Assembly: GCA_948567375.1 (NCBI GenBank)
Contig: OX419761.1
Location: 28,496,243 to 28,560,242 of the forward strand
Reading direction: 5' to 3'
Origin: Lunularia cruciata
Taxonomy: Eukaryota > Streptophyta > Marchantiopsida > Lunulariales > Lunulariaceae
Length of the DNA: 64,000 nucleotides
The position numbers were made by a program, and so were the translations under genes. This document shows positions 1-64,000 of this stretch, one piece after another; the stretch's first letter is position 1, and each line of letters opens with the position of its first letter. Under the pieces are notes generated by a model. The model saw nothing but the letters and a program-made list of their open reading frames with translations, did no database searches and was not told where the DNA came from.

Positions 1-1797
1 AGTGGAAGGGAATTTGGTGCAAGGTACAGTTTGGATGGGCCAATATTATACATTCTGGTGGTGGCCACGAATTGGATCGTTCCCAGCTTTCGACGCCTAT
101 TCAAGACGGCTTCCAATTGCTGCTGTCATTTGCTTCTCCTTCTTCCACCTTTAGAGCATTTCTTAAGTGAAGTCTAGAATTTCAGGTCACGGTTTCCCAC
201 AAGAAAAGGGTGCCTACAATAATGATTTGCACGGTTTCTCGGGTCTGACATTTCTGGGGGTGGTCGTTAGGTGTTGATTAAACTCGGAGCTCCTCGGGCC
301 CACAAAGCTGCTGTTCTTCGACCACCACCGCCATCTCCTGGGTACGGAACCTCCGTGTAAGTAGTTGGAAGATGAGATCTTAAATTTGCGCATCCATATC
401 CATTTAATTTTGACCAATTAACTTTCATTGTCAACCTAATAAGTAGCCCATTAAGTGTTGTGGAAGTGCTTCAAAATTACTCGGAACCCGAGCCTTTTGC
501 TACTGCTACTGTGCTGTTCTCCGCACCTCGCACTGTAGGGAGAAGGAGCTGTAGAGTGTGGTGCTAACGCTACAGTATATTCTGTGAATTCTGTGCCCGC
601 AGCATCATGAGATGGGGAAGAGAACTCTGCAGTGGGTTTACGCTGGGTTTCCACTCTTCGATGCATCACAGAATCTACTTGTGTATGTATTTTGTGGGGA
701 CTCAACCCCAGTGCTTTACTTCCGGCCGTTCAAAAGTCCGATGTAGTAAGCTATATGAAGAGAAACCCTAACTTGGGGAGGTTCTATACTTAGTAGACAG
801 TCTAGTCTCTTCTCTCCACAAAGTTTGCTCTCCATACGTACAGTGAGGAAAAATGCGTTGTTATAGCTGAGACGATACAATTAAAATCTTTCCTTAAGCT
901 TGAACCCTAGTCGCATACCAACTTCCGGAGTCACTTGCTCATCCAAAGAATTGCTCAGGTAATCAAAACCTGGAATTCTATCTTTCTTGGTCACTATCAA
1001 TAGAGATTTCAATCGAAATCCAAACCTGACTGTTGAGTTTTTCATCTCCACGTTCTGGAGTAGTCCGCAGAGTCAGTATGGGTTATGCAACCAAGATTCG
1101 TCCAGGTGTTTCAGACTTCCCGAAAATGGTCCCGATAATTTTGCCATTTCCCGCCTATGTTTATGAGCGACTTACCTCTACAATGTAAAGACCAGAAGGA
1201 AAGGCAATGCCTTGGCGTAAATAGAGTTCACAACAAATCTTATAGGTGGTGGAAACATTTTGTCTGGGATATCGGAGAAAATTTTGAAAGCCAACGGCTC
1301 GTCCCATCGTCATTGTAAGATCGAGACGGGATACCGTTAAAAAGGGGTATAATTTCTTTGCAACTCCACCTTTTCACAGTGGGCACTTAGAATTGCGTAT
1401 GCAACAAGATAATTCTTACAATTCACTTAATACGAGCTATTAATATCCAATACTACATCGGCACGGGCTCACTGAAGCTGGGTTGCAAAGGAATAAAAAC
1501 ACCTTAATATGGACAAACGGTCCGAACAGTACTATAACTGGTTTGCTGCTTGAACCTCACATCCGTTAAAACTTCCAAGAGTGTAGTCAACTGTTACAAA
1601 TCTTGCATGGTTGTATACAGTTCAAGTCCAATATCACATCTGAACTTCCCCAGGTTAGCTGAGTAGCAAAGGATACCTTTTGTCTGTTCAGCACTTGGCA
1701 ATTCAACAGTGCCACTACAGCTTTTGCAACTTAACCTCAAAACCTTTGGACTTCCTAGAGTGGCCAAACTTCGAGAGTATGGCGCAACTGTACTAGA
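1..1797. other. Intergenic sequence, nothing recognised
   Basis: This moderate-GC stretch at the left edge has only short open frames without recognisable domains. No tRNA, rRNA or transposon protein was seen. It lies downstream of the minus-strand calmodulin-like gene and may include part of another transcription unit whose exons I cannot recognise. Confidence 0.5.
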
Positions 1798-1996
1798 GTC
1801 CACAAACTTTGCACAACAGAAAATTCCAGGACCATTGTTACAATACAAGAACTCGTGCTCGTAGAGTCGGACGCAGATCGGACAAACAAAATGCAGGTCC
1901 ACAAGCTTTGCAAAATAGAAGATCCTAGATAACCATACTCGCGATACACGAAAGCGTACTCGTAGAGTCGGATGCAGATCGAACAAACAAGATGTA
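1798..1996. repeat. Imperfect tandem duplication, about 100 bp unit
   Basis: Two adjacent copies, about 1798-1896 and 1897-1996, share a start (GTCCACAA.CTTTGCA) and an end (GTAGAGTCGGAYGCAGATCG) with small indels between. An open frame on the minus strand spans both copies, so its peptide is internally repetitive (FVCPICVRLYEHEF-like segments). I do not regard that frame as a gene because it has no known domain and no independent support. Confidence 0.75.
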
Positions 1997-2080
1997 AAGT
2001 ACCAAGAGTTCTGAAGTTACATTTACATTTCAAAATCCACCACCACAGTAGGTCGCCAAAATTGGGCTTTCAGTACTAGG

Positions 2081-2172
2081 GATGCATGTTTCAGCGACAC
2101 GCCATCTGACTCAAGCTTGGTGTAGAGATGCATGTTTCAGCGACACGCCAGCTGACTCAAGCTCGGTATATG
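2081..2172. repeat. Tandem duplication, 46-bp unit
   Basis: Positions 2081-2126 and 2127-2172 are near-identical head-to-tail copies starting GATGCATGTTTCAGCGACAC, with about four differences. This looks like a recent local duplication downstream of the calmodulin-like gene. No function is evident. Confidence 0.85.
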
Positions 2173-2642
2173 TCAACATCTCCGCGGAGAGCTCTGGATG
2201 CGATCTAGAGACGAGACACGGCAGATGGTGGAAATCCCAAACTCTCAAGGTCTAGATATTCCTGCAGGTATAGATCTTGCACGGAATTTACAAGTCATCT
2301 AAGAACATCATCTACCTCGATGGCAGCAATTACAGAACATCGTATGTGCATTCAACATCGAACCTCTTTTTAAAAGGTCAAATTCTCCACTTCTAATCTT
2401 CTATATTCGCACAAGATATTTGCTAAGGAATGCGTGCGAGACCGTCTCAGATAAACCCGGAACAGCTTCTGGTATTTACTGTACACCTTCGTAACGAGTT
2501 TCTCCTCTTCAAAGGGTTTTCCAATTGGATTTCGTAAAATTTACGCAAGTGTAATAACCAACGTCCTGATCTGTGTCCAATGTAGCGCTCTTTTCAAAAA
2601 ATGGAACTTCGAGTAGTATACAGTTGATCGAAGCCTAGTCTT
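2173..2642. other. Downstream flank of the calmodulin-like gene
   Basis: No gene or repeat is recognised here. The stretch should contain the 3' untranslated region and polyadenylation region of the minus-strand gene that ends at 2643, but no poly(A) signal can be assigned with confidence. Confidence 0.45.
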
Positions 2643-3383
2643 CTAATAAACCGGAGTGGACATCATCTTCTCGAACTCCTCAAAATTGACGAATCCATCC
2701 CCATCACTGTCAACACTGTTGATCATCCGACTGCACTCCTCCATGGTCAAACTCTGCTCTCCGAGCCTCTTCAGAACCTGGTGCAGTTCCTCGGCAGATA
2801 TTTGATTGTTCCTGTCAATGTCAAAGACATGGAAAGCCGCCCTCAATTCTTCAGACCGAGACTGCGCGCCTTTCTCAGTGCCAGTAGTCATCTTGTTGAG
2901 GTTTATAAATTCCTGCAAATCAATTTGTCCATTACCATCCGCATCAACGGCCTTGACCATGAGTTCAAGTTCATCATCTGTAGCGTTATCTCCAAGACAC
3001 TGCAGAATTATCCCCAGTTCAGAGGCTGAGATGTGGCCATCTCCATTCACATCAATGAGTCTGAAGGCCTCAGCAAGCTCCTTCTCATGTTGATCTTCTG
3101 CCGAGAGATTGGAAGATTTCTTCGGCACAACCTCTTCGATCTCACCGGAGTGGGATACCGTCGGTGCAGGTGTAGATATCTGATGTTGCAGCGTCCTCTC
3201 AGATGCTACAGGATACGACTTCTGAGACTCCAACCCGCCTCTCCTCACACTCTGAGAAGGTGAAGGAAGAGAGGAAGCAGATATCCCCATCGATGAAGGA
3301 CTCACTTCCTGCCCCCTTGACTTCTTTCCCTGAAACATCTTTGGCATCTTCATCCTGATCTGCTGATTACCTACGACCAACAA
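2643..3383 (-). CDS. Calmodulin-like protein (CML) with four EF-hands
   Basis: Intronless 246-residue frame. The second half is a calmodulin-type double EF-hand pair. The 12-residue loops start at about residue 111 (DVNGDGHISASE), 147 (DADGNGQIDLQE), 188 (DIDRNNQISAEE) and 225 (DSDGDGFVNFEE). All four keep the position-1 Asp and position-12 Glu that bind calcium; loop 3 is atypical, with Asn where Gly normally sits at position 6. Residues 1-100 are a Ser/Pro-rich, basic, probably disordered extension, so the protein is much longer than calmodulin (149 residues). Proteins of this type act as cytosolic or nuclear calcium sensors that bind target proteins; the specific partner cannot be told. 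Methionines at residues 11, 13 and 16 (MKMPKMFQG) are alternative starts, and I keep the longest frame. The gene stands alone, with no sign of decay. Family assignment is firm; the exact CML subgroup is not. Confidence 0.93.
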   Translation of the reverse strand: MLVVGNQQIRMKMPKMFQGKKSRGQEVSPSSMGISASSLPSPSQSVRRGGLESQKSYPVASERTLQHQISTPAPTVSHSGEIEEVVPKKSSNLSAEDQHEKELAEAFRLIDVNGDGHISASELGIILQCLGDNATDDELELMVKAVDADGNGQIDLQEFINLNKMTTGTEKGAQSRSEELRAAFHVFDIDRNNQISAEELHQVLKRLGEQSLTMEECSRMINSVDSDGDGFVNFEEFEKMMSTPVY

Positions 3384-4100
3384 CCGTTTGCTGAAGACAA
3401 CGTTGAACTAGAATGCAGTATGTACTAAGCCGGGGCTGAGTTCACGGAGAGAAAATTCACGGAGACTGAACCATTATCGAGAACCAGGCCACCATTCGAT
3501 CTAGACAAGAAAACTAAGCGTTCGAGGGAGAGTAAGGACAGTGCAAACAAAGACGAAATAATTGCTGCAGTGAAATGGCAATGGTACTCCCTAGCTCTAT
3601 CTCTCTCGAGCTTCACAACTTCAGATTGGAGTAAGACGGGGCGATGCGCATGCTCGTCCAGTGCACACGGATGGGGGAGAGTTTGGTTAGTAAGCGACTG
3701 GAATGATTTGCCTGGGATTCCACGGACTACGGGTTGATATAAATTCAGGAGAGAGAAGAAGGTAGAGGGAGCAAAGTTGTAAGGAGGGCAGCTTCCAGGA
3801 ATGCCCGCCCCCACCCTTCCCACGATCTCCTTCTAAAGCACGGAATGTACTGACTCTGCAACACCGTAGTCTGTATGCCTCTCTCTCTTTCTCTCTGTGC
3901 TTTTCTGGAACTTTACGACGGCTGATGGCAGCAGCAGCTACCTTATCGTGGGGTACAAATCAGAGGAGCTCGACAGCCCACCACGGCGGAAGGTCCCATA
4001 CGACGACGATGGCCCATTACTGATCTACGCAACAACGAAGGTACTCAATGCTCACTACCCCATTATCTTGAGCCGCAGTTCTCTCTACTTGTTCTAATTG
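3384..4100 (-). promoter_or_regulatory. Leader and probable promoter of the CML gene
   Basis: Read on the minus strand upstream of the CML start, a TATA-like TTTATATC lies near 3736-3745, about 350 bp before the start codon. It is followed by CT/GA-rich tracts (around 3590-3610) typical of plant leaders. A 132-residue open frame inside it (3425-3823) has no recognisable domain and is most simply 5' leader. The promoter call is by position and composition only. Confidence 0.4.
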
Positions 4101-4760
4101 GCGATGAGTCAACGGTTCTATCTATCTATCTGCAATCTACTCTACAGAGGAACAATGCCATAGCTGTACACTCGATTTGTAGACAAACTTTGCCGAACAT
4201 TGTGCTGCTGTGCCAATGCAATTTGCTAACCTCTAAAAATATCTCCAACTAGCATTGACACCCCCTAATAGTCACCGAGCTTTGTATGTCTCCGAGTAGA
4301 TTTCCGTTCATTCTGTCCTTTTCTTGTCCCTCCCCCCTTCCTCGATGTATCCTCTCCTGTCTCTCTCTCTCTCTTGTATGTAGGGCCACTCGCCGCTGCT
4401 GATTTGTAGTTTTCATCTCCAACTCTTCCATCCGCTCCCGTTTTCTGCTGCCTAGGAAAATTAAAAGTTTCAAGGCCGGAGTTCCGCGCTGCTTCCCAGT
4501 TCCTGACATGTCACAAGAACATGAGAGTTCACACGACACGATGACCCCCCGAGAAACTGCGAAGAAGCAGCGCCCCCCTGCTGGGCCCGCGCGGCTTCAA
4601 GAACTCCAGTTCCGAGTGGTTCCCGGCCGTCCGCTCGTATTTAGGATACATTTCCCGGTTTCCGTTTTTGACTCCTCCGTCCGCTCGTATCCTTTCGGTT
4701 CACCTCCGCTCCTTCCGTTCTTTGTTGTGGTTTTCCTCTTTCATGCTAACGAGTGATGAT
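4101..4760. other. GC-richer upstream region with CT tracts and a 14-bp direct repeat
   Basis: Contains CTAT repeats near 4119-4131, a CT tract near 4354-4373, and two identical copies of CCGTCCGCTCGTAT at 4627-4640 and 4677-4690, 50 bp apart. These could be regulatory sites of the CML gene. Short open frames on both strands here show no family signature, so no gene is called. Confidence 0.4.
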
Positions 4761-7700
4761 GATATACTTCGTTTCAAGGGCCTCAGATAACCTCCACAGA
4801 TGAATGGCATGTTCAAGTCCAGAGATGGCGCACCATACTACCAAATATCAGATGCATTGATAAGCTGAAGGGACGGACCCGTAAGCGAATTTCATCAGCA
4901 TTCACTTGTCTTCTTGCACCATAACTTCGTACTCTACTCACGCGAGGGACAAAGGCTGGAAATAGACTGATATTCAAGCGTTGATTGCAACAGCTTCAAA
5001 GTATTGGATTTGTGTATGGAGAAGTGATTTTAACGAGTTTCAGTTCAAACTTCTTTTTATCTGTCAGAATTGAAAACTATCGAATAGAATTTGACAATTC
5101 ATTTCGATACATTTTAATTTCGGACGAATAAGAGATTCTTAAATCTGATGTAAGAGATTGTTAAATCTGAACGATGTAAAATGATTATAAGCGACCTAAG
5201 TATTTTTACGTGACAATCTTAACTATGAAATTGGTTTTCCAAGTTTTTTAGAATATAGTCGAATTTCAGTAGTCAAAATATATGTGTGTTGTGTGTGTGT
5301 GTCAAAATATAAGCAAGGATGAGGAATTTTAAAACTTGATTAGAATATATTCCTCATTCAAAACACTTTTCGATGATATTTTATTCAACAAAAAGACAAT
5401 ACGAAGGATCTTATCTTGATTAGCATGGCGTACTATTACATATATGCTCAAATTAAAACTTCAAAGATATAAATGATATATTTTTCTTTACCATAGGGAT
5501 CAAGATGATAAGCAATATGCATGCAATTATTGTTCCAAAGATCTTAATCATGACTCGCAAGAACTTGCTTGATTTAACATGATATAGAAAAAAAAATCAC
5601 AAATAACTCTATAAAGTATTAGAACATACTTCAAACATCAAAGGAAATTTCAGAAAAGAATCCCAAAACATACCTAGTAACTTTTTTAAGGACTGGGAAG
5701 TCTGGTAAGTTAATGGAGAGATGTTCAAAAGACTTAGACGAGAAGTGTTGATGAACCTTTATAAGGAAGTGAGTAACTTACTTGATTGGCTCTATAAAAA
5801 TAAATTCAGTATCTTACTTGATTGGGAAGTAAAGCTTCAAAATAACCACTAGAAGGAGAAAAGTAAAATAATGTCTAACTTTTGAGCCAAAACCATCTGA
5901 CTAGAATATCATTGTTAAGAGTATAAAGGAATTTTTTTCTATAAGAGCAATATTTGAGCCCTACAAGCATACAAGATGTTGATCAAAAATCATATTAAGA
6001 TATACATTATTCAACATAAATTTTTAATAAATTGATTTTGAGAATAATTTTAGAGGATGCTATTATTGTTAAGAACTTGGACATTTCATCAAATATTACT
6101 CAAGTTACATTACAGAAACTTTATTAATTTCAGAAGTTGAATATGTGGAACTTTTATAATATAATGGATGAAGAGAATATCAATCCAAGCCGAGATAAGT
6201 TAAGTAACTTACCAAGTGCACCACTAATTCAAGTGACATTGAGAGCTCAACATTCATACTTAATTTATCATTTCCATATAGTAAAAAATCAATATAATAC
6301 AATAGTATATGGATTTACCATATTAGTTTAAGTATTGTGGTATTCTACAAGATATCTAGTAGGATTCATATATTAGTATTTAAAAGTTACTTAGGAATCT
6401 TCTTATAATCTTCTTAAGGCTCCTTATCATCCATTTTATTTTATTGTACCACTCTTTATCTTCTACTCGAATGGAGAAAGTTCAAATTGCACTTGAAACA
6501 ATTATTTACTCTACCATATGCCAATTTCAACTTGCTCTACCTACAAACCTCTATAAAAAGCCTCCAATTTCTTGGATACATCACTTCATCATTCTTCTTA
6601 AGTAAGTAATCCACTCTCATTGAAAATGACTTTGCTTTCATATTATCATAATTTAGCTTATAAAAGGAAAGTTGCTTTGATGTCATAATAACTTGGGTTG
6701 ACATAAATATTTCACCAAAATACTTATCAAGCGATCACTCACCCTTCTTTATATAGTGAAGTGTTGCATGAAGGAAAATCCTCATCTCCCATGCCATTTG
6801 GTGACCAAAATACCTCATGAAATATGGTAATATGATATAAAAGAAAACACATAACTAATGCATTAGTTAAATATCTCACTTACAAGTCTTTAACAACACT
6901 TCTAGACTTTATATGGCAAATTTTATCACTTTATTGTCTTTACATTCTATTCTATTGGTATGTTCACTTAGAAGTTTCCACTAATTACCTTACTAATCAA
7001 TATCATTGAGTAGATAAGAGCTTTAATTCTAGTTATGATTGACCAAAGATGGTTATAATTAAAGCTTATTAAAGATTTTATATGTAATTTAGAGTAATTT
7101 TTCATCCATGTAATAACTCAATTTTTCATAAAATTGAAATAGATCTAGTACATGTAGGTTATGACTTATTTGTTACTGGTTGATAGATCATGAGTACATC
7201 TCAATGACACCTTACAATGGCAATAGGTCTAGGATCAAGCTCTAATATATATGACTCCTTAGATGCCTAGTTTGCCACAGGTTAGTCAAAAACCACTAGT
7301 GCTAAACCAAGGATCCACCTTACATCCACAAATCAACTCCTAGAGTTTTTTAGGTCAAGTTTGGATTCCATACCAACCTTGAAAACACTCCTTAAATAGC
7401 TTTGACTACCTTTGACTCCACACTTCTTTTTATCTTATAAAATTACTTGAGTAAAATCTAAGTTTGGAATCCTTCTACTTATGGGTTTAAGTCAAACTTA
7501 GTCTCCATGTTTAAGCTCTTATAAAGGGATTTTTAATGATTTCAATCACATTTACTTCGGAGAAATTTTCTATAATCATGACCTTAAATGTGATTATTCT
7601 CATTTTCTAGCTACAAAATAGCTTAAATCCTAGTTTGAGAGAACAAAAGTTAATTAAGGCACCAACTCATATAACTTTCTCTAGACTTGTGAGATGAGTG

Positions 7701-10126
7701 TAATGTTTGGAAAATAGGTCTATACTACTTATACTATATGCACATGTGTTTCATTTTTGAGTCTTAAAAACTGATGTGTTTGTTTTGAGATACAATATCC
7801 TTGTCAAGGTGCAAACTCATATAACTTTCTCTTGACTTAAGTGATTTTAGCAATTTTGGTTGCATTAGGAGTATGTTCTTTAAGTGCTTTGAATGTACAA
7901 AAATCAATCATAGAGCACATATATCATAAGATATGCACCTCTAAATACAAAACACAACTCCTTAAATTATGGAATTTTCTCTTTAGTCAACTACCATCAA
8001 TTGCCAAAACTTTCTACTCAATTAAGCACTTAGTACACTATTCATCTTGCTTGAACCAATTTGGTAAAAGGCTTACAACAAGGTAAGTAGTACATAAACT
8101 TACTTTGTGATTCATGAGTTATGTCACCAAAGATAGAGACTCTACTATTCTATTTGAGATATGAGGTCCAATGAGAATTAAAAAACTCCAAACTCTTGAT
8201 TTCCGACTTGGATCAAGAGTTTGATTTAAAAGACACCTTATTTGCACTAGATGTGATGTGAAAATTACAACATACGTGTATATATATATATATATATACT
8301 TACATACTCCCAATATAATATAACGTATGGATAACCATGGGTTATAAGAACAATCTTTTTTGCATTTGTTATTGTCCCTTTAATAACTTATATAATTATC
8401 AATAAAATAATCAATTTTTGTTTCATCTTTGACTATTATTAATGAGAATACTCAAATTTATTACTTCTAGTGGTGATGATGAAAAAGATTATATATCCCT
8501 TATAGCCATATTTGTAAAAGATTAAGATCATGAATAACAAATGATTGGTTTTTCTTATGTTGTGACTTACTCTTAGTAATAAAAGGGAGTATATTTACTA
8601 TCCTTAGTTATAAGTATGTTCAGAAGAATTAAAACAAGGAACTTTACTTAGCTTTTATTTTTGGCCCATAATTTGTACTCTTCTCTTTTTATGCTTAAGA
8701 GTGAAATAATTGAAATCAATAGCTTAGAGTTTATATGGTAAATATAATATAAATAATAAGAGAAGAAATATAACACATCTTTGAATATTATATGTTTATA
8801 ATTCCAATCTTAAAATGACATGATTGAATTTTCTCTCTTGTATTAAGAAAAAATATCTTAATGCTAATACAAAATACATAAAAGCTTGGACATATTTTTA
8901 TTGCTTTATGTATCTTTAAGAATAGTTTTTTTGATAAAATTAATTTCTTGAATCAAAGGAGTTTTTGTAATAAAATATTTCAAATCTTCATCATAATAAT
9001 ATGTAAATAAACTCATAAATAAATCAATGGTATATTATCTTCTAATGTGTGGATTATGACTTCCATGATGCTTAAATATTTTGTTTTGACATCTCATTAG
9101 AATTTATATCATACAAAGAGATCATGGAAAATGTCATTCCTTTATTTATAGTAGAGATCTAAATTAAAGAAAATTATAAAAAGATAGAAAGAGCATAAAG
9201 AATTGAATGCTATCTTAGATTCTGAATTACATAAATAAGTTAAACTTACCTTTTTAATTCAACAAAAAATTCTCATTTGATTGTTATTGCAGGAAACAAA
9301 CTCCAAAAGGAGGGCAAACCTAACAGAAGTTTACTAGATGATGTCATTGGTTTTGCCATTGGCTTTGCTTTGCCTGAACGTGTTTGTGGCTTCTTCAAAA
9401 ACACATTCAGTTTATGTCAGGCTTAGTGGTTATGGTTGATCCAATGGCTTGGGGTTTTGGCTGACCCAATGGTTAAGGAAAGCAGCAGAAAAAGTAAATT
9501 TAGGGTTTAGTGTTTCATTTTTAGATTTAGGGTAAATAAGAATTGTCATATTGGAACCAAAATATATAAAATTACTCTACACATCTAGAACTTCATATCT
9601 TTCATTTGAGACTTCTCTGGCCAGAATTTATTGAAAAGCCTAAGAGAAGTTGATTGTAATAGAAATTATCTTGTATATTATTAATATAAAGATACTTATT
9701 TCTATACTTCCAATATGATACTATTTTCAAAATGCACTTAATGTGTACTTCTAATGATTGTTTTGTGTTACTCAAGCTCTAACTTTATAATTGAATGAAA
9801 AGTCTTTCATGAGAGCATAATCAAATCAATAAAATCATGCATAAGCCACCGGACCTAAATACAAAATGCCCCAAAAGAGTCTAAGGAGTATACACCAAAA
9901 GAAAAAAGGAAAAGGAATGCATGGCACTTAGAAGTGCAAACTGAAAAAAAGAGCATGGGGTCTAGAAAAGAGCTAAATCCTTAAGCTTACTAACGGCCCC
10001 AAAGCAAAACAAGGCGGCAAGAGACAAAGTAATCTTGTGCCATAGGTCCTCTTCGATATTTGGTAAATAGGGAAGAAATGTACTAAACTTGAGGGAGCCC
10101 CTACCGGTGCTACTTATCTATGAAAG
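4761..10126. other. AT-rich intergenic DNA
   Basis: Strongly AT-rich with frequent stops in all frames. The only clear items are simple repeats: a GT-rich run at about 5284-5302 and a TA run at about 8278-8298. I see no transposon protein, RNA gene or host exon. Confidence 0.6.
8278..8298. repeat. (TA)n microsatellite
   Basis: Uninterrupted TA dinucleotide run of about 20 bases, flanked by TGTATA and CTTACATAC. Confidence 0.9.
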
Positions 10127-10410
10127 CCAATGCCTAAAAGAACTACAAACTGATGAATACTCTCTGTCCACTCCAAAGCAAAACAAGGCCTTAGAGTCAA
10201 AGTAATCCACTGTTAAACTTAGTGATATAGTTCTTCCAATAGTATAGATAAAAGCCCAATGCTTAAAAGCACCACAAAGTGATGAATAATCTCTGTCCAC
10301 TCCAATGCAAAACAAGGGCATAAGGGACAAAGTAATCACTGTAGAACTTAGTGATATAGCTCTTAATGTAGTGCTGAACTTAATGATATAGTTCTTCCAA
10401 TAGTATAGTT
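10127..10410. repeat. Tandem repeat, 129-bp unit, two copies plus partial
   Basis: Copy 1 (10127-10255) and copy 2 (from 10256) share CCAATGC.TAAAAG at the start, TGATGAATA.TCTCTGTCCA in the middle and CTTAGTGATATAG near the end. The tail repeats the last segment (CTTAATGATATAGTTCTTCC) once more. Looser matches precede it near 9985-10030 and follow near 10830. The minus-strand open frame across it is a repeat artefact. Confidence 0.8.
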
Positions 10411-11873
10411 TGAAATATGAAATTTACGAGATCAGCCCGTCTCCTTTAAATATTTTGATGGTCCAATAAGCTAAAAAGGGATATTTAGAAAAGTGCCCGG
10501 AAGAATTTAGGGTTTTGATTAAAAAAAATTCTAATGCAAATTTTGGTTCTTTTTCAGTTCTTACGGTCTATGGGAGATCTCGTTACCCGGAAACTTCTAC
10601 GGACCTCTGTTTCATGACGCGTTAACCTTTAGAGAGTTATGGGAGTTCCTCCAGTCAAAATCAGGTGTTCCTCTTCCACAACCCGTAACAATCTACGGGA
10701 CCCCCCATAGATCTCCTATAAACGATACTTACTGATACCAAAATCACATCTGAAACCCCTTATATGTGTGGTAAACGGAAGTGTTCTAAACATGATGGGA
10801 GTTCCTTCTGCTTTGCTTGTCTATCAAAATCCAATGCTTGAGAGCATTGTAAAGTGCCATAGATTCTCTATCTAAAATATGAATTGATTGTAAACGAAAA
10901 GACAATTATAACCTTTTTAAAATTTGAGGTGAGTGTACTTGAAATCATCACCTCTCCTCTACTCTACAGAGAACGTAGGGCTACCTCGTAAAAGAAACCA
11001 AGAGATGTGAGATGTGTCCATCTCAACCCATAAGACATATATCTAATTTCTATTTATCTAGGTCTTTATCTAGGAGAGTAAGCCCTGATCTACTCCCTGG
11101 GTGATAACATGTACTACGACTTTACGAAGTCGGTACACGCTGATGTAACTGCGTGCTCGTCTAGTACACGGGAGATTGGAAGGTGACAGTATTGCCTCCG
11201 CGGTTGCCAATAACTTGGAGGGACCACATCTCTCGAGGATCAACGGATACGCGCTTTGGATTATCATTACGGTAGGCCGCCGTCTTTGCTCCGTTGTTCT
11301 CCAACCGCGTACACCATCCTGCTCCATTGGTTAACTCTCATTCTATAACCGGTGGCCGCCCGCGCCGGCATGCGTAGAGTACTTTCTCGTCGGAAGAACG
11401 GGGGCTTACGGAGCTCGTAGCGTGAGAAGAAAGCGAACCCGTTTGGTCCATGTGGTGCGAGAATGTCTAGGGGTCCTAATAATTGGGAATACCGGTTGTA
11501 ATTACCAGCATGTGAGAAAGAGACTGTTGGTATTCGCTAACAAAATATGTAAAATATGATTTTCTAGTTTGTATCATGGTCGACCACTAGAGGAAGACCG
11601 TTTGGAAAGCAAGAGTTTCAGTTACTCTGAGGGATTCATGAAAGAGAGAGAGAGGGTGTCGTCTCTTGGTCTTCTCGTCGGGGAGATTAATGCCCTTGCA
11701 TTGATGGGTGTTTGTGCTTCTTGAAATCTCGGCCAGCCTTCTTAATTATCGTTGACTGCCAAGGTCAAGCTTGATTGCAACTTGCTTAGCGTGATCGGTC
11801 CCTTGGGCATCAAGGATCCTGGAATAAATGGGGACTCCTGCAATCGTGTACATAAGTGTACATACCCAGTTAC
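10411..11873. other. Intergenic DNA, with a possible MITE relic inside
   Basis: Apart from the possible MITE relic at 10508-10762, which is listed separately, no gene was recognised. GC rises between about 11,050 and 11,500. A GA run (GAGAGAGAGAG) lies near 11644-11654. Confidence 0.4.
10508..10762. mobile_element. Possible degraded MITE of the GGGGGTTTC family
   Basis: The right end (10722-10762, CCAAAATCACATCTGAAACC then CCTTATA) closely matches the right end of the better MITE at 14733-15104. The left end (TTAGGGTTTTGATTAAAAA at 10508) is only a weak match. Short inverted segments (TCTATGGGAGATC versus ATAGATCTCC) lie inside. I read it as an eroded relative. Confidence 0.4.
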
Positions 11874-11939
11874 TTACATACATACATAGATGAGGGGGTG
11901 TTCCCATCCTGCTTGTTATCCTCGCGGTCGCTTTTTTCG
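11874..11939 (+). repeat. Dispersed ~65-bp cassette, copy M1
   Basis: A 66-bp unit lies between two copies of the 9-bp word CCCAGTTAC (11865-11873 and 11940-11948). Its right part (GTTCCCATCCT, then CTCGCGGTCGC) matches the other three cassettes in this window. The flanking repeats look like a target-site duplication, which would make this an inserted unit. The left 17 bases are poorly conserved. Confidence 0.6.
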
Positions 11940-11948
11940 CCCAGTTAC

Positions 11949-14164
11949 ACTATGCTTCAACGATCTTGAAAGGGCTTTCAAAGCTCTTCGTACCTTGTGT
12001 TCTTTCCAGGAGGACTTTCCAAATTTGGATTTGGACGACTCCAGTAATGGGATCATGGGAAATGGGATCATTTTACAATCGTGTGCAGAACACTACATAC
12101 TGCTAACATCGAAGTCTACGAATCTATGATACTGTCGATTTTGGGATCGTGTATCCAAGTGTACAATGCCGTACCCGTTTACTGCCTCGATCATTTGGGA
12201 GTGTTTCCAATGCTAGATATCATTAACGAACGCTGTCATCAAAATGCATTAGCGTGATTGCAAGTTGCCTACTTTGTATTTTTATTTGGTTGTTTCTATC
12301 TCTTCTAAAGGCTTTTCCCTTTCAGTGTGATGTTATCTCTTGCAATGGTCCTTAGAACTGGACGTACATTACCCATCAGCAGCCTCAACCGTCTCAAAAG
12401 GTTTTGCCAAATTCCCAAGCATGGATATTATAAGTCTTGCTACTACAAAAGGATAAGTACGGAATTGAGTTTTCGAAAGTGTCAAAAACTGGCCCTTGAG
12501 CGATGAAGACTAGTATATTGTTGGTGGAAGCCTATGCGAAGGCGGTTCGTTCCGAAGAAATGGTTCAATGTGATCCATCACAAGCGGGAAAGTAGCGATA
12601 GGTAGGTGTAAAACGAAAAGTTGATTGCTGCAAGAGGTAGTAGTAGGTTTTTGCCGTTTTATCTACTTCCGAGAGTGGGTTGTAAGATTCTATCGAGCAT
12701 GCAAAGTACACAGGGGAAGGGGGGGTTTGCGGGGGGCGGGGGAGATATAAGATCGTTATGGAAGAGATCGGATCAAATGAACTAATCCCACCTGACGTAA
12801 GGGGGATTAGAAGTATGTTAACGGCTGACATAGTCCTGTTATTTTACAGCTGAAGAGAGAGGAGGAGTTGCTGCTGCGAATGTACTTACATTAGGTGCTG
12901 CTATATTCTTAGGGGTGGTTGATATCACAGATGCATCTGATTCGTAATAGAAGTAAAGTACAGTAGATTGTAACAGATGGGGCTCATCTGCCATCTGCAG
13001 TTGGAATAAGAAGAGCATCTGAGTGTACTATCTGGAGGATAAAGTGGAAAGGTAAAAAGGATATGATGAACTGCTGCTCAGTACACTAATATGGGAGTCG
13101 GCAGTACACTATGCATGGAGAGACATGCACGCTAGAGTAAATTGCTACCACTTCAGATGTCCTTACCAACATCATTGGAGGTACATTGCAACATATCTAA
13201 CAAATAGAGGCAATTTCCATTATTCCAGGTATTCCAGTATGATGGCAACAGATAGTGTAAATGGCATCTCTATTTGGACTTAAAATCACGCCGAAAAGCT
13301 GCTGAGGCATACTTGAACTTCACCTCTCGAGCTAATCCTGTGCTCAATTCTCTAAGGGAGCAATGTGTTAACGCGTGCGCCTGTGCACCTGTCCACATCT
13401 GTACATGAAGAATCACAGCTATCTTACCCAAGGTACTTAAAATGTATGGTTAGAACGACAGACTAAGTCTCGATCCACGTTTCCAGCTAGAAAATTTGGA
13501 AGTGATTGCTGCAATGGCTCTGCCTTGTAATTGGCGGTTTAGACTTGAACTCAGTGATGGCATGTGGTGCTGAATCTGAGCTGATGGTAGCTTTTCCGTA
13601 AGTTGAGTTTAAAGATACAACTAAAGCACATAACCCTGTCCAGAATAGTACAGTTATGCAATTCCTTCGAAGCTAGTCTCGTCACCTTTATACATAAGAT
13701 GACGCGCATATGAACACATCTAGGACCGAATTGAATAAGCAAAAATGGATTGAAACGGAAAGCAGGCCAAACAGCGACATGCATCACTTTTCCCTATAAT
13801 GTGTGCTAAATGTGTCCGACTTGCGTTACTAATCTGGTAAAGGGGAATCTCTTGTACAATTTACCGCGGGCCAATGCAAGCAAACATTATTGATTATTAA
13901 ATCATCTCATAGTGCCACTATTACTTCTCGATTGTAGTCATGATTCAGAACTCTTGAAAGCATTTCCATGCGCTAGCTTATCTCCTCGTGACATACACTC
14001 TAGTTGGAAAGGATATACAATCTGTAGAATGCCAACCCTCTCTACATATAAACCTGATCCTCTCATAAAAGGTTGATCTCAAACAACGTAACTTATATCC
14101 TATCCCAATTGGAAGTATCCTATCTGACACTTATCAGCTCTTCAGCAAAAATTGATCATGATTG
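11949..14164. other. Intergenic DNA, no gene recognised
   Basis: Moderate GC. Contains G-rich runs near 12718-12742. Open frames are short and without domains. Nothing identifiable as transposon or RNA gene. Confidence 0.45.
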
Positions 14165-14263
14165 ACTTACTAAATAATTAGTCTCTCCCTTGTTCGGCTT
14201 GATGGGGTCTTCCCATCCTTCATTTTTTCTACGCGGTCGCCTTCTTACTTACTAAATAATTAG
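14165..14263 (+). repeat. Dispersed ~65-bp cassette, copy M2, with 17-bp flanking repeats
   Basis: A 65-bp core (14182-14246) lies between two identical 17-bp words, ACTTACTAAATAATTAG, at 14165-14181 and 14247-14263. The core contains a small hairpin, GATGGGGTCTTCCCATC, and the conserved end TCTACGCGGTCGCC. A perfect 17-bp direct repeat is the size expected for a retroposition-type target duplication. The core is about 45 bp near-identical to copy M4 and more loosely like M1 and M3. It has no terminal inverted repeats and is too short for a normal SINE. Alternatively the unit could behave like an inserted intron, since GT lies at its left edge and TACTAAAT..AG at its right. Confidence 0.7.
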
Positions 14264-14732
14264 AGATACAGAGTGTTGTTGTTTCTCCTTGTTTTAGAGA
14301 TCAGTGAGTAGATTCAAGATGAAGATACTACAACGTTGAGGAATAGAGAGGACATAAGAATACAGGTTAAGGAAGAAAAGAAAATGATGGTTGCGAAGAG
14401 TGGTATGCATAACTGGAGTACTAGGGCGTGTGAACAAGGATGACGGACATGGTGCTTTAAACGCATGCGGAAGAAGTCTCGGCTCTCCGTGTTCGTTAGG
14501 TGATATCGAAGGAGGACAGCTGCGACTATATCAGGAGTCAGGATGTATATCAAAGACCATGACAATGAGACCAGGGTGTTGAAACAAGGACTAGCGTCCT
14601 AGAGGCACGGAAAATGAGAAGTGTATTTTGAATATCCAGTGCAGAAACCACCCGAGCTGCTGTGTGAATCTGTTATCGTAGTGGTAGTCCGAAGGACAAT
14701 TATCCCAGTTGGAGGAGGAAACACGGATGTAT

Positions 14733-15104
14733 TAGGGGGTTTCAAAAATCCCTTCTCAGATTCTGTAAATTAATTTACGGGACGTCAAACCCTAATCTTG
14801 TAAATTGTTACGGGGTGCGTTGAAACAAACTCATTAGCTTTTCGAGAAATATTCCCTAGGCTTTAGAAATGTTAAGGAAATTGAAAACGTGCCCTGTAAA
14901 TATTTACGGTTACAGGTGGTCCATTCACTTTATCTAACAAAAATATAACAAAAAAGTGACCCGAAACGAAAACATTTCAAACTCTAAAATTTTATGCGCA
15001 ATTTCATAGATATACCTGTTTTGGTTTACGGACCCACAGAAAAAATTAGAGGATCCTTGCGGGGAATTGTGCATTCCCGTCAAAATCATTTTTGAAACCC
15101 CCTA
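14733..15104. mobile_element. MITE-like element, 372 bp
   Basis: Terminal inverted repeats TAGGGGGTTTCAAAAAT at the left (14733) and its exact complement at the right end (15104). Three internal near-palindromes of the form TGTAAAT..TTACGG are seen at about 14766, 14796 and 14895. There is no coding capacity. Size and TIRs fit a non-autonomous DNA transposon, perhaps PIF/Harbinger-like given the G-run terminus and nearby TTA, but the target duplication is not clear-cut, so the superfamily is inferred. Confidence 0.75.
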
Positions 15105-16302
15105 TTATACGTAAGGAACTTCGAGATTCATCAAGGTGATCCTCGGACTGGTCAAGAGCATTGGCAGGACTGTACTTCACACTGCGGAAGGTCCTATTCG
15201 AGACCATGAGAGTAGTGGCAGAGTGGAAGGAAATGTTGACGAAAATAGAGAACCGGTGAAGCCAGGAATACCGTTATATTATGTTATATTAGGGGGTTTC
15301 AGAAATACTTTTGATGATATCAAAGGGATAAATAACAATTTTGTAATATTTTTAGTGAACTTTGTAACTCGCCACTGAGATAATACCACAGTAATTTAAT
15401 GCAACTTATCTTCATTTCAAAAAATCAAATTTCCACTTATGGATGTTTAAGTGTGCCATAATATTAAATCAAATAGATGACATGGATGACAAATTGAACT
15501 ACCACGAGACTTGCATGAATCTATTTGAAAAATCAACGTCAACCAGCCCCAATAAGGCCAACGGGCGCCAACCTCATTGAAATGCAGGCCTCAGGTATCT
15601 TCGGACACCTTCCAGTGCCTTTTTGATACTTTTCTTGTATTCATTCTTGTATCATTAAAAAATATTTTAAATCAAATAATCTATTATTAAATTTATTTTA
15701 CACTTAAAATTTTATATTTGTTATATTTCCAAAAGAAATATTTTATTGGAGTTGTTAAAAATAAAGAACTTGAAAAAGATCTCCATATTCTACACCAATG
15801 TGCTTGTCGAACGTCCCCTATAGATTTTTCACACAGCTTTTAAAATACAATTTAAAAATTATACTAAACTTGGTGAAGTTATTTCTGAACCCACTGTTAT
15901 ACTAGCGTTTGCCCTTAGTACCCATGGGGCAAGGGCAGACCCAATTTTGGCTCCGGCTTCAACCGACCCACCCCTTGCACTACTGGGCAAGGACAATCCT
16001 TTGTATTATCTCCTGGTCTCATCTTAGAGGAGGAGGAGGAGAGAGGAGAGCTGGGATATCATTTTCATTCTCATAATTTTAACGTATTCTGGATAATGGA
16101 TGTCAATCGTTATAACACAATAGCCTATGTTCCAATAATTTATAAATTTTACGAGTTGTATAGTTCAGATATATTAGATACATTAGTTTTTTTATATTAA
16201 TACTATTTAACTCCATTGTATATTTTCTTTGATATCTTAAATACAATAGAATAGATTTCTTGTATAGATACCATTGGGGTTAGCTCCATTTTACTTCTTT
16301 TG
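15105..16302. other. Intergenic DNA with a solo MITE end
   Basis: TAGGGGGTTTCAGAAATACT at 15290-15309 is a single end of the MITE family at 14733-15104; no partner end was found downstream. The 80-residue frame that runs through it is not a recognisable gene. The rest becomes AT-rich with nothing assignable. Confidence 0.5.
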
Positions 16303-16368
16303 TCTCTCTCTTGTTAGGTTTGACCGGGAATTTGTATCCTTCGTATTGGTTATGCGGTCGCCTTTTCT
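16303..16368 (+). repeat. Dispersed ~65-bp cassette, copy M3
   Basis: Starts TCTCTCTCTTGTTAGG and ends ATGCGGTCGCCTTTTCTT, in register with M2 (TCTCTCCCTTGTTCGG...CGCGGTCGCCTTCTT). The central hairpin has decayed. Flanking T-rich words (TTTTACTTCTTTTGT and TTTCTACCTTTGT) resemble an eroded direct repeat but cannot be called firmly. Confidence 0.5.
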
Positions 16369-19300
16369 TTCTACCTTTGTCACAAGGTGCTTAGCTTTAC
16401 TCGGATCATTGAATTTGCCAAAAGTAGTTTGTTTGCGAGGCAGTAACACCTAAATCTAACTGCCACTAAGAATTGCCAAAACTAAAACTATGATTTATCA
16501 TTATAAAATAAGATGACATGATGCAAGAATAATTACATTCTTTTCCGTAATGTAGTATGGATAATTAGAGTTTATTTTTTGCAAATATTATCCACGCTTA
16601 TAGATGTCTCCAGATAAAATGAGTGAATATTTGCGAATTAAGATATTGAGTACATAAATAAGAATAAAATTTTCACAGTTATTTTGAAAATCTTATAAAA
16701 AATATTAAAAACATTTCTTTCTTATTTGGAGAAAAAAATATAAATTTTTTAATACTCTATTAATTTAAATTGTATCTATTTATGAAATATATCAAATATA
16801 TATATATCAAATAGTCATGTTACAATCCCTCGTATTTGTATTTAATGCTAATACTATAATTTATATATTATAATATAATAGTACTTGCAAATTACACTGA
16901 AAGATTATTTATAAAAATTAATTTTCTATAACCTAATCAGTATGAATTGTATATGCAGTATTCATGAACATTATTCAACAAAATGTCTTAAAATATTTGT
17001 GAACTAATTAATATCATTTGTTTCCCTAGGCGCAAGAGTACAGAATAGACCAAAGCTTCTGAAAATAATATCTGGTTACTTTTTAGCACTGATCTATATA
17101 AGTTGAGGATGGGTGCGGATAGATCAATATCGATGAAAATTTTATCTTTTGATGACCTGCATCTCTTGACATGTTTCTTCGCGTAGTCCAACATATTAGT
17201 CCAGTCTTCTGCTACAGTAATCCAGTCAGGTTTGCTCCTCCTGAGCAGAAGTAATTTGCCTTACCCAACTTTCTAACTACAACCAACTCCTCTTGTGCCC
17301 AATGCATGTACGTCTTGAGTGATAGGTGGACTGCGGCTTTACCTCGTCTCCAAAGTTGTTGACGTTAAAACGTAAAACATTTAGACAGGAGTAGGACTTA
17401 AGAAGAGCTCACATTTGGCATTCAACTTACGATACTCGAAATGGGCAATTTAATAGTATTCTTTCTCCTCTTTTGCAAACGTGAGTTACACGTGACATTC
17501 GACTGACAAATAAATTCTCCTCAAGCAGTGCACAAATAAATAAGTGCACTGCTTGAGCCTGTCTTCAGGGAAGTGAGTATAACCCGAGTTCTTCGATTCC
17601 AACCCGAGTATCTAACTGTCACATTGGTTCGCATAGCATCCGATGGGATGTTGAGTCTTTCGGTGACTTGGGATACCGGATAAGTCGAAGTGCCAAGTTT
17701 GAAATACTGTGAAATTTACACGACTCTGTAGAATTGGTGAAACGACTATAATGTATGATAGGTACTACCAGGTTGTTCGGAGAAATTGTTGGCATTTACA
17801 ATGTTAATATAAGCATGCGATTGGAAGTACGATAGACGAGGAGTGTAGTCTATCGAAACTACACGCTTGTCAGTTTCCAGGTTTCTTCGGTGGGGTGGAG
17901 ATAGAGAAAGATTAAGAAGTATTGTCGTAAAGTTGATGCCGATTTCAAAAATAGTGATCAGTTCAAGCATGCTTTCCTGCAAATGGCGAAGTTATAGTGT
18001 CTTGTACGGCATGACGGGTTTTCTAACTATATCCTTGTACGGCGTGATGGCCCTCCATCGTTTTGCTACCTTACTCGTGTCGCGTCCCCCTATTATTAGG
18101 TCGAGGCTATTCTTATCATTTGTGCTTACCGTTGCAAAACTTGGTGACCGTCCCGGATCTGCCATCTGTTTGGAGTGTTCCAAACTCAATCCAAAATACA
18201 AGACTAGTTGAGTGCCATGCATTGTACGAACTAGCGTCTTTTATGAATGGTGGAAATTTATTATAATTTAATATTTGATAGAGTTAAATTTTTTCTAAAT
18301 ACTTAATTTATAAATAAATATTTTATTTTTTAAATTCAAAATTTTTATATGCACTAATTTTTTAATGTATCATTTAGAGTATATTTTTAATAATTAACTA
18401 AATACTATAGGCTACTAAATAGATGACTAGAAAGAGAAAATTAAATATTATTCAATATCTCTGATTGAAATTTGATAAATTATTATCAAATTAAAAACCA
18501 TTTCTATATATTTAATAAACCATTTATGCAAATGTGTTCAAATGATATTACAACAACTAAATCATGATGGAACTTTTGCAGAAAACTCTATATCTTAACT
18601 GCATTGGAATGATCTCGAAATTCAAGCTTTATACATATTGAAATATTATCTGAAATTAAACATGAAATAAAAATTATAGATATCATATTATTGAGTATTT
18701 ATGTAATCACTTTCTTTAATTTATAACTTTCAGATTGATTATAAACATAATAATTTTAATATAAATAATGTGATAGCATGTTAGTTTATAACCTGACATA
18801 ACTGAGATTTTTTATTGATTGTGAATAAATTTTATTTGGAACGTAATTCTTTCAATAAAAATGTTATTTTAGATTTATTTTATTATTTATAATTCCATTT
18901 AAAATTCAGTTAATACTTCAAATGTAATATATCTTGACTAGGTTAAGACAAAAAAGACTTATCCAATCTAAGAATATTTTATTGAACTCCACAACTTAGA
19001 AGATTGAATTCAAACTCATAAACTAAAATAGATGTCAAAAACTTTAAATATTTGATTTGTATATGACACCAAAGATAGGTTAAGTAATATCTTGATTAAA
19101 GTTGGTAAAATTTAGTATAGATTTAATGACAAATTTTTTTACATAAATACTTTAAATCTTGCATATGTAAAATGTGAAAAATTGGACTTCATGTTATCCT
19201 CATGTTGGTAGGGTAGTTTCTATAGAAGCATGTGCTATATTGGTCCCTTTTAGGTAATAGGTTCTTATATCATGGGTACCTTTTTTTTTAGATCTATTAC

Positions 19301-22239
19301 AATAAAGAATTTACAATTTTGAATTTTGAATCATCTCTTTGATTGGGTTACAACCTACTAACCTTCTGTCTAGGAACATTTAGTGGATCACAATGAACAT
19401 ATGTACACTCACACCCTTACTAACATCCTCACTAATGCACTTTTATCTAATAAAGTTTGGATTCTCTCTTGTGGAGAGCAAGGCTATGGAATGTACTATA
19501 AGCCTCTTCATTTATTGAGGACTTCCTATTTACCTTTAATGAATTTACTAAAGCTCTTTGATTGTGGTTGGGTCTACAAGTGGTATCTTCCTAGAGCTCC
19601 TATATCAATGTGCATGTGGTTCTCTACATGACACACTAGACATACAATGTGCAGTAGATGGAGAACACACTAGAGTTAATGATACAGTCCAAGATACAAT
19701 GACATAGACCCTATGAGATACACAATCTCAAGTTCAAATTGAGTAATGGTTGGAGCTACAAAGACACCTCTCCAACATGTGGTAACAAATATTATTACAT
19801 TCTTATATGGTTGATATATCTTGCACGACTCAGTGGTTGTGAACCCCTATGAGCAAACCAATTAGCATGAGCCAACATATAGGCGAGAGTAGCAATGACC
19901 ATTGCCACTTGGAACAAGAAGTACCATCATATACCGAGCCTATCCTCTAATACCTTTGTGGTTTTGGTTATTTAGATTTTGGATACTCACATCACCACTT
20001 TGATAGTCTTCTCAAGGAAGAAGTCCAAGGTTCCTTGTAAAGGAGGGGGTGCTAAGTGTCTCTCCAACCATGCACACCTACTATAATGAACAGTTAGTAT
20101 CAATGAATTTACAATACTCTAAAGCTTTGGTTTTTAATAAACCAGCAATAGCAATAGGAATACCCATAGCATCTAATGTCCTCCCTCCTCATTTGCAAAA
20201 CTATATCATTGAAGACCTCTATTATGATGTTCTACACTAGCTTACTTTATTTTTAGTTTCTTTATCATAGTTTACTTTGATTTTGCACTCCTTTTGCATG
20301 CCTTAGCGTTACGTGACCATGGGGCCTCACACTCTCTCTATCTCCCTTTGCATTGATGGTGCCCTTGTACTCCTTTTAGTTTTCCTTCTAGTTATTTTAT
20401 GATGCTTTTTGCACTTTCAAAAAAATTACCTTCTTGGCAGTATAATTGGTTTAGTCAGTATGTCTAGAACTAGAATTTGCAGACAATTATTCACAGTATC
20501 GTGAATATTTTTTGTAACCAATGCGCACCCTAAACCTAGAGTTTATTCTTCTAACTTTCTCGTTATAACGTAGAAGAGTAAACATTGATAGAACATTACA
20601 ATCCCTTTCTACTTACTTGATGGAGGAAAATCTTGATAATCTATCCTCTCTATGAATGGCTGGCTTGAAGCGATCCCACCTTACCATAATAGGAAATTCT
20701 CATGTTCCTTCTTTACTAAATTGGACTTTATAATGTTTAATTATGTTTTAGTATGGGCACTTCCATTTACAATTCGTCGCTTGATTTATTCAGTATCTAG
20801 CTTATCAACCGAATTGGTAATCTAGTTCGAGTTTTTATTGGGTTCTACTAATAAGTAAGATGAGTTTACATATATCAACTATTAATATAAAATAAAATGT
20901 GATATTTTCCTAAAATCGGGATGAAAAGATGAATTCATAAAATTTAACCGAATGTGACCGTTTCCATCTTTAATCTCAATCAAATAAATAAAGATTACAT
21001 ATATTGGAGGATATGGATTTGACAAATAACGATTATAAGTAGAAGGATTTATAGATTATGCTCTATGTTGAATAACTGTAGGGTCATTGCTAGAAATTTG
21101 AGATTATTTCTGTGAACTTTTTTGAATCCGCTTTAACTTCTGGGAGATGGCCTTCTTTGGTGTTTCCTAGACTTTTTAAGAGATTCCTTTACTTGAGGTC
21201 GCCTTGACACTCTTAGGAGAAAAGTTTGAACTTGAACTCTTATTTCCCATGCATTATTTAAAAACTCCATCTAGGCCCTGTATAATTTTAAATTCATCAC
21301 TCAAATTTCACTCATTTTACATAGTCACATAGTACAATGTGACTGAATTCACGCGCAGAAATATTACAACTTTCAATTAACAAAGTTTTGTTGTCAATCG
21401 TCACGTGACCACGCACGTCCAGGTAAGGGTTAAGCTCCAAACACGGATTACTATAAAGTCCATATCGACTTAAATTGACGATGAAGTGCAGTTAATGATA
21501 AAGCACTGATGATGGTTCAGAGCTGCTTCGACGTTTTATAATAATGCAGGGTTTAACGCACGATGGGGAAGGTTCGACAAACGGGGTCGTCGTAATATGT
21601 TGATTGCAGCGAAAGGATTTGGGTGTACCGCCTGTAGATCATATCGAGAATGTAGTTCCGTATATTTCGTCGGAGGTTGGGGCAAATTGACTGACGGACG
21701 CAATGATTGAACGGATGACGGACGCAAGCATCGAGGAAAGAGCGCAGGCTTTTTGATGCTTCGTTCGTCCTTCGTTCGTTCCACCAAAGGAGGAGGAGGG
21801 GCGAAGTTTGTCGTAGAGTTTGAAGGAAGTTCATGGCTCTTGCTTGGTTGCGCAGTGTACGAGAACAGCACCGCCACTTCTCTCCGAACTGCTATCACTA
21901 GTGCTGTTACTTTTTGAATTCCACCATCTAGCCTGGCTGCATACGTGTGGTCCACAAACACTTGTCATGGAACTAATTGCCTTCCCGCTAACAGTATCTG
22001 ACTGTCGCCACAGCACATGACGACTCAAAAGGACGACTTCACTTTCATTTACTTACTTGTCAGCAGAGAGAGAAAGGATGACAGACAGTTGAATTGTTGT
22101 TGTCTTTGCCACTGTTCCTTAAAGAGTATCTACCTGCATATGCAGGGTGCACGACGGTTTTCCTAGCGAGCCATGGATATAATTCACTTTATTATTGTCT
22201 TGAAGAAAGGTCTTTATCTTGTATCCTTTGATCTAGACT
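16369..22239. other. AT-rich intergenic DNA with GC-richer islands
   Basis: Long AT-rich stretches separated by islands at about 17.2-18.25 kb and 21.4-22.2 kb. The islands have open frames of 114 (17867-18211, plus) and 141 residues (21536-21961, minus), but neither shows a domain, composition or pattern I can defend. A direct repeat TTGTACGGCRTGAYGG occurs near 18000 and 18033. A hairpin at 17520-17557 is listed separately. Confidence 0.45.
17520..17557. repeat. Perfect 14-bp inverted repeat (hairpin)
   Basis: CTCAAGCAGTGCAC (17520-17533) and its exact complement (17544-17557) are separated by a 10-base A/T loop. No flanking duplication is evident. It could be a transcribed hairpin or a foldback relic. 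Confidence 0.85.
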
Positions 22240-22306
22240 TCTGTCTTGAATCGGCTTCATGGGTCTTCCCATCCTTCATTTTTTCTACGCCGTCGTCCTT
22301 TCTCTC
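22240..22306 (+). repeat. Dispersed ~65-bp cassette, copy M4
   Basis: The stretch from CGGCTTCATGGG to CTACGCCGTCG is almost identical to M2 over about 45 bp, including the ATGGG-TCTT-CCCAT hairpin. It has the same orientation as the other copies. No clear flanking duplication. Confidence 0.65.
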
Positions 22307-25300
22307 TTAAATCTCAAGGGGTTCACGCTGGCGGGGCCCAGGTAATTCGTTTATCTTCCTGTGCTACTGATGTAAACAATTATCGAGGAATGTTTATTTG
22401 AATTTTGACCACATTCTTTTAAAGATACAAACAAAAAAAGACCTGGAATTAATTTTATTTATGTTTCTCCCTTTCAATTTTGAACCGGAGCTCATCAATT
22501 TCTGGCTTCCTTTCCGGATGAATTTCAGAAAGGGTCCTAAACTTAGCTACATTTTTCACTGTATAGAACTTCAATATATAAAACTTATAAGAATACCACC
22601 AAATGATTTTCTTCTCGTACTTGTAGTTTTGTATATGAAATCCTTTATATAAAAAGCCTTTTGACTCTTGGGGTCCACTATATATTTCATTGTTCCTTGT
22701 TGTATTATAGAAAATAAACTCCTTTGATTGTATACACTAAATTCACAATCTAATATAAATAGAATAAGATCTTGATCACCTCCACCAGAAATTAGTTCTT
22801 ATTTGTTAAAAGTAAAAGGTCTGCATGTAGTTTTTATTTGATTAGGAGAAAGTCTCTCATCCTTTTTATTGTAAACAAGGATTAAAAACTAACAAGCCAT
22901 CTTAAACTATTTTGTAAAACTATGTAAATATGATTATCTTAATAAGCAACTTATGAAAATACTTTGTCACTAAGTCCATTTAAAACCCTCTCGTACAAAT
23001 TTTGGTAAAAGCTTTGGTTCTTCTGACTCAATTATTGACAAGGTATATAATTTATATCATGCATCTTTTTCCCTGGAGATGGGTAATTTTGAAGATTAAA
23101 AGTAAACATCTAATTTTGAACAAGTCTTTTATATAAACTTCAATAAAACAATAAAACTTCATTCTTTACAAAGTGTAAGGTATGATCAAATAAGCTTCTC
23201 TACTACATAAGGAATGTATCAATATGTTCATACCTTGGTTTTGGTGATTGCACTAAAGAGAGTCTTTGAATCTACACAACTATTTTTACAATTATTTTGC
23301 TTTCATTGTGTTCTAGTAACTTAAGGATGGTGCATGTATACTAGTTTCTTCAATGCTGCATTACGCATTGAGTAACATAATTTTGGTATCAACTTTAAGA
23401 ATTTCTAGTCAAGTGATGCAAGAAGTGTTATGAGTGTTTGTAGATTTCATCAATTTCCAACCAAAGTAAACATTAATTTGTAGTCAATTCTTTATTGCTA
23501 TTCAAAGACTCTTGTAACAAGATAAAAATTTATTTGATATGCTTTAATGTCATCTTTCACTATTTATAGCCCTTTGGAGGAAATTTCTTTCTTCTTGTTT
23601 GGTAGTAAGACCAATCTCCAAGTATTTACTTTCAAAGTTGACCTCATCTTTTTACCAATTTTGATTCTGTCGATTTTTCTTATTATGACTCCAATTCAAA
23701 GGCAATATTATCACTTGAGTTACAATGAATTTGCGAGACAAAATTTTTCAAATTGATGGAGTTAACATTGAATTATATTCTTGTATTCATCTCTATCATT
23801 CTCCCTAAGATTTATTGTTGTGGAGTATGAATAATAATTGAATCACTAGGATATAGAAAATTTCTATGGGTTAAAAAATAATTTGGATATTTAAAGGATC
23901 ATCATCATAATGTATATCATCTTGTAGGGTCTTGTCTATATGTCTTTGAAAGCAAGGTTGATGTAGCAAAAAGTGAAAGATGAAAGATAGAAGAAAATTA
24001 TGCAAAGTATTATTGTACATGATATGGAAATCCTTAACATTGTTATGGCCTTCATTTTCTCAAATTTTATTCTTGTTGTGATCATTTGCAAAAATCTTGT
24101 CATCAAATCAAATTTAATTACCTTGGAAATTACCTCTTGTTTTATCTTAATAATATACATTGGAAACCTTGGCTATTTATATTATCCAACATGGATTTTG
24201 GATCTAGCTTACTCCTCTCCTAGTTTGAAAAAGTACACATAGGTTCTACAACCATATACTTTTAAATGATTGATATAAGTGATATTGTTAGCAAGCTTCT
24301 CAAACAATGAACAATTTATGTGAGAGATGTTGTTGAGCTATAACACCTAATTAACTATTTGAATTTGCTTCATCTCATGATTTTCTCCAATTACTACGCT
24401 TCATGTTATTTCTTCTAAGCTCTAATCATATTTTCAATAGTTCAATTTTAGTTAGGAGTTTTATCTATAGTCAAGAAAACACAAGGAAAGTAGAATTTGA
24501 TGAAAGTTCTTGTCAATTTCCTCTCTTGTTTGAATGCAAGCATGAAACCTTGCATGAGTAATACTTTCCAACAATTTAAAAAAAATGTAGATATCATTTT
24601 AAAGGTCTAACTCTTCCTTTGAATGAAATAAATTAATTAATACAAGTCAAGGATATTAAAATTTTTTTATAAAGATGATTTTGTAATGTACCACAAAACA
24701 TCCAAGTAAATCAAGTATTATAAATATGGGGATAAAAATAGGGAATTATTAAGGATATTTTATTTTTATTGATTTGCAAAAATATGCATCTCATATAGTA
24801 AGTGATCACTTGATAGTCTTTGGCATTCCTGTATGTGTTTCCTTTCTTGATCCTAATTCTTCCTCCTTTTTCCATATCTTTATTTGGGAGATTATGCAAC
24901 CACTAAAAGCTTAGATATCTTATTTGTTGGTACAATGTATATCTTTATGCACAAGTTGTGAAAGTTTTCATTTGATGAACAGAGAGTTCAATAAAATCTT
25001 AATGGTTGTGGGAGATTTTGGAATTAATTTTTCCAATCTATTGTGTTATGCTTTTTACTACTACTAGATTTGATAAATCAAAATTGGTTATGAAAATGAT
25101 ATGTGAAGTATCTACTAGTTTAGCCAAGGAATGTAATAGTATGGAAGTTTACTATAGAAATAAAATATTAAGCATCTTAATTGAGTGTAAGATGCTATAC
25201 TCAACCACAAAAAGAGAAGGAATGATATTTCAAGAAGGATAAAGGTATGTCTATTTTCCCAAACCAAAACAATTCAAGAGGAAAGGTAGTTAGAATTTAA

Positions 25301-25790
25301 TATGATTGACTATTATTACCTAAGATAAATTATGGGTGTTTGAAAAGCACAATTCTCAAAACTAATATAAGAGTCATTGAACTGGCTCAACCTTTGTCTT
25401 TAACATATCACAAATAAGTCTATGTTCCAAAAATGTGAAGATCTAAGTATGGATGGTAATAATTCATCTTCATTCTATATAATATCTTATAAGAATTGGG
25501 TACAAAATCTTATCTATAAGCCCAAAGTATAATAAACTTAAAAGTCTTAAGTCTTAAGATGTTGCTGAATTCTCACAATATTTTCCTTAAAGAGGCTCTC
25601 AAACATGAGAAGAATTTATAGAAAGTTTTAAGACAGAATTTTTTTAAGCTTAGATATGCTTGTAGTGACCACATCTTCATGACAAACTATTTTTTGGAGA
25701 TAGTTTTATAATCTTTTTCTAAGCTGAAATTAAGTTATAGGCTTGTAGAAGCTAGGAAGTGGTTTTATGCAGCTTGTCTTTGGAGGGGAA
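22307..25790. other. AT-rich intergenic DNA, nothing recognised
   Basis: High AT content with frames only up to 80-85 residues and no family signatures on either strand. It may hold heavily decayed transposon sequence, but I cannot support any call. Confidence 0.5.
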
Positions 25791-25799
25791 GGCAATTGC

Positions 25800-28197
25800 A
25801 TGGGTGAGAAAAATGAACTTAAAGGAAGTGAGCTACAGGACAATCCATGCCAAAGGAGTACAAGCCCAATGATCTTCATTGCTACCAACCTTTGGCCAAG
25901 ACACCTTCACCACTAGCCACCTTCTGCCCAAATATTATTGCCACAAAGACCTTTTTTCTCAAAGGAAATACAACAGTTTGAAGGTGCCACCACTTGGAAA
26001 AGTAAGTGCCCTTCAGAACCATTGCTACCCACCAAACCCTTTGCATGTGCAGATTGACACTGTCCAACCACAATTCAATCAATTAATGCAAGTAACAACC
26101 CGGCCAAGGCTATAAAGTCAAGGTCAAAGGGAGTAATCATTCACTCTATGCAGATCATAGTAAGTTATGGGCTGGAGAACTCAAAAAGTTTCTCCCACCT
26201 TTGGCCTTAAATTTAGCAAACTTTTGTTGTAGAAATTCCCTCTACCTTTGCAAAATAAATTGATATGAAACATTGTGAGAGAATTTTGAGGAGAGGGCTT
26301 GAGATAATTCTCAATCCACCAGGGGTAATCAAGTGCACATTATATTATAGAGTTGAATTTATCCATAGCAAGAAATTAGGCTTCTTGCTATAAGATTATG
26401 AATTGAACCTCTTGGTGCTTATCCAAGAAATTAGAGACAATAGGGATCCTAGTATTTGCAACTTGAGAGGGAAAATATTTGCATGGATGGAAGAGATTGG
26501 AGGAATGTCCTTGGCTCCAAGAACTCCACATCAAGAGTGATGACATAAAAAACTCAATGGTATTGGCTAGAAAAGAGCTTAAAGAAGGGTTTGAATGCCT
26601 CCTTTGACAAGGTAAAGACCAACAATGGGTAGAGCATGACCAACTACAAGGACACCACTCAAAGAGTGATTATGAAGGCAATCATGAAGCTATTTAAATG
26701 GAAGAGGACAATTAATCTTAAAATAGCCAAGCAATCTTCTTTGAGTTCATGTACCAAGGATAGTTGGTTAACTGGGCATTCATGTTCTAAAATCTAACCA
26801 AGCACATGTGCAGAGACATGAATGAAGATGGAAAATTCATGTCTCTATCCCCATTTGTACTACATCTCTATATGGAAGTAAATCCCTTAACTCAAGAAGA
26901 GAGACAAAAGTTCCCAAGTCACTTCCATCCCAAAGGGTAATTTGAGACACATCTAGAAAGGAAGGCAATGTACCAATAGTATAACTCAACCAATGAAGAA
27001 TACACCATAGCGGGTTAAATTTGTGAAGGTAAAAGAATCAAGTAATACTCTTGGCTACAACAAGAAGAGGAAGGAATCAACAACTATAAGGCCAAAAGTG
27101 TAGGTGAAGAGGGCAAGAAAGAACCCTCAAGTGGTTGAGGAGTCTTTGGAAAGTAAGGCCAAAGATGTAGAGTGTAGGGGAGCAAGAGAGAGCAAACTTC
27201 TTCACTCTTGTAGAATAGTCTTCAAGGCAAAGGAAGAAATATTGAAGGTAAGGAAGGTGTACCAAAGGAGTGCCAAAGAGTCAAGACCTTATTACATGAG
27301 AACTCTAAAGTCAAGAAGTAGAATGCTTTATTCAAAGCGGCATAGAGCACTTATAAAAAAGAGATTAGGAAGTTGCAAGGAGAGATGAGAATTGTTTGGC
27401 TTGAGTAGACCCAAAAGCAATAGGAGTTTAAAGAGTAGATGTGAGCACAATATGAGGAGGTGGCTATCATCTAAAGAAAATTAGACATAGCTAATATCAA
27501 TGCAATAAAGATGGAAATGAAAATGCATGAATATAGCACTAAAGTATGCCTTTAATTCAAGAAGTTGCAAGAAGAATTGAAGAACAAGGAGAAGAATACC
27601 AATCAAGGCTAAATGAGAGAAGAGTTGATGGCCAAAGTCCATGCAATGCGCATTGGCCTAAAGAAAGAGAAGAAAAAGGTACTCCAACAAATAGAGGAGA
27701 CAAGGATTAGATGGTGGGCCTCATGGCAAAGGCAATTCAAGTCAGGCTGCATTGAGCCAAAATCCACAGGTTGAAGCTATAGATTCAGACTTTGAATGCA
27801 ACACCTACTGCAATAAACAACTTGATTAGTTGGCAATTTGTTTAAGGAGCACACCAACATTCTACTCCAATTTGTAGACTACAAGGGTACAATTGACATG
27901 TTAATTAGGATGTAGGAGCAAAGGTTGCTCTTCCCAATAGTATAGCTAAAGATCTTAGTAGTCAAAGATGCTCAAGCTGTAGGCCACTTGTAGCCAAAGG
28001 CTCTAATAGATGCAAATAATCTAAGTATAGGTGAACTTTGGTGTGGAAGGCATTCGATGTGAAAACCACCTTTAGGATGGAAGATCTTTGGAGTGAAATT
28101 CCTTTGTTGTGGTAGGAAACCTTTGGCCCAAAGATCTTTGCGATTGTAAGTATAAAGCTAAGTGAAATTTTTTAGTTGTAAATAGGGAAGATATAAC
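25800..28197 (+). pseudogene. Divergent, decayed relative (F) of the TG..CA coiled-coil element protein
   Basis: Read through several stops and frame changes, 26.6-26.95 kb gives YKDTTQRVIMKAIMKLFKW, then NWA, LSPFVLHLY and SHFHP in the same order and spacing as the conserved domain of copies A-D (YKDPVRRGIVSALMALLK, NWA, VPFAAHFY, SHFHP). Downstream, 27.1-27.75 kb is Lys/Glu/Gln-rich like the coiled-coil half. It is much more diverged than A-D, so it is an older subfamily. I could not define its ends. The right limit is set where sequence matching the LTR of element H starts (about 28198). Confidence 0.65.
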
Positions 28198-28714
28198 ACA
28201 TATGACAACTGTCAAGCCATTTGTAACATTGCACCTAGATTGCTTGGACATTGGAGTGGTAGTGTTGGTAGTCAAAATTATTTTGGCAGCTACTCATAGA
28301 CTACTTGTTGATGGCCAGATTTTGTGTTCAAGGTACTGACTACATGGTGAGCCCCACCGTTACATGGTGAGGCCCACTGTTACTTGCACCGTTTGCACCG
28401 TCGGGTGTGAGGCCCATTGTTACATGGTGAGGCCCACCATTACTTGCACCGTTTGCACCGTTGGGTGTGCCATCAACGGGACCGTTAGGATTTGAGACTG
28501 TTAGGATTTGAGACTTAGGTCAAGTTTAGGGGGTATACTTTTGAAGTGCAACTTCAGAGAGCTCACTTCTCTAATGTTGAGCTTTCAAGTTCTTGGTTAT
28601 GGTGGACAAAGTCCGACAAGCATCACCTAGAGTCTCTTACCTAGAGTGGGTGTGGCTTGACTATAATCAATGTCCAGTTGTTGGTAGATTGTTGAGTGAC
28701 AGATCAAGTACTAA
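28198..28714 (+). repeat. 5' LTR of element H (left part, interrupted by copy A)
   Basis: Matches the 3' LTR at 56.63-57.05 kb, including GTGTTGGTAGTCAA, AGAGAGCTCACTTCT and CAAGTTCTTGG..ATGGTGG. It resumes after copy A at 32450 and ends near 32484. The first 80 or so LTR bases seen in the 3' copy (starting TGTGGCACTATAG) are missing here. A GC-rich tandem array (ACATGGTGAGGCCCAC.. units at 28342, 28362 and 28422) is present here but absent from the 3' LTR. Confidence 0.75.
28342..28480. repeat. GC-rich tandem repeat inside the LTR of H
   Basis: Units start with ACATGGTGAG at 28342, 28362 and 28422. The two longer units (about 60 bp) each contain ACTTGCACCGTTTGCACCGT or a close variant. The 3' LTR has only a short collapsed equivalent near 56800, so the array expanded or contracted after insertion, or the LTRs come from different copies. 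Confidence 0.8.
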
Positions 28715-29086
28715 TGTGGTACCCACACTTTTGTTTTTTTTCTCAATTTTGAGGAAGAAGTTGAATTGTTCTTGTATGGCCAAAGAAGGCAAAGAAAAGT
28801 ATCCTCGGGATGTAACCCGAGGTAACGTGACTTTGGGTCATAAGGTGAGGTACTCAAAATTGCCTTGTAAGCATACAACCCAAAGTAAGAATTCTTTGTA
28901 TCGGGGGTGCTCAACCCGAGGTGAGGACAATGGAACAACTTTCCTTTGGGGCAAGACATTCAAGAAGGTACCGTTCAAAAATGGTGGTCATATGCATGAA
29001 GGACACTTAACAGTGGCAAGAGCATGCAAGAGGTGTGATTTCTTTGTAGAAACTTGAATTGAAGAAAGATGAAGAAGGCATGACTC

Positions 29087-29094
29087 TATAAAAA
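29087..29094 (+). promoter_or_regulatory. TATA box of copy A
   Basis: CTATAAAAA lies 19 bases before the start codon. The same box sits 19-26 bases before the equivalent ATG in copies B, C and D, so it is a conserved feature of the element family. Confidence 0.6.
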
Positions 29095-29113
29095 GTGGGC
29101 TAAAGATAAAACA

Positions 29114-31671
29114 ATGACAAGCAATTTCCCATTGCCACTAAGAAGTCGTCATGCAGGAGATCATGGGAAGGGAAGTATAGTCAAAGATGTGTTGGTGTGT
29201 CAAGAGGAAGTTGTGAGAGTTAATCCAAGAATCAGTAGGAAGAATAGTCCCCAGCCCAGAGTGGAATTGAGAAAGATGGGAGGTAGGAAGAAGAAATCCA
29301 AATTCATAGTGAGAAATCATGCAATTCAGAGGTTAGATGTGAATTGCAAGAATTGAGGTCTTGAGCAGGCTTCAGATCACATTCTTGGCATGGATCTGGA
29401 ATGTTAGCTTTCTTAGTTTCATGACTAAGATCATTAAGAGTAAGTGTCTCGATGGCCCTGAGGAAGAAGGGAAGAGAGGAAATCCCGCTTGATAGACAAA
29501 GTTGGATTGGAGGTTAGTACTTGGGAAGGAAGCAAGCGCAGAGCATGGTACCACGTTCTTGGGGAAGGGAGAAGTAGCCAAAGAAACCAAAGAAGTGAGA
29601 GATGCCTTCTCTTCAAAGCACATGAAGAATGGCTACAAAGTGGAGAGCTATAGGGATCCTATCAAGAGAGAGATCGTGAGTGCTCTAATGGCAATCTTGA
29701 AGCCGAGGAGAACAACTTATGTGATGAAGCACCAAGCGGTGTTCTTCCATAAGATGTTTGCAGGAGAGCCAAGTAATTGGGCAAAGTGTCTTCATGGGAG
29801 GACAAGACAGATGGTGTGGAATTTGCGGGACAAGTCACCTCCACACTACATTCTACCATTTGCAGCCCATTTCTATCTGGGGCTGAACTTGCTCAATGCG
29901 GCAAGCAAAATGGTGTCCCATTTCCATCCCAATTTAAGAAGAGATGTCGATGCGGAGGAGCATCAATACATTCTTCAGATCAAGAGCAGTGATGAGTACT
30001 TTGCGTAGACGGAGCAGAGTGTGCAGTTGGAAGTGAGCACTCCAAAGTCAAAGAAGAGGAGTTGACAAGGAGAAGAAGAAGTAGAGAAAGTGAGACCTTG
30101 GAAGGCTAGAAGGGTAAACCCGAGGAAAGGGCTGGTGGTAATCGCGTCATCGGAAGAAGAATCAGAAGGAGAAGCCGAGTGCAAATCTGAAGATTCAGAG
30201 AGGGAGGAAGAACCAAAGTTCACACTATAGAGTGGAGACATTAGTAGTGATAGTGACGATGGAGTGGAGGTGAAATCGGTACCCAAAGAGGAGAAATATA
30301 ACTCAAAACTAGAAGACAAAGTTCCAAAACAAGAGGAGAAAAAAATTACAATTCAAAGGGGAGTTTGTTCTAGATGGAAGGCAAAGTGTGGAGTAGGGTT
30401 GAGTAAGGTAAGAGAAGAGGAGGATGGAAGTTCAGGGAGTAAAGAATCCATTCCTATAAGGCGATTGTAGCTTAGAAAGCAAGTGTAGAGTGAGAAAGAG
30501 GTGAAGAGAAGACAATTCCGCAAGTCAAAATAAATACGAGTGAAGGAGTAGAGTATCAGCGGGAGGTTGTTTGCCCGTTGTTGGTGAAGTAAGTTAGAGC
30601 ACAAGAAGAAGGAGATGCAGTCGAAGTGTCCGGAGGTGAAGATTGTATTGCAAGTGTTAGCTTGATTAAAAGAAGAGAACTTGGAGTCAAAGAAGAGTAT
30701 AATTTGAGGTGAGGAGGAAAGGGAAGTACTACAAGTAGATGCAGTAGTACAAAATCAAGTGATCAAGAACTTGAAGAGAGAAGTGAGAATAGAGAGGGGC
30801 TCATAGAGCAGAGTGACAAGCGAGGGAAAGGCAAGTAGTTGAGTATGAAATCTTGAAGTAGCAATTTGCTGATTTGAGATTAGAAATTATCCATGCTATG
30901 GCAAGATTAGCAGAGAAGGAGCAAGAGCTTGATAGAGTGATGGAGAGTGTAGAAGAGAAAAAGCAGCTTTGGCAAAGAGAGTTGACAACAAGATACAGAG
31001 AGGAAGAAAGGTTGAGAGAGTTACTTCGTAATCAGGAGGAGAAGATTGTGCAAAAGGAGAAGGAGAAGGAAATTGTGAAAGCCGAGTTCAAAGCGGAATT
31101 GGCAATGTACAAAGAAGATTGGCTTGCAGATCAAGAACTTGAACGAAGAATGAGATTGGAGCCATTGAAGGAGATTGTGATCAAGATGAATGCAATGCTG
31201 AGTACAGAAGCCAACGTGTGAATTGAAGGAACAAGACTGCACAAGTTGAAGTTGTTGGTGCAAGGGACGAGGAGGAGAAATGCAAAGGATAAAGATTTGA
31301 ATGTGTTGTTGATCAGTCTCAGAACTCGTGTGGATAGAAAGATATTGGAAGTAGAAGACAATATCACAATTAGATTAGACTTAGTGAAATTAGAGATAGA
31401 TAAACTTTGGAAGGATGTAAGAGCAAAACCCAAAGTAGATGACATAGGAGTGCAGATGACTTTGGAATTACCATCGGAGGTATTAGAGAAGAGTGGGTTA
31501 GGAGATAAGGAGTTAGAAGGATTACCCACTAGTGGAATTGCAGATCAAGAAAGAGAAATGTTATAATTAATAGAAGATTTAGGAGTTATGAAACGCGATG
31601 ACAGAGTAGTAGTGAGTGAAGTTTCTTTGAGATTGAAAGCCGAGGAAGAAGTAGACATTGGATCGGATTAG
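29114..31671 (+). pseudogene. Coiled-coil element protein, copy A (broken)
   Basis: Starts MTSNFPLPLRSR, matching MSSNFPSPLRSR in copy B, and ends with the shared tail ..GSD-stop at 31669-31671. The conserved domain (about 29.28-29.97 kb: YRDPIKREIVSALMAILK, FFHKMFAGEPSNWAKC, PFAAHFYLGLNLLNA) is largely open in one frame at 29502-30008. The acidic linker and coiled coil carry at least half a dozen stops, such as TGA at 30063 and TAG at 30227 and 30468. Many are C-to-T or G-to-A changes relative to copy B. Non-functional. Function as for copy B. Confidence 0.82.
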
Positions 31672-32449
31672 TAACAGATTTGAGATTTGAAGAGTTACAT
31701 TGTCATTTTGGACCTGCAGGTTAGAAGAGTTGTTATAGAATGATATAGTTGTTAGAACTGTCATTTGCTTCACTATTTAAGAGTGGCATTTGTAGTCATA
31801 TGTTGTTTAGTGCTCATTATTTCTAAGAATAGATAAAGCAAAGTGTTGTGAAGTAGTGCTCGTCGCTTGAGTTGAATTTTGAGTATCAATTTTGTGTTTG
31901 TGTTCATGAGTACGGAAAATTTTGAAGTGCAAGTTAGTGTGCTTGTTGGATTTTGGATTCCACAGCCTTGATCTTTGTTCTTTGTGTTTGATCCTGAGTG
32001 AAGTGCAATCAAAGCAATGCCTTGACAGATCTGAGAGGAATTATAGTGTTGGTAGTATTCTACATTTGTGAATGCCGCACAAAGTTGATGTGAAGCAATT
32101 TTGATTGAGTAAGTTGTGCCTTCAGTGGAGGGGTGGAACACAATTCTGAGACAAAGTCGTTTTGCAGTGTAGTGCCATTTTTGGGAGAGCTTGAATCATC
32201 ACAATCAAGATTATTTGGAAATATTTGATGGAGTTGTGATTAAGAAGTGTTAATTTATGACAAGACTGCAAATCAATGCTTGTTACTCTCTTCTGGGTGT
32301 GGTTTCTACCTAAGAGATTAAAGACGTAACCAAGAAGAACTACATTGTGACATTTGACTTTGTATTTGACCAATTTTGAATTGTATCTCTACGGGAACAA
32401 ACTTTACTTACCTGATTACCGCAAAAGTAATATTTGCCAGGTTGTCATA

Positions 32450-32484
32450 ACTAATTTGATTGAGTGTGATTCAAGTTGTGAAAA
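32450..32484 (+). repeat. Right remnant of the 5' LTR of H
   Basis: TTGATTGAGTGTGATTCAAG with TTGTGAAAA continues the LTR after copy A and matches GATTAAGTGTGATTTGAGTT at 57.05 kb in the 3' LTR. The LTR end is placed at about 32484 by comparison with TTGTGAACA ending at 57077. Confidence 0.65.
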
Positions 32485-33800
32485 AACTAACTACATCAAA
32501 GAAATGAAGTCAAGGGGAAATTGGGTGCAAGAATTGAGGATGTTGGTGGTATCTCCAAGTCTTATTGATTATTGGTAGCTTGATCGTGGTTCAAATTTTC
32601 CTTAAGAGTTAACATAAGTAGAAGCTCTTTTAAATTGATATAGATTTGGCAATGAGATAGATGGTATGCAGAAGTGCTAGCCAAATTTCCATGAGAATAG
32701 ACTCAATTTCAAGTTAAGTAATTTTGAGCTTTGGAGGTGAAAGTAGGACTAATTTGGTGCAAATTGAGCTTGAAGTGCAAAATTAAAGGTGGAGTTGGGA
32801 ACCCATTCCCATGAATTAGAGATTTGAAGATCCCTATCCTTTAAATTTGGCTTGAGTGGAGATTTAGTGGAGCTAAGTTTAGAGATTTATGCTAGATTTT
32901 GGCTCGAGTTGGAGAAGGTTGGCAAGATTTGGAGGAGGTATACCAAATTTGGAGAGGGTTCAAAGTGGCAAGAAGAAATTTGTGCATTTAGAGGCTTTGA
33001 GGCATAGGGCTATGGGCTATGAGAGGCTACAAAGGCCTAGAAGGGCTAATAAGCCAACTTGTTGGTATAAGGCTTGCTAGTTTAGAGTAGTCTTTTGTCA
33101 TTGTTTGGAAAAATTTGCCCACCTTGCTAGATTGTGTGCAACAAGGTTTGAGCTCTAGGTCTCTGGTTCTTAAACTAGTGCCTTAGCTAGTTGGACCACC
33201 CTCAATTGTTATCCTAGTGATTGTTCCATTGATATCTATACACATGTAGCTTTGGCTAGGAGAGATAATTTGATCCCATTCTTGACAATCCTAATAGCTT
33301 AGGAGTAGATAACTCATATTATATCAAATACTGAATGGCAGCAGAGTCAGTCCCATGTTGATTTATAAGATGGAGTGTTTTTGTTTAGATGTCTTGTGAT
33401 TGGACCTCCTCCATTCTCTACTTCTTGTTTGTGCACCATGTTTGTGTGAGGTACCCTGACTTTAGAGCATTGGTGCTCTGGTGTGTTCTTGGTAGTGAGG
33501 TTGGAGTGATGACCAATCAAATTACTTGTATTTCTTTTTGACGAGACAAGAAGTGATGACCTATAGACCATGAGAGTGCGTGTTGTGATGGTAGGTTACA
33601 AGTTGCCCTTTCTCTTAATATAGTTGTCATAATTAGAGCTACATTAGTGGGTGATGTTTGGTTGGTGGTGTTGGCACTTGGTGGTATTGGCACTTGGTGG
33701 TGATTCTTGTGGTAGTTACAATTGTGATTTGCAATTTCTGGTTACTTTGTCACAATGTAGTTCTTTGGGGATTCTAAAGAAGATAACATTGTAATACGCA
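32485..33800. other. 5' untranslated/internal region of H
   Basis: Between the LTR and the first gag-like sequence no clear protein is seen. I could not recognise the standard initiator-Met primer site here, unlike the chromovirus and element P. A tRNA-like stretch on the minus strand at 33140-33203 is listed separately. Confidence 0.4.
33140..33203 (-). repeat. tRNA-like (Pol III promoter-like) stretch, possible SINE head
   Basis: Read on the minus strand, GGTGGTCCAACTAGCTAAGG resembles a tRNA 5' part with an A box. About 30 bases on, GAGCTCAAACC resembles a B box (GNTCRANNC). The acceptor stem cannot be closed, so this is not a functional tRNA gene. A tRNA-derived SINE head or a chance match are the options. 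Confidence 0.3.
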
Positions 33801-35180
33801 ATAGGTTTACTTGAAGTGGCACTCAATATCAACTTGTATCTTAGGTCCTAGTAAGGAAGGAGATTAACTTTGAGTTGGAGTTTGATATAAGAGTTGATTT
33901 AGTTGAAAGTGCACTTGGTGTGTCTGCACCGTTGTCGTGAGACATAGAAAAGATTTTAAGGAGTCTCCAAAGGCCCCGAGCATTACTCTAGTATAGTGGA
34001 TACCGTTGAGTTGGATGACATCATCCAAGAGTTCAATAGTTGGTGTGATCTATAGTAGATGCAAACTTGACTTTGTTCACACCCTTCATGGTATGGAAGG
34101 GGTTGTTTCAACACTTGGAAGGTCCACTGATGGACGACTACTATGAGTTCAAGAGATCTCACTTGGAGGAGATTGAGCTATGGAGACAGTATTGGTCTTT
34201 GAACTATGTCTCTATCACTTCAAGCTCAATTTCTAGGGGTAGATTGGTAGTACTCATGAGTTCAAGCTCTAGTAGCATTGGTGGAGCTAATGGAGGTGCA
34301 CTAGTTGGAGATAGTGCTACCACAAGTGGAGGTACCACTACAAGAGGTGGTGTAGTATTAGGGTTTAATTAGTCTTGCTCAGACATAGACTACCTGAGTT
34401 CTTCTAGTGTTTGAGGCACAATTGCCAAGGAGTGCAAATTGACAAGCTAAGGAGCTTGCAAGAGTTACAATAGAAGGCTAGAGAGAGCCTACACAAGAAA
34501 TACACTCACATGAGATGGCTGATCAGTTTTACTCAATGAGTTACTAAGGCCTAGGAAATCTAGTTTTGGTAAGGAATATTGGACAAGGAGTTATAATGTA
34601 GAGTACTTGATTATATGTTATTACATGCTACTTCACCTACTTTGGTAGTAGTCTTTGGTTTGGCTAAGTGTATTGAGCTCAACATGGTGGAAGAGAGAGT
34701 GGTGACATCTGGGTTTAGTAGGAAGACCTGATCTACAATTGTTACTTTTTCTAGAGTGTAGCAAAGTGCATCACACCATGTTGGTTTCCAAGGACAAGGT
34801 TGACAACCTAGATCTTATGGAGCGAGTGGAGTGCCTAGTGTAACTAGACCTTCAACCTTCATTTTTGGGTCAGTAGCAACTAGTGAGTGGTGGTGTTGAT
34901 AGTTGGACTTGTGGTGGGCCTCACCATAGGAGAGAGTGCACTTAGGGCAGTGGACTTGATACCTCTAGTGCATCTTTGCCAATAGAAAGATAGTGTGACC
35001 ATTGCCACAAATTTGGTCACACTAGTGACCAATGCTTTGACCTACACCCAAATTTATAGAGTGGTAGGGTTGCTATGGTAGGTAGTAGGGGAGCTCAAGG
35101 TCATGGAGGAAAAGGTGGTAGAGGATCCACACTTAGTAGGGGTAGCAATGTAGTCAAGTAACCATGGCTGTATTGGAAGT
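33801..35180 (+). pseudogene. Gag region of element H with CCHC zinc knuckle
   Basis: Broken frames with stops throughout. The diagnostic piece is at 34994-35035: CDHCHKFGHTSDQC, an exact C-X2-C-X4-H-X4-C knuckle, followed by a Gly/Arg-rich stretch (about 35.06-35.15 kb). Further upstream, 34067-34372 is open (starts MTLFTPFMVWKGLF) and probably belongs to the capsid part, followed by a Ser/Gly-rich linker. Gag packages the retrotransposon RNA; here it is dead. Confidence 0.6.
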
Positions 35181-35239
35181 AAGGACAAGTACTACACCCA
35201 AGTACTTGTCCTTATTTTTGATATAACCATGGTTACTTG
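35155..35239. repeat. 85-base imperfect hairpin in the gag/protease region of H
   Basis: The outer arms, CAAGTAACCATGG (35155-35167) and its complement (35227-35239), are perfect over 13 bp. The inner arms, TAAGGACAAGTACT (35180-35193) and its complement (35201-35214), are perfect over 14 bp with a 7-base loop. The two middle 12-base segments pair poorly. The shape is like a small foldback element or a pre-miRNA-like hairpin. Confidence 0.8.
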
Positions 35240-35639
35240 GATTGAGCAATTGGAGTAAAGATTGGCTAGCATGGCCATAGCTTAGAGGAGATCAGATTTG
35301 GGTGTTGAGTTTTCCACCTCATATGCTGGTGATGGAGACGTCTTGGACTTCATGTGTGGAGAATACATCTACTATAGTGACTAGGAGTGTAGTACGTGCT
35401 CCAAAGTCTAAAGGAGTATAAGTGGAGTTGGACTCATAGAGAGGAGAGGTGGGTAGATAGGCTCGACTTCTCTAGTCTTTTACACTCTCTGAGGCACTAC
35501 AAACAACATCCATGGCTCCTAGACGTCCTAGTACAAGTGTAGTAGGTAGTGATGGGATGCATGATAGACTACCTACTAGTTAGCCACTTGCTTCTACATA
35601 TATTGAGATAGGGAGGGGGGGGGAAGCTCAAATGATCAT

Positions 35640-36349
35640 GCGCTTCCATTATTCTCAACTAGTGATATGTTTACATTGGGAGTTGATCTAGCTCTAGTGT
35701 TCTGGTTGGCAGCTACATTTTGTGAAAGTAGGGATGATGTGACTCTTACTACTAGAGCAAAGGTGGTTGATAGTGGAGGTGACTTGGTTGAGGTGCATAG
35801 GATCCGCTTAGTGATCAACGGTTTATGGCAAGCAACTACAACTAGATTTGAGAAGTTACCAACTAGACCGGCCTTTGGCAAGTATGATTACACATAGAGT
35901 TGTCCTATTGGATAACTAGAGGGGGATTTTTCATTTGGTAGGACCTTTAGGGAAGGTATATACACCATAGAGGTTCTTGTTAGAATTTGGCGCACAACCT
36001 TTTATGTTGGGGAAGGCTATAGTTGTTGGTTTGGAACTTTGAAAGACCAATGTGGAGAGGTGTCCATTTTAGATCCAAACATCTAGGGGATGGTTCTACA
36101 CAATACATCACATGTGGAGAGCTTATTATCCAGATTTAGCTTGGTCATCCAAGTGATAGCTTTATGGTGAGAGCTCAAACCATTGCAACAATAACTAAGT
36201 CATATGATGTGCTAGTTGGTAGAGGAATGTTATACCCCATCGGTTTCAAAATTAACTATTGGGAGGAGATGACTTCCTATAGACCAGGTTGGTAGTCAGG
36301 TGAGGGATGGGTATGTTGCTAATAGTATGCTTTGATAGTGGCAGTCTTG
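35640..36349 (+). pseudogene. Protease/early pol region of element H
   Basis: With stops ignored, the end of this part reads VRAQTIATITKSYDVLVGRG then MLYPIGF (about 36160-36245). That resembles the retropepsin-to-RT linker of gypsy elements, where an ILG(R)xWL motif occurs. The catalytic DSG motif is not clear. Interrupted by copy B at 36355; the coding sequence resumes at 40149. Confidence 0.45.
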
Positions 36350-36555
36350 GCTCATGTGGTGCCCACTTTTTTTGTTTTTTTTCAAAATAAAGGAGAAGAA
36401 GTGTATAGAGAAGTCGGATTGCGCCTGTTTGGCCGAAGAAGACGAAGAAAACTGTCTTTGGGGTGAAACCCGAAGTAAAGTGACTTTGGGTCATAAGGCG
36501 AAGTACTCTGAAATGTCGTGTCAGCATACAATACAAAGTAAATTGCCTTCGGCTC

Positions 36556-36578
36556 GGGGGGGGGGGGGGGGGGGGGGG
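36556..36578. repeat. Run of 23 G in copy B
   Basis: 23 consecutive G. The same place in copy A has only five G (TATCGGGGGTGCTC). It lies in the untranslated 5' region of the element. Confidence 0.95.
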
Positions 36579-36758
36579 AGCTCAACTCGAGGCAAAGACA
36601 GTCTAACAACCTTTCGTCGGGGCAAGAAATTCAAGAAGGGGCCATTTCAAAATTGGCGGCTCATATGCGCAAAGGTGGGGTGATAGTGACAGGTGCATGC
36701 CGGAGGTGTGATTTCTCGGCAGAAACTCGAAGTGACGGAAGACGAAGAAGTGCAACTC

Positions 36759-36766
36759 TATAAAAA
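36759..36766 (+). promoter_or_regulatory. TATA box of copy B
   Basis: TATAAAAA 19 bases before the ATG at 36786. It is conserved in position in copies A, C and D. Because plant transcription normally starts about 30 bases beyond the box, the ATG at 36786 may lie at or before the transcription start; the next conserved Met (36924) could then be the real start. Confidence 0.6.
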
Positions 36767-36785
36767 TCGAAACTGCAACGACGAA

Positions 36786-39354
36786 ATGTCAAGCAATTTT
36801 CCTTCGCCGTTGAGGAGTCGTCTTGCAGGTGATCGGGGAAAGGGACATAGAGTTGGACTCGTGTTAGTGCATAAGGGAGAAGTCAAGAGAGAGAAATCGA
36901 GAGACCAAAAGAAAGTAGAAGAGATGGGAGGAGGGAAGAAGAACTCTGAATTTGTAGTGAGAAATCATGCAATTCGGAGATTAGATGTAGTAGCGAGGAT
37001 CAAAGTCTTGAGCCGACTTTGGATCACCTTTCTGGCATGGAATTGGAATGTAAGTTTTCCAGGATTCATGACAGAAATCATCGAGAGTAAATGTCTTGAT
37101 GGTCCCGAGGAAGAAGGGAAGAGAGGAAATCCGGCTTGCTGGACAGAGTCAGATTGGAGACTCATACTCGGGAAGGAAGCAGGCTCGGAGAAGGGAGCAA
37201 CGTTCTTGGGGAAAGGAGAGATAGCTCAAGAAACGCAGGAGGTGAGAGAAGCCTTCTCGTCGAAGAGGACGAAGAATGGGTATAAAGTTGAGAGTTATAA
37301 GGACCCAGTGAGGAGGGGAATTGTGAGTGCACTAATGGCCCTCCTGAAGCCGGAGAGAACTACCTATGTGATGAAACACCAAGCGGTGTTCTTTCACAAG
37401 TTATTTGCAGGAGAACCGATAAATTGGGCAAGGTGCTTTCACGGAAGAACGAGGCAGATGGTGTGGAATCTGCGAGATAAGTCGCCTCCACACTACATCG
37501 TACCATTTGCAGCCCACTTTTACCTTGGGTTAAATCTGCTCAATATGGCTGAGCGTAATCAAATGGTGTCTCATTTCCATCCTGATTTGAGAAGAGAAGT
37601 CGACGCGGAGGAGCAGCAATACATTCTCCAAATCCGGAGCACAGACAATTACTACGCGAAGACAGGGAAGAACGTGGAGGTCATTGAAAGTGCTCCGACA
37701 AAGAAGAGAACTCGGCAAGCAGACGCCGAAGAAAACAAGAAACCTCGGAAGATGCAGAAAAATAACCCGAGGCGAGGAATGGTGGTGATTGAGTCGGAAG
37801 ATGAAGACTCAGAAGGCGAAGCCGAGCTCAAGACGGAGGACTTGGAACGTGAGGAGGAACCTAAGCTGACACTGCAGAGCGGAGATACAAGCAGTGACAG
37901 TGAAGACGGTGGAGAAATGACCTCGGCACCAGCGGCTGAAGAATACGAAGAAGAAATTCAAGCCGAAGTAGAAGCCAAAGACAATGCGGCACTGGAAGAT
38001 GAAGCACCGGTGCTCGAGGAGAAGAAGATTGCAGTACAGCGAGGAATTCGCTTGAGACGTAAGGCGAGGTGTGAAGCGGGACCGAGTAGAGTGAAGGAAG
38101 AGGTAGAAGGAAGCTCGGGCAGTGAGGCATCAATTCCGATACGAAGACTTCAGAGAAGAAGGCGAGTATCGGGAGAACACGAAGAAAGAAGAGAGACTAC
38201 TCCGCGGGAGGACGAAGATATCAGTACTGGAGTAGATTACCTGCAGATGGTAGTATGCCCGCTGTTGGTGAAGTTGGAGAAGAAGAAGAAGGAGATGCAG
38301 TCGACTTGTCCAGAGGTAAAGATTGTATTGCAGGTGGTATCGAGATTAGAAGAAGAAAACTCGGAGTTGAAGAAGAGTATAACCCGAGGTGAGAAGGAGA
38401 GGGAAATACTGCAAGCGGAAGCAATGGAGAGAAGTCAGGTAATCGAAGACCTGAAGAGAGAAGTGAGCTATTGAGAGGATCTTGCGAGGAAGAGTGACGT
38501 CGTAAGGGAGAGACAAGTAGCTAAATTTGAAATCTTGAAGCAGCAGTTTGCTGATTCAAGAGTAGAGCTCATCTATGCTATGGCGAGGGTAGCATCGAAG
38601 GATCAAGAGCTCGATCGAGTGATGGAGAGTATGGAGGAGAAGAAGCAACTTTGGCAGCGAGAGTTGGCTGCGAGATATGGAGAAGAAGAGAGATTACAAG
38701 ACTTACTTCGTAATCAGGAAGAGAAGGTTGCACAGAAGGAGAAAGAGAAGGACGCGGTGAAGGCCGAATTCGAAGAAGAATTGGCGATGTACAGAGAGGA
38801 ATGGCTTGCAGATCGGGAACGAGAAAGGAAGACAAGATTAGAGCCATTGCAGGAGATAGTCCTTAGGGTAAACGTGATGTTAAGTACAGAGACCAGCGTT
38901 CAAATTGAAGAAGCGCGTCTGCACGAGTTGAAGCTGTTGGTGCAGGAGACGAAGACAAGCGAAAGATACAGATTTGAATGCCTTGTTGATTAAATTGAGA
39001 ACTCGCGTAGATAGGAAGATCTTAGAAGTAGAAGACAATATCACGATTAGATTAGACTTAGTAAGAATAGAGTTAGAAAAGCTTCGGCAGGATGTTAAAG
39101 CAAAACCCAAAGTAGATAACATCGGGATCCAAATGTCTTCGGAGTTGCCCTCAGCGACAGTAGTGAAGAGTGGATCGAAGGATGAGGAGTTAGATAGATT
39201 ACCCGCTAGTGCAATTTCAGATCAAGAAAGAGAATTGCTGGATCTGGTAGAAGATGTAGGAGATGTGAAACCCGAGGACAGAGTAGTCGGAAGTAAGATT
39301 ACTTCGGGTTCAGGGTTGAAAGCCGAGGAAGAAGTAGACATCAGATCGGATTAG
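36786..39354 (+). pseudogene. Coiled-coil element protein, copy B (one stop, one frameshift)
   Basis: Single ancestral frame of about 860 codons. The conserved domain is about 36.95-37.65 kb, with WTESDWRLILGKEAG, YKDPVRRGIVSALMALL, FFHKLFAGEPINWARCF and PPHYIVPFAAHFYLGLNLL, ending near SHFHPDLRREVDAEE. Then comes an acidic Ser/Glu-rich linker with basic patches (37.68-38.2 kb), then a long Glu/Lys/Arg/Leu coiled coil with helical heptad pattern (38.23-39.3 kb) and the tail DIRSD-stop. Breaks: an in-frame TGA at 38472-38474, and a roughly 11-bp deletion near 38965 that shifts frame; otherwise open. The frame is open upstream to 36693, but only the part from MSSNF is conserved. No DDE, RT, helicase or zinc-finger motif was found. 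The domain is loosely reminiscent of the plant transposon protein family sometimes labelled Transposase_32 (PF20167); that likeness is from memory and unproven. Confidence 0.85.
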
Positions 39355-40148
39355 TAACCAATTTGAGATTTGAAGGGGCAGATATGAAGAGGTGCATTGT
39401 CATTTCGGATCTGCAGGTTAGAACAGTTGTTGTAGAAACGGTATAGTTGTTAGAACTGTCAATTGCTTCACTACTTAAGAGTGGTATTCGCAAGAAATTG
39501 TTGTTCAGTGCTCATTATTTTTGAGAATAGATAAAGCGAAGTGCTGTGAAGTAGTGCTCGTCGCTTGAGCTTGATTCCGAGTATCAACTTTGTAATTGTG
39601 TTTGTGAATGTTTGGAGAAATTCGAAGTGCCAGTTAGAGTGCTTGTTGGATGTTGGATTCCACAGCCTTGATCTTCATTCTGTGTGTTTGATCCTGAGTG
39701 AAGTGCAATCGAAGCAATGCCTTGATAGATTTGAGAGGAATTGTAGTGTTGGTAGTATTCTGCATTTGTGAGTGTAGTGCAAAGTTGATGGGAAGCAATT
39801 TTGATCGAGGAAGTTGTGCCTTCAGTGGAAGGGTGGAACACAATTCTAAGGCGAAGTTGTTTTGTAGTGAAGTGCCATTTTTGGGAGAGCCTGAATCATC
39901 ACAATCAAGATTGTTTGGAAAGATTTGATGGAGTTGTGATTAAGGAGTGTTAATTTGTGACAAGACTGCGAGTCAGTGCTTGTTACTCTATTCTCGGTGT
40001 GGTTTCTACCTGAGAGATTAAAGACGTAACGAAGAAGAACTAAAATTGTTACTTTGCTTTGTATTTGACCGATTCTGACTCGTATCTCTGCGGGAACAAA
40101 CTTTACTTACCCGATTACCGCAAAAGTGATATTTGTCGGGTTGTCACA
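39355..40148 (+). other. Conserved 3' region of copy B
   Basis: About 790 bp after the stop, conserved in copies A and D (and partly in C and E). Small frames such as 39565-39771 recur in D at 51241-51447, but they carry changes of all types, so the conservation is probably of the DNA or RNA. The last 75 bases (from TATCTCTGCGGGAACAAAC to the end) are the best conserved part. They contain an inverted pair ACCCGA...TCGGGT about 26 bases apart just inside the CACA end. Confidence 0.7.
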
Positions 40149-40681
40149 ACTCACTATAGCCCAAGACCATGGTGACATCAATTTCAGCTTTAAGTGGCTC
40201 TATTACATGGCCCAATGACTTAATGGAGGGGAACACCCATGTAGAGGATACTCCAATACAAAAGGGGATTTGGAGTACAAGTGGGATTGTTTTATCTACC
40301 TTGGAAGTTCCATTGGGGAATTTAGATGAGGCATTGCAACAACATGCAGATCAGTTGGTGCAACAAGCTTGGAGTCAAGCCTTTGTACTACCAAGAGACT
40401 AGTGTGAGGATGAGCCTCCAAAGTCAATTACCTTGACTCCTTTGGACACCATACTCATTGCTTGGCAATATCTAATAGAGGGAGTATGTCTATTGGAGTT
40501 GTTCAATGGGACTAACATTAGACTAGTTGCGGTACTACAAGTGGGTATAAGAGTACAAAAGTACTTGTATATGAAGAGAGATGAAAATACTAGGTGAGTC
40601 TCTCCACATCATGGGGCACACTTGGCCTATTGGTATCCCAAGTTATTACTGAATATCAAAATCAAGGGTTACCAAAAGACC
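40149..40681 (+). pseudogene. Element H internal segment between copy B and the chromovirus
   Basis: Continues the H coding strand after copy B. An open stretch at 40169-40402 (starts MVTSISALSGSITWP) has no motif I can name. By position it belongs to the protease-RT connecting region of H. Ends at the chromovirus target duplication. Confidence 0.45.
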
Positions 40682-40686
40682 CTACC

Positions 40687-41099
40687 TATAACAATATGGA
40701 GTTTAGCAATAAAGTTAGTTAGGACTACCAAAGTAGCAAATAAGCCAAATTAACCTAGAATATTCTAGAAGTATCTAGGAAGCTTCTTGGAAAGCTTCTT
40801 GGTTAGCTTAGCTTACATCCCAAGTAAGTAGCTTCTAGAAGCTTCTAACTAGCATAGCTTGCAAGCCAAGTAAGCAACTTCTAGAAGGAAGCTTCTTGAG
40901 AAGCTTCTCGGTTAACTTGACTTGCACTCCAAGAAAGTGGCTCAAGGAAGCTTCTTGAGAAGCTTCTCAAGATCCTTGTATGATCCATATAAATACCAGA
41001 GCCAAAGCTCATGCTAGGCATTTGGATTTTATCCACATTCAAGTGTCCCAATGTGATCTTCCATTCTCCTATTTCTCTCCTTGGTCTTGGTTTTCTACA
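40687..41099 (+). repeat. 5' LTR of the chromovirus, with HSE-like array
   Basis: Starts TATAACAATATGG (TG mutated to TA; the 3' copy has TGTAACAATAAGG) and ends TTTTCTACA. It contains an array of GAAnnTTC modules from about 40790 to 40966, including the perfect three-unit heat-shock element TTCtaGAAgcTTC at 40833-40845 and paired GAAgcTTC blocks at 40888, 40900, 40947 and 40959. TATAAATA lies at 40989. Confidence 0.9.
40989..40996 (+). promoter_or_regulatory. TATA box of the chromovirus LTR
   Basis: TATAAATA directly downstream of the GAAnnTTC array and about 110 bases before the LTR end. It is repeated in the 3' LTR (CTATAAATACC near 45113-45121). Confidence 0.7.
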
Positions 41100-41100
41100 T

Positions 41101-41116
41101 TGGTATTAGAGTAGGA
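41101..41116 (+). other. Primer binding site of the chromovirus (initiator Met tRNA type)
   Basis: TGGTATTAGAGTAGG starts one base after the 5' LTR. The usual plant gypsy site is TGGTATCAGAGC, so this is the same site with C-to-T type changes. Confidence 0.75.
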
Positions 41117-41439
41117 ATGGGATGGATGGAATTTATGGACCACCAAATCCATTTATACCAAATCATTAGGATTTCATATCCAAGTACTACCCAAACATTG
41201 TTTCACACAATTCATCACCTCATGCTTTAGGTAGGATTTTTTGCATATTATCACCTTGTTTAAGGAAATCTTGATACTTCTAGTTATAACTTATAAAGAA
41301 TGGTGGATGTATTGCATCTATGTGTTAATAAATTAGATAAATTGGGAGTAGTGGGATAGAGTAGTGGCCATAGTGGCAATATTCAATGTTATCATTATTA
41401 TGCAGCAACAAATCAAGCACCTTACTTGATTGTTGGATG

Positions 41440-42060
41440 AATGAGACCATGAATGACAAGAACATGTAGAAAGAGCACCAGTTCAAGATGGAGAAGATCA
41501 AATCCAATTTCCAAAACCCAAGGTGTTTGAAGGCAAGAATCTCTTGGGCACAATGGAGAATTTTGTGTTTTATTATAAATGTTACTTTGAAGTTACCAAT
41601 CTTCAAGATGAACAAAAATAGGTTCTCTTGGCTTCTAGCCAATTGGATGATGTGACAAAACTTTGGTGGCAATTTTGAGTGGAGTGAGCTGAATGACAAA
41701 TTGTTGTACCAATCTTGACATGGGCAGAATTAAAAAATGCAATACTTGGTTGACTTCAAGCCATAAATGCCGCATAAGCCGCATAAGATAAATATTCTAC
41801 AATTTAGTGAAGCAACCATAGAGCAAGCTTTAGAGGAAGATAAGTCTTTTTAGTAGTGTGGATCAAGCTGATTACACAAGGAAAATTTGAGGAGATGCAG
41901 GATCTTCATCAAGCAATGGTTGATCAAATAGTTTAAGAGTTTGTGAATGTGCTTTTGAATGATCTACCAAAGGGATTACCCTCTGATTGTGGTATGCCCT
42001 TCAAGATTGAGTTATTGCCAAGGAGTACTCCAATGAGTAGATCAATCTATTGACTCTCAC
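41440..42060 (+). pseudogene. Chromovirus gag remnant
   Basis: Across frames and stops it reads as a retrotransposon gag core (for example VLLASQLDDVTKLWWQF-like at about 41.62-41.68 kb, then LTWAELKNAIL). It then runs straight into NDLPKGLP..CGMPFKIELLP (about 41.96-42.02 kb), the linker just before RT. The zinc knuckle and aspartic protease expected in between are absent, so an internal deletion is inferred. Confidence 0.7.
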
Positions 42061-43320
42061 CAAAGGAGTTGGAGGAGTTGTAAACAACACTTACAAAGTT
42101 GTTGGAGAAGGATTTCATATTATATAATACATCTTCTTGGGCAGCACTAGTACTATTTATTCCAAAGAAGGATGGAGGACTTCATTTATGTTTCTACTAT
42201 CATGGGCTAAATAAACAAATGGTGAAGAATGCATATCACTTGCCTTGAATTGATGACTCGCTTGATCAAATGAGTGGAGCATGATACTTCTCCAAGTTAG
42301 ATCTTTGTAGCGGCTATTGGAAAATCCTTACAAATAGGAAGGATGTGCAAAAGACTACCATTTGTACAAGGTATGGGCACTTTAAGTGGAGAGTTCTACC
42401 TTTTGGGCTCACTAATGCTCCAACAGTCTTTATAGATCAAATGCATCAGGTGTTAGATGGACTATTGGATTGATATGTGGTGATGTTCTTGGATGATATC
42501 TTAATCTATAGTAAGATAGAGGTTAAACACATGAATCACGTGTGAGAAATCCTAAGATGACAATGACAATGAAAATTTATTACAAGATACCAAAGTGTGC
42601 CTTTTAGTAGAAGGAAGTTACCTTATTGGGTCACAAGATCTCATCAAAGGAGATCAAGATGGAAGAGGAGAAAATCAAGGCCATTGTTGATTGGCCTACT
42701 CAGATGGATGCTAAAAAAGTATGGGCATTTAATGGATTGGCTAATTTGGATCAACAATTTATCCATTATTATGCCCATGTGGTAGCACCATTGACTGATC
42801 TCTTGGAGAAGAACTTGAGCTTTCAATGGACCACCAAGCAAAAAGAAGCATTCTAGAAGTTGAAACATATGGTGTCTTCAAGATCCATTCTTCAACCATA
42901 TGATTCTCAACTACCTTGTGTGGTTGATTTTGATGTTTCTAACTTTGCAATTGGATCCGTGTTGCAACAAGAATTCCCAAATAGATTACAACCCATTGCC
43001 TTTGTATCTCATTGACTAAATATAGCTAAAAGGAATTAATTTGATGGGGAATGGGAACAACTAGCAATGGTGTATGCCACCAAAGTATGGCGGTATTTTC
43101 TCTTGGAGAAACAAGTGATCATGCAAACTGATCACAAACTATTGTTGCATTCCTTACATTTGGAGCACATGAAGAGTTGACATAATCAATAGAAGGAACA
43201 ACTATAATTATTTGACATCAAACTTGAGTACAAACCCGGTTGGTTCCATGTCATCCCCAATGCTTTATCACACCAACCTAATTTGTAGTGTCTTCTTTTG
43301 ATCACAATGGCTATTACTAC
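42061..43320 (+). pseudogene. Chromovirus reverse transcriptase and RNase H
   Basis: RT motifs in order: LSPKELEEL, FIPKKDGGLHLC, KLDLCSGYWKI, LPFGLTNAP, then the active-site FLDDILIYSK (42.49-42.52 kb; FLDD in place of the YVDD type, usual in gypsy). RNase H follows (QTDHKLLLHSL near 43.13-43.15 kb). Many stops are present, including TGA replacing CGA and TAG replacing CAG or TGG codons, so it is inactive. The enzyme would copy element RNA to DNA in cytoplasmic particles. Confidence 0.85.
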
Positions 43321-43479
43321 AATGTTAGTCGATTCCAAGATCCAAATTGAGTTCAAGACAGCTTTGCAATAGGATCCTTTCTTTTAGATGGTACAAGGTC
43401 ATCTTGTAACATGCAACAAGAACTATAATACCTTCTCCTTCAAGGGAGGCCTTCTATTCTATGAGAACCGGCTTTATGT

Positions 43480-44320
43480 ACCAACCAAGGGTGATTTATG
43501 ACTTGTGTACCTCCAAGAAGCCCATGACTTACCAATTGCTGGTCACATGGGTGTAGACAAGACCTTGGGTTCCCTCTAATGCCAATGATGGTGGCTCAAC
43601 TTGGCACAAGATGTTCAAGAATTTGTATGATCTTGTGAGAGCTGCCAATGCAACAAGGCTAACAACTAGAAACCGAGTGGACTCCTTCAACCACTCCCCC
43701 ATTCAATCTGCTTGATAAGAACACAAGAGCTTGGATCTCATCACCTCCTTGCCCAAGATAAAGCAAGGTCACACAACAATTGTGGTGTTTGTGGATAAGC
43801 TTTGTAAGCAAATCCATTTGGCACCAACCTTTGATATCGTGGATGCTCCACATAAGAATAGATCTCTTTGACAATGTCTTTCAAACATCATGGGATGCCA
43901 TGCATACTCATCTCCAATTGTGATCCTTGATTCACTAGAAAGTTTTGGCAAGCACTCTTCCAGATACTCGGCACCAAGTTTGCTTTGTCCATGGCCTATC
44001 ATCCTCAAACTGATGGAAAAATTAAACATGCAAATTGCATCTTAGAGGATATGGTTTGTGCCTTTGTCAACATTTACCATACCAATTTGGATGAATGTCT
44101 TGTAGTTACGGAGTTTGCATACAATAATTCCAAACAAGCAAGCACCAGATTCTCTCCTTTCTTCCTCAATTTTAGCCAAGATCCACTTGTTCCAAATTCC
44201 TTTCTTGATCTTCCTCTATCTCATGTCCCTCATACTTCAACCTTCTTGACCACCATATCCCAATCTCTTCGACAAGCCAAATCTCACCTCCTTGTTGCCT
44301 AAAATTGTCAAAAATAATAT
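43480..44320 (+). pseudogene. Chromovirus integrase
   Basis: The zinc-binding N-terminus is visible (H..H in AHDLPIAGHMGVDKTL, then C..C in SCESCQCNKAN, 43.52-43.66 kb). The core includes MAYHPQTDGK (43.99 kb, with the changed IKHANCIL after it) and a well-preserved open stretch 43985-44302 that ends the core. Stops occur elsewhere. Integrase of this family makes 5-bp target duplications, which fits the flanks. Confidence 0.85.
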
Positions 44321-44379
44321 GCAGACCACCATCATTATTATTATGCTCTTGTCTAGTAACCTATCCCTCCCACTTGATA

Positions 44380-44770
44380 CCCAAGTCCATAAACTTGCTC
44401 CTAATTGGATAGGACCGTTTGATGTCACCCAAATCATCTCTCCTATTGCTTATCAACTTGCCTTGCCTTGTCATATGAGAATCCACCTTGTCTTTCACAT
44501 TTCTAAGTTGAAACCCTTTGTTCCTGACCCATCTTCTTTTTCCTCTTGTGTCCAACCTCTTCCTCCTCTCATCCCTATCAGTGATCATGAGGAGTATAAA
44601 GTTGATCATATCCTTATGCGTTGCCACATCCAACAAGGCTGTAGGTAACATATAGAGTACAAGGTCCTTTGGAAAGGGTATCTTCTTCATGATGTCACAT
44701 GGGAAACTCTTTCTAACCTCTATAATGCACAGATAGCCATCTAGGATTTGAAGTTTCATTGGCAATGAGG
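44380..44770 (+). pseudogene. Chromovirus integrase C-terminus with chromodomain
   Basis: After the GPF/Y-type module (LAPNWIGPFDVTQIISPIAY, 44.39-44.45 kb) comes KVDHILMRCHIQ, one stop, then EYKVLWKGYLLHDVTWE (44.65-44.71 kb). This is a classical chromodomain core (Y.VKWKGY...TWE) that steers integration to marked chromatin. It defines the element as a chromovirus. Confidence 0.88.
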
Positions 44771-44797
44771 ACGTCACTAACTAGCAATGGAGGAATA

Positions 44798-45224
44798 TGT
44801 AACAATAAGGAGTTTAACGATGAAGTTAGTTAGGACTAATGAAATAGCAAATGGACCAAATTAGCTTAGAATATTTTAGAAGTATCTATGAAGCTTCTTG
44901 GAAAGCTTCTTGGCTAGCTTAGCTTGCACCCCAAGTAAATAGTTTCTAGAAGGAAGCTTCTAGAAAATTCCAACTAGCTTAGCTTGCAAGCCAAGTAAGC
45001 AACTTCTAGAAGGAAGCTTCTTGAGAAGCTTCTCAATTAACTTGGCTTGCACTCCAAGAAAATAGCTCAAGGAAGCTTCTTGAGAAGCTTCTCAAGAGCC
45101 TTTTATGCTCCCTATAAATACCAAAGCCGAAGCTCATGCTAAGTAGTTAGAGTTTACCCACATTCAAGTGTCCTAATATGATCTTCCATTCTCCTACTTC
45201 TCTCCTTGGTCTTGGTCTTTTACA
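44798..45224 (+). repeat. 3' LTR of the chromovirus
   Basis: Starts TGTAACAATAAGG after a purine-rich stretch (AATGGAGGAATA) and ends TTTTACA. It retains the GAAGCTTC array (about 44890-45090) and TATA box, and differs from the 5' LTR by scattered substitutions and small indels, so the insertion is not recent. Confidence 0.88.
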
Positions 45225-45229
45225 CTACA

Positions 45230-47852
45230 ATAGACATTTCCTTACTGGGGGTGCAAGATCTAGAGAGACATGGTCCCATGCATTTGGTGATTTTTGGTGA
45301 CCCATCCCTAACATACATCACGTGTATGTTAGGGACATACACGTGATGGCCAGGTTTGGTTCTTTAGGGTCCCCATTCTGGTATGTTTTGGGAGATGTTA
45401 TGTATACTACAACATCTCTAAGTTCATCTGCCCATTACTCTAGCTTAGATTTTGGAGAATGTCCCTTTGATGGGTGATTTTTGCACCTAGATGGTGGCAA
45501 GTACACATCAAGTCCATTTTTGGATGGGACCTACCATGTTATTAGATGCAGCCAAAGTGAGATCACAAGCTCATTGTCTTTGTCTTTGGTGGACACCAAA
45601 GAGGTTCTAGAGTGTGCTTATGATGGGATTCAATGACTATATCACCTCATTATTGATGACATCTTGGATATTGGGTATTAATCTCAGATGATGGTAATGG
45701 CTGATAGGTCACTTATGGCAATGATGAACCTACTTGGACAGCCTCAAGCCGCTTTTCCCACAATTATGAGTTTCCTAAGCTCCCATGCCTTTTGAGAGGG
45801 AGGCTTTGGATTGTTTTAGGACTCACAATTATAGCAGTTGGTGGAGCCCAATGCCAATGAGAGAGAGAGAGAGAGAGAGCAGGTGATGGGTTTTTGCACT
45901 GGTATTGATGCTATTCTAGCAATGTTAAATGCATCCAAGCATTAGGTGTTAGGTTAGGCTATGGATCTAAGCATTAGGTGTTAGGTTAGGTTTGACCTAG
46001 ATTGTGAGTCTTGGCTTGGCAAAGCAATGTAGGATGTGCTTGATAGGTATCATCACTTGGACACTTGTGAGCTCTGTGCTTATTGAGACAATTCAAGCAC
46101 ATGTTAAGGGTGATAGACCAAGTGGACAAGGTATTCTTGCGACATAGCCAATGGCTACTAGAGAGAGTGGTCTACTTGGATTACACCTTTGGTCTACTTG
46201 GGATGTAGCTCAAGGACATATGGAGCTTGCAACCAAAGTGGAGGGAGTTTTTCACATGGAGGTTGGGACCTCTAGTAGTTGGGAGCATGACTCTACTGCT
46301 CCCAAGGGCTTTGTGTAGCAGCCAATCAATACATCTTCCACTCCTACATCAATTATAGAGGATACTTGGGAGTCAAATTTGGGACCCAAGCTTACAAGAG
46401 GGGAAAGATGGAGAGTTTGAAGGTTCTTGAGGAGCTACACTAGTTTTTTACCTTTAGTATGAAGGATTTGGATATCCTAAAAGGACCTGGTATTTGTGAG
46501 TTGACTAACAATACACAAATTTTTTGACATCCCTATGGATGTAGTGACATGGAGAGAGCATTGATTTGAAGTTGGAGTAGAGATCTTTTTGAGGTGGTTT
46601 TGGTAAAGATTTCACATGGAGAGTATGCATCAACTATGGTAATGCCAACCAAGAAAGATATGCATGGCAACTACACAGATAGGTGGATGTGTGGAGATTA
46701 TTGTCCTATCAACCAATAGACTAGAGCTGATCAAGATGCCATGCCTACACCAAAGGAGATCTTTGATGCAATTGGGCATGCAAAGGTCTTCAATATTTTG
46801 GATCTTTGAGCAGGATATCATCAATTGTTGATCAAAAGGAAGATAAGTCCAAAACAATTTTGAGCTATTGATCCTAATGGCAAGGATGTGTTATATAAAT
46901 GGAGGTTCTTACCATTTGGGTTAAAGAACGCTCATACCTAGTTTTAGAGGGTCATGGACAAGATCCTAGTTAAGTTGGATTTTGCTGAGTGATATATTGA
47001 TGACATTTTGGTTATGACACTACTATGGAGGAGCATGAGAGACATTTATTGGAGGTTTTTGAGAGATTGAGATCTCATGGACTCAAATTATATCGTGGGA
47101 AGTGTAGATTCTTCCATGAGTAGGTTGAGTATTTGTGTTACACTATCTACTTTGGAGGATATGGTGTTTAATAGACCAAGGTAGAGGCTATTGCACATAT
47201 TCCTTTGCCTATGGATATGAGCATTGTGCAAGCATTCCTTGGGTTGGAAAACTTCTATTGTTGCTATGTTAGAAGATTTAGTGCCATTACCAAAGCATTG
47301 ACAAAGTTGACCTAGCTTACACAAGAGTGGTGTTGGGAGATGAGCAAATGAGAGCTTTTGTAGAGCTCAAGAAGAGGTTGACATCTACTCCTATTTTGAG
47401 AAGATCAATCAAATGATGACCATTTCAGGTTCACACCGATTAAAGTATGTTGGGGCTTAGAATAGTGCTCACACAACATGATGATGAGGGGAAGAAGTTT
47501 GTGGTGGCCTATGGTAGTCGCTCCAACAATTCAACAAAGGTAGAATATAGTTCATATAAGGGAGAGTGCTTGGCAGTAGTATGGGCAATAATACATTCCC
47601 AATGTTACCTATTTGGTAACCCTTTTACTCTGATCATTGATCATCAGCCACTAAAGTAGTTGATGGAGTTTGACAAGCTTTCATGGAAACTTGCACAATG
47701 GGCTCTGATTTTACAAGAGTATGATTATGGTTATTCATAGACCTAGAGTGGTGAACCATGATACAGATGGATTGAATAGAACCCATGTCCTAGCCAACAA
47801 GATCAGACTGGAGCATGTTGGCATGGTGAGATAGATGAGGAGATGGTGCCAA
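45230..47852 (+). pseudogene. Element H reverse transcriptase and RNase H
   Basis: After a poorly recognisable stretch (45.23-46.6 kb, including a GA run near 45,860), RT motifs appear: CGDYCPIN (46.69 kb), AMPTPKEIFDAIGHAKVFNI, RFLPFGLKNA, then YIDDILVM (46.99 kb), the Y-x-DD active site. The RNase H part is open at 47447-47659 (ESSYKGECLAVVWA-type stretch, then LIIDHQPLK). Stops are scattered. It belongs to a different gypsy lineage from the nested chromovirus. Interrupted by copy C at 47858; integrase resumes at 54817. Confidence 0.85.
45305..45348. repeat. Two overlapping, mutually exclusive hairpins
   Basis: Stem 1 pairs TCCCTAACATACA (45305-45317) with 45323-45335, perfect over 13 bp. 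Stem 2 pairs CATCACGTGTATG (45316-45328) with 45336-45348, also perfect over 13 bp. They share 45316-45317 and 45323-45328, so only one can form. Located in pol of H just after the chromovirus insertion. Confidence 0.85.
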
Positions 47853-48060
47853 GCTGGTGTGACAACCCGGAAAATATCACTTTTGTAGTAATCAGGTAAG
47901 TAAAGTTTGTTCCCGCAGAGATATTGATAAAAAATGTCCAAATACAAAGTCAAATGTCACAAATTAGTTATTCTTGGGTTCTTCTTTAATTTCTCAGGTA
48001 AGAACTACATACAGAAGAGAGTAACAAGCACTGACTTGTCACAAATTAACACTCCTAATA

Positions 48061-51000
48061 TGTGGTACCCACATCTTTTGTTTTTTTTGTTTTGTTAGCA
48101 TTTGAAGAAGAAGTAGATGGTTAGAACCTAAAGAGGTCTAACCTAGGAAGAAATAAGAAGAAGCGGGGGTGTGAAGTAAAACCCAAAGTTGACCTCGGGT
48201 CAAGACGTGAAGTAAGAACCCAAAGACACAAAGACGAAGAAGAAGACGGAGAGACTTTGTATTGGGCGGCATGAGCGGATCTGAAGAACCTATAACAAAC
48301 ATCTTTGGAGTTGGTGCAATCAAGAAAGTACACGGGAAGAACATAATGACCTTGGGATCAAGAACTTCTTGATAGTGACAGGCAACAACTTCACCAAATT
48401 GGAAATTTGAGAGGAAGAGCAACTGAAGAGTGATTGATTGACGCAAGACTATAAAATTATGAGTTGTGCAAGGAAGTAGATCAATGTCTAGTCGCTACCC
48501 GGTTCCTATTTAGAGTCGACCCAAAGTGATGCAAATTGCAAATCCGCAAGAAGAGGAGTGGGTTAGGATTTTGGGGACGATCTTCCACAAGAGGAAAGTG
48601 AGGAAGCACACAATGACTCCAAAAATGAGTAAGCAGAGTGCGGTGAGAGGGCTTGCAATTTGTAGATTAGAAGTAATAGTGCAGATCAAAGTCTTGACAA
48701 GACTTTGTATCACGTTCCTGGCTTGGAACTAGAACTTTAGTTTTCCAAAATTCATGGTAGAAATTGCAACAAGCAATTGTAAAGATGGCCCAAAACATGA
48801 GGGAAAGAGAGTGAATCCCACATGATGGACAGAGGCAGATTAGAGAGTAGTGTTGGGAAGAGAAGTAGAAGAGGTAGGAGGTACCACCTTCTATTGAAAG
48901 TGTGATGCTTCAGAAGAGACTGCCGAAGTAAGGAATTCGTTCAATCGACCCTGCACTAAGAATGGGTATAAGGTAGACAATTATAGAGACCTTGAGCGGA
49001 GATGGATAGTAAGCGCGATGGTAGCCATGTTCAAGCCAGAGCAAACCACCTATGTTACTATGCAACAAGTGGTGTTCTTTCACCAAATGTTTGCGGGAGA
49101 GGCAATAGATTGGGCAAAATGTTTGCATCAAAGAGTGGAGCAGATGATTTTAGGATGGAGAATGGATATGCCACCTCATTACTTTGTGCCATTTGCAGCG
49201 CACTTTTATTTTGGGTTGAACTTGCTGACTTCGGAAGAATGAAGTTGAATGCGTTCGCACTTTCATCCAGATTTATGCAAGGAGGCCGATGTAGATGAGC
49301 GATATTATATGGAAATAGTGCAAGATGGGGATGCGTACTACAAGGAGAGTAGGAAGGAGAAGATCGTAGCAATTGACCTTCCAAGGGCGCAAAGGAGAGC
49401 CAAGCTTGAGAGTTGTGTTGTGACAGTACAACCCTAGAAAGTTCCAAAGATTAATCCAATGGCAGTGGTAGTGAAGACAAAGGAAGCCATGCAGGAAGAA
49501 GAAGAAGAAGAATCGAAAGGAGAAACTGGATCAAAGGAAGGAATGTTGGGAGAAGAAGAGGGGTTCACGCTATGGAGTGAAGAATTGAGCAGTAACAGCG
49601 AAGGCAAAGTAGAGGTTCAGCAAACACGATAGCAGATGAAGGAGGCCGGAAAGCCGAGTCCCAAAGTTTCCATGCTGGAATGAGGAAGTGAGAAGAAGAA
49701 GGGAGAGGAAGTCATGGCACAACCCCGAACTGCCAAGGGTAAGAATGCTCTGAATGTATATGCAGTGGGGCCTAGTAAAAGTTACTCAGGAGGAGGGAGA
49801 AATTTCAGAAGAAGAAACTTTGAAGGTGTGAAGATCGTGACTTCGGAGCAAGGTACAAGACGTAGAGTGGTTGGAACCCAAAGTCCGAGCCAATGACGCA
49901 AGGTGCAAAGGAGTGGACTATTTGTCCAGAGTTGTATGTCCACTGTTGAGGATGTTGCAGCAGAAGAAGATGGAGATGGTAAGTGCTAATCTTGAGGTAT
50001 AGGATGAATTGGCAGTAGTAAAAACTTGGAGTGCAGAAACCTCGTTGCTACAAAGTAAGTTGACGAGGGTGGAGATGGAAGTCAAAGAACTTTGGGTTGA
50101 GGAGGTTCTTTGGAGTAAGCACTTTGAGGTGACAAGGGAAGAAGTAGTAAAGAGTCGCGAGGAAGCTAAAGAGATGACCGTGATGGTTGCAGAGTTGAAA
50201 GGAGAACTTGCAGATGTGCATGTAGAGTAGATTCCACACTCCAAAGCAATTGCGGCGGTGATGGAGCAAGAGTTAGAGAGTCTCAAGAAGAAGGCAGCGG
50301 AGAAAGATCAGGCCTGACAATGAGAGTTAATGGAGCATAGTAGAGAAGAAGATTGGTTGCAAGGGTTGGTGTGAGTAGCAGAGGAGCAACTCTCTATGAA
50401 TCAGAGGGAGAAGAAGACATTGAAGGCTGAATTTGAAGATGAGCTCCAGATGTATTGTAGTGAATTGGAAGAAGAGAGGAAGAAGGAGAAGCTTAAGGTT
50501 GGAGAAGAAGCTAATGAAGTAGAAGGCATTGTCAATGAAATCAAGGCCATGCTGAGCACGGAAGTTGAATGTAAAATTGAAGAGGCGCAATTGCATGAGA
50601 TGAAGTTACTAGTGCAAGAGACAAGCAAGAGGAAGGCAAAGGATACGGAGTTGAATAATCTCTTAATGCATCTGCAAGATAGTGTAGATAGGAAGATGTT
50701 AGAGGTGGGAGACAATGTGTGTCTCAGACTAGATCTTATAAGGATGGAGTTAGCTAAACTTTGTAGTGAGGTAGAAGAAGTACAAAGACCCAAAGTCATA
50801 GAAGTAGGAGTTCAAGTGTCTTCGGAGTTGTTCTCTGAAACTTTAGAGAAGAGTGGGTCGTAAGATAAGGAAGTAGATGGATTACCCATGATCTCAATTG
50901 TAGATTGTAGTGAAGAAATTGTAGAAATAGAAGAGATATGAGTAAAATTGGATAGACCCAAGGATGGGGAAATTATAGAGAGATCATCGGGTTTGAAAGC

Positions 51001-51824
51001 CAATGACGAGGTTAACATCAGATCGGATTAGAAACATAATTGAGATTTGAAGAGGCAGATATGAAGAGGTGCATTCTCATTTTGGATTTGCAGGTTAGAA
51101 GAGTTGTTGTAGAACGGTATAGTTGTTAGAACTGTCGCTTGCTTCACTATTTAAGAGTGACATTCACAGTCTTATGTTGTTCAATGCTCATAATTTCTGA
51201 GAATAGATAAAGCAAAGTGCTGTGAAGGAGTGCTTGTTGCTTGAGCTTAATTTTGAGTATCAACCTTGTGTTTGTGCTTGTGAGTGTGTGGAGAAATTTG
51301 AAGTGCAAGTCAATGTGCTTGTTGGATGTTGGAATCCGCAACCTTGATCTTTACTTTGTGTGTTTGATCTTGAGTGAAGTGCAATCGAAGCAATGCCTTG
51401 ACAAATCTGAGAGGAATTGTAGTGTTGGTAGTATTTTGCATTTGTGAGTGCAACGTAAGGTTGATGTGGAGCAATTTCAATCGAGGAAGTTGTGCCTTCA
51501 GTGGAGGGGTGGAACAAAATTCTGAGGTGAAGTCATTTTGCAATGAAGTGCCGTTTTTGGGAGTGCTTGAATCATCACAATCAAGATTGTTTGGAAATAT
51601 TTGATGGAATTGTGATTAAGGAGTGTTAATTTGTGACGTGACTACAAATCAATGCTTGTTACTCTCTTCTAGGTGTGGTTTCTACCTGAGAGATTAAAGA
51701 TGCAACCAAGAAGAATTGAAATTGTTACTTTGCTTTGTATTTGACCAATTATGACTTGTACCTCTGCGGGAACAAACTTTACTTACCTGAGAACCGCAAA
51801 AGTGATATTTTCCGAGTTGTCTCA
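48061..51824 (+). mobile_element. TG..CA coiled-coil element, copy D (nested in C)
   Basis: Begins TGTGGTACCCACA (48061) and ends GAGTTGTCTCA (51824). Flanked by TAATA (48056-48060) and TAATC (51825-51829). The 3' region of copies A, B and D shows the unoccupied sequence at this point (CACTCCTTAATCACAAC when read in the orientation of C), which confirms insertion of one family member into another. Confidence 0.87.
48484..51031 (+). pseudogene. Coiled-coil element protein, copy D (broken)
   Basis: Starts ATGTCTAGTCGC 26 bases after a TATAAAAT box (48450-48457) and ends ..NIRSD-stop at 51029-51031. Conserved domain pieces: ICRLEVIVQIKVLTRL (48.66-48.71 kb), then FFHQMFAGEAIDWAKC and PPHYFVPFAAHFYFGLNLL within 49018-49242. 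The coiled-coil half is open at 50396-50863. Several stops and frame changes separate these. It has more divergent wording than A and B, so C and D form a second subfamily. Confidence 0.8.
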
Positions 51825-51899
51825 TAATCACAAATCCATCAAATCTTATTACATAATCTTGATTGTGATGATTCAATCTCTCCCAAAAATGGCACTTCA

Positions 51900-54385
51900 C
51901 TACAAAATGACTCACTATTTCTACTACCTCTTCACTATAAACTAGAATTGGACTGGTGGGTAACTTATCTAACTTGTTTCCTCCCAACCCACTCTTCTCT
52001 AAAGTGTCAAGTGCTAAATACAAAGACACTTGCACTCCTACCTCTCTTACTTTGGACTTTGTCTCTAACCTCAGGGAACTACAAAGACTCTCCAATTCTG
52101 AATGTACTAAGTCTAATCTAAGACACACATTGTCTTCTGCTTCTAATATCTTCCTATCTACTCAACCTCTTAAGCAAATCAACAATTGGTTCAATTTGAT
52201 GTCCTTTGCTTTCTTCTTCCTTGTTTCCTACACTAACAACTTTAACTCGTGTAGTCTTGCTTCCTCCAATTGGACTTTAGACATTGTCCCTAATATTGCT
52301 TTCATTCTTGCAATGACATCTTTGCTTGCATCTTGTCTTGACATCTATAACTTCTCTCTCTCTGCTTAAAATTCTTTCCAATACATCTTTACTTCATCTT
52401 CCAACTCGACCTTCAATGCTTCCTTCTTCTTCACACTCTGCCTAAGCTGTTCTTCCATTCCTTTGACCAACCCCACAATCATTTTTCTTCTCTATCACGC
52501 AAGGCCAACTCTTGTTGGTAAGCCCGATCTTTCTTTGCTACATTGGCCTTCAAACTCTTGAACTCTTGATCCATAATAGCAGCCATGGCCTTCAAATGAA
52601 TAACTTCTACATGTGTATTGTGCACTTTTGCCCGCAAGGCCTCAAACTTCACTAATTGCTCCTTCTGATCTTCTTCTTGCCATGGCTTTGCCTCTCTTTG
52701 CAAAGTCCCTCGTTAGACTCTCAATCTCCTTTCTCCTTAGCTCTACATCATTACAAAGCTCTACTAGCTCCCACTCTCCCCAACTCATCTTCTTTTTCAA
52801 CTCCAAATTTTCATCACTCATATATTGTACTACTACCAATTTGTCCTTCACTCTTGAGTGATCGTGCTTCAATTCATCTTTCTTCTTTTGTAATTGTACT
52901 ACAAAAGGACAAACTACTTGTGACAAGTACTCTACTCCACTCAAGATTTTGGATTTCTCAACTTGCTTTGGCTCTTTGCTTCTTACCTCTTCTACTAGAG
53001 CTTTACGCCAAAGTCATTATCTTCTAACTCTTAGAGGTTCTTCATCTGAACTAGCCTTTTCTTCTTCTAACAAACTCACATTACTTAGTTCTGCTACCGC
53101 AATAACAACACTTCTTCTTTTTCCCCGCTGAACTTCTGCCATTGGCTTGGCCTCCAAAGTTTCTTCTATTTCAGCTAGATGAAACTCCTTCTCTCCTTCT
53201 TTGGGATCATCTCTACCTCATTGCTGAACTTCTACCTCACCTTTCCTCCCACTGCTCTACTCTTCACTTTGCAACATCATCTCTGGTTCTTCTTCTTCTT
53301 TCAAGCCTTCTTCATTGCACTTGGCTTCACCTTCCAACTCTTCTGCTCCCGATGACTCATCAAGCACTACAACTTCTTATCTTGGGTTTACTTTCCGCAC
53401 CTTCTTTGGCTTGACTGGCAACAAACTCTCCTCTAGGCAAATTTGCTTTTGTTTCTTCAAACTGGCCACTATCACTCATAGATATTGCCCTGTGCACAAA
53501 TTGTGCTCACCACTACTTTGGATCTGTTGAATATACTGCTATTCCTTGCCATCTATAGTCTTTTGTAAGTCGGGATGGAAATATGACACCATCTTTCTTT
53601 GCTAGACTCCTTCATCAAGTTCAATCTAAAGTAGAAATGGGTAGGGAATTGCACTAGATAATCTTGTTGTCCAACACCACACCATCTGCCATGTTCTTTG
53701 TTGAAAACACTTTGCCCAATTTATTGGCGCACCTGCAAACATTTGGTGGAAGAAGACTGCCTGATGCTTTGTCACATAAGTCATGCAATTTTGCTTGAAA
53801 AGTGCCATCATTGCCCCAATGATGCTTTGCTTGACTGGGTCTTGATAGGTATCCACCTTGTACCTGTTCTTCGTGCATGGCGATGTAAAGGAATTTTGAA
53901 TCTCATCCATCTCCTCTACAGACTCTCCTTTTCCAAGAAGGTAGCTCCAGTTTCCTTACCAGCCTTTCTCCCCAATACCAGTCTCCAATCCGCCTCTATC
54001 CATTGAGCCAGATTGCCTCTCTTTCCTTCACCCTCAGGCCCCTCCTTACAATCACTCAGGGCTGCTTTGGCCATGAACCCTAGAAGCTCAAATTCTAGTT
54101 CCATGCTAGAAAATTGATCCAAAGTCTACTTAGAATTTCAATTTGAGCTATCATATCTAATCTTTGAATCACTAGATTTCTTACTACGAGCAATAGACTC
54201 TTCTTCTCACCCTTCTTTGGCATTGTGTGATCTCTAGTGCATGGTAATTGAAAGATGATTCTACCATCCCTTGGTCTTGAAATCCTAACTCCTTTAGCCT
54301 TGCTAAACATCAAACACTCAACTTGCTTCTCTACAAGAACTCCTTTAGGTTGACTAGTCAATGGCATAGAATACTTGCAAGACAT
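51900..54385 (-). pseudogene. Coiled-coil element protein, copy C (broken, C-terminus deleted)
   Basis: Minus-strand start MSCKYSMPLTSQ at 54385, with TATAAAAT just upstream (54412-54419). Conserved domain: GKRGNLAQWIEADWRLVLGR (54.0 kb), YQDPVKQSIIGAMMALFK, FFHQMFAGAPINWAKCF (53.7-53.8 kb). Coiled-coil pieces lie at 52642-52944 and 52479-52703. The frame then runs through KVREVGVQVS to EEVVEI and enters 3' region sequence because of an internal deletion. Multiple stops; dead. Confidence 0.8.
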
Positions 54386-54816
54386 TTCACAATCTCCTCA
54401 ACAAAGTCCTAATTTTATAGTTCCTCATTGATAAGCCATTCCTCCGTCACTCGTCACTAAAATGCACCTTTTCTGCATGACTTCTTGTTAGTGTTATACA
54501 GGTTTGGTGGTTCACACCTTGTCTACCATCTTTTTGCATGTACTTTCTTGATTTGCCTCTACAAAGAGAAGTTGTTATGCTGTCTTTGCATCGAGTTGAT
54601 CACCCCAATACGAAGTCCACTTACTTTGGATCTCTCTTTGCTGGTTTTGATCTCAGTACTTCATTTTGGACTCAGAGTTATGTTACTTTGGATTTCAACC
54701 TAAAGTAACCCTTCTTTGCCTTCTATTGCCATTTGTGTTCAACACGACTTCATCTATACACTTCTTCTTCAAAACCGCACAAAAATTAACAAAACCAAAA
54801 AAATGTGGGTACCACA

Positions 54817-55930
54817 ACTAGCATGCATCTACCTTTCTTTGCATATTTTCCAAGGCTTTGGTGATATCTCTCTTAGTGCATACAAGAGGAGTTATTGAGG
54901 TCATAGATCTAGAGAGTGGAGATAGTGGTACAGTTCAATGAGACATTCATGATGATGTCTTAATGATGAGCTTTCTTCACATTGGTGTTATGGGTGGCAT
55001 AATTATGGCCAAGGAGAGAGTTCATGTTCTTCAACAAGCTAGGCGGTTCAGATTGGAGGGCATACACCTTCTTTGTGTATGGGAGGATGGTAGGGTGAGA
55101 GAAGTACCATTTCCATCTCAGAGATCATAATTGGTATGTCGTGCTGATGAGGAGCTAGGACATTTTGGAGTAAAGTATACATATAACTTACTCTTAAGTC
55201 ATTATTGGTGATGTGGTTTGCAGATCAATGTACAATAGTTTGGTGCTAGATGTGTGGTTTGTGACCAAGTTAGAGCATCATTTAATGCTCCTATGCTATA
55301 GTTACACCCATTACCTATCATGGGATTGGGTTATCATTGGAGTTTGGACTTTGTTGGACCTTTACCATTGACTATTAGACAGTATCGGTACATTTTGGTG
55401 ATGGTGGAGCCATTCTCCAAGTGGATTGAGTTGGTGGCAATTCTTGATAAGTCTAGTGAAAGGAAGGCTTACTCATTCCTAGATTGGGTTCTTAGTCATT
55501 TTGGTGCACTAGTTGAGGTTTTGACTGATCAAGGTATAAAGTTCTTGAAGGAGTTTTAGGTCTTGTGTGACAAGGCTTTGATTGATCATCATACCACCTA
55601 CCAAGATCACCTTGAAGCAGATGGCTTAGTAGAGAAAGTGGTTCAAACAATGAAGAGAGGATTGTGAAAGTATGATTTACAAAGAGGCCACTTGGGAGAT
55701 TGGGATCTCCAATTACCTTGGTTGGCCATGGGCTATCAATTCAGCCTGCAAGCCTCCTTAGCATCCTTCTTTCCTTACTTTCTACTCTATGGATGAGATC
55801 TAGATTTACTTGTAGCCATTTGCCAAGATTCTATTGTAGTTTTGGACTTGGGTGATCTGGATGAATGGATAAGCGCATGTTCTTGATGGGTAGAGATCTT
55901 TTAGAGAGTGATGCCAATGGCCTTTGAGAA
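54817..55930 (+). pseudogene. Element H integrase
   Basis: Resumes after copy C. The zinc-binding part reads H..H in ADEELGHFGVKYTYNLLLSH and CVVC (55.15-55.27 kb). The core starts YHWSLDFVGPLPLTIRQYRY with the first Asp and has the second in VLTDQGIKFLKEF, inside the open stretch 55320-55559. Stops follow. This continuity with the RNase H segment before 47,852 shows that copy C split one gene. Confidence 0.85.
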
Positions 55931-56091
55931 CTTGTTGATTGCTCAAAATAGGGATTCTTTATGTTATGATACCATTTGAGGAGGTTATAGACCCTCAATC
56001 AGTCAATTTCATCTAGGTGACTATGTATTTTTACAACAAACAACACCAATGACACTTGATGTTTCTACAAGCCGCACTATCTTGAGAGTGT

Positions 56092-56400
56092 ATGAGTTTT
56101 TTCCATCTAGAGTCCTTGTGTTTGGAAAGACATGATGGTGTTGTTTGGAAGGATCATGCGCATAATTATACGTCATGCCACTTCCCAAACGTTGATAGTA
56201 CTATGGACCCAAGCTTGGCACTTGTACAAGTAGGCTTGCGATGTATATTATGTAGCTATTCTGGTGGAGTTGCTACTATGTTAATTTGTGATAGCTGTTC
56301 AAGAGGATTGCATATGGTATGTTTGACTCCTCCCCTCACGGTGGTTTCTCAAGGACAATAGTTATGCCCTAGATGTACTTGACTTATAGCTAGTTCATCC
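56092..56400 (+). pseudogene. PHD finger at the C-terminus of element H pol
   Basis: Open frame 56092-56361, ending with a C4HC3 zinc finger: C-ILC, then ICDSCSRGLHMVC, then (after one stop where the conserved Trp would be, TGG to TAG at 56359) LCPRC, ending at 56376. Spacing C-X2-C-X11-C-X2-C-X4-H-X2-C-X14-C-X2-C fits a PHD finger. PHD fingers read histone H3 tails; by position this one replaces the chromodomain as the integration-targeting module. The polypurine tract and LTR follow at 56.54 kb. Confidence 0.8.
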
Positions 56401-56540
56401 TTTATATGGTATAGATTGCAGACATGCAAGTAACAATGTGGCTCGATAACACATGGCCTCTTGATCTTTTACCCTCCATTAGGTATACCATATACTTAGA
56501 GTAGATAGCTATTTGGACTTAGAGTGACCTAACCGTCAGC

Positions 56541-56552
56541 TAAGGGGGCAAT
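56541..56552 (+). other. Polypurine tract of element H
   Basis: AAGGGGGCAAT directly precedes the TGTGGCAC start of the 3' LTR, as required for plus-strand priming. Confidence 0.7.
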
Positions 56553-57077
56553 TGTGGCACTATAGACTCCATGTATGACTTATGTGTATGTTGTGTAACA
56601 ATGTATGTTGTGTAGCAATATATATATGCACAACAATTGTCATGCCATTTGTAGCATCACACCTACATTGCTCGGATGTTGGAGTAGCAGTGTTGGTAGT
56701 CAAGAGTATTTGGCAATTACTTATAGATTCCTTGTTGAGTTACTCATAGATTATTTATTGATGGTCAGATTTTATGTTTGGGATGTTGACTATATGGTGG
56801 AGCTTACCTTCACTTGCACTATCAATGAGACTATTAGAGTTGGAGACCTAGGTTGAGGTCAAGGGATATACTTTCAAAGTGCAGCTCTAGAGAGCTCACT
56901 TCTTTGATGTTGAGCCTTTGAGTTCTTGGCTATGGTGGGTAGAGGCTAACAAGCATCACCTAGAATCTCTTAGCTAGAGTGGGCATGGCTTGATTCTAAT
57001 CAATGCCCAATTATTGGCAGATTGTTGAGTGATAGATCAAGTACTTATCCGATTAAGTGTGATTTGAGTTGTGAACA
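56553..57077 (+). repeat. 3' LTR of element H
   Basis: Starts TGTGGCACTATAGACTCC and ends TTGTGAACA. It matches the 5' LTR over most of its length and carries the unoccupied version of the copy A target (AAGTACTTATCC). Confidence 0.8.
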
Positions 57078-57087
57078 AATTGATTAT

Positions 57088-57190
57088 TGTGGCACTTTAG
57101 AGTCCATGTATGACTTATGTGTGAGTTGTGCTTCTATAGTTCATGATTTTGACAGTGATGTATATTATATTGTGATGTATATATACAAAC
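57088..57190 (+). repeat. Second, truncated LTR start of the H family
   Basis: TGTGGCACTTTAGAGTCC and CATGTATGACTTATGTGT repeat the start of the LTR at 56553, only ten bases after that LTR ends. It is cut by fragment E. This suggests tandem LTRs of related elements or a recombination product. Confidence 0.65.
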
Positions 57191-57449
57191 TACAACATAG
57201 CAAGTATCACTTTTGCAATAATTGATGAGTAATTGTTTGTTCTCACAAAGATATTGGTAAGGAATGGTCAAATACAAAGTAAAAAGTAACTATGCAATAC
57301 TTTTTAATTTTTTTTTAGCCTCTTTGGTAGAAATCCCACCCAAAAGAGAGTAACAAGCTCTCAACAACAACTCTTGTCACAATTAAACATAACCTACAAT
57401 CACAATTCATCAAACTCTTTTTGTTTAATCTTGATTGTGATGATTCAAT
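57191..57449 (-). mobile_element. TG..CA coiled-coil element, 3' end fragment E (minus strand)
   Basis: About 260 bases match the complement of the 3' end of copies A-D: TATCACTTTTGC, GGTCAAATACAAAG, AGAGTAACAAGC and CTTGATTGTGATGATTCA in order. The terminal TGTGACAACC is decayed to TACAACAT. The match stops where an LTR begins at 57453, so the rest of E was displaced or lost. Confidence 0.75.
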
Positions 57450-57452
57450 TAA

Positions 57453-57974
57453 TGTAATACCAATAGCTAGATAGATTATCTAGAGATGAAAATTGACTTG
57501 GTAACATCTAGAAGAATGTTAGGTATGATGGGTTAGGTATGATGGGTTAGGTAGATCTGTGAGCCGGTTTGTCTCTCACTTGGGATGAACCTTTGATGGC
57601 TATTATGGTAGCGCACCATGGACTAAGAAAGCAAGGAACCCAAACTCTATCATATTCTTCCAAGGCTAACACTCCAAGACTCAAGACATTGCTCACTAGA
57701 GAACTCAATGAGAGAGATAATTGCAAATGAGGAGGCCAAACACCTAGAAAGGCCAAACACCTAGAAATACCAAGTCAACACACTAGAATCCACAATAGTG
57801 GTGACCTTTTCCACTTCCTCTAAAGTAAGGTCCCCACTATCTTAGCTATGACTAACTTTAGTTAATCATGACTAATGTAGAACAATCCTTTATCTATATA
57901 AATAATGTCTCTCAAGTACTTGTAATACTAAGTAAATATCACAATACCACACACATGCACAAATGGGTGTTACA
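57453..57974 (-). repeat. LTR of a minus-strand gypsy element (3' LTR)
   Basis: On the minus strand it starts TGTAACACCCATTTG at 57974, right after a polypurine tract (57975-57985, CCAGGGGTAAA on the minus strand), and ends GGTATTACA at 57453. A TTTATATAG box lies near 57893-57901. About 100 bases at the 57453 end resemble, in plus orientation, the start of the LTR of element P, so the boundary region may be a mosaic. A short GATGGGTTAGGTAT tandem occurs near 57525-57553. Confidence 0.65.
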
Positions 57975-57985
57975 TTTACCCCTGG

Positions 57986-59151
57986 ACTAAGTTTTCACTT
58001 TGTCCTCAAAGTGATGGTCTCTCTACCTTCTATGATACATCTTCAACTTATCAAGGTTAATCCTATCAAAGTGTCTTCCTTCCAACTCCTTGAGATCATA
58101 GGTGTAATTTCCCCACACCTTCTCCACTATGAAAGGTCCAAATTACTTAGGCAAAAACTTCTTTTGCACTCTCTTGAATTGAATGGAATCAGACAACATT
58201 ACCCAATCACCTTCTTTGAAAGGCTCCACCTTCTTCTTGCCTTGCCTCTTGTCATAACTCTCCTTTTTTTCCTTTGGGCTTGCTCCACTCAAACCATAGC
58301 AACTCCTCTTGCCTCTTCCAACTCCATGAGTTGATCCTTCCTTGACTTCTTTGCATCACCTCCTTGTGTTTTCTTCAATCTTTTATGAATGCTTTGGAAG
58401 GTAGGGAGATCAAAGTGAATAGGTAAGGTAGACTCAATACCATATACCAATTGAAATGGAGAATATCCGGTGGAAGTCTTCATGGTTGTCCTATAATCCC
58501 ACAAAACTATATGAATCCTCTTGTTCTAATGATAGTTAGCCCTCTCCATTTTTGCATCTTTGGCCAACATCATGCACAAGGTCTGATTGGTTCTCTCTGC
58601 CAAGCCAAAGGAATTTGGCTTATAGGATGTAGTTACTCTATGTGTGCTAGAGAAATGTTGTAGCATGGCTGTAGTGATGCTTCATGTAAAATCTCCTCCT
58701 CTATTAGAAACCAACTCCAAAGGACATCCAAACCTAGTGAGAAAACGTTCAAAAATAAATCTACCCACTTCATCTTCATTTTTTGTCCCTCAATGGTCTA
58801 GCCTCAACCCACTTAGTAAGTTAATTAATAACTACCACAATGTACCAATTGTTCCTTGGGGTTTTATTGAGAGGACTTACAAAATCAATTCTACACTTCT
58901 CAAAAGGTCCTAGCAATATTATTGATCTAAGTGGTGGAATGGATGTAGACTTTCTAGCAAAAGCTTGATAAACATGACAAGTTTTTCAATAATCAAGACA
59001 ATCCTTGAAAATCCCTCTCCAATGGTAACCTGCATCTAGAATCTTGAAAGCAATCACCTTTCACGCAAAGTGTCCTCCACACACTAAACCTTCATGAAAC
59101 TCCTTTATAAGTAGGATAGACTCTTCCTTACCCAATGCTTTTTGAAGTAGA
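57986..59151 (-). pseudogene. Integrase of the minus-strand gypsy element (truncated)
   Basis: Read on the minus strand from 59151: KDCLDY.KTCHVYQ (zinc-binding end), PLNKTPRNNWYIVVVIN, RFGCPLELVSNRGGDFT, then WDYRTTMKTSTGYSPFQLVY (open at 58289-58504), followed by the C-terminal linker up to the polypurine tract. It has several stops. The upstream part (RT and before) is cut off by the LTR of element P at 59152. No chromodomain was recognised. Confidence 0.8.
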
Positions 59152-59903
59152 TGTAATACCAAGAGCTAGCCATATGATCTAGATGTGAAATTTGGTTTGG
59201 TAACATCTAGAATGATGCTTTACATGATGGTCAAAATAGATTAGATAGAAGTATCACCAAAAGGGTACTTCCACTTATAGAGAAAAAATTGAAATAGACT
59301 TGAAAACCTTAAACCAATAGCTAGACAAATGATTTAAAGATGAGAATTGGTTTGGTAACATTTGGAAGGATGTTACACATGATGGACTGAATAGATCATA
59401 AATAGGTATCACCAAAAGGTGACTTCTACTAATAGAGTAGGAACCAAATATGCCTGAAATCTTTGAAGGCAATTTTGAAGCCCTAAACGGATGAATTAGG
59501 CCTCAAAAATGTGCAGATTCCTCTCCTAACAAATGGTAGGCTGGCCTTCCCTCTCCCCCTACTTTGTCTCATTGAGAGCTTTCCAATGGTACCGCATCCA
59601 TGTGATTTTGAGATTCCTACAGGAAGATTCCCTAAAATATTCTGTTTGGTCAAAGCTTGTTTGACCAACCAGATAGGACCAGGACCAACATGTGACCCAT
59701 CCAACTAGGTAATCCAAGGGTGGAGCTTGCTGACATCTCACCTATCATGTGCCTAATCCTAGGGTGGAGCTTCCGTGGAGGAGATCATCTTTGTCTATAT
59801 AATAAAGAGAAGGTGCTCCTTTGGGACATCGGAGGTTGAGTGCAAAATCGTATGTTTCTCATGGTGTGTTTCTTCTCAGGTCTCATATCCTTGGAGTATT
59901 ACA
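59152..59903 (+). repeat. 5' LTR of element P
   Basis: Starts TGTAATACCAAGAGC and ends GGAGTATTACA. The first ~310 bases are an internal tandem duplication with a period of about 155 bp (ACCAAGAGCTAG at 59158 and ACCAATAGCTAG at 59313; each followed by TTGGTTTGGTAACAT and GTATCACCAAAAGG). A TATATAATA lies near 59796. Confidence 0.85.
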
Positions 59904-59904
59904 A

Positions 59905-59919
59905 TGGGATTAGAGCAGG
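59905..59919 (+). other. Primer binding site of element P (initiator Met tRNA type)
   Basis: TGGGATTAGAGCAGG begins one base after the LTR and matches the usual TGGTATCAGAGC with two changes. Confidence 0.75.
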
Positions 59920-60045
59920 TGTTGCCATCCAAGGGAGCGGATCACCCCTCTTGGAAGAACATGGGCTACTAACATGGACTCAGTAATTTTTAAGGAGAGA
60001 CAACTTGGTGTAATTGGTAGATTCGAGTGCTAGAGGGAGAATGGA

Positions 60046-61530
60046 ATGGAGGCTCCAGGAGGACAATATACAACACCTTGCTTTCCATTATTGAATCCAT
60101 TCCATATCAAGATTATGTACATTCAGCATGAGCAAGTGAGAGTGTATATGGTTTTTCACTTTGGAGTAGAGTTCATGGATATAGTGATCAATTTGCCAAA
60201 CCTAATGATTCTACCTGTAGTGATTTACAATAGAGAGAGGGATTTGACCATCTACATTTTGTTGCGATGGATGAATGTCCCAAATCCTTTCCCTTTTAAC
60301 ACTCAATTAGAAATTTGTTATGTAGTGAGACCAAAAGTGATGTTTAGAGATTTCATGGTCAAGAATTTTGGTGAGGAATATTATCAACGAGTGGTAGCTT
60401 TAGAGGTCCCAATGGTAGTTCTGATAGTTTGTGCACCCTCCAGAGTGATCATATAAACTCTCTATTGAAGTAGACAATAACAATTGAGTGTTGTAGGAAC
60501 CATGGATCCGTAGTTATAGGAGTTGGTGCAAGGAATGCAGGAGATGTATGGATGGATTTAGAGAGATTAAGATGACCATAAAGGCATTACAAGGTCAAGT
60601 GTAGACCCTCCGGAATGATCAAGCAATGCAAGAAGAAGAGCCATGTCAAAATTGAATACCTGCAATCAAAGTACTTGGAGAGGCACTCGTGCCTACAAAC
60701 CCTGTCAACAATGAAGCCACATTGCTAATCTGGATGAAGAAGACATGCAACATTGGGCCTTACAAGGAGTAGCGTACAATGGGAGTAGTAGAGAATTGGA
60801 TATCATGAATGAATTGATATTTCTGATTCTTCTCAACAGAGATCACCAAGCATGTTGTAGGTGTGTTTGCATGTGGATACTTGACTAATAAAGCCCTCAC
60901 ATGGTATGATGCTTGGGAACAATCCATGTTGGCAGAGAGAATAGAGATCATGTGGACTACAATGCAAGAAGGATTGCTAAGAATTTCCAATCTGTGGATT
61001 TTGTGGGGATCCGACTATGGGGATTGAAACAGAAGAATAACATACAAGAGTATGTGGAGGTATTTTTGGATCTACAAGTTACAATAACCAACATGAGTCC
61101 AGCAGAGGCTCTTGACAATTTCAAATGAGGGTTGAAGGAGCAGATTTGCCAAGAAGTCATGGTTCAAAATCCTCACACAGTATTTGAAGCCATTGTTTGT
61201 ACATAGAGAATAGCAAGGGCATTGGGTGGAGGTGAAGGAGTTGTTCCACCTCAACATTATTGGGTAGAAATGCCACACATGGGTAGACTAGTATCGATGG
61301 AACTGAGCAACCTTTGGTTTTGAGACCAAGGAGCATGACCGCTTCAAGGAGAACGGGAATGGGTAGAAGAATAGAGAGATGGCGTCTATCCAGGAGAAGG
61401 AACTCAGGGAGAACAATGCCATTGTTACAATTGTGGTTGTATTGAGCCCATATCCACCAACTATCATGCTCGTCTCTCCCAAAGCCCTTGGCCTTCATAC
61501 ATGCAATCTTTGAACAACATGGAGAGATGC
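60046..61530 (+). pseudogene. Element P gag
   Basis: An open N-terminal part (60046-60456, starting MEAPGGQYTTPCF) has no motif I know. Then a retrotransposon gag core follows in broken frames (FACGYLTNKALTWYDAWEQ at about 60.87-60.92 kb, and QEYVEVFLDLQVTITNMSP at 61.05 kb). A zinc knuckle is not clear. Stops interrupt it. Confidence 0.7.
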
Positions 61531-61640
61531 ACTAAAGAGGAGGAGGTTGAAATCACTTTGGAAAATAAAGATCACCAATAAATGTACCTTGTGGTCTTAC
61601 TGGCTCAATAAGGAAGCAAAAAAGCAAGGGAAGGAAGAAG

Positions 61641-61990
61641 ATGAGAGCACAAAGGTCCCAAAAGGCAACCTCACAATTGATTTTCATGAATGGAGTCCTA
61701 GAAGGCAATCAAGTGAGAGTATTAATAGATCTTGGAGCAACAGAGAATTTCTTATCTCAATGTGTTGCAATAAGATTGGGAATGGATCTAGAGAGAGATG
61801 AGAGCAAAGAAGTAGAGCTACCTAACAAGCAAATAGAGAGGATTGAATCATTACCTAGACAAGTAACACTCTCTATAGGAGAATATTAGGAAGCAATTGA
61901 GTGGCAAATGATATAAGTAGCTCGTTATGATAAAACGAGGCATGCCATGGATGGAGCATTACAACCCTATAGTAGATTGGAGGAAGAAAA
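61641..61990 (+). pseudogene. Element P aspartic protease
   Basis: RVLIDLGATENFLSQCVAIR at about 61.72-61.77 kb is the retropepsin active-site region, with D-L-G-A-T where D-S-G-A-T is usual (a Ser to Leu change, TCA/TCT to CTT or more). It is followed by PNKQIERIESLPRQVTLSIG and, after stops, MPWMEHYNPIVDWRKK, the usual protease-RT linker. Confidence 0.8.
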
Positions 61991-62149
61991 TAGTGAGAAC
62001 CCACAAATGGACAATCAATGGGGTTAAAGAAAAATCACACAAGCAAGAATTGCCTCTTTATGTCATAAGGACAACAACTATCTGTAAGACCAATAGCTAT
62101 TTCATGGGTCTAATAAGAGAAGTCCAAAGTGCAAAAATTGATGGACAAA

Positions 62150-62860
62150 TTCCTTAGAAATTGAAGGATGTGGTAAATGAGTTTCAAGATGTCTTTCTTG
62201 ATGATCTACTTGCAGGATTACAACCAAAAAGGAGAGTAGATCATAAAATTGAGACACTCTTGGGGAAGATGCCTCCTTGTAAGGCCCCATATCACCTATC
62301 ACCTCATGAGTTGGAGGAGTGTAAGAATCAAATTGAAGATATGTTGTAGAAAGGGTTCATCCAACCCACATATCACCATATGGGGCTCTGGTCTTGTTTG
62401 TGAAGAAGAAGGACGGTACAATACGCATGTGCATCGACTATCAAGGTCTCGATCAGCAAAAAATGAAGAAAAAATACCCCTTACCTTCAATTGTAGAGGA
62501 GGATGTGTAAAAAAATGCATTTTGAACCAAGTATGGCCACTTTGAGTATCTCGTGATGCGTTTTAGCCTCACCAATGTACCGGCCACTTTCATGAGTCTA
62601 ATGAATGACATATTTTGTCCATATTTGGATAAGTCTATTATTGTCTTCTTAGATGACATCTTAGTATATAGTAGCACAATGACAAAACACAAACAACACC
62701 TACAAGAATCCCTCTGAATTCTAAGACAGAATCAATTGTATGCCAAACTCTCAAAGTGTAAGTTTGGCAAGTCTGAACTAGACTACTTAGGGCATAGAGT
62801 AAGTGCAAAGGGTATTCAAGTATCGACAGATAAAATAAAGGTCATTCAAAAATAGTATGC
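62150..62860 (+). pseudogene. Element P reverse transcriptase
   Basis: EFQDVFLDDLLAGLQPKRRV, APYHLSPHELEECKNQI, then broken motifs [11 protein letters not shown] and [11 protein letters not shown] (62.43-62.5 kb). After that comes [20 protein letters not shown] (62.53-62.58 kb) and [12 protein letters not shown] at the active site (62.64-62.67 kb). The DLRSGYHQI-type motif expected before TKYGHF is missing, a deletion of about 75 bp near 62,515. Confidence 0.85.
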
Positions 62861-62879
62861 CATAGAAGATTAGACTCAA

Positions 62880-63480
62880 CTCAAGAGCTTCTTGGGGTTG
62901 ACGGGATTCTATCATCAATTTGTCAAGGATTTCTCCAAGGTTGCACAACCTTTAGTAACACTACTTGGCAAGGAGAAGAAGTGGACATGGAGAACCACAC
63001 AAGAGTTGGCCTTTCAAGAATTGAAAGCTGTCTTGCTACATGCACCAATCTTGAAGTGGCATATGACCCAAAACATCTAATCAAATTGGCTATAGATGCA
63101 TCAGGCGTAGCAATAAGAGCAGTCCTACAACAAGAGTGGCATGACAGATGGTATCCAATTGCATATTTCTCTCAAAAGTTGTTACTGGTAGAGTGCAACT
63201 ATCATACCACAGAATGAGAAGAGCTAGCCATTGTCTTTGCAACCAAGTATTGGGAGCAATATTTGGGCAAGAAGGCATTTGTAGTAGAGATAGACCACAA
63301 ACCTCTAGTCTACCTCAAGATGGAAAAAGATCTATCTCATTGCCAGATTTGATGGGTAGAGTGGAAACAATGCTTCAACATGAAAATCACCTATGTGGAA
63401 GGTAAGAAGCAACTTGTAGATGCATTTACACGTATGCCAATGGCAAACAATTTGGTGGTAGAGGTTAAGATTAACCTTGA
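62880..63480 (+). pseudogene. Element P RNase H
   Basis: LKSFLGLTGFYHQFVKDFSK at 62.88-62.94 kb (the thumb/connection), then IKLAIDASGVAIRAVLQQEW (63.08-63.14 kb), YPIAYFSQKLLLVECNYHTT and KAFVVEIDHKPLVYL (63.27-63.32 kb) complete a gypsy RNase H. One frame change occurs near 63,060 and several stops are present. Confidence 0.85.
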
Positions 63481-63499
63481 ATTCTAGCTGGAGATTTTG

Positions 63500-64000
63500 G
63501 TTGCTACAAAAACTTATCCACAGATTTTAGGAGCGCAATCATCCAAAGGCGTCATAGCACCCAAGGACTCACCTTTTGTGATGGCAGATTATGGATCCCA
63601 AATGTCCTAGAATTATGCATCATTTGAGTAGAATGTCATGATTTGGCCATTGCAAGTCATGTTGGAGTTAACAAGACCTTGGATGCAGTCCAACACCATT
63701 ACTATTGACCCAAGATGAGCAACAATGTGATGGACTACGTGCACAACTGCCTACTTTGTCAGCAGAACAAAGCTTCTAATCAAGCTCTTATAGGGCTACT
63801 TCAACCTCTCCCCACTCCTAGACAACATTGGGAACATGTGAGTATGGATCTTGTGTTCAAACTACCCAAGACCACCTTAGGGTTTGACTCCATCATGGTC
63901 TTTGTGGACCAACTCAGCAAAATGATTCATGTACGCCCTACCACAAGGACGTTACCGTTCCACAACTTGCTTAATTATACTTAGATGTAGTCTTCTCTCA
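63500..64000 (+). pseudogene. Element P integrase (partial, cut by the window edge)
   Basis: HH region around 63.63-63.70 kb (decayed), then CLLCQQNKASNQ (zinc-binding Cys pair) and HWEHVSMDLVFKLPKTTLGF (first catalytic Asp) within the open stretch 63715-63984. The rest of the core lies beyond the window. Confidence 0.85.

Follow-up and report, generated by a model that had tools for sequence, protein, structure and literature searches.

A 3.8-kb unit recurs within a 64,000-nucleotide stretch of Lunularia cruciata DNA (contig OX419761.1, positions 28,496,243 to 28,560,242; hereafter the window). One host gene indicates a liverwort close to Marchantia and Riccia. The unit is a real mobile sequence, and each of its copies is probably (roughly 0.7) a solo long terminal repeat (LTR) with a gene in U3 and the tail behind this gene as R-U5. 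The observations on which the reading builds are the mobility of the unit, its ends and target duplications, a search that found neither an LTR pair nor pol, a gene kept by selection, an invariant TATA box and a uniform 3′ tail. The combination of TG..CA ends and 5-bp duplications without a reverse transcriptase (RT) is the usual appearance of a solo LTR.

Self-comparison of the window (matches of at least 80 bp) revealed four copies, one of them split by another. Copy A (28715..32449, plus strand) is full and decayed, and copy B (36355..40148, plus strand) is full and the youngest by its CpG content. Copy D (48061..51824, plus strand), also full, is inserted into copy C, whose 3′ part (47858..48060, minus strand) lies to the left of D and whose 5′ part (51825..54816, minus strand) lies to its right, lacking the stretch that matches 39250-39854 of B. 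The observed-to-expected CpG ratio is 0.90 in B, 0.41 in A, 0.23 in C and 0.49 in D, with 0.41 for the whole window. The profile of the four copies matched A, B and D on the plus strand across model positions 1-3810/3811, and C as three pieces between 54816 and 47858 on the minus strand. Such a profile, made from A-D and trimmed at the ends proposed in the first-pass annotation, is no independent test of these ends, which were tested by the flanks instead, because the profile was built from the same copies. The first-pass annotation had described shared ends; these are alike on the 5′ side (TGTGGTR) and slightly different on the 3′ side, which reads TGTCACA in B and C, TGTCATA in A and TGTCTCA in D. 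The termini are thus TG..CA in B, C and D, and A finishes in TA. The integrase-signal consensus of LTRs is given as TGTTRNR..YNYAACA (PMC3601003); all four 5′ ends fit it at 6 of 7 positions, and the 3′ ends at 6 of 7 (B, C) or 5 of 7 (A, D).

The flanking 5-bp repeats are ACTAA/ACTAA in A (28710..28714 and 32450..32454, plus strand), GCTCA/ACTCA in B, GCTGG/ACTAG in C and TAATA/TAATC in D, with 0, 1, 2 and 1 mismatches, respectively. Other repeat lengths from 3 to 9 never gave fewer mismatches in any copy, and the chance of such repeats is about 6e-8 (product over random 5-mer pairs from the window). Unfilled sites are provided by the flanks of A, compared with a paralogue at 56826..57086 (plus strand) where the 5 bp occur once (ACTTA, 57043-57047), and by the halves of C around D, compared with A and B. 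The earlier description of TG..CA-type ends with 5-bp repeats is borne out, as is real mobility.

In A, B and D, the three copies compared internally, direct repeats reach at most 30, 29 and 32 nt, respectively (70-72% identity), which is no LTR pair, and terminal inverted repeats (TIRs) of at least 18 nt were found at the ends of none of these three copies. No Pfam match to RT, integrase, rve, transposase, gag or pol was found in the ORFs inside the element. The absence of LTR pairs, long TIRs, RT and DDE signatures had been noted before and is upheld by these results. Within the window (four full copies and two partial relatives), no direct pair of copies flanks an interior, no copy has a pol attached, and Rfam gave no match at gathering thresholds.

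The single ORF of B starts with a part (36924..38474, plus strand) that comprises an N-terminal domain (to ~37673), an acidic linker (to ~38261) and the beginning of a helical, putative coiled-coil region, and ends at a stop codon. The helical region continues in the unchanged frame (38475..38993, plus strand) and, after one frameshift near 38.95 kb, the C-terminal part follows in another frame (38932..39354, plus strand), ending in ..EVDIRSD; the corresponding ends are ..EVDIGSD in A and ..EVNIRSD in D. Upstream of the ORF lies CTATAAAA (36758..36765, plus strand), its likely promoter, which is identical in all copies (element positions 372 in A, 404 in B, 397 in C and 389 in D). The synonymous sites are near saturation, and dN/dS is 0.08-0.27 in the main parts (estimable in 8 of 18 comparisons). 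Judged from these sequences, the ORF is a genuine gene, ~810 codons long and under purifying selection; its reading frame is broken in every copy, with 13 stops in 779 aligned codons in A, 1 in 800 in B, 13 in 740 in C and 19 in 768 in D. The coiled coil ascribed to the protein is weakly suggested by a simple heptad scan in which 15 of 300 shuffles reached the observed value. AlphaFold2 models (mean pLDDT 42 and 56) were too poor for the fold to be judged.

The searches for relatives of this protein placed it in no known family. In Pfam, the longer ORFs gave nothing above the cut-off (weak matches only, best E 0.013), including to Transposase_28 (PF04195); the 259-aa N-terminal domain hit no family at E up to 10, and its 144-aa core gave two chance-level families only (E 0.09 and 0.16). 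The PDB yielded no credible match by sequence (one chance match, E 0.43) and none at E up to 10 with a 3-row profile. In a database of 5.8 billion proteins, which includes liverwort proteins, none of 7998 scored candidates for a 516-residue part of the ORF reached E 1e-3, and none of 518 for residues 20-250 reached E 0.1. This absence is weak evidence, because the search method depends on shared 5-mers and annotated proteomes often omit transposons. Among viral contigs, 134 pattern matches to the N-terminal domain gave 0 confirmed relatives, and a 20-mer of the 3′-end DNA occurred in none; its two occurrences in bacterial contigs were taken as chance. A likeness of the N-terminal domain to Transposase_32, a Pfam domain of plant transposon proteins, was considered, but no search returned it and it is not used here.

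The simplest explanation of this anatomy, missed by the first-pass annotation although it had recognised the integrase-type ends and the 5-bp duplication, is that the copies are solo LTRs, each ~3.7-3.8 kb long, from a retrotransposon with very long LTRs. We infer a parent of the form LTR - PBS - gag-pol - LTR, which would have integrated via its own integrase and thereby acquired TGTG..CACA ends and a 5-bp duplication; later recombination between its two LTRs would have removed the interior. The U3 of such an LTR would be ~3 kb long and carry its own TATA box and the ORF, and the 0.8 kb after the ORF would represent R-U5. A solo LTR would itself lack gag, RT, RNase H and integrase. With the PBS 12-mer of one tRNA type as yardstick, the 30 bp downstream of A, B, C and D match at best 6, 6, 7 and 6 of 12 positions, respectively, and an ordinary gypsy in the window (40.7-45.2 kb) matches 10 of 12. 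The missing PBS is expected if the interior is gone and is equally expected of a non-LTR element. By analogy with the accessory ORFs of other plant retrotransposons, the encoded protein would act as an accessory factor in the nucleus or in association with particles.

Several known systems share parts of this layout. Ordinary solo LTRs likewise have TG..CA ends, a 5-bp duplication and no interior; to our knowledge, they contain no long conserved ORF. A retroviral gene within the LTR is exemplified by sag of the mouse mammary tumour virus, which lies in U3 and is hence present in every solo LTR; its protein is unrelated, however, and the present element differs in its plant host and its far longer U3. 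Similar in length are the rice Ty3/gypsy elements Retrosat2, RIRE3 and RIRE8, described with LTRs of ~3 kb or more and short inverted ends of the TGTnnnACCC type (PMC3485330). In Retrosat2 the LTRs exceed 3.2 kb, their inverted ends are 10 bp long (TGTCACACCC-GGGCGTGACA), and solo LTRs are frequent, 429 compared with 162 complete elements (PMC3485330). These elements also possess an extra, fast-diverging ORF of unknown function (ORF0), described as located upstream of gag-pol (PMC3485330), whereas the ORF here is enclosed by the TG and CA ends. Extra ORFs are further reviewed for Grande (gene23), RIRE2, Retand (ORF4, Pfam Transposase_28) and PvRetro13 (ORF2, SMC domain), with Transposase_28 named in the review for Retand only among the Retand/Grande type (PMC7264820). 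As in those elements, one accessory ORF is retained in most copies of the family, and gene23 of Grande has its own promoter, as is likely here, and a nuclear product (PMC7264820). Unlike the present ORF, which has no Pfam match above the cut-off, they are described as internal, between pol and the 3′ LTR (PMC7264820). A gene inside the LTR would thus be new with respect to the extra ORFs of plant LTR elements covered by that review (PMC7264820). Among the matches listed from the open-licence literature, judged by title and opening of the abstract, none was a plant retrotransposon whose LTR contains a gene; PMC1560396 describes a host gene carried within a retrotransposon rather than within an LTR.

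The uniform tail, non-coding and placed at 39355..40148 (plus strand) in B, is the part read as R-U5. The four copies differ pairwise by 0.12-0.18 in the tail (12-18%), by 0.25-0.43 in the ORF and by 0.30-0.53 in the 5′ non-coding part. The divergence among them is star-like in this 0.8 kb and tree-like in the ORF: the transversion ratio AB/mean(AD,BD) is 0.93 in the tail (95% bootstrap 0.67-1.27) and 0.42 in the ORF (0.36-0.47). The uniformity begins around the stop codon of the ORF, with a border that is not perfectly sharp, as pS is already lower, at 0.40-0.57, in the C-terminal part of the ORF. Swapping of strong-stop DNA between co-packaged relatives would give such a star-like pattern; the tail could also be uniform through constraint. 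A second promoter considered at the tail border was rejected, the sequence being TATTTAAG in A and D but TACTTAAG in B, the youngest copy.

Two partial relatives accompany the four copies. Copy E (57190..57453, minus strand, by self-comparison) consists of the final ~255 bp of the element only and is an older fragment, sharing just 71-73% identity with A, B and D within the tail region. It lies ~0.57 kb downstream of a minus-strand gypsy pol, in the same orientation. An integrase-like ORF of this gypsy, without a Pfam match, was seen by eye at 58.3-58.5 kb, and TGTAACACCC at 57974 is, also by eye, an LTR start after its pol. An interpretation of E as the 3′ LTR of this gypsy was rejected, since its pol seems to be followed by that LTR start of its own. 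The gypsy LTR would end near the cut of E (57453), and E therefore seems to have been interrupted by it; with a separate LTR apparently in between, E provides no link to gypsy. Copy F (25661..28204, plus strand; tblastn E 6e-11) is a distant relative, certain only at 26728-27015 in the N-terminal domain. Its putative 5′ end (TGTAGTGACC at 25661), TATA box (~26108) and right end are guesses, and these supposed ends align weakly, without a shuffle control.

Among the alternatives, the likeliest, although itself unlikely, holds the 3.8-kb unit to be a complete element, mobile without terminal repeats, whose own protein or an integrase acting in trans joins TGTG..CACA ends with a 5-bp stagger, moving as DNA or as cDNA by an unknown route. 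It accords with the two ends shared by all four full copies with nothing beyond them, with a single gene long kept by selection behind an invariant TATA box, and with a protein that has no relative in Pfam, PDB, the protein database or viral contigs; the uniform tail could then be a recognition tail for shared trans-acting machinery. No enzyme-like domain was found in the ORF, however, and the inverted match of the ends is limited to TGTG/CACA. DNA transposons of such chemistry usually carry longer TIRs. Solo LTRs, moreover, account for the anatomy without a new mechanism. The earlier proposal of a new kind of mobility factor belongs here and gained no positive evidence. A passenger moved in trans, the other option offered, would have to move as DNA if it has no LTRs, because reverse transcription of LTR-type elements needs the repeats. 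More doubtful still is a self-contained eukaryotic element without LTRs or TIRs; its one coiled-coil protein, possibly aided by a borrowed integrase, would insert TGTG..CACA ends and create a 5-bp duplication.

Another improbable reading keeps the solo LTR and reverses its direction, so that the LTR begins at the 3′ end of the element (TGTGACAACCCG..) and contains an accessory ORF antisense to the retrotransposon. The 3′ end read backwards, TGTGACAACC, resembles the start of the Retrosat2 LTR, TGTCACACCC (PMC3485330), and also TGTAACACCC, by eye the start of a neighbouring gypsy LTR; antisense extra ORFs are reviewed for Grande, RIRE2 and Retand, one with its own promoter (PMC7264820). The ORF would then fall in R-U5, however, and U3, described as usually the more variable part (PMC3601003), would begin with the uniform 0.8 kb. 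No new anatomy is required if the 3.8 kb is a non-autonomous element that contains small LTRs of its own, or a gypsy of the ordinary kind in decay; this is very improbable, given internal direct repeats of only 29-32 nt in A, B and D, ORFs with no gag or pol match in Pfam, and a layout common to copies of very different CpG decay. The marks of a DDE DNA transposon (Mu/Tn7-like or Ginger-like) were not found either, neither end TIRs of at least 18 nt in A, B or D nor an rve or transposase match in the ORFs.

If the two-LTR parent of the proposed solo LTRs exists, it is a retrotransposon whose LTR houses an accessory gene. Such a gene would survive in every solo LTR, where its expression, selection and domestication would be possible without gag-pol, and the uniform tail behind the strongly diverged ORFs would naturally document that co-packaged relatives exchanged templates. 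If there is no two-LTR parent, no mechanism is known by which the unit could move, an even more important outcome.

Self-comparison places four full copies of the ~3.8-kb element where the first-pass annotation had seen them, namely A (28715-32449, +), B (36355-40148, +), D (48061-51824, +) and C (54816-47858, -), the last being split by D, which sits inside it. The same positions are given by a profile search, with the profile built on these copies A-D. The 5′ end reads TGTGGT[A/G]CCCAC in all four copies; B and C share the 3′ end GTTGTCACA, A ends in GTTGTCATA, and D in GTTGTCTCA. The 5-mers flanking A, B, C and D show 0, 1, 2 and 1 mismatches, other lengths between 3 and 9 do not lower that number in any of the copies, and the chance product is ~6e-8 (random 5-mer pairs from the same window). 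In an unfilled paralogue of the A site, the left flank 28493-28715 corresponds to 56826-57048 (82% identity) and the right flank 32450-32493 continues at 57043-57086; the flanks of A are contiguous there and the 5 bp occur once, as ACTTA. The site in C where D inserted is uninterrupted in A and B. Together, these observations establish that the ends and the mobility proposed for the element are real.

The repeat holding the unfilled site is flanked, by eye, on both sides (~56551-56590 and 57085-57125) by attgtggcact..ccatgtatgacttatgtgt, and thus may be an LTR-like or tandem unit itself. The repeat-rich stretch to the left of the site contains a PHD-finger fragment (56086-56361, +; Pfam PHD, E 1.9e-6), which may belong to a different mobile element. 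Immediately left of the repeat that received A lies F (25661-28204, ends unsure), a distant and heavily decayed sixth relative of the element protein; its certain part is the core of the N-domain, kept at 26728-27015 (31% identity, E 6e-11).

The reported lack of an LTR pair or long TIR is borne out by the repeat search in A, B and D, where the longest direct repeats reach at most 32 nt, at 70-72% identity, and the ends lack inverted repeats of 18 nt or more. Within the 30 bp after A, B, C and D, the best primer-binding 12-mer scores 6, 6, 7 and 6 of 12, with one tRNA type as the yardstick, compared with 10/12 for the ordinary gypsy element at 40689-45224. The LTRs of the latter are ~411-425 bp long and 86% identical; its 5′ LTR is followed by a decayed primer site of the tRNA-Met type, and the element also matches a Tf2-1-like SH3 domain (E 1.1e-15). 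A further gypsy-like pol seems to be interrupted by C (46.6-47.86 kb and 54.82-55.56 kb), with RT/RNase H-like sequence on the left, recognized by eye only, and, to the right at 55302-55559, an integrase core (rve, E 1.8e-8). A published account (PMC9985172) describes a Ty3/gypsy excess and a large "unknown" repeat fraction in Lunularia cruciata, and a generally low transposon content in complex thalloid liverworts. A calmodulin-like EF-hand gene lies at 2643-3383 (-); among the best 120 of 294 matches, the closest are Marchantia polymorpha (73%) and Riccia sorocarpa (69%), with Riccia fluitans (69% and 65%) and then Calypogeia (47%). Taken by itself, this gene suggests that the host is a complex thalloid liverwort or something closely related to one.

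The ORF of B runs from the ATG at 36924 to the stop at 39352-39354 and is interrupted once by a stop (38472-38474) and once by a frameshift (~38.95 kb). Between A and B, the N-domain differs by 0.157, 0.085 and 0.395 per codon position, the pattern of a protein gene. The pS is 0.58-0.88 in the ORF except for the C-terminal part, where it is 0.40-0.57. The dN/dS values, which are rough because the alignment was made at the DNA level in the frame of B and the reading frame is lost for a few codons close to the frameshift, are 0.08 and 0.13 in the N-domain and 0.11 and 0.22 in the linker (computable pairs), 0.14-0.27 in the coiled-coil part (four pairs) and 0.29-0.66 in the C-terminal part (six pairs); dS was not estimable in 10 of 18 pair comparisons over the first three regions. 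The protein was described as coiled-coil, which is weakly supported by a simple heptad test in which 15 of 300 shuffles reach the observed value (N-domain 154/300, linker 265/300). The element ORFs match no Pfam family above the cut-off, and no relative of the protein appears in the searches made (protein database, Pfam, PDB, viral contigs). Upstream, CTATAAAA is identical in all four copies (element position 372-404) within a 5′ non-coding part that otherwise differs by 30-53%. At 36556-36578, B has a run of 23 G where A, C and D have only 3-5 G; the run could stem from sequencing or from slippage.

The character of the copies changes around the stop codon. In the tail, the non-coding last 0.8 kb (39355-40148 in B), A, B and D differ by 12-14% and C differs from the others by 15-18% (285 columns), whereas the ORF differs by 25% for A-B and by 42-43% for the other five pairs. 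In 60-bp windows, the A-D/B-D distances are 0.51/0.47 at 39240 and 0.26/0.22 at 39300, then 0.07-0.15 at 39360-39420 and 0.03-0.22 thereafter. Transversions are tree-like in the ORF (A-B 199, A-D 475 and B-D 478 in 2283 columns; ratio 0.42, bootstrap 0.36-0.47; third positions only, 87, 174 and 175 in 655) and star-like in the tail (28, 29 and 31 in 777; ratio 0.93, 0.67-1.27). This points either to one recent tail common to copies with long-separated proteins or to a tail under strong constraint, and the data leave both. The tail does change over time, as E (57190-57453, -), which comprises the final 255 bp of an older copy, shows only 71-73% identity to it. A gypsy element on the minus strand seems to have interrupted E; by eye, the LTR of this gypsy extends from TGTAACACCC (57974) to GGTATTACA (~57453), i.e., ~57453-57974 (-). 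The assignment of E as an LTR of this gypsy was rejected, as by eye the gypsy's own LTR stands between its pol and E.

TG..CA ends, a fixed 5-bp duplication and the lack of RT and TIR make up the anatomy of a solo LTR, the lone LTR left after loss of a retrotransposon interior, and the copies are probably solo LTRs with the ORF in sense (probability about 0.7). Against the published LTR end consensus (PMC3601003), the 5′ ends agree at 6/7 positions and the 3′ ends at 5-6/7. The two-LTR parent is one that we infer rather than see. Rice Retrosat2 has LTRs of >3.2 kb and many solo copies (solo:complete, 429:162; PMC3485330); if the ratio here is similar, four solo copies out of four are unsurprising. 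Several points stand against a solo LTR: no two-LTR copy was seen directly among the four full copies, a gene of such length within an LTR is unusual, the border of the tail is spread over ~100 bp with the C-terminal part already less diverged synonymously, and no convincing second promoter was found at that border. An element without terminal repeats is unlikely. A solo LTR with the ORF in antisense is more doubtful still, and any other explanation is very improbable.

If the copies are sense solo LTRs, the first ~3 kb would be a U3 carrying a complete gene with its own promoter, and the uniform tail would be R-U5, which as a rule is stated to vary less than U3 (PMC3601003). Strong-stop DNA transfer between co-packaged relatives would then reassort exactly the U3 and R-U5 parts. 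The protein may be an accessory factor, by analogy with the extra ORFs which a review (PMC7264820) describes for Grande (own promoter, nuclear), Retand (Transposase_28 domain) and PvRetro13 (SMC domain). The review sets such plant ORFs in the internal region, whereas the ORF of the element would lie within the LTR, and it is this place of the ORF that would be new.
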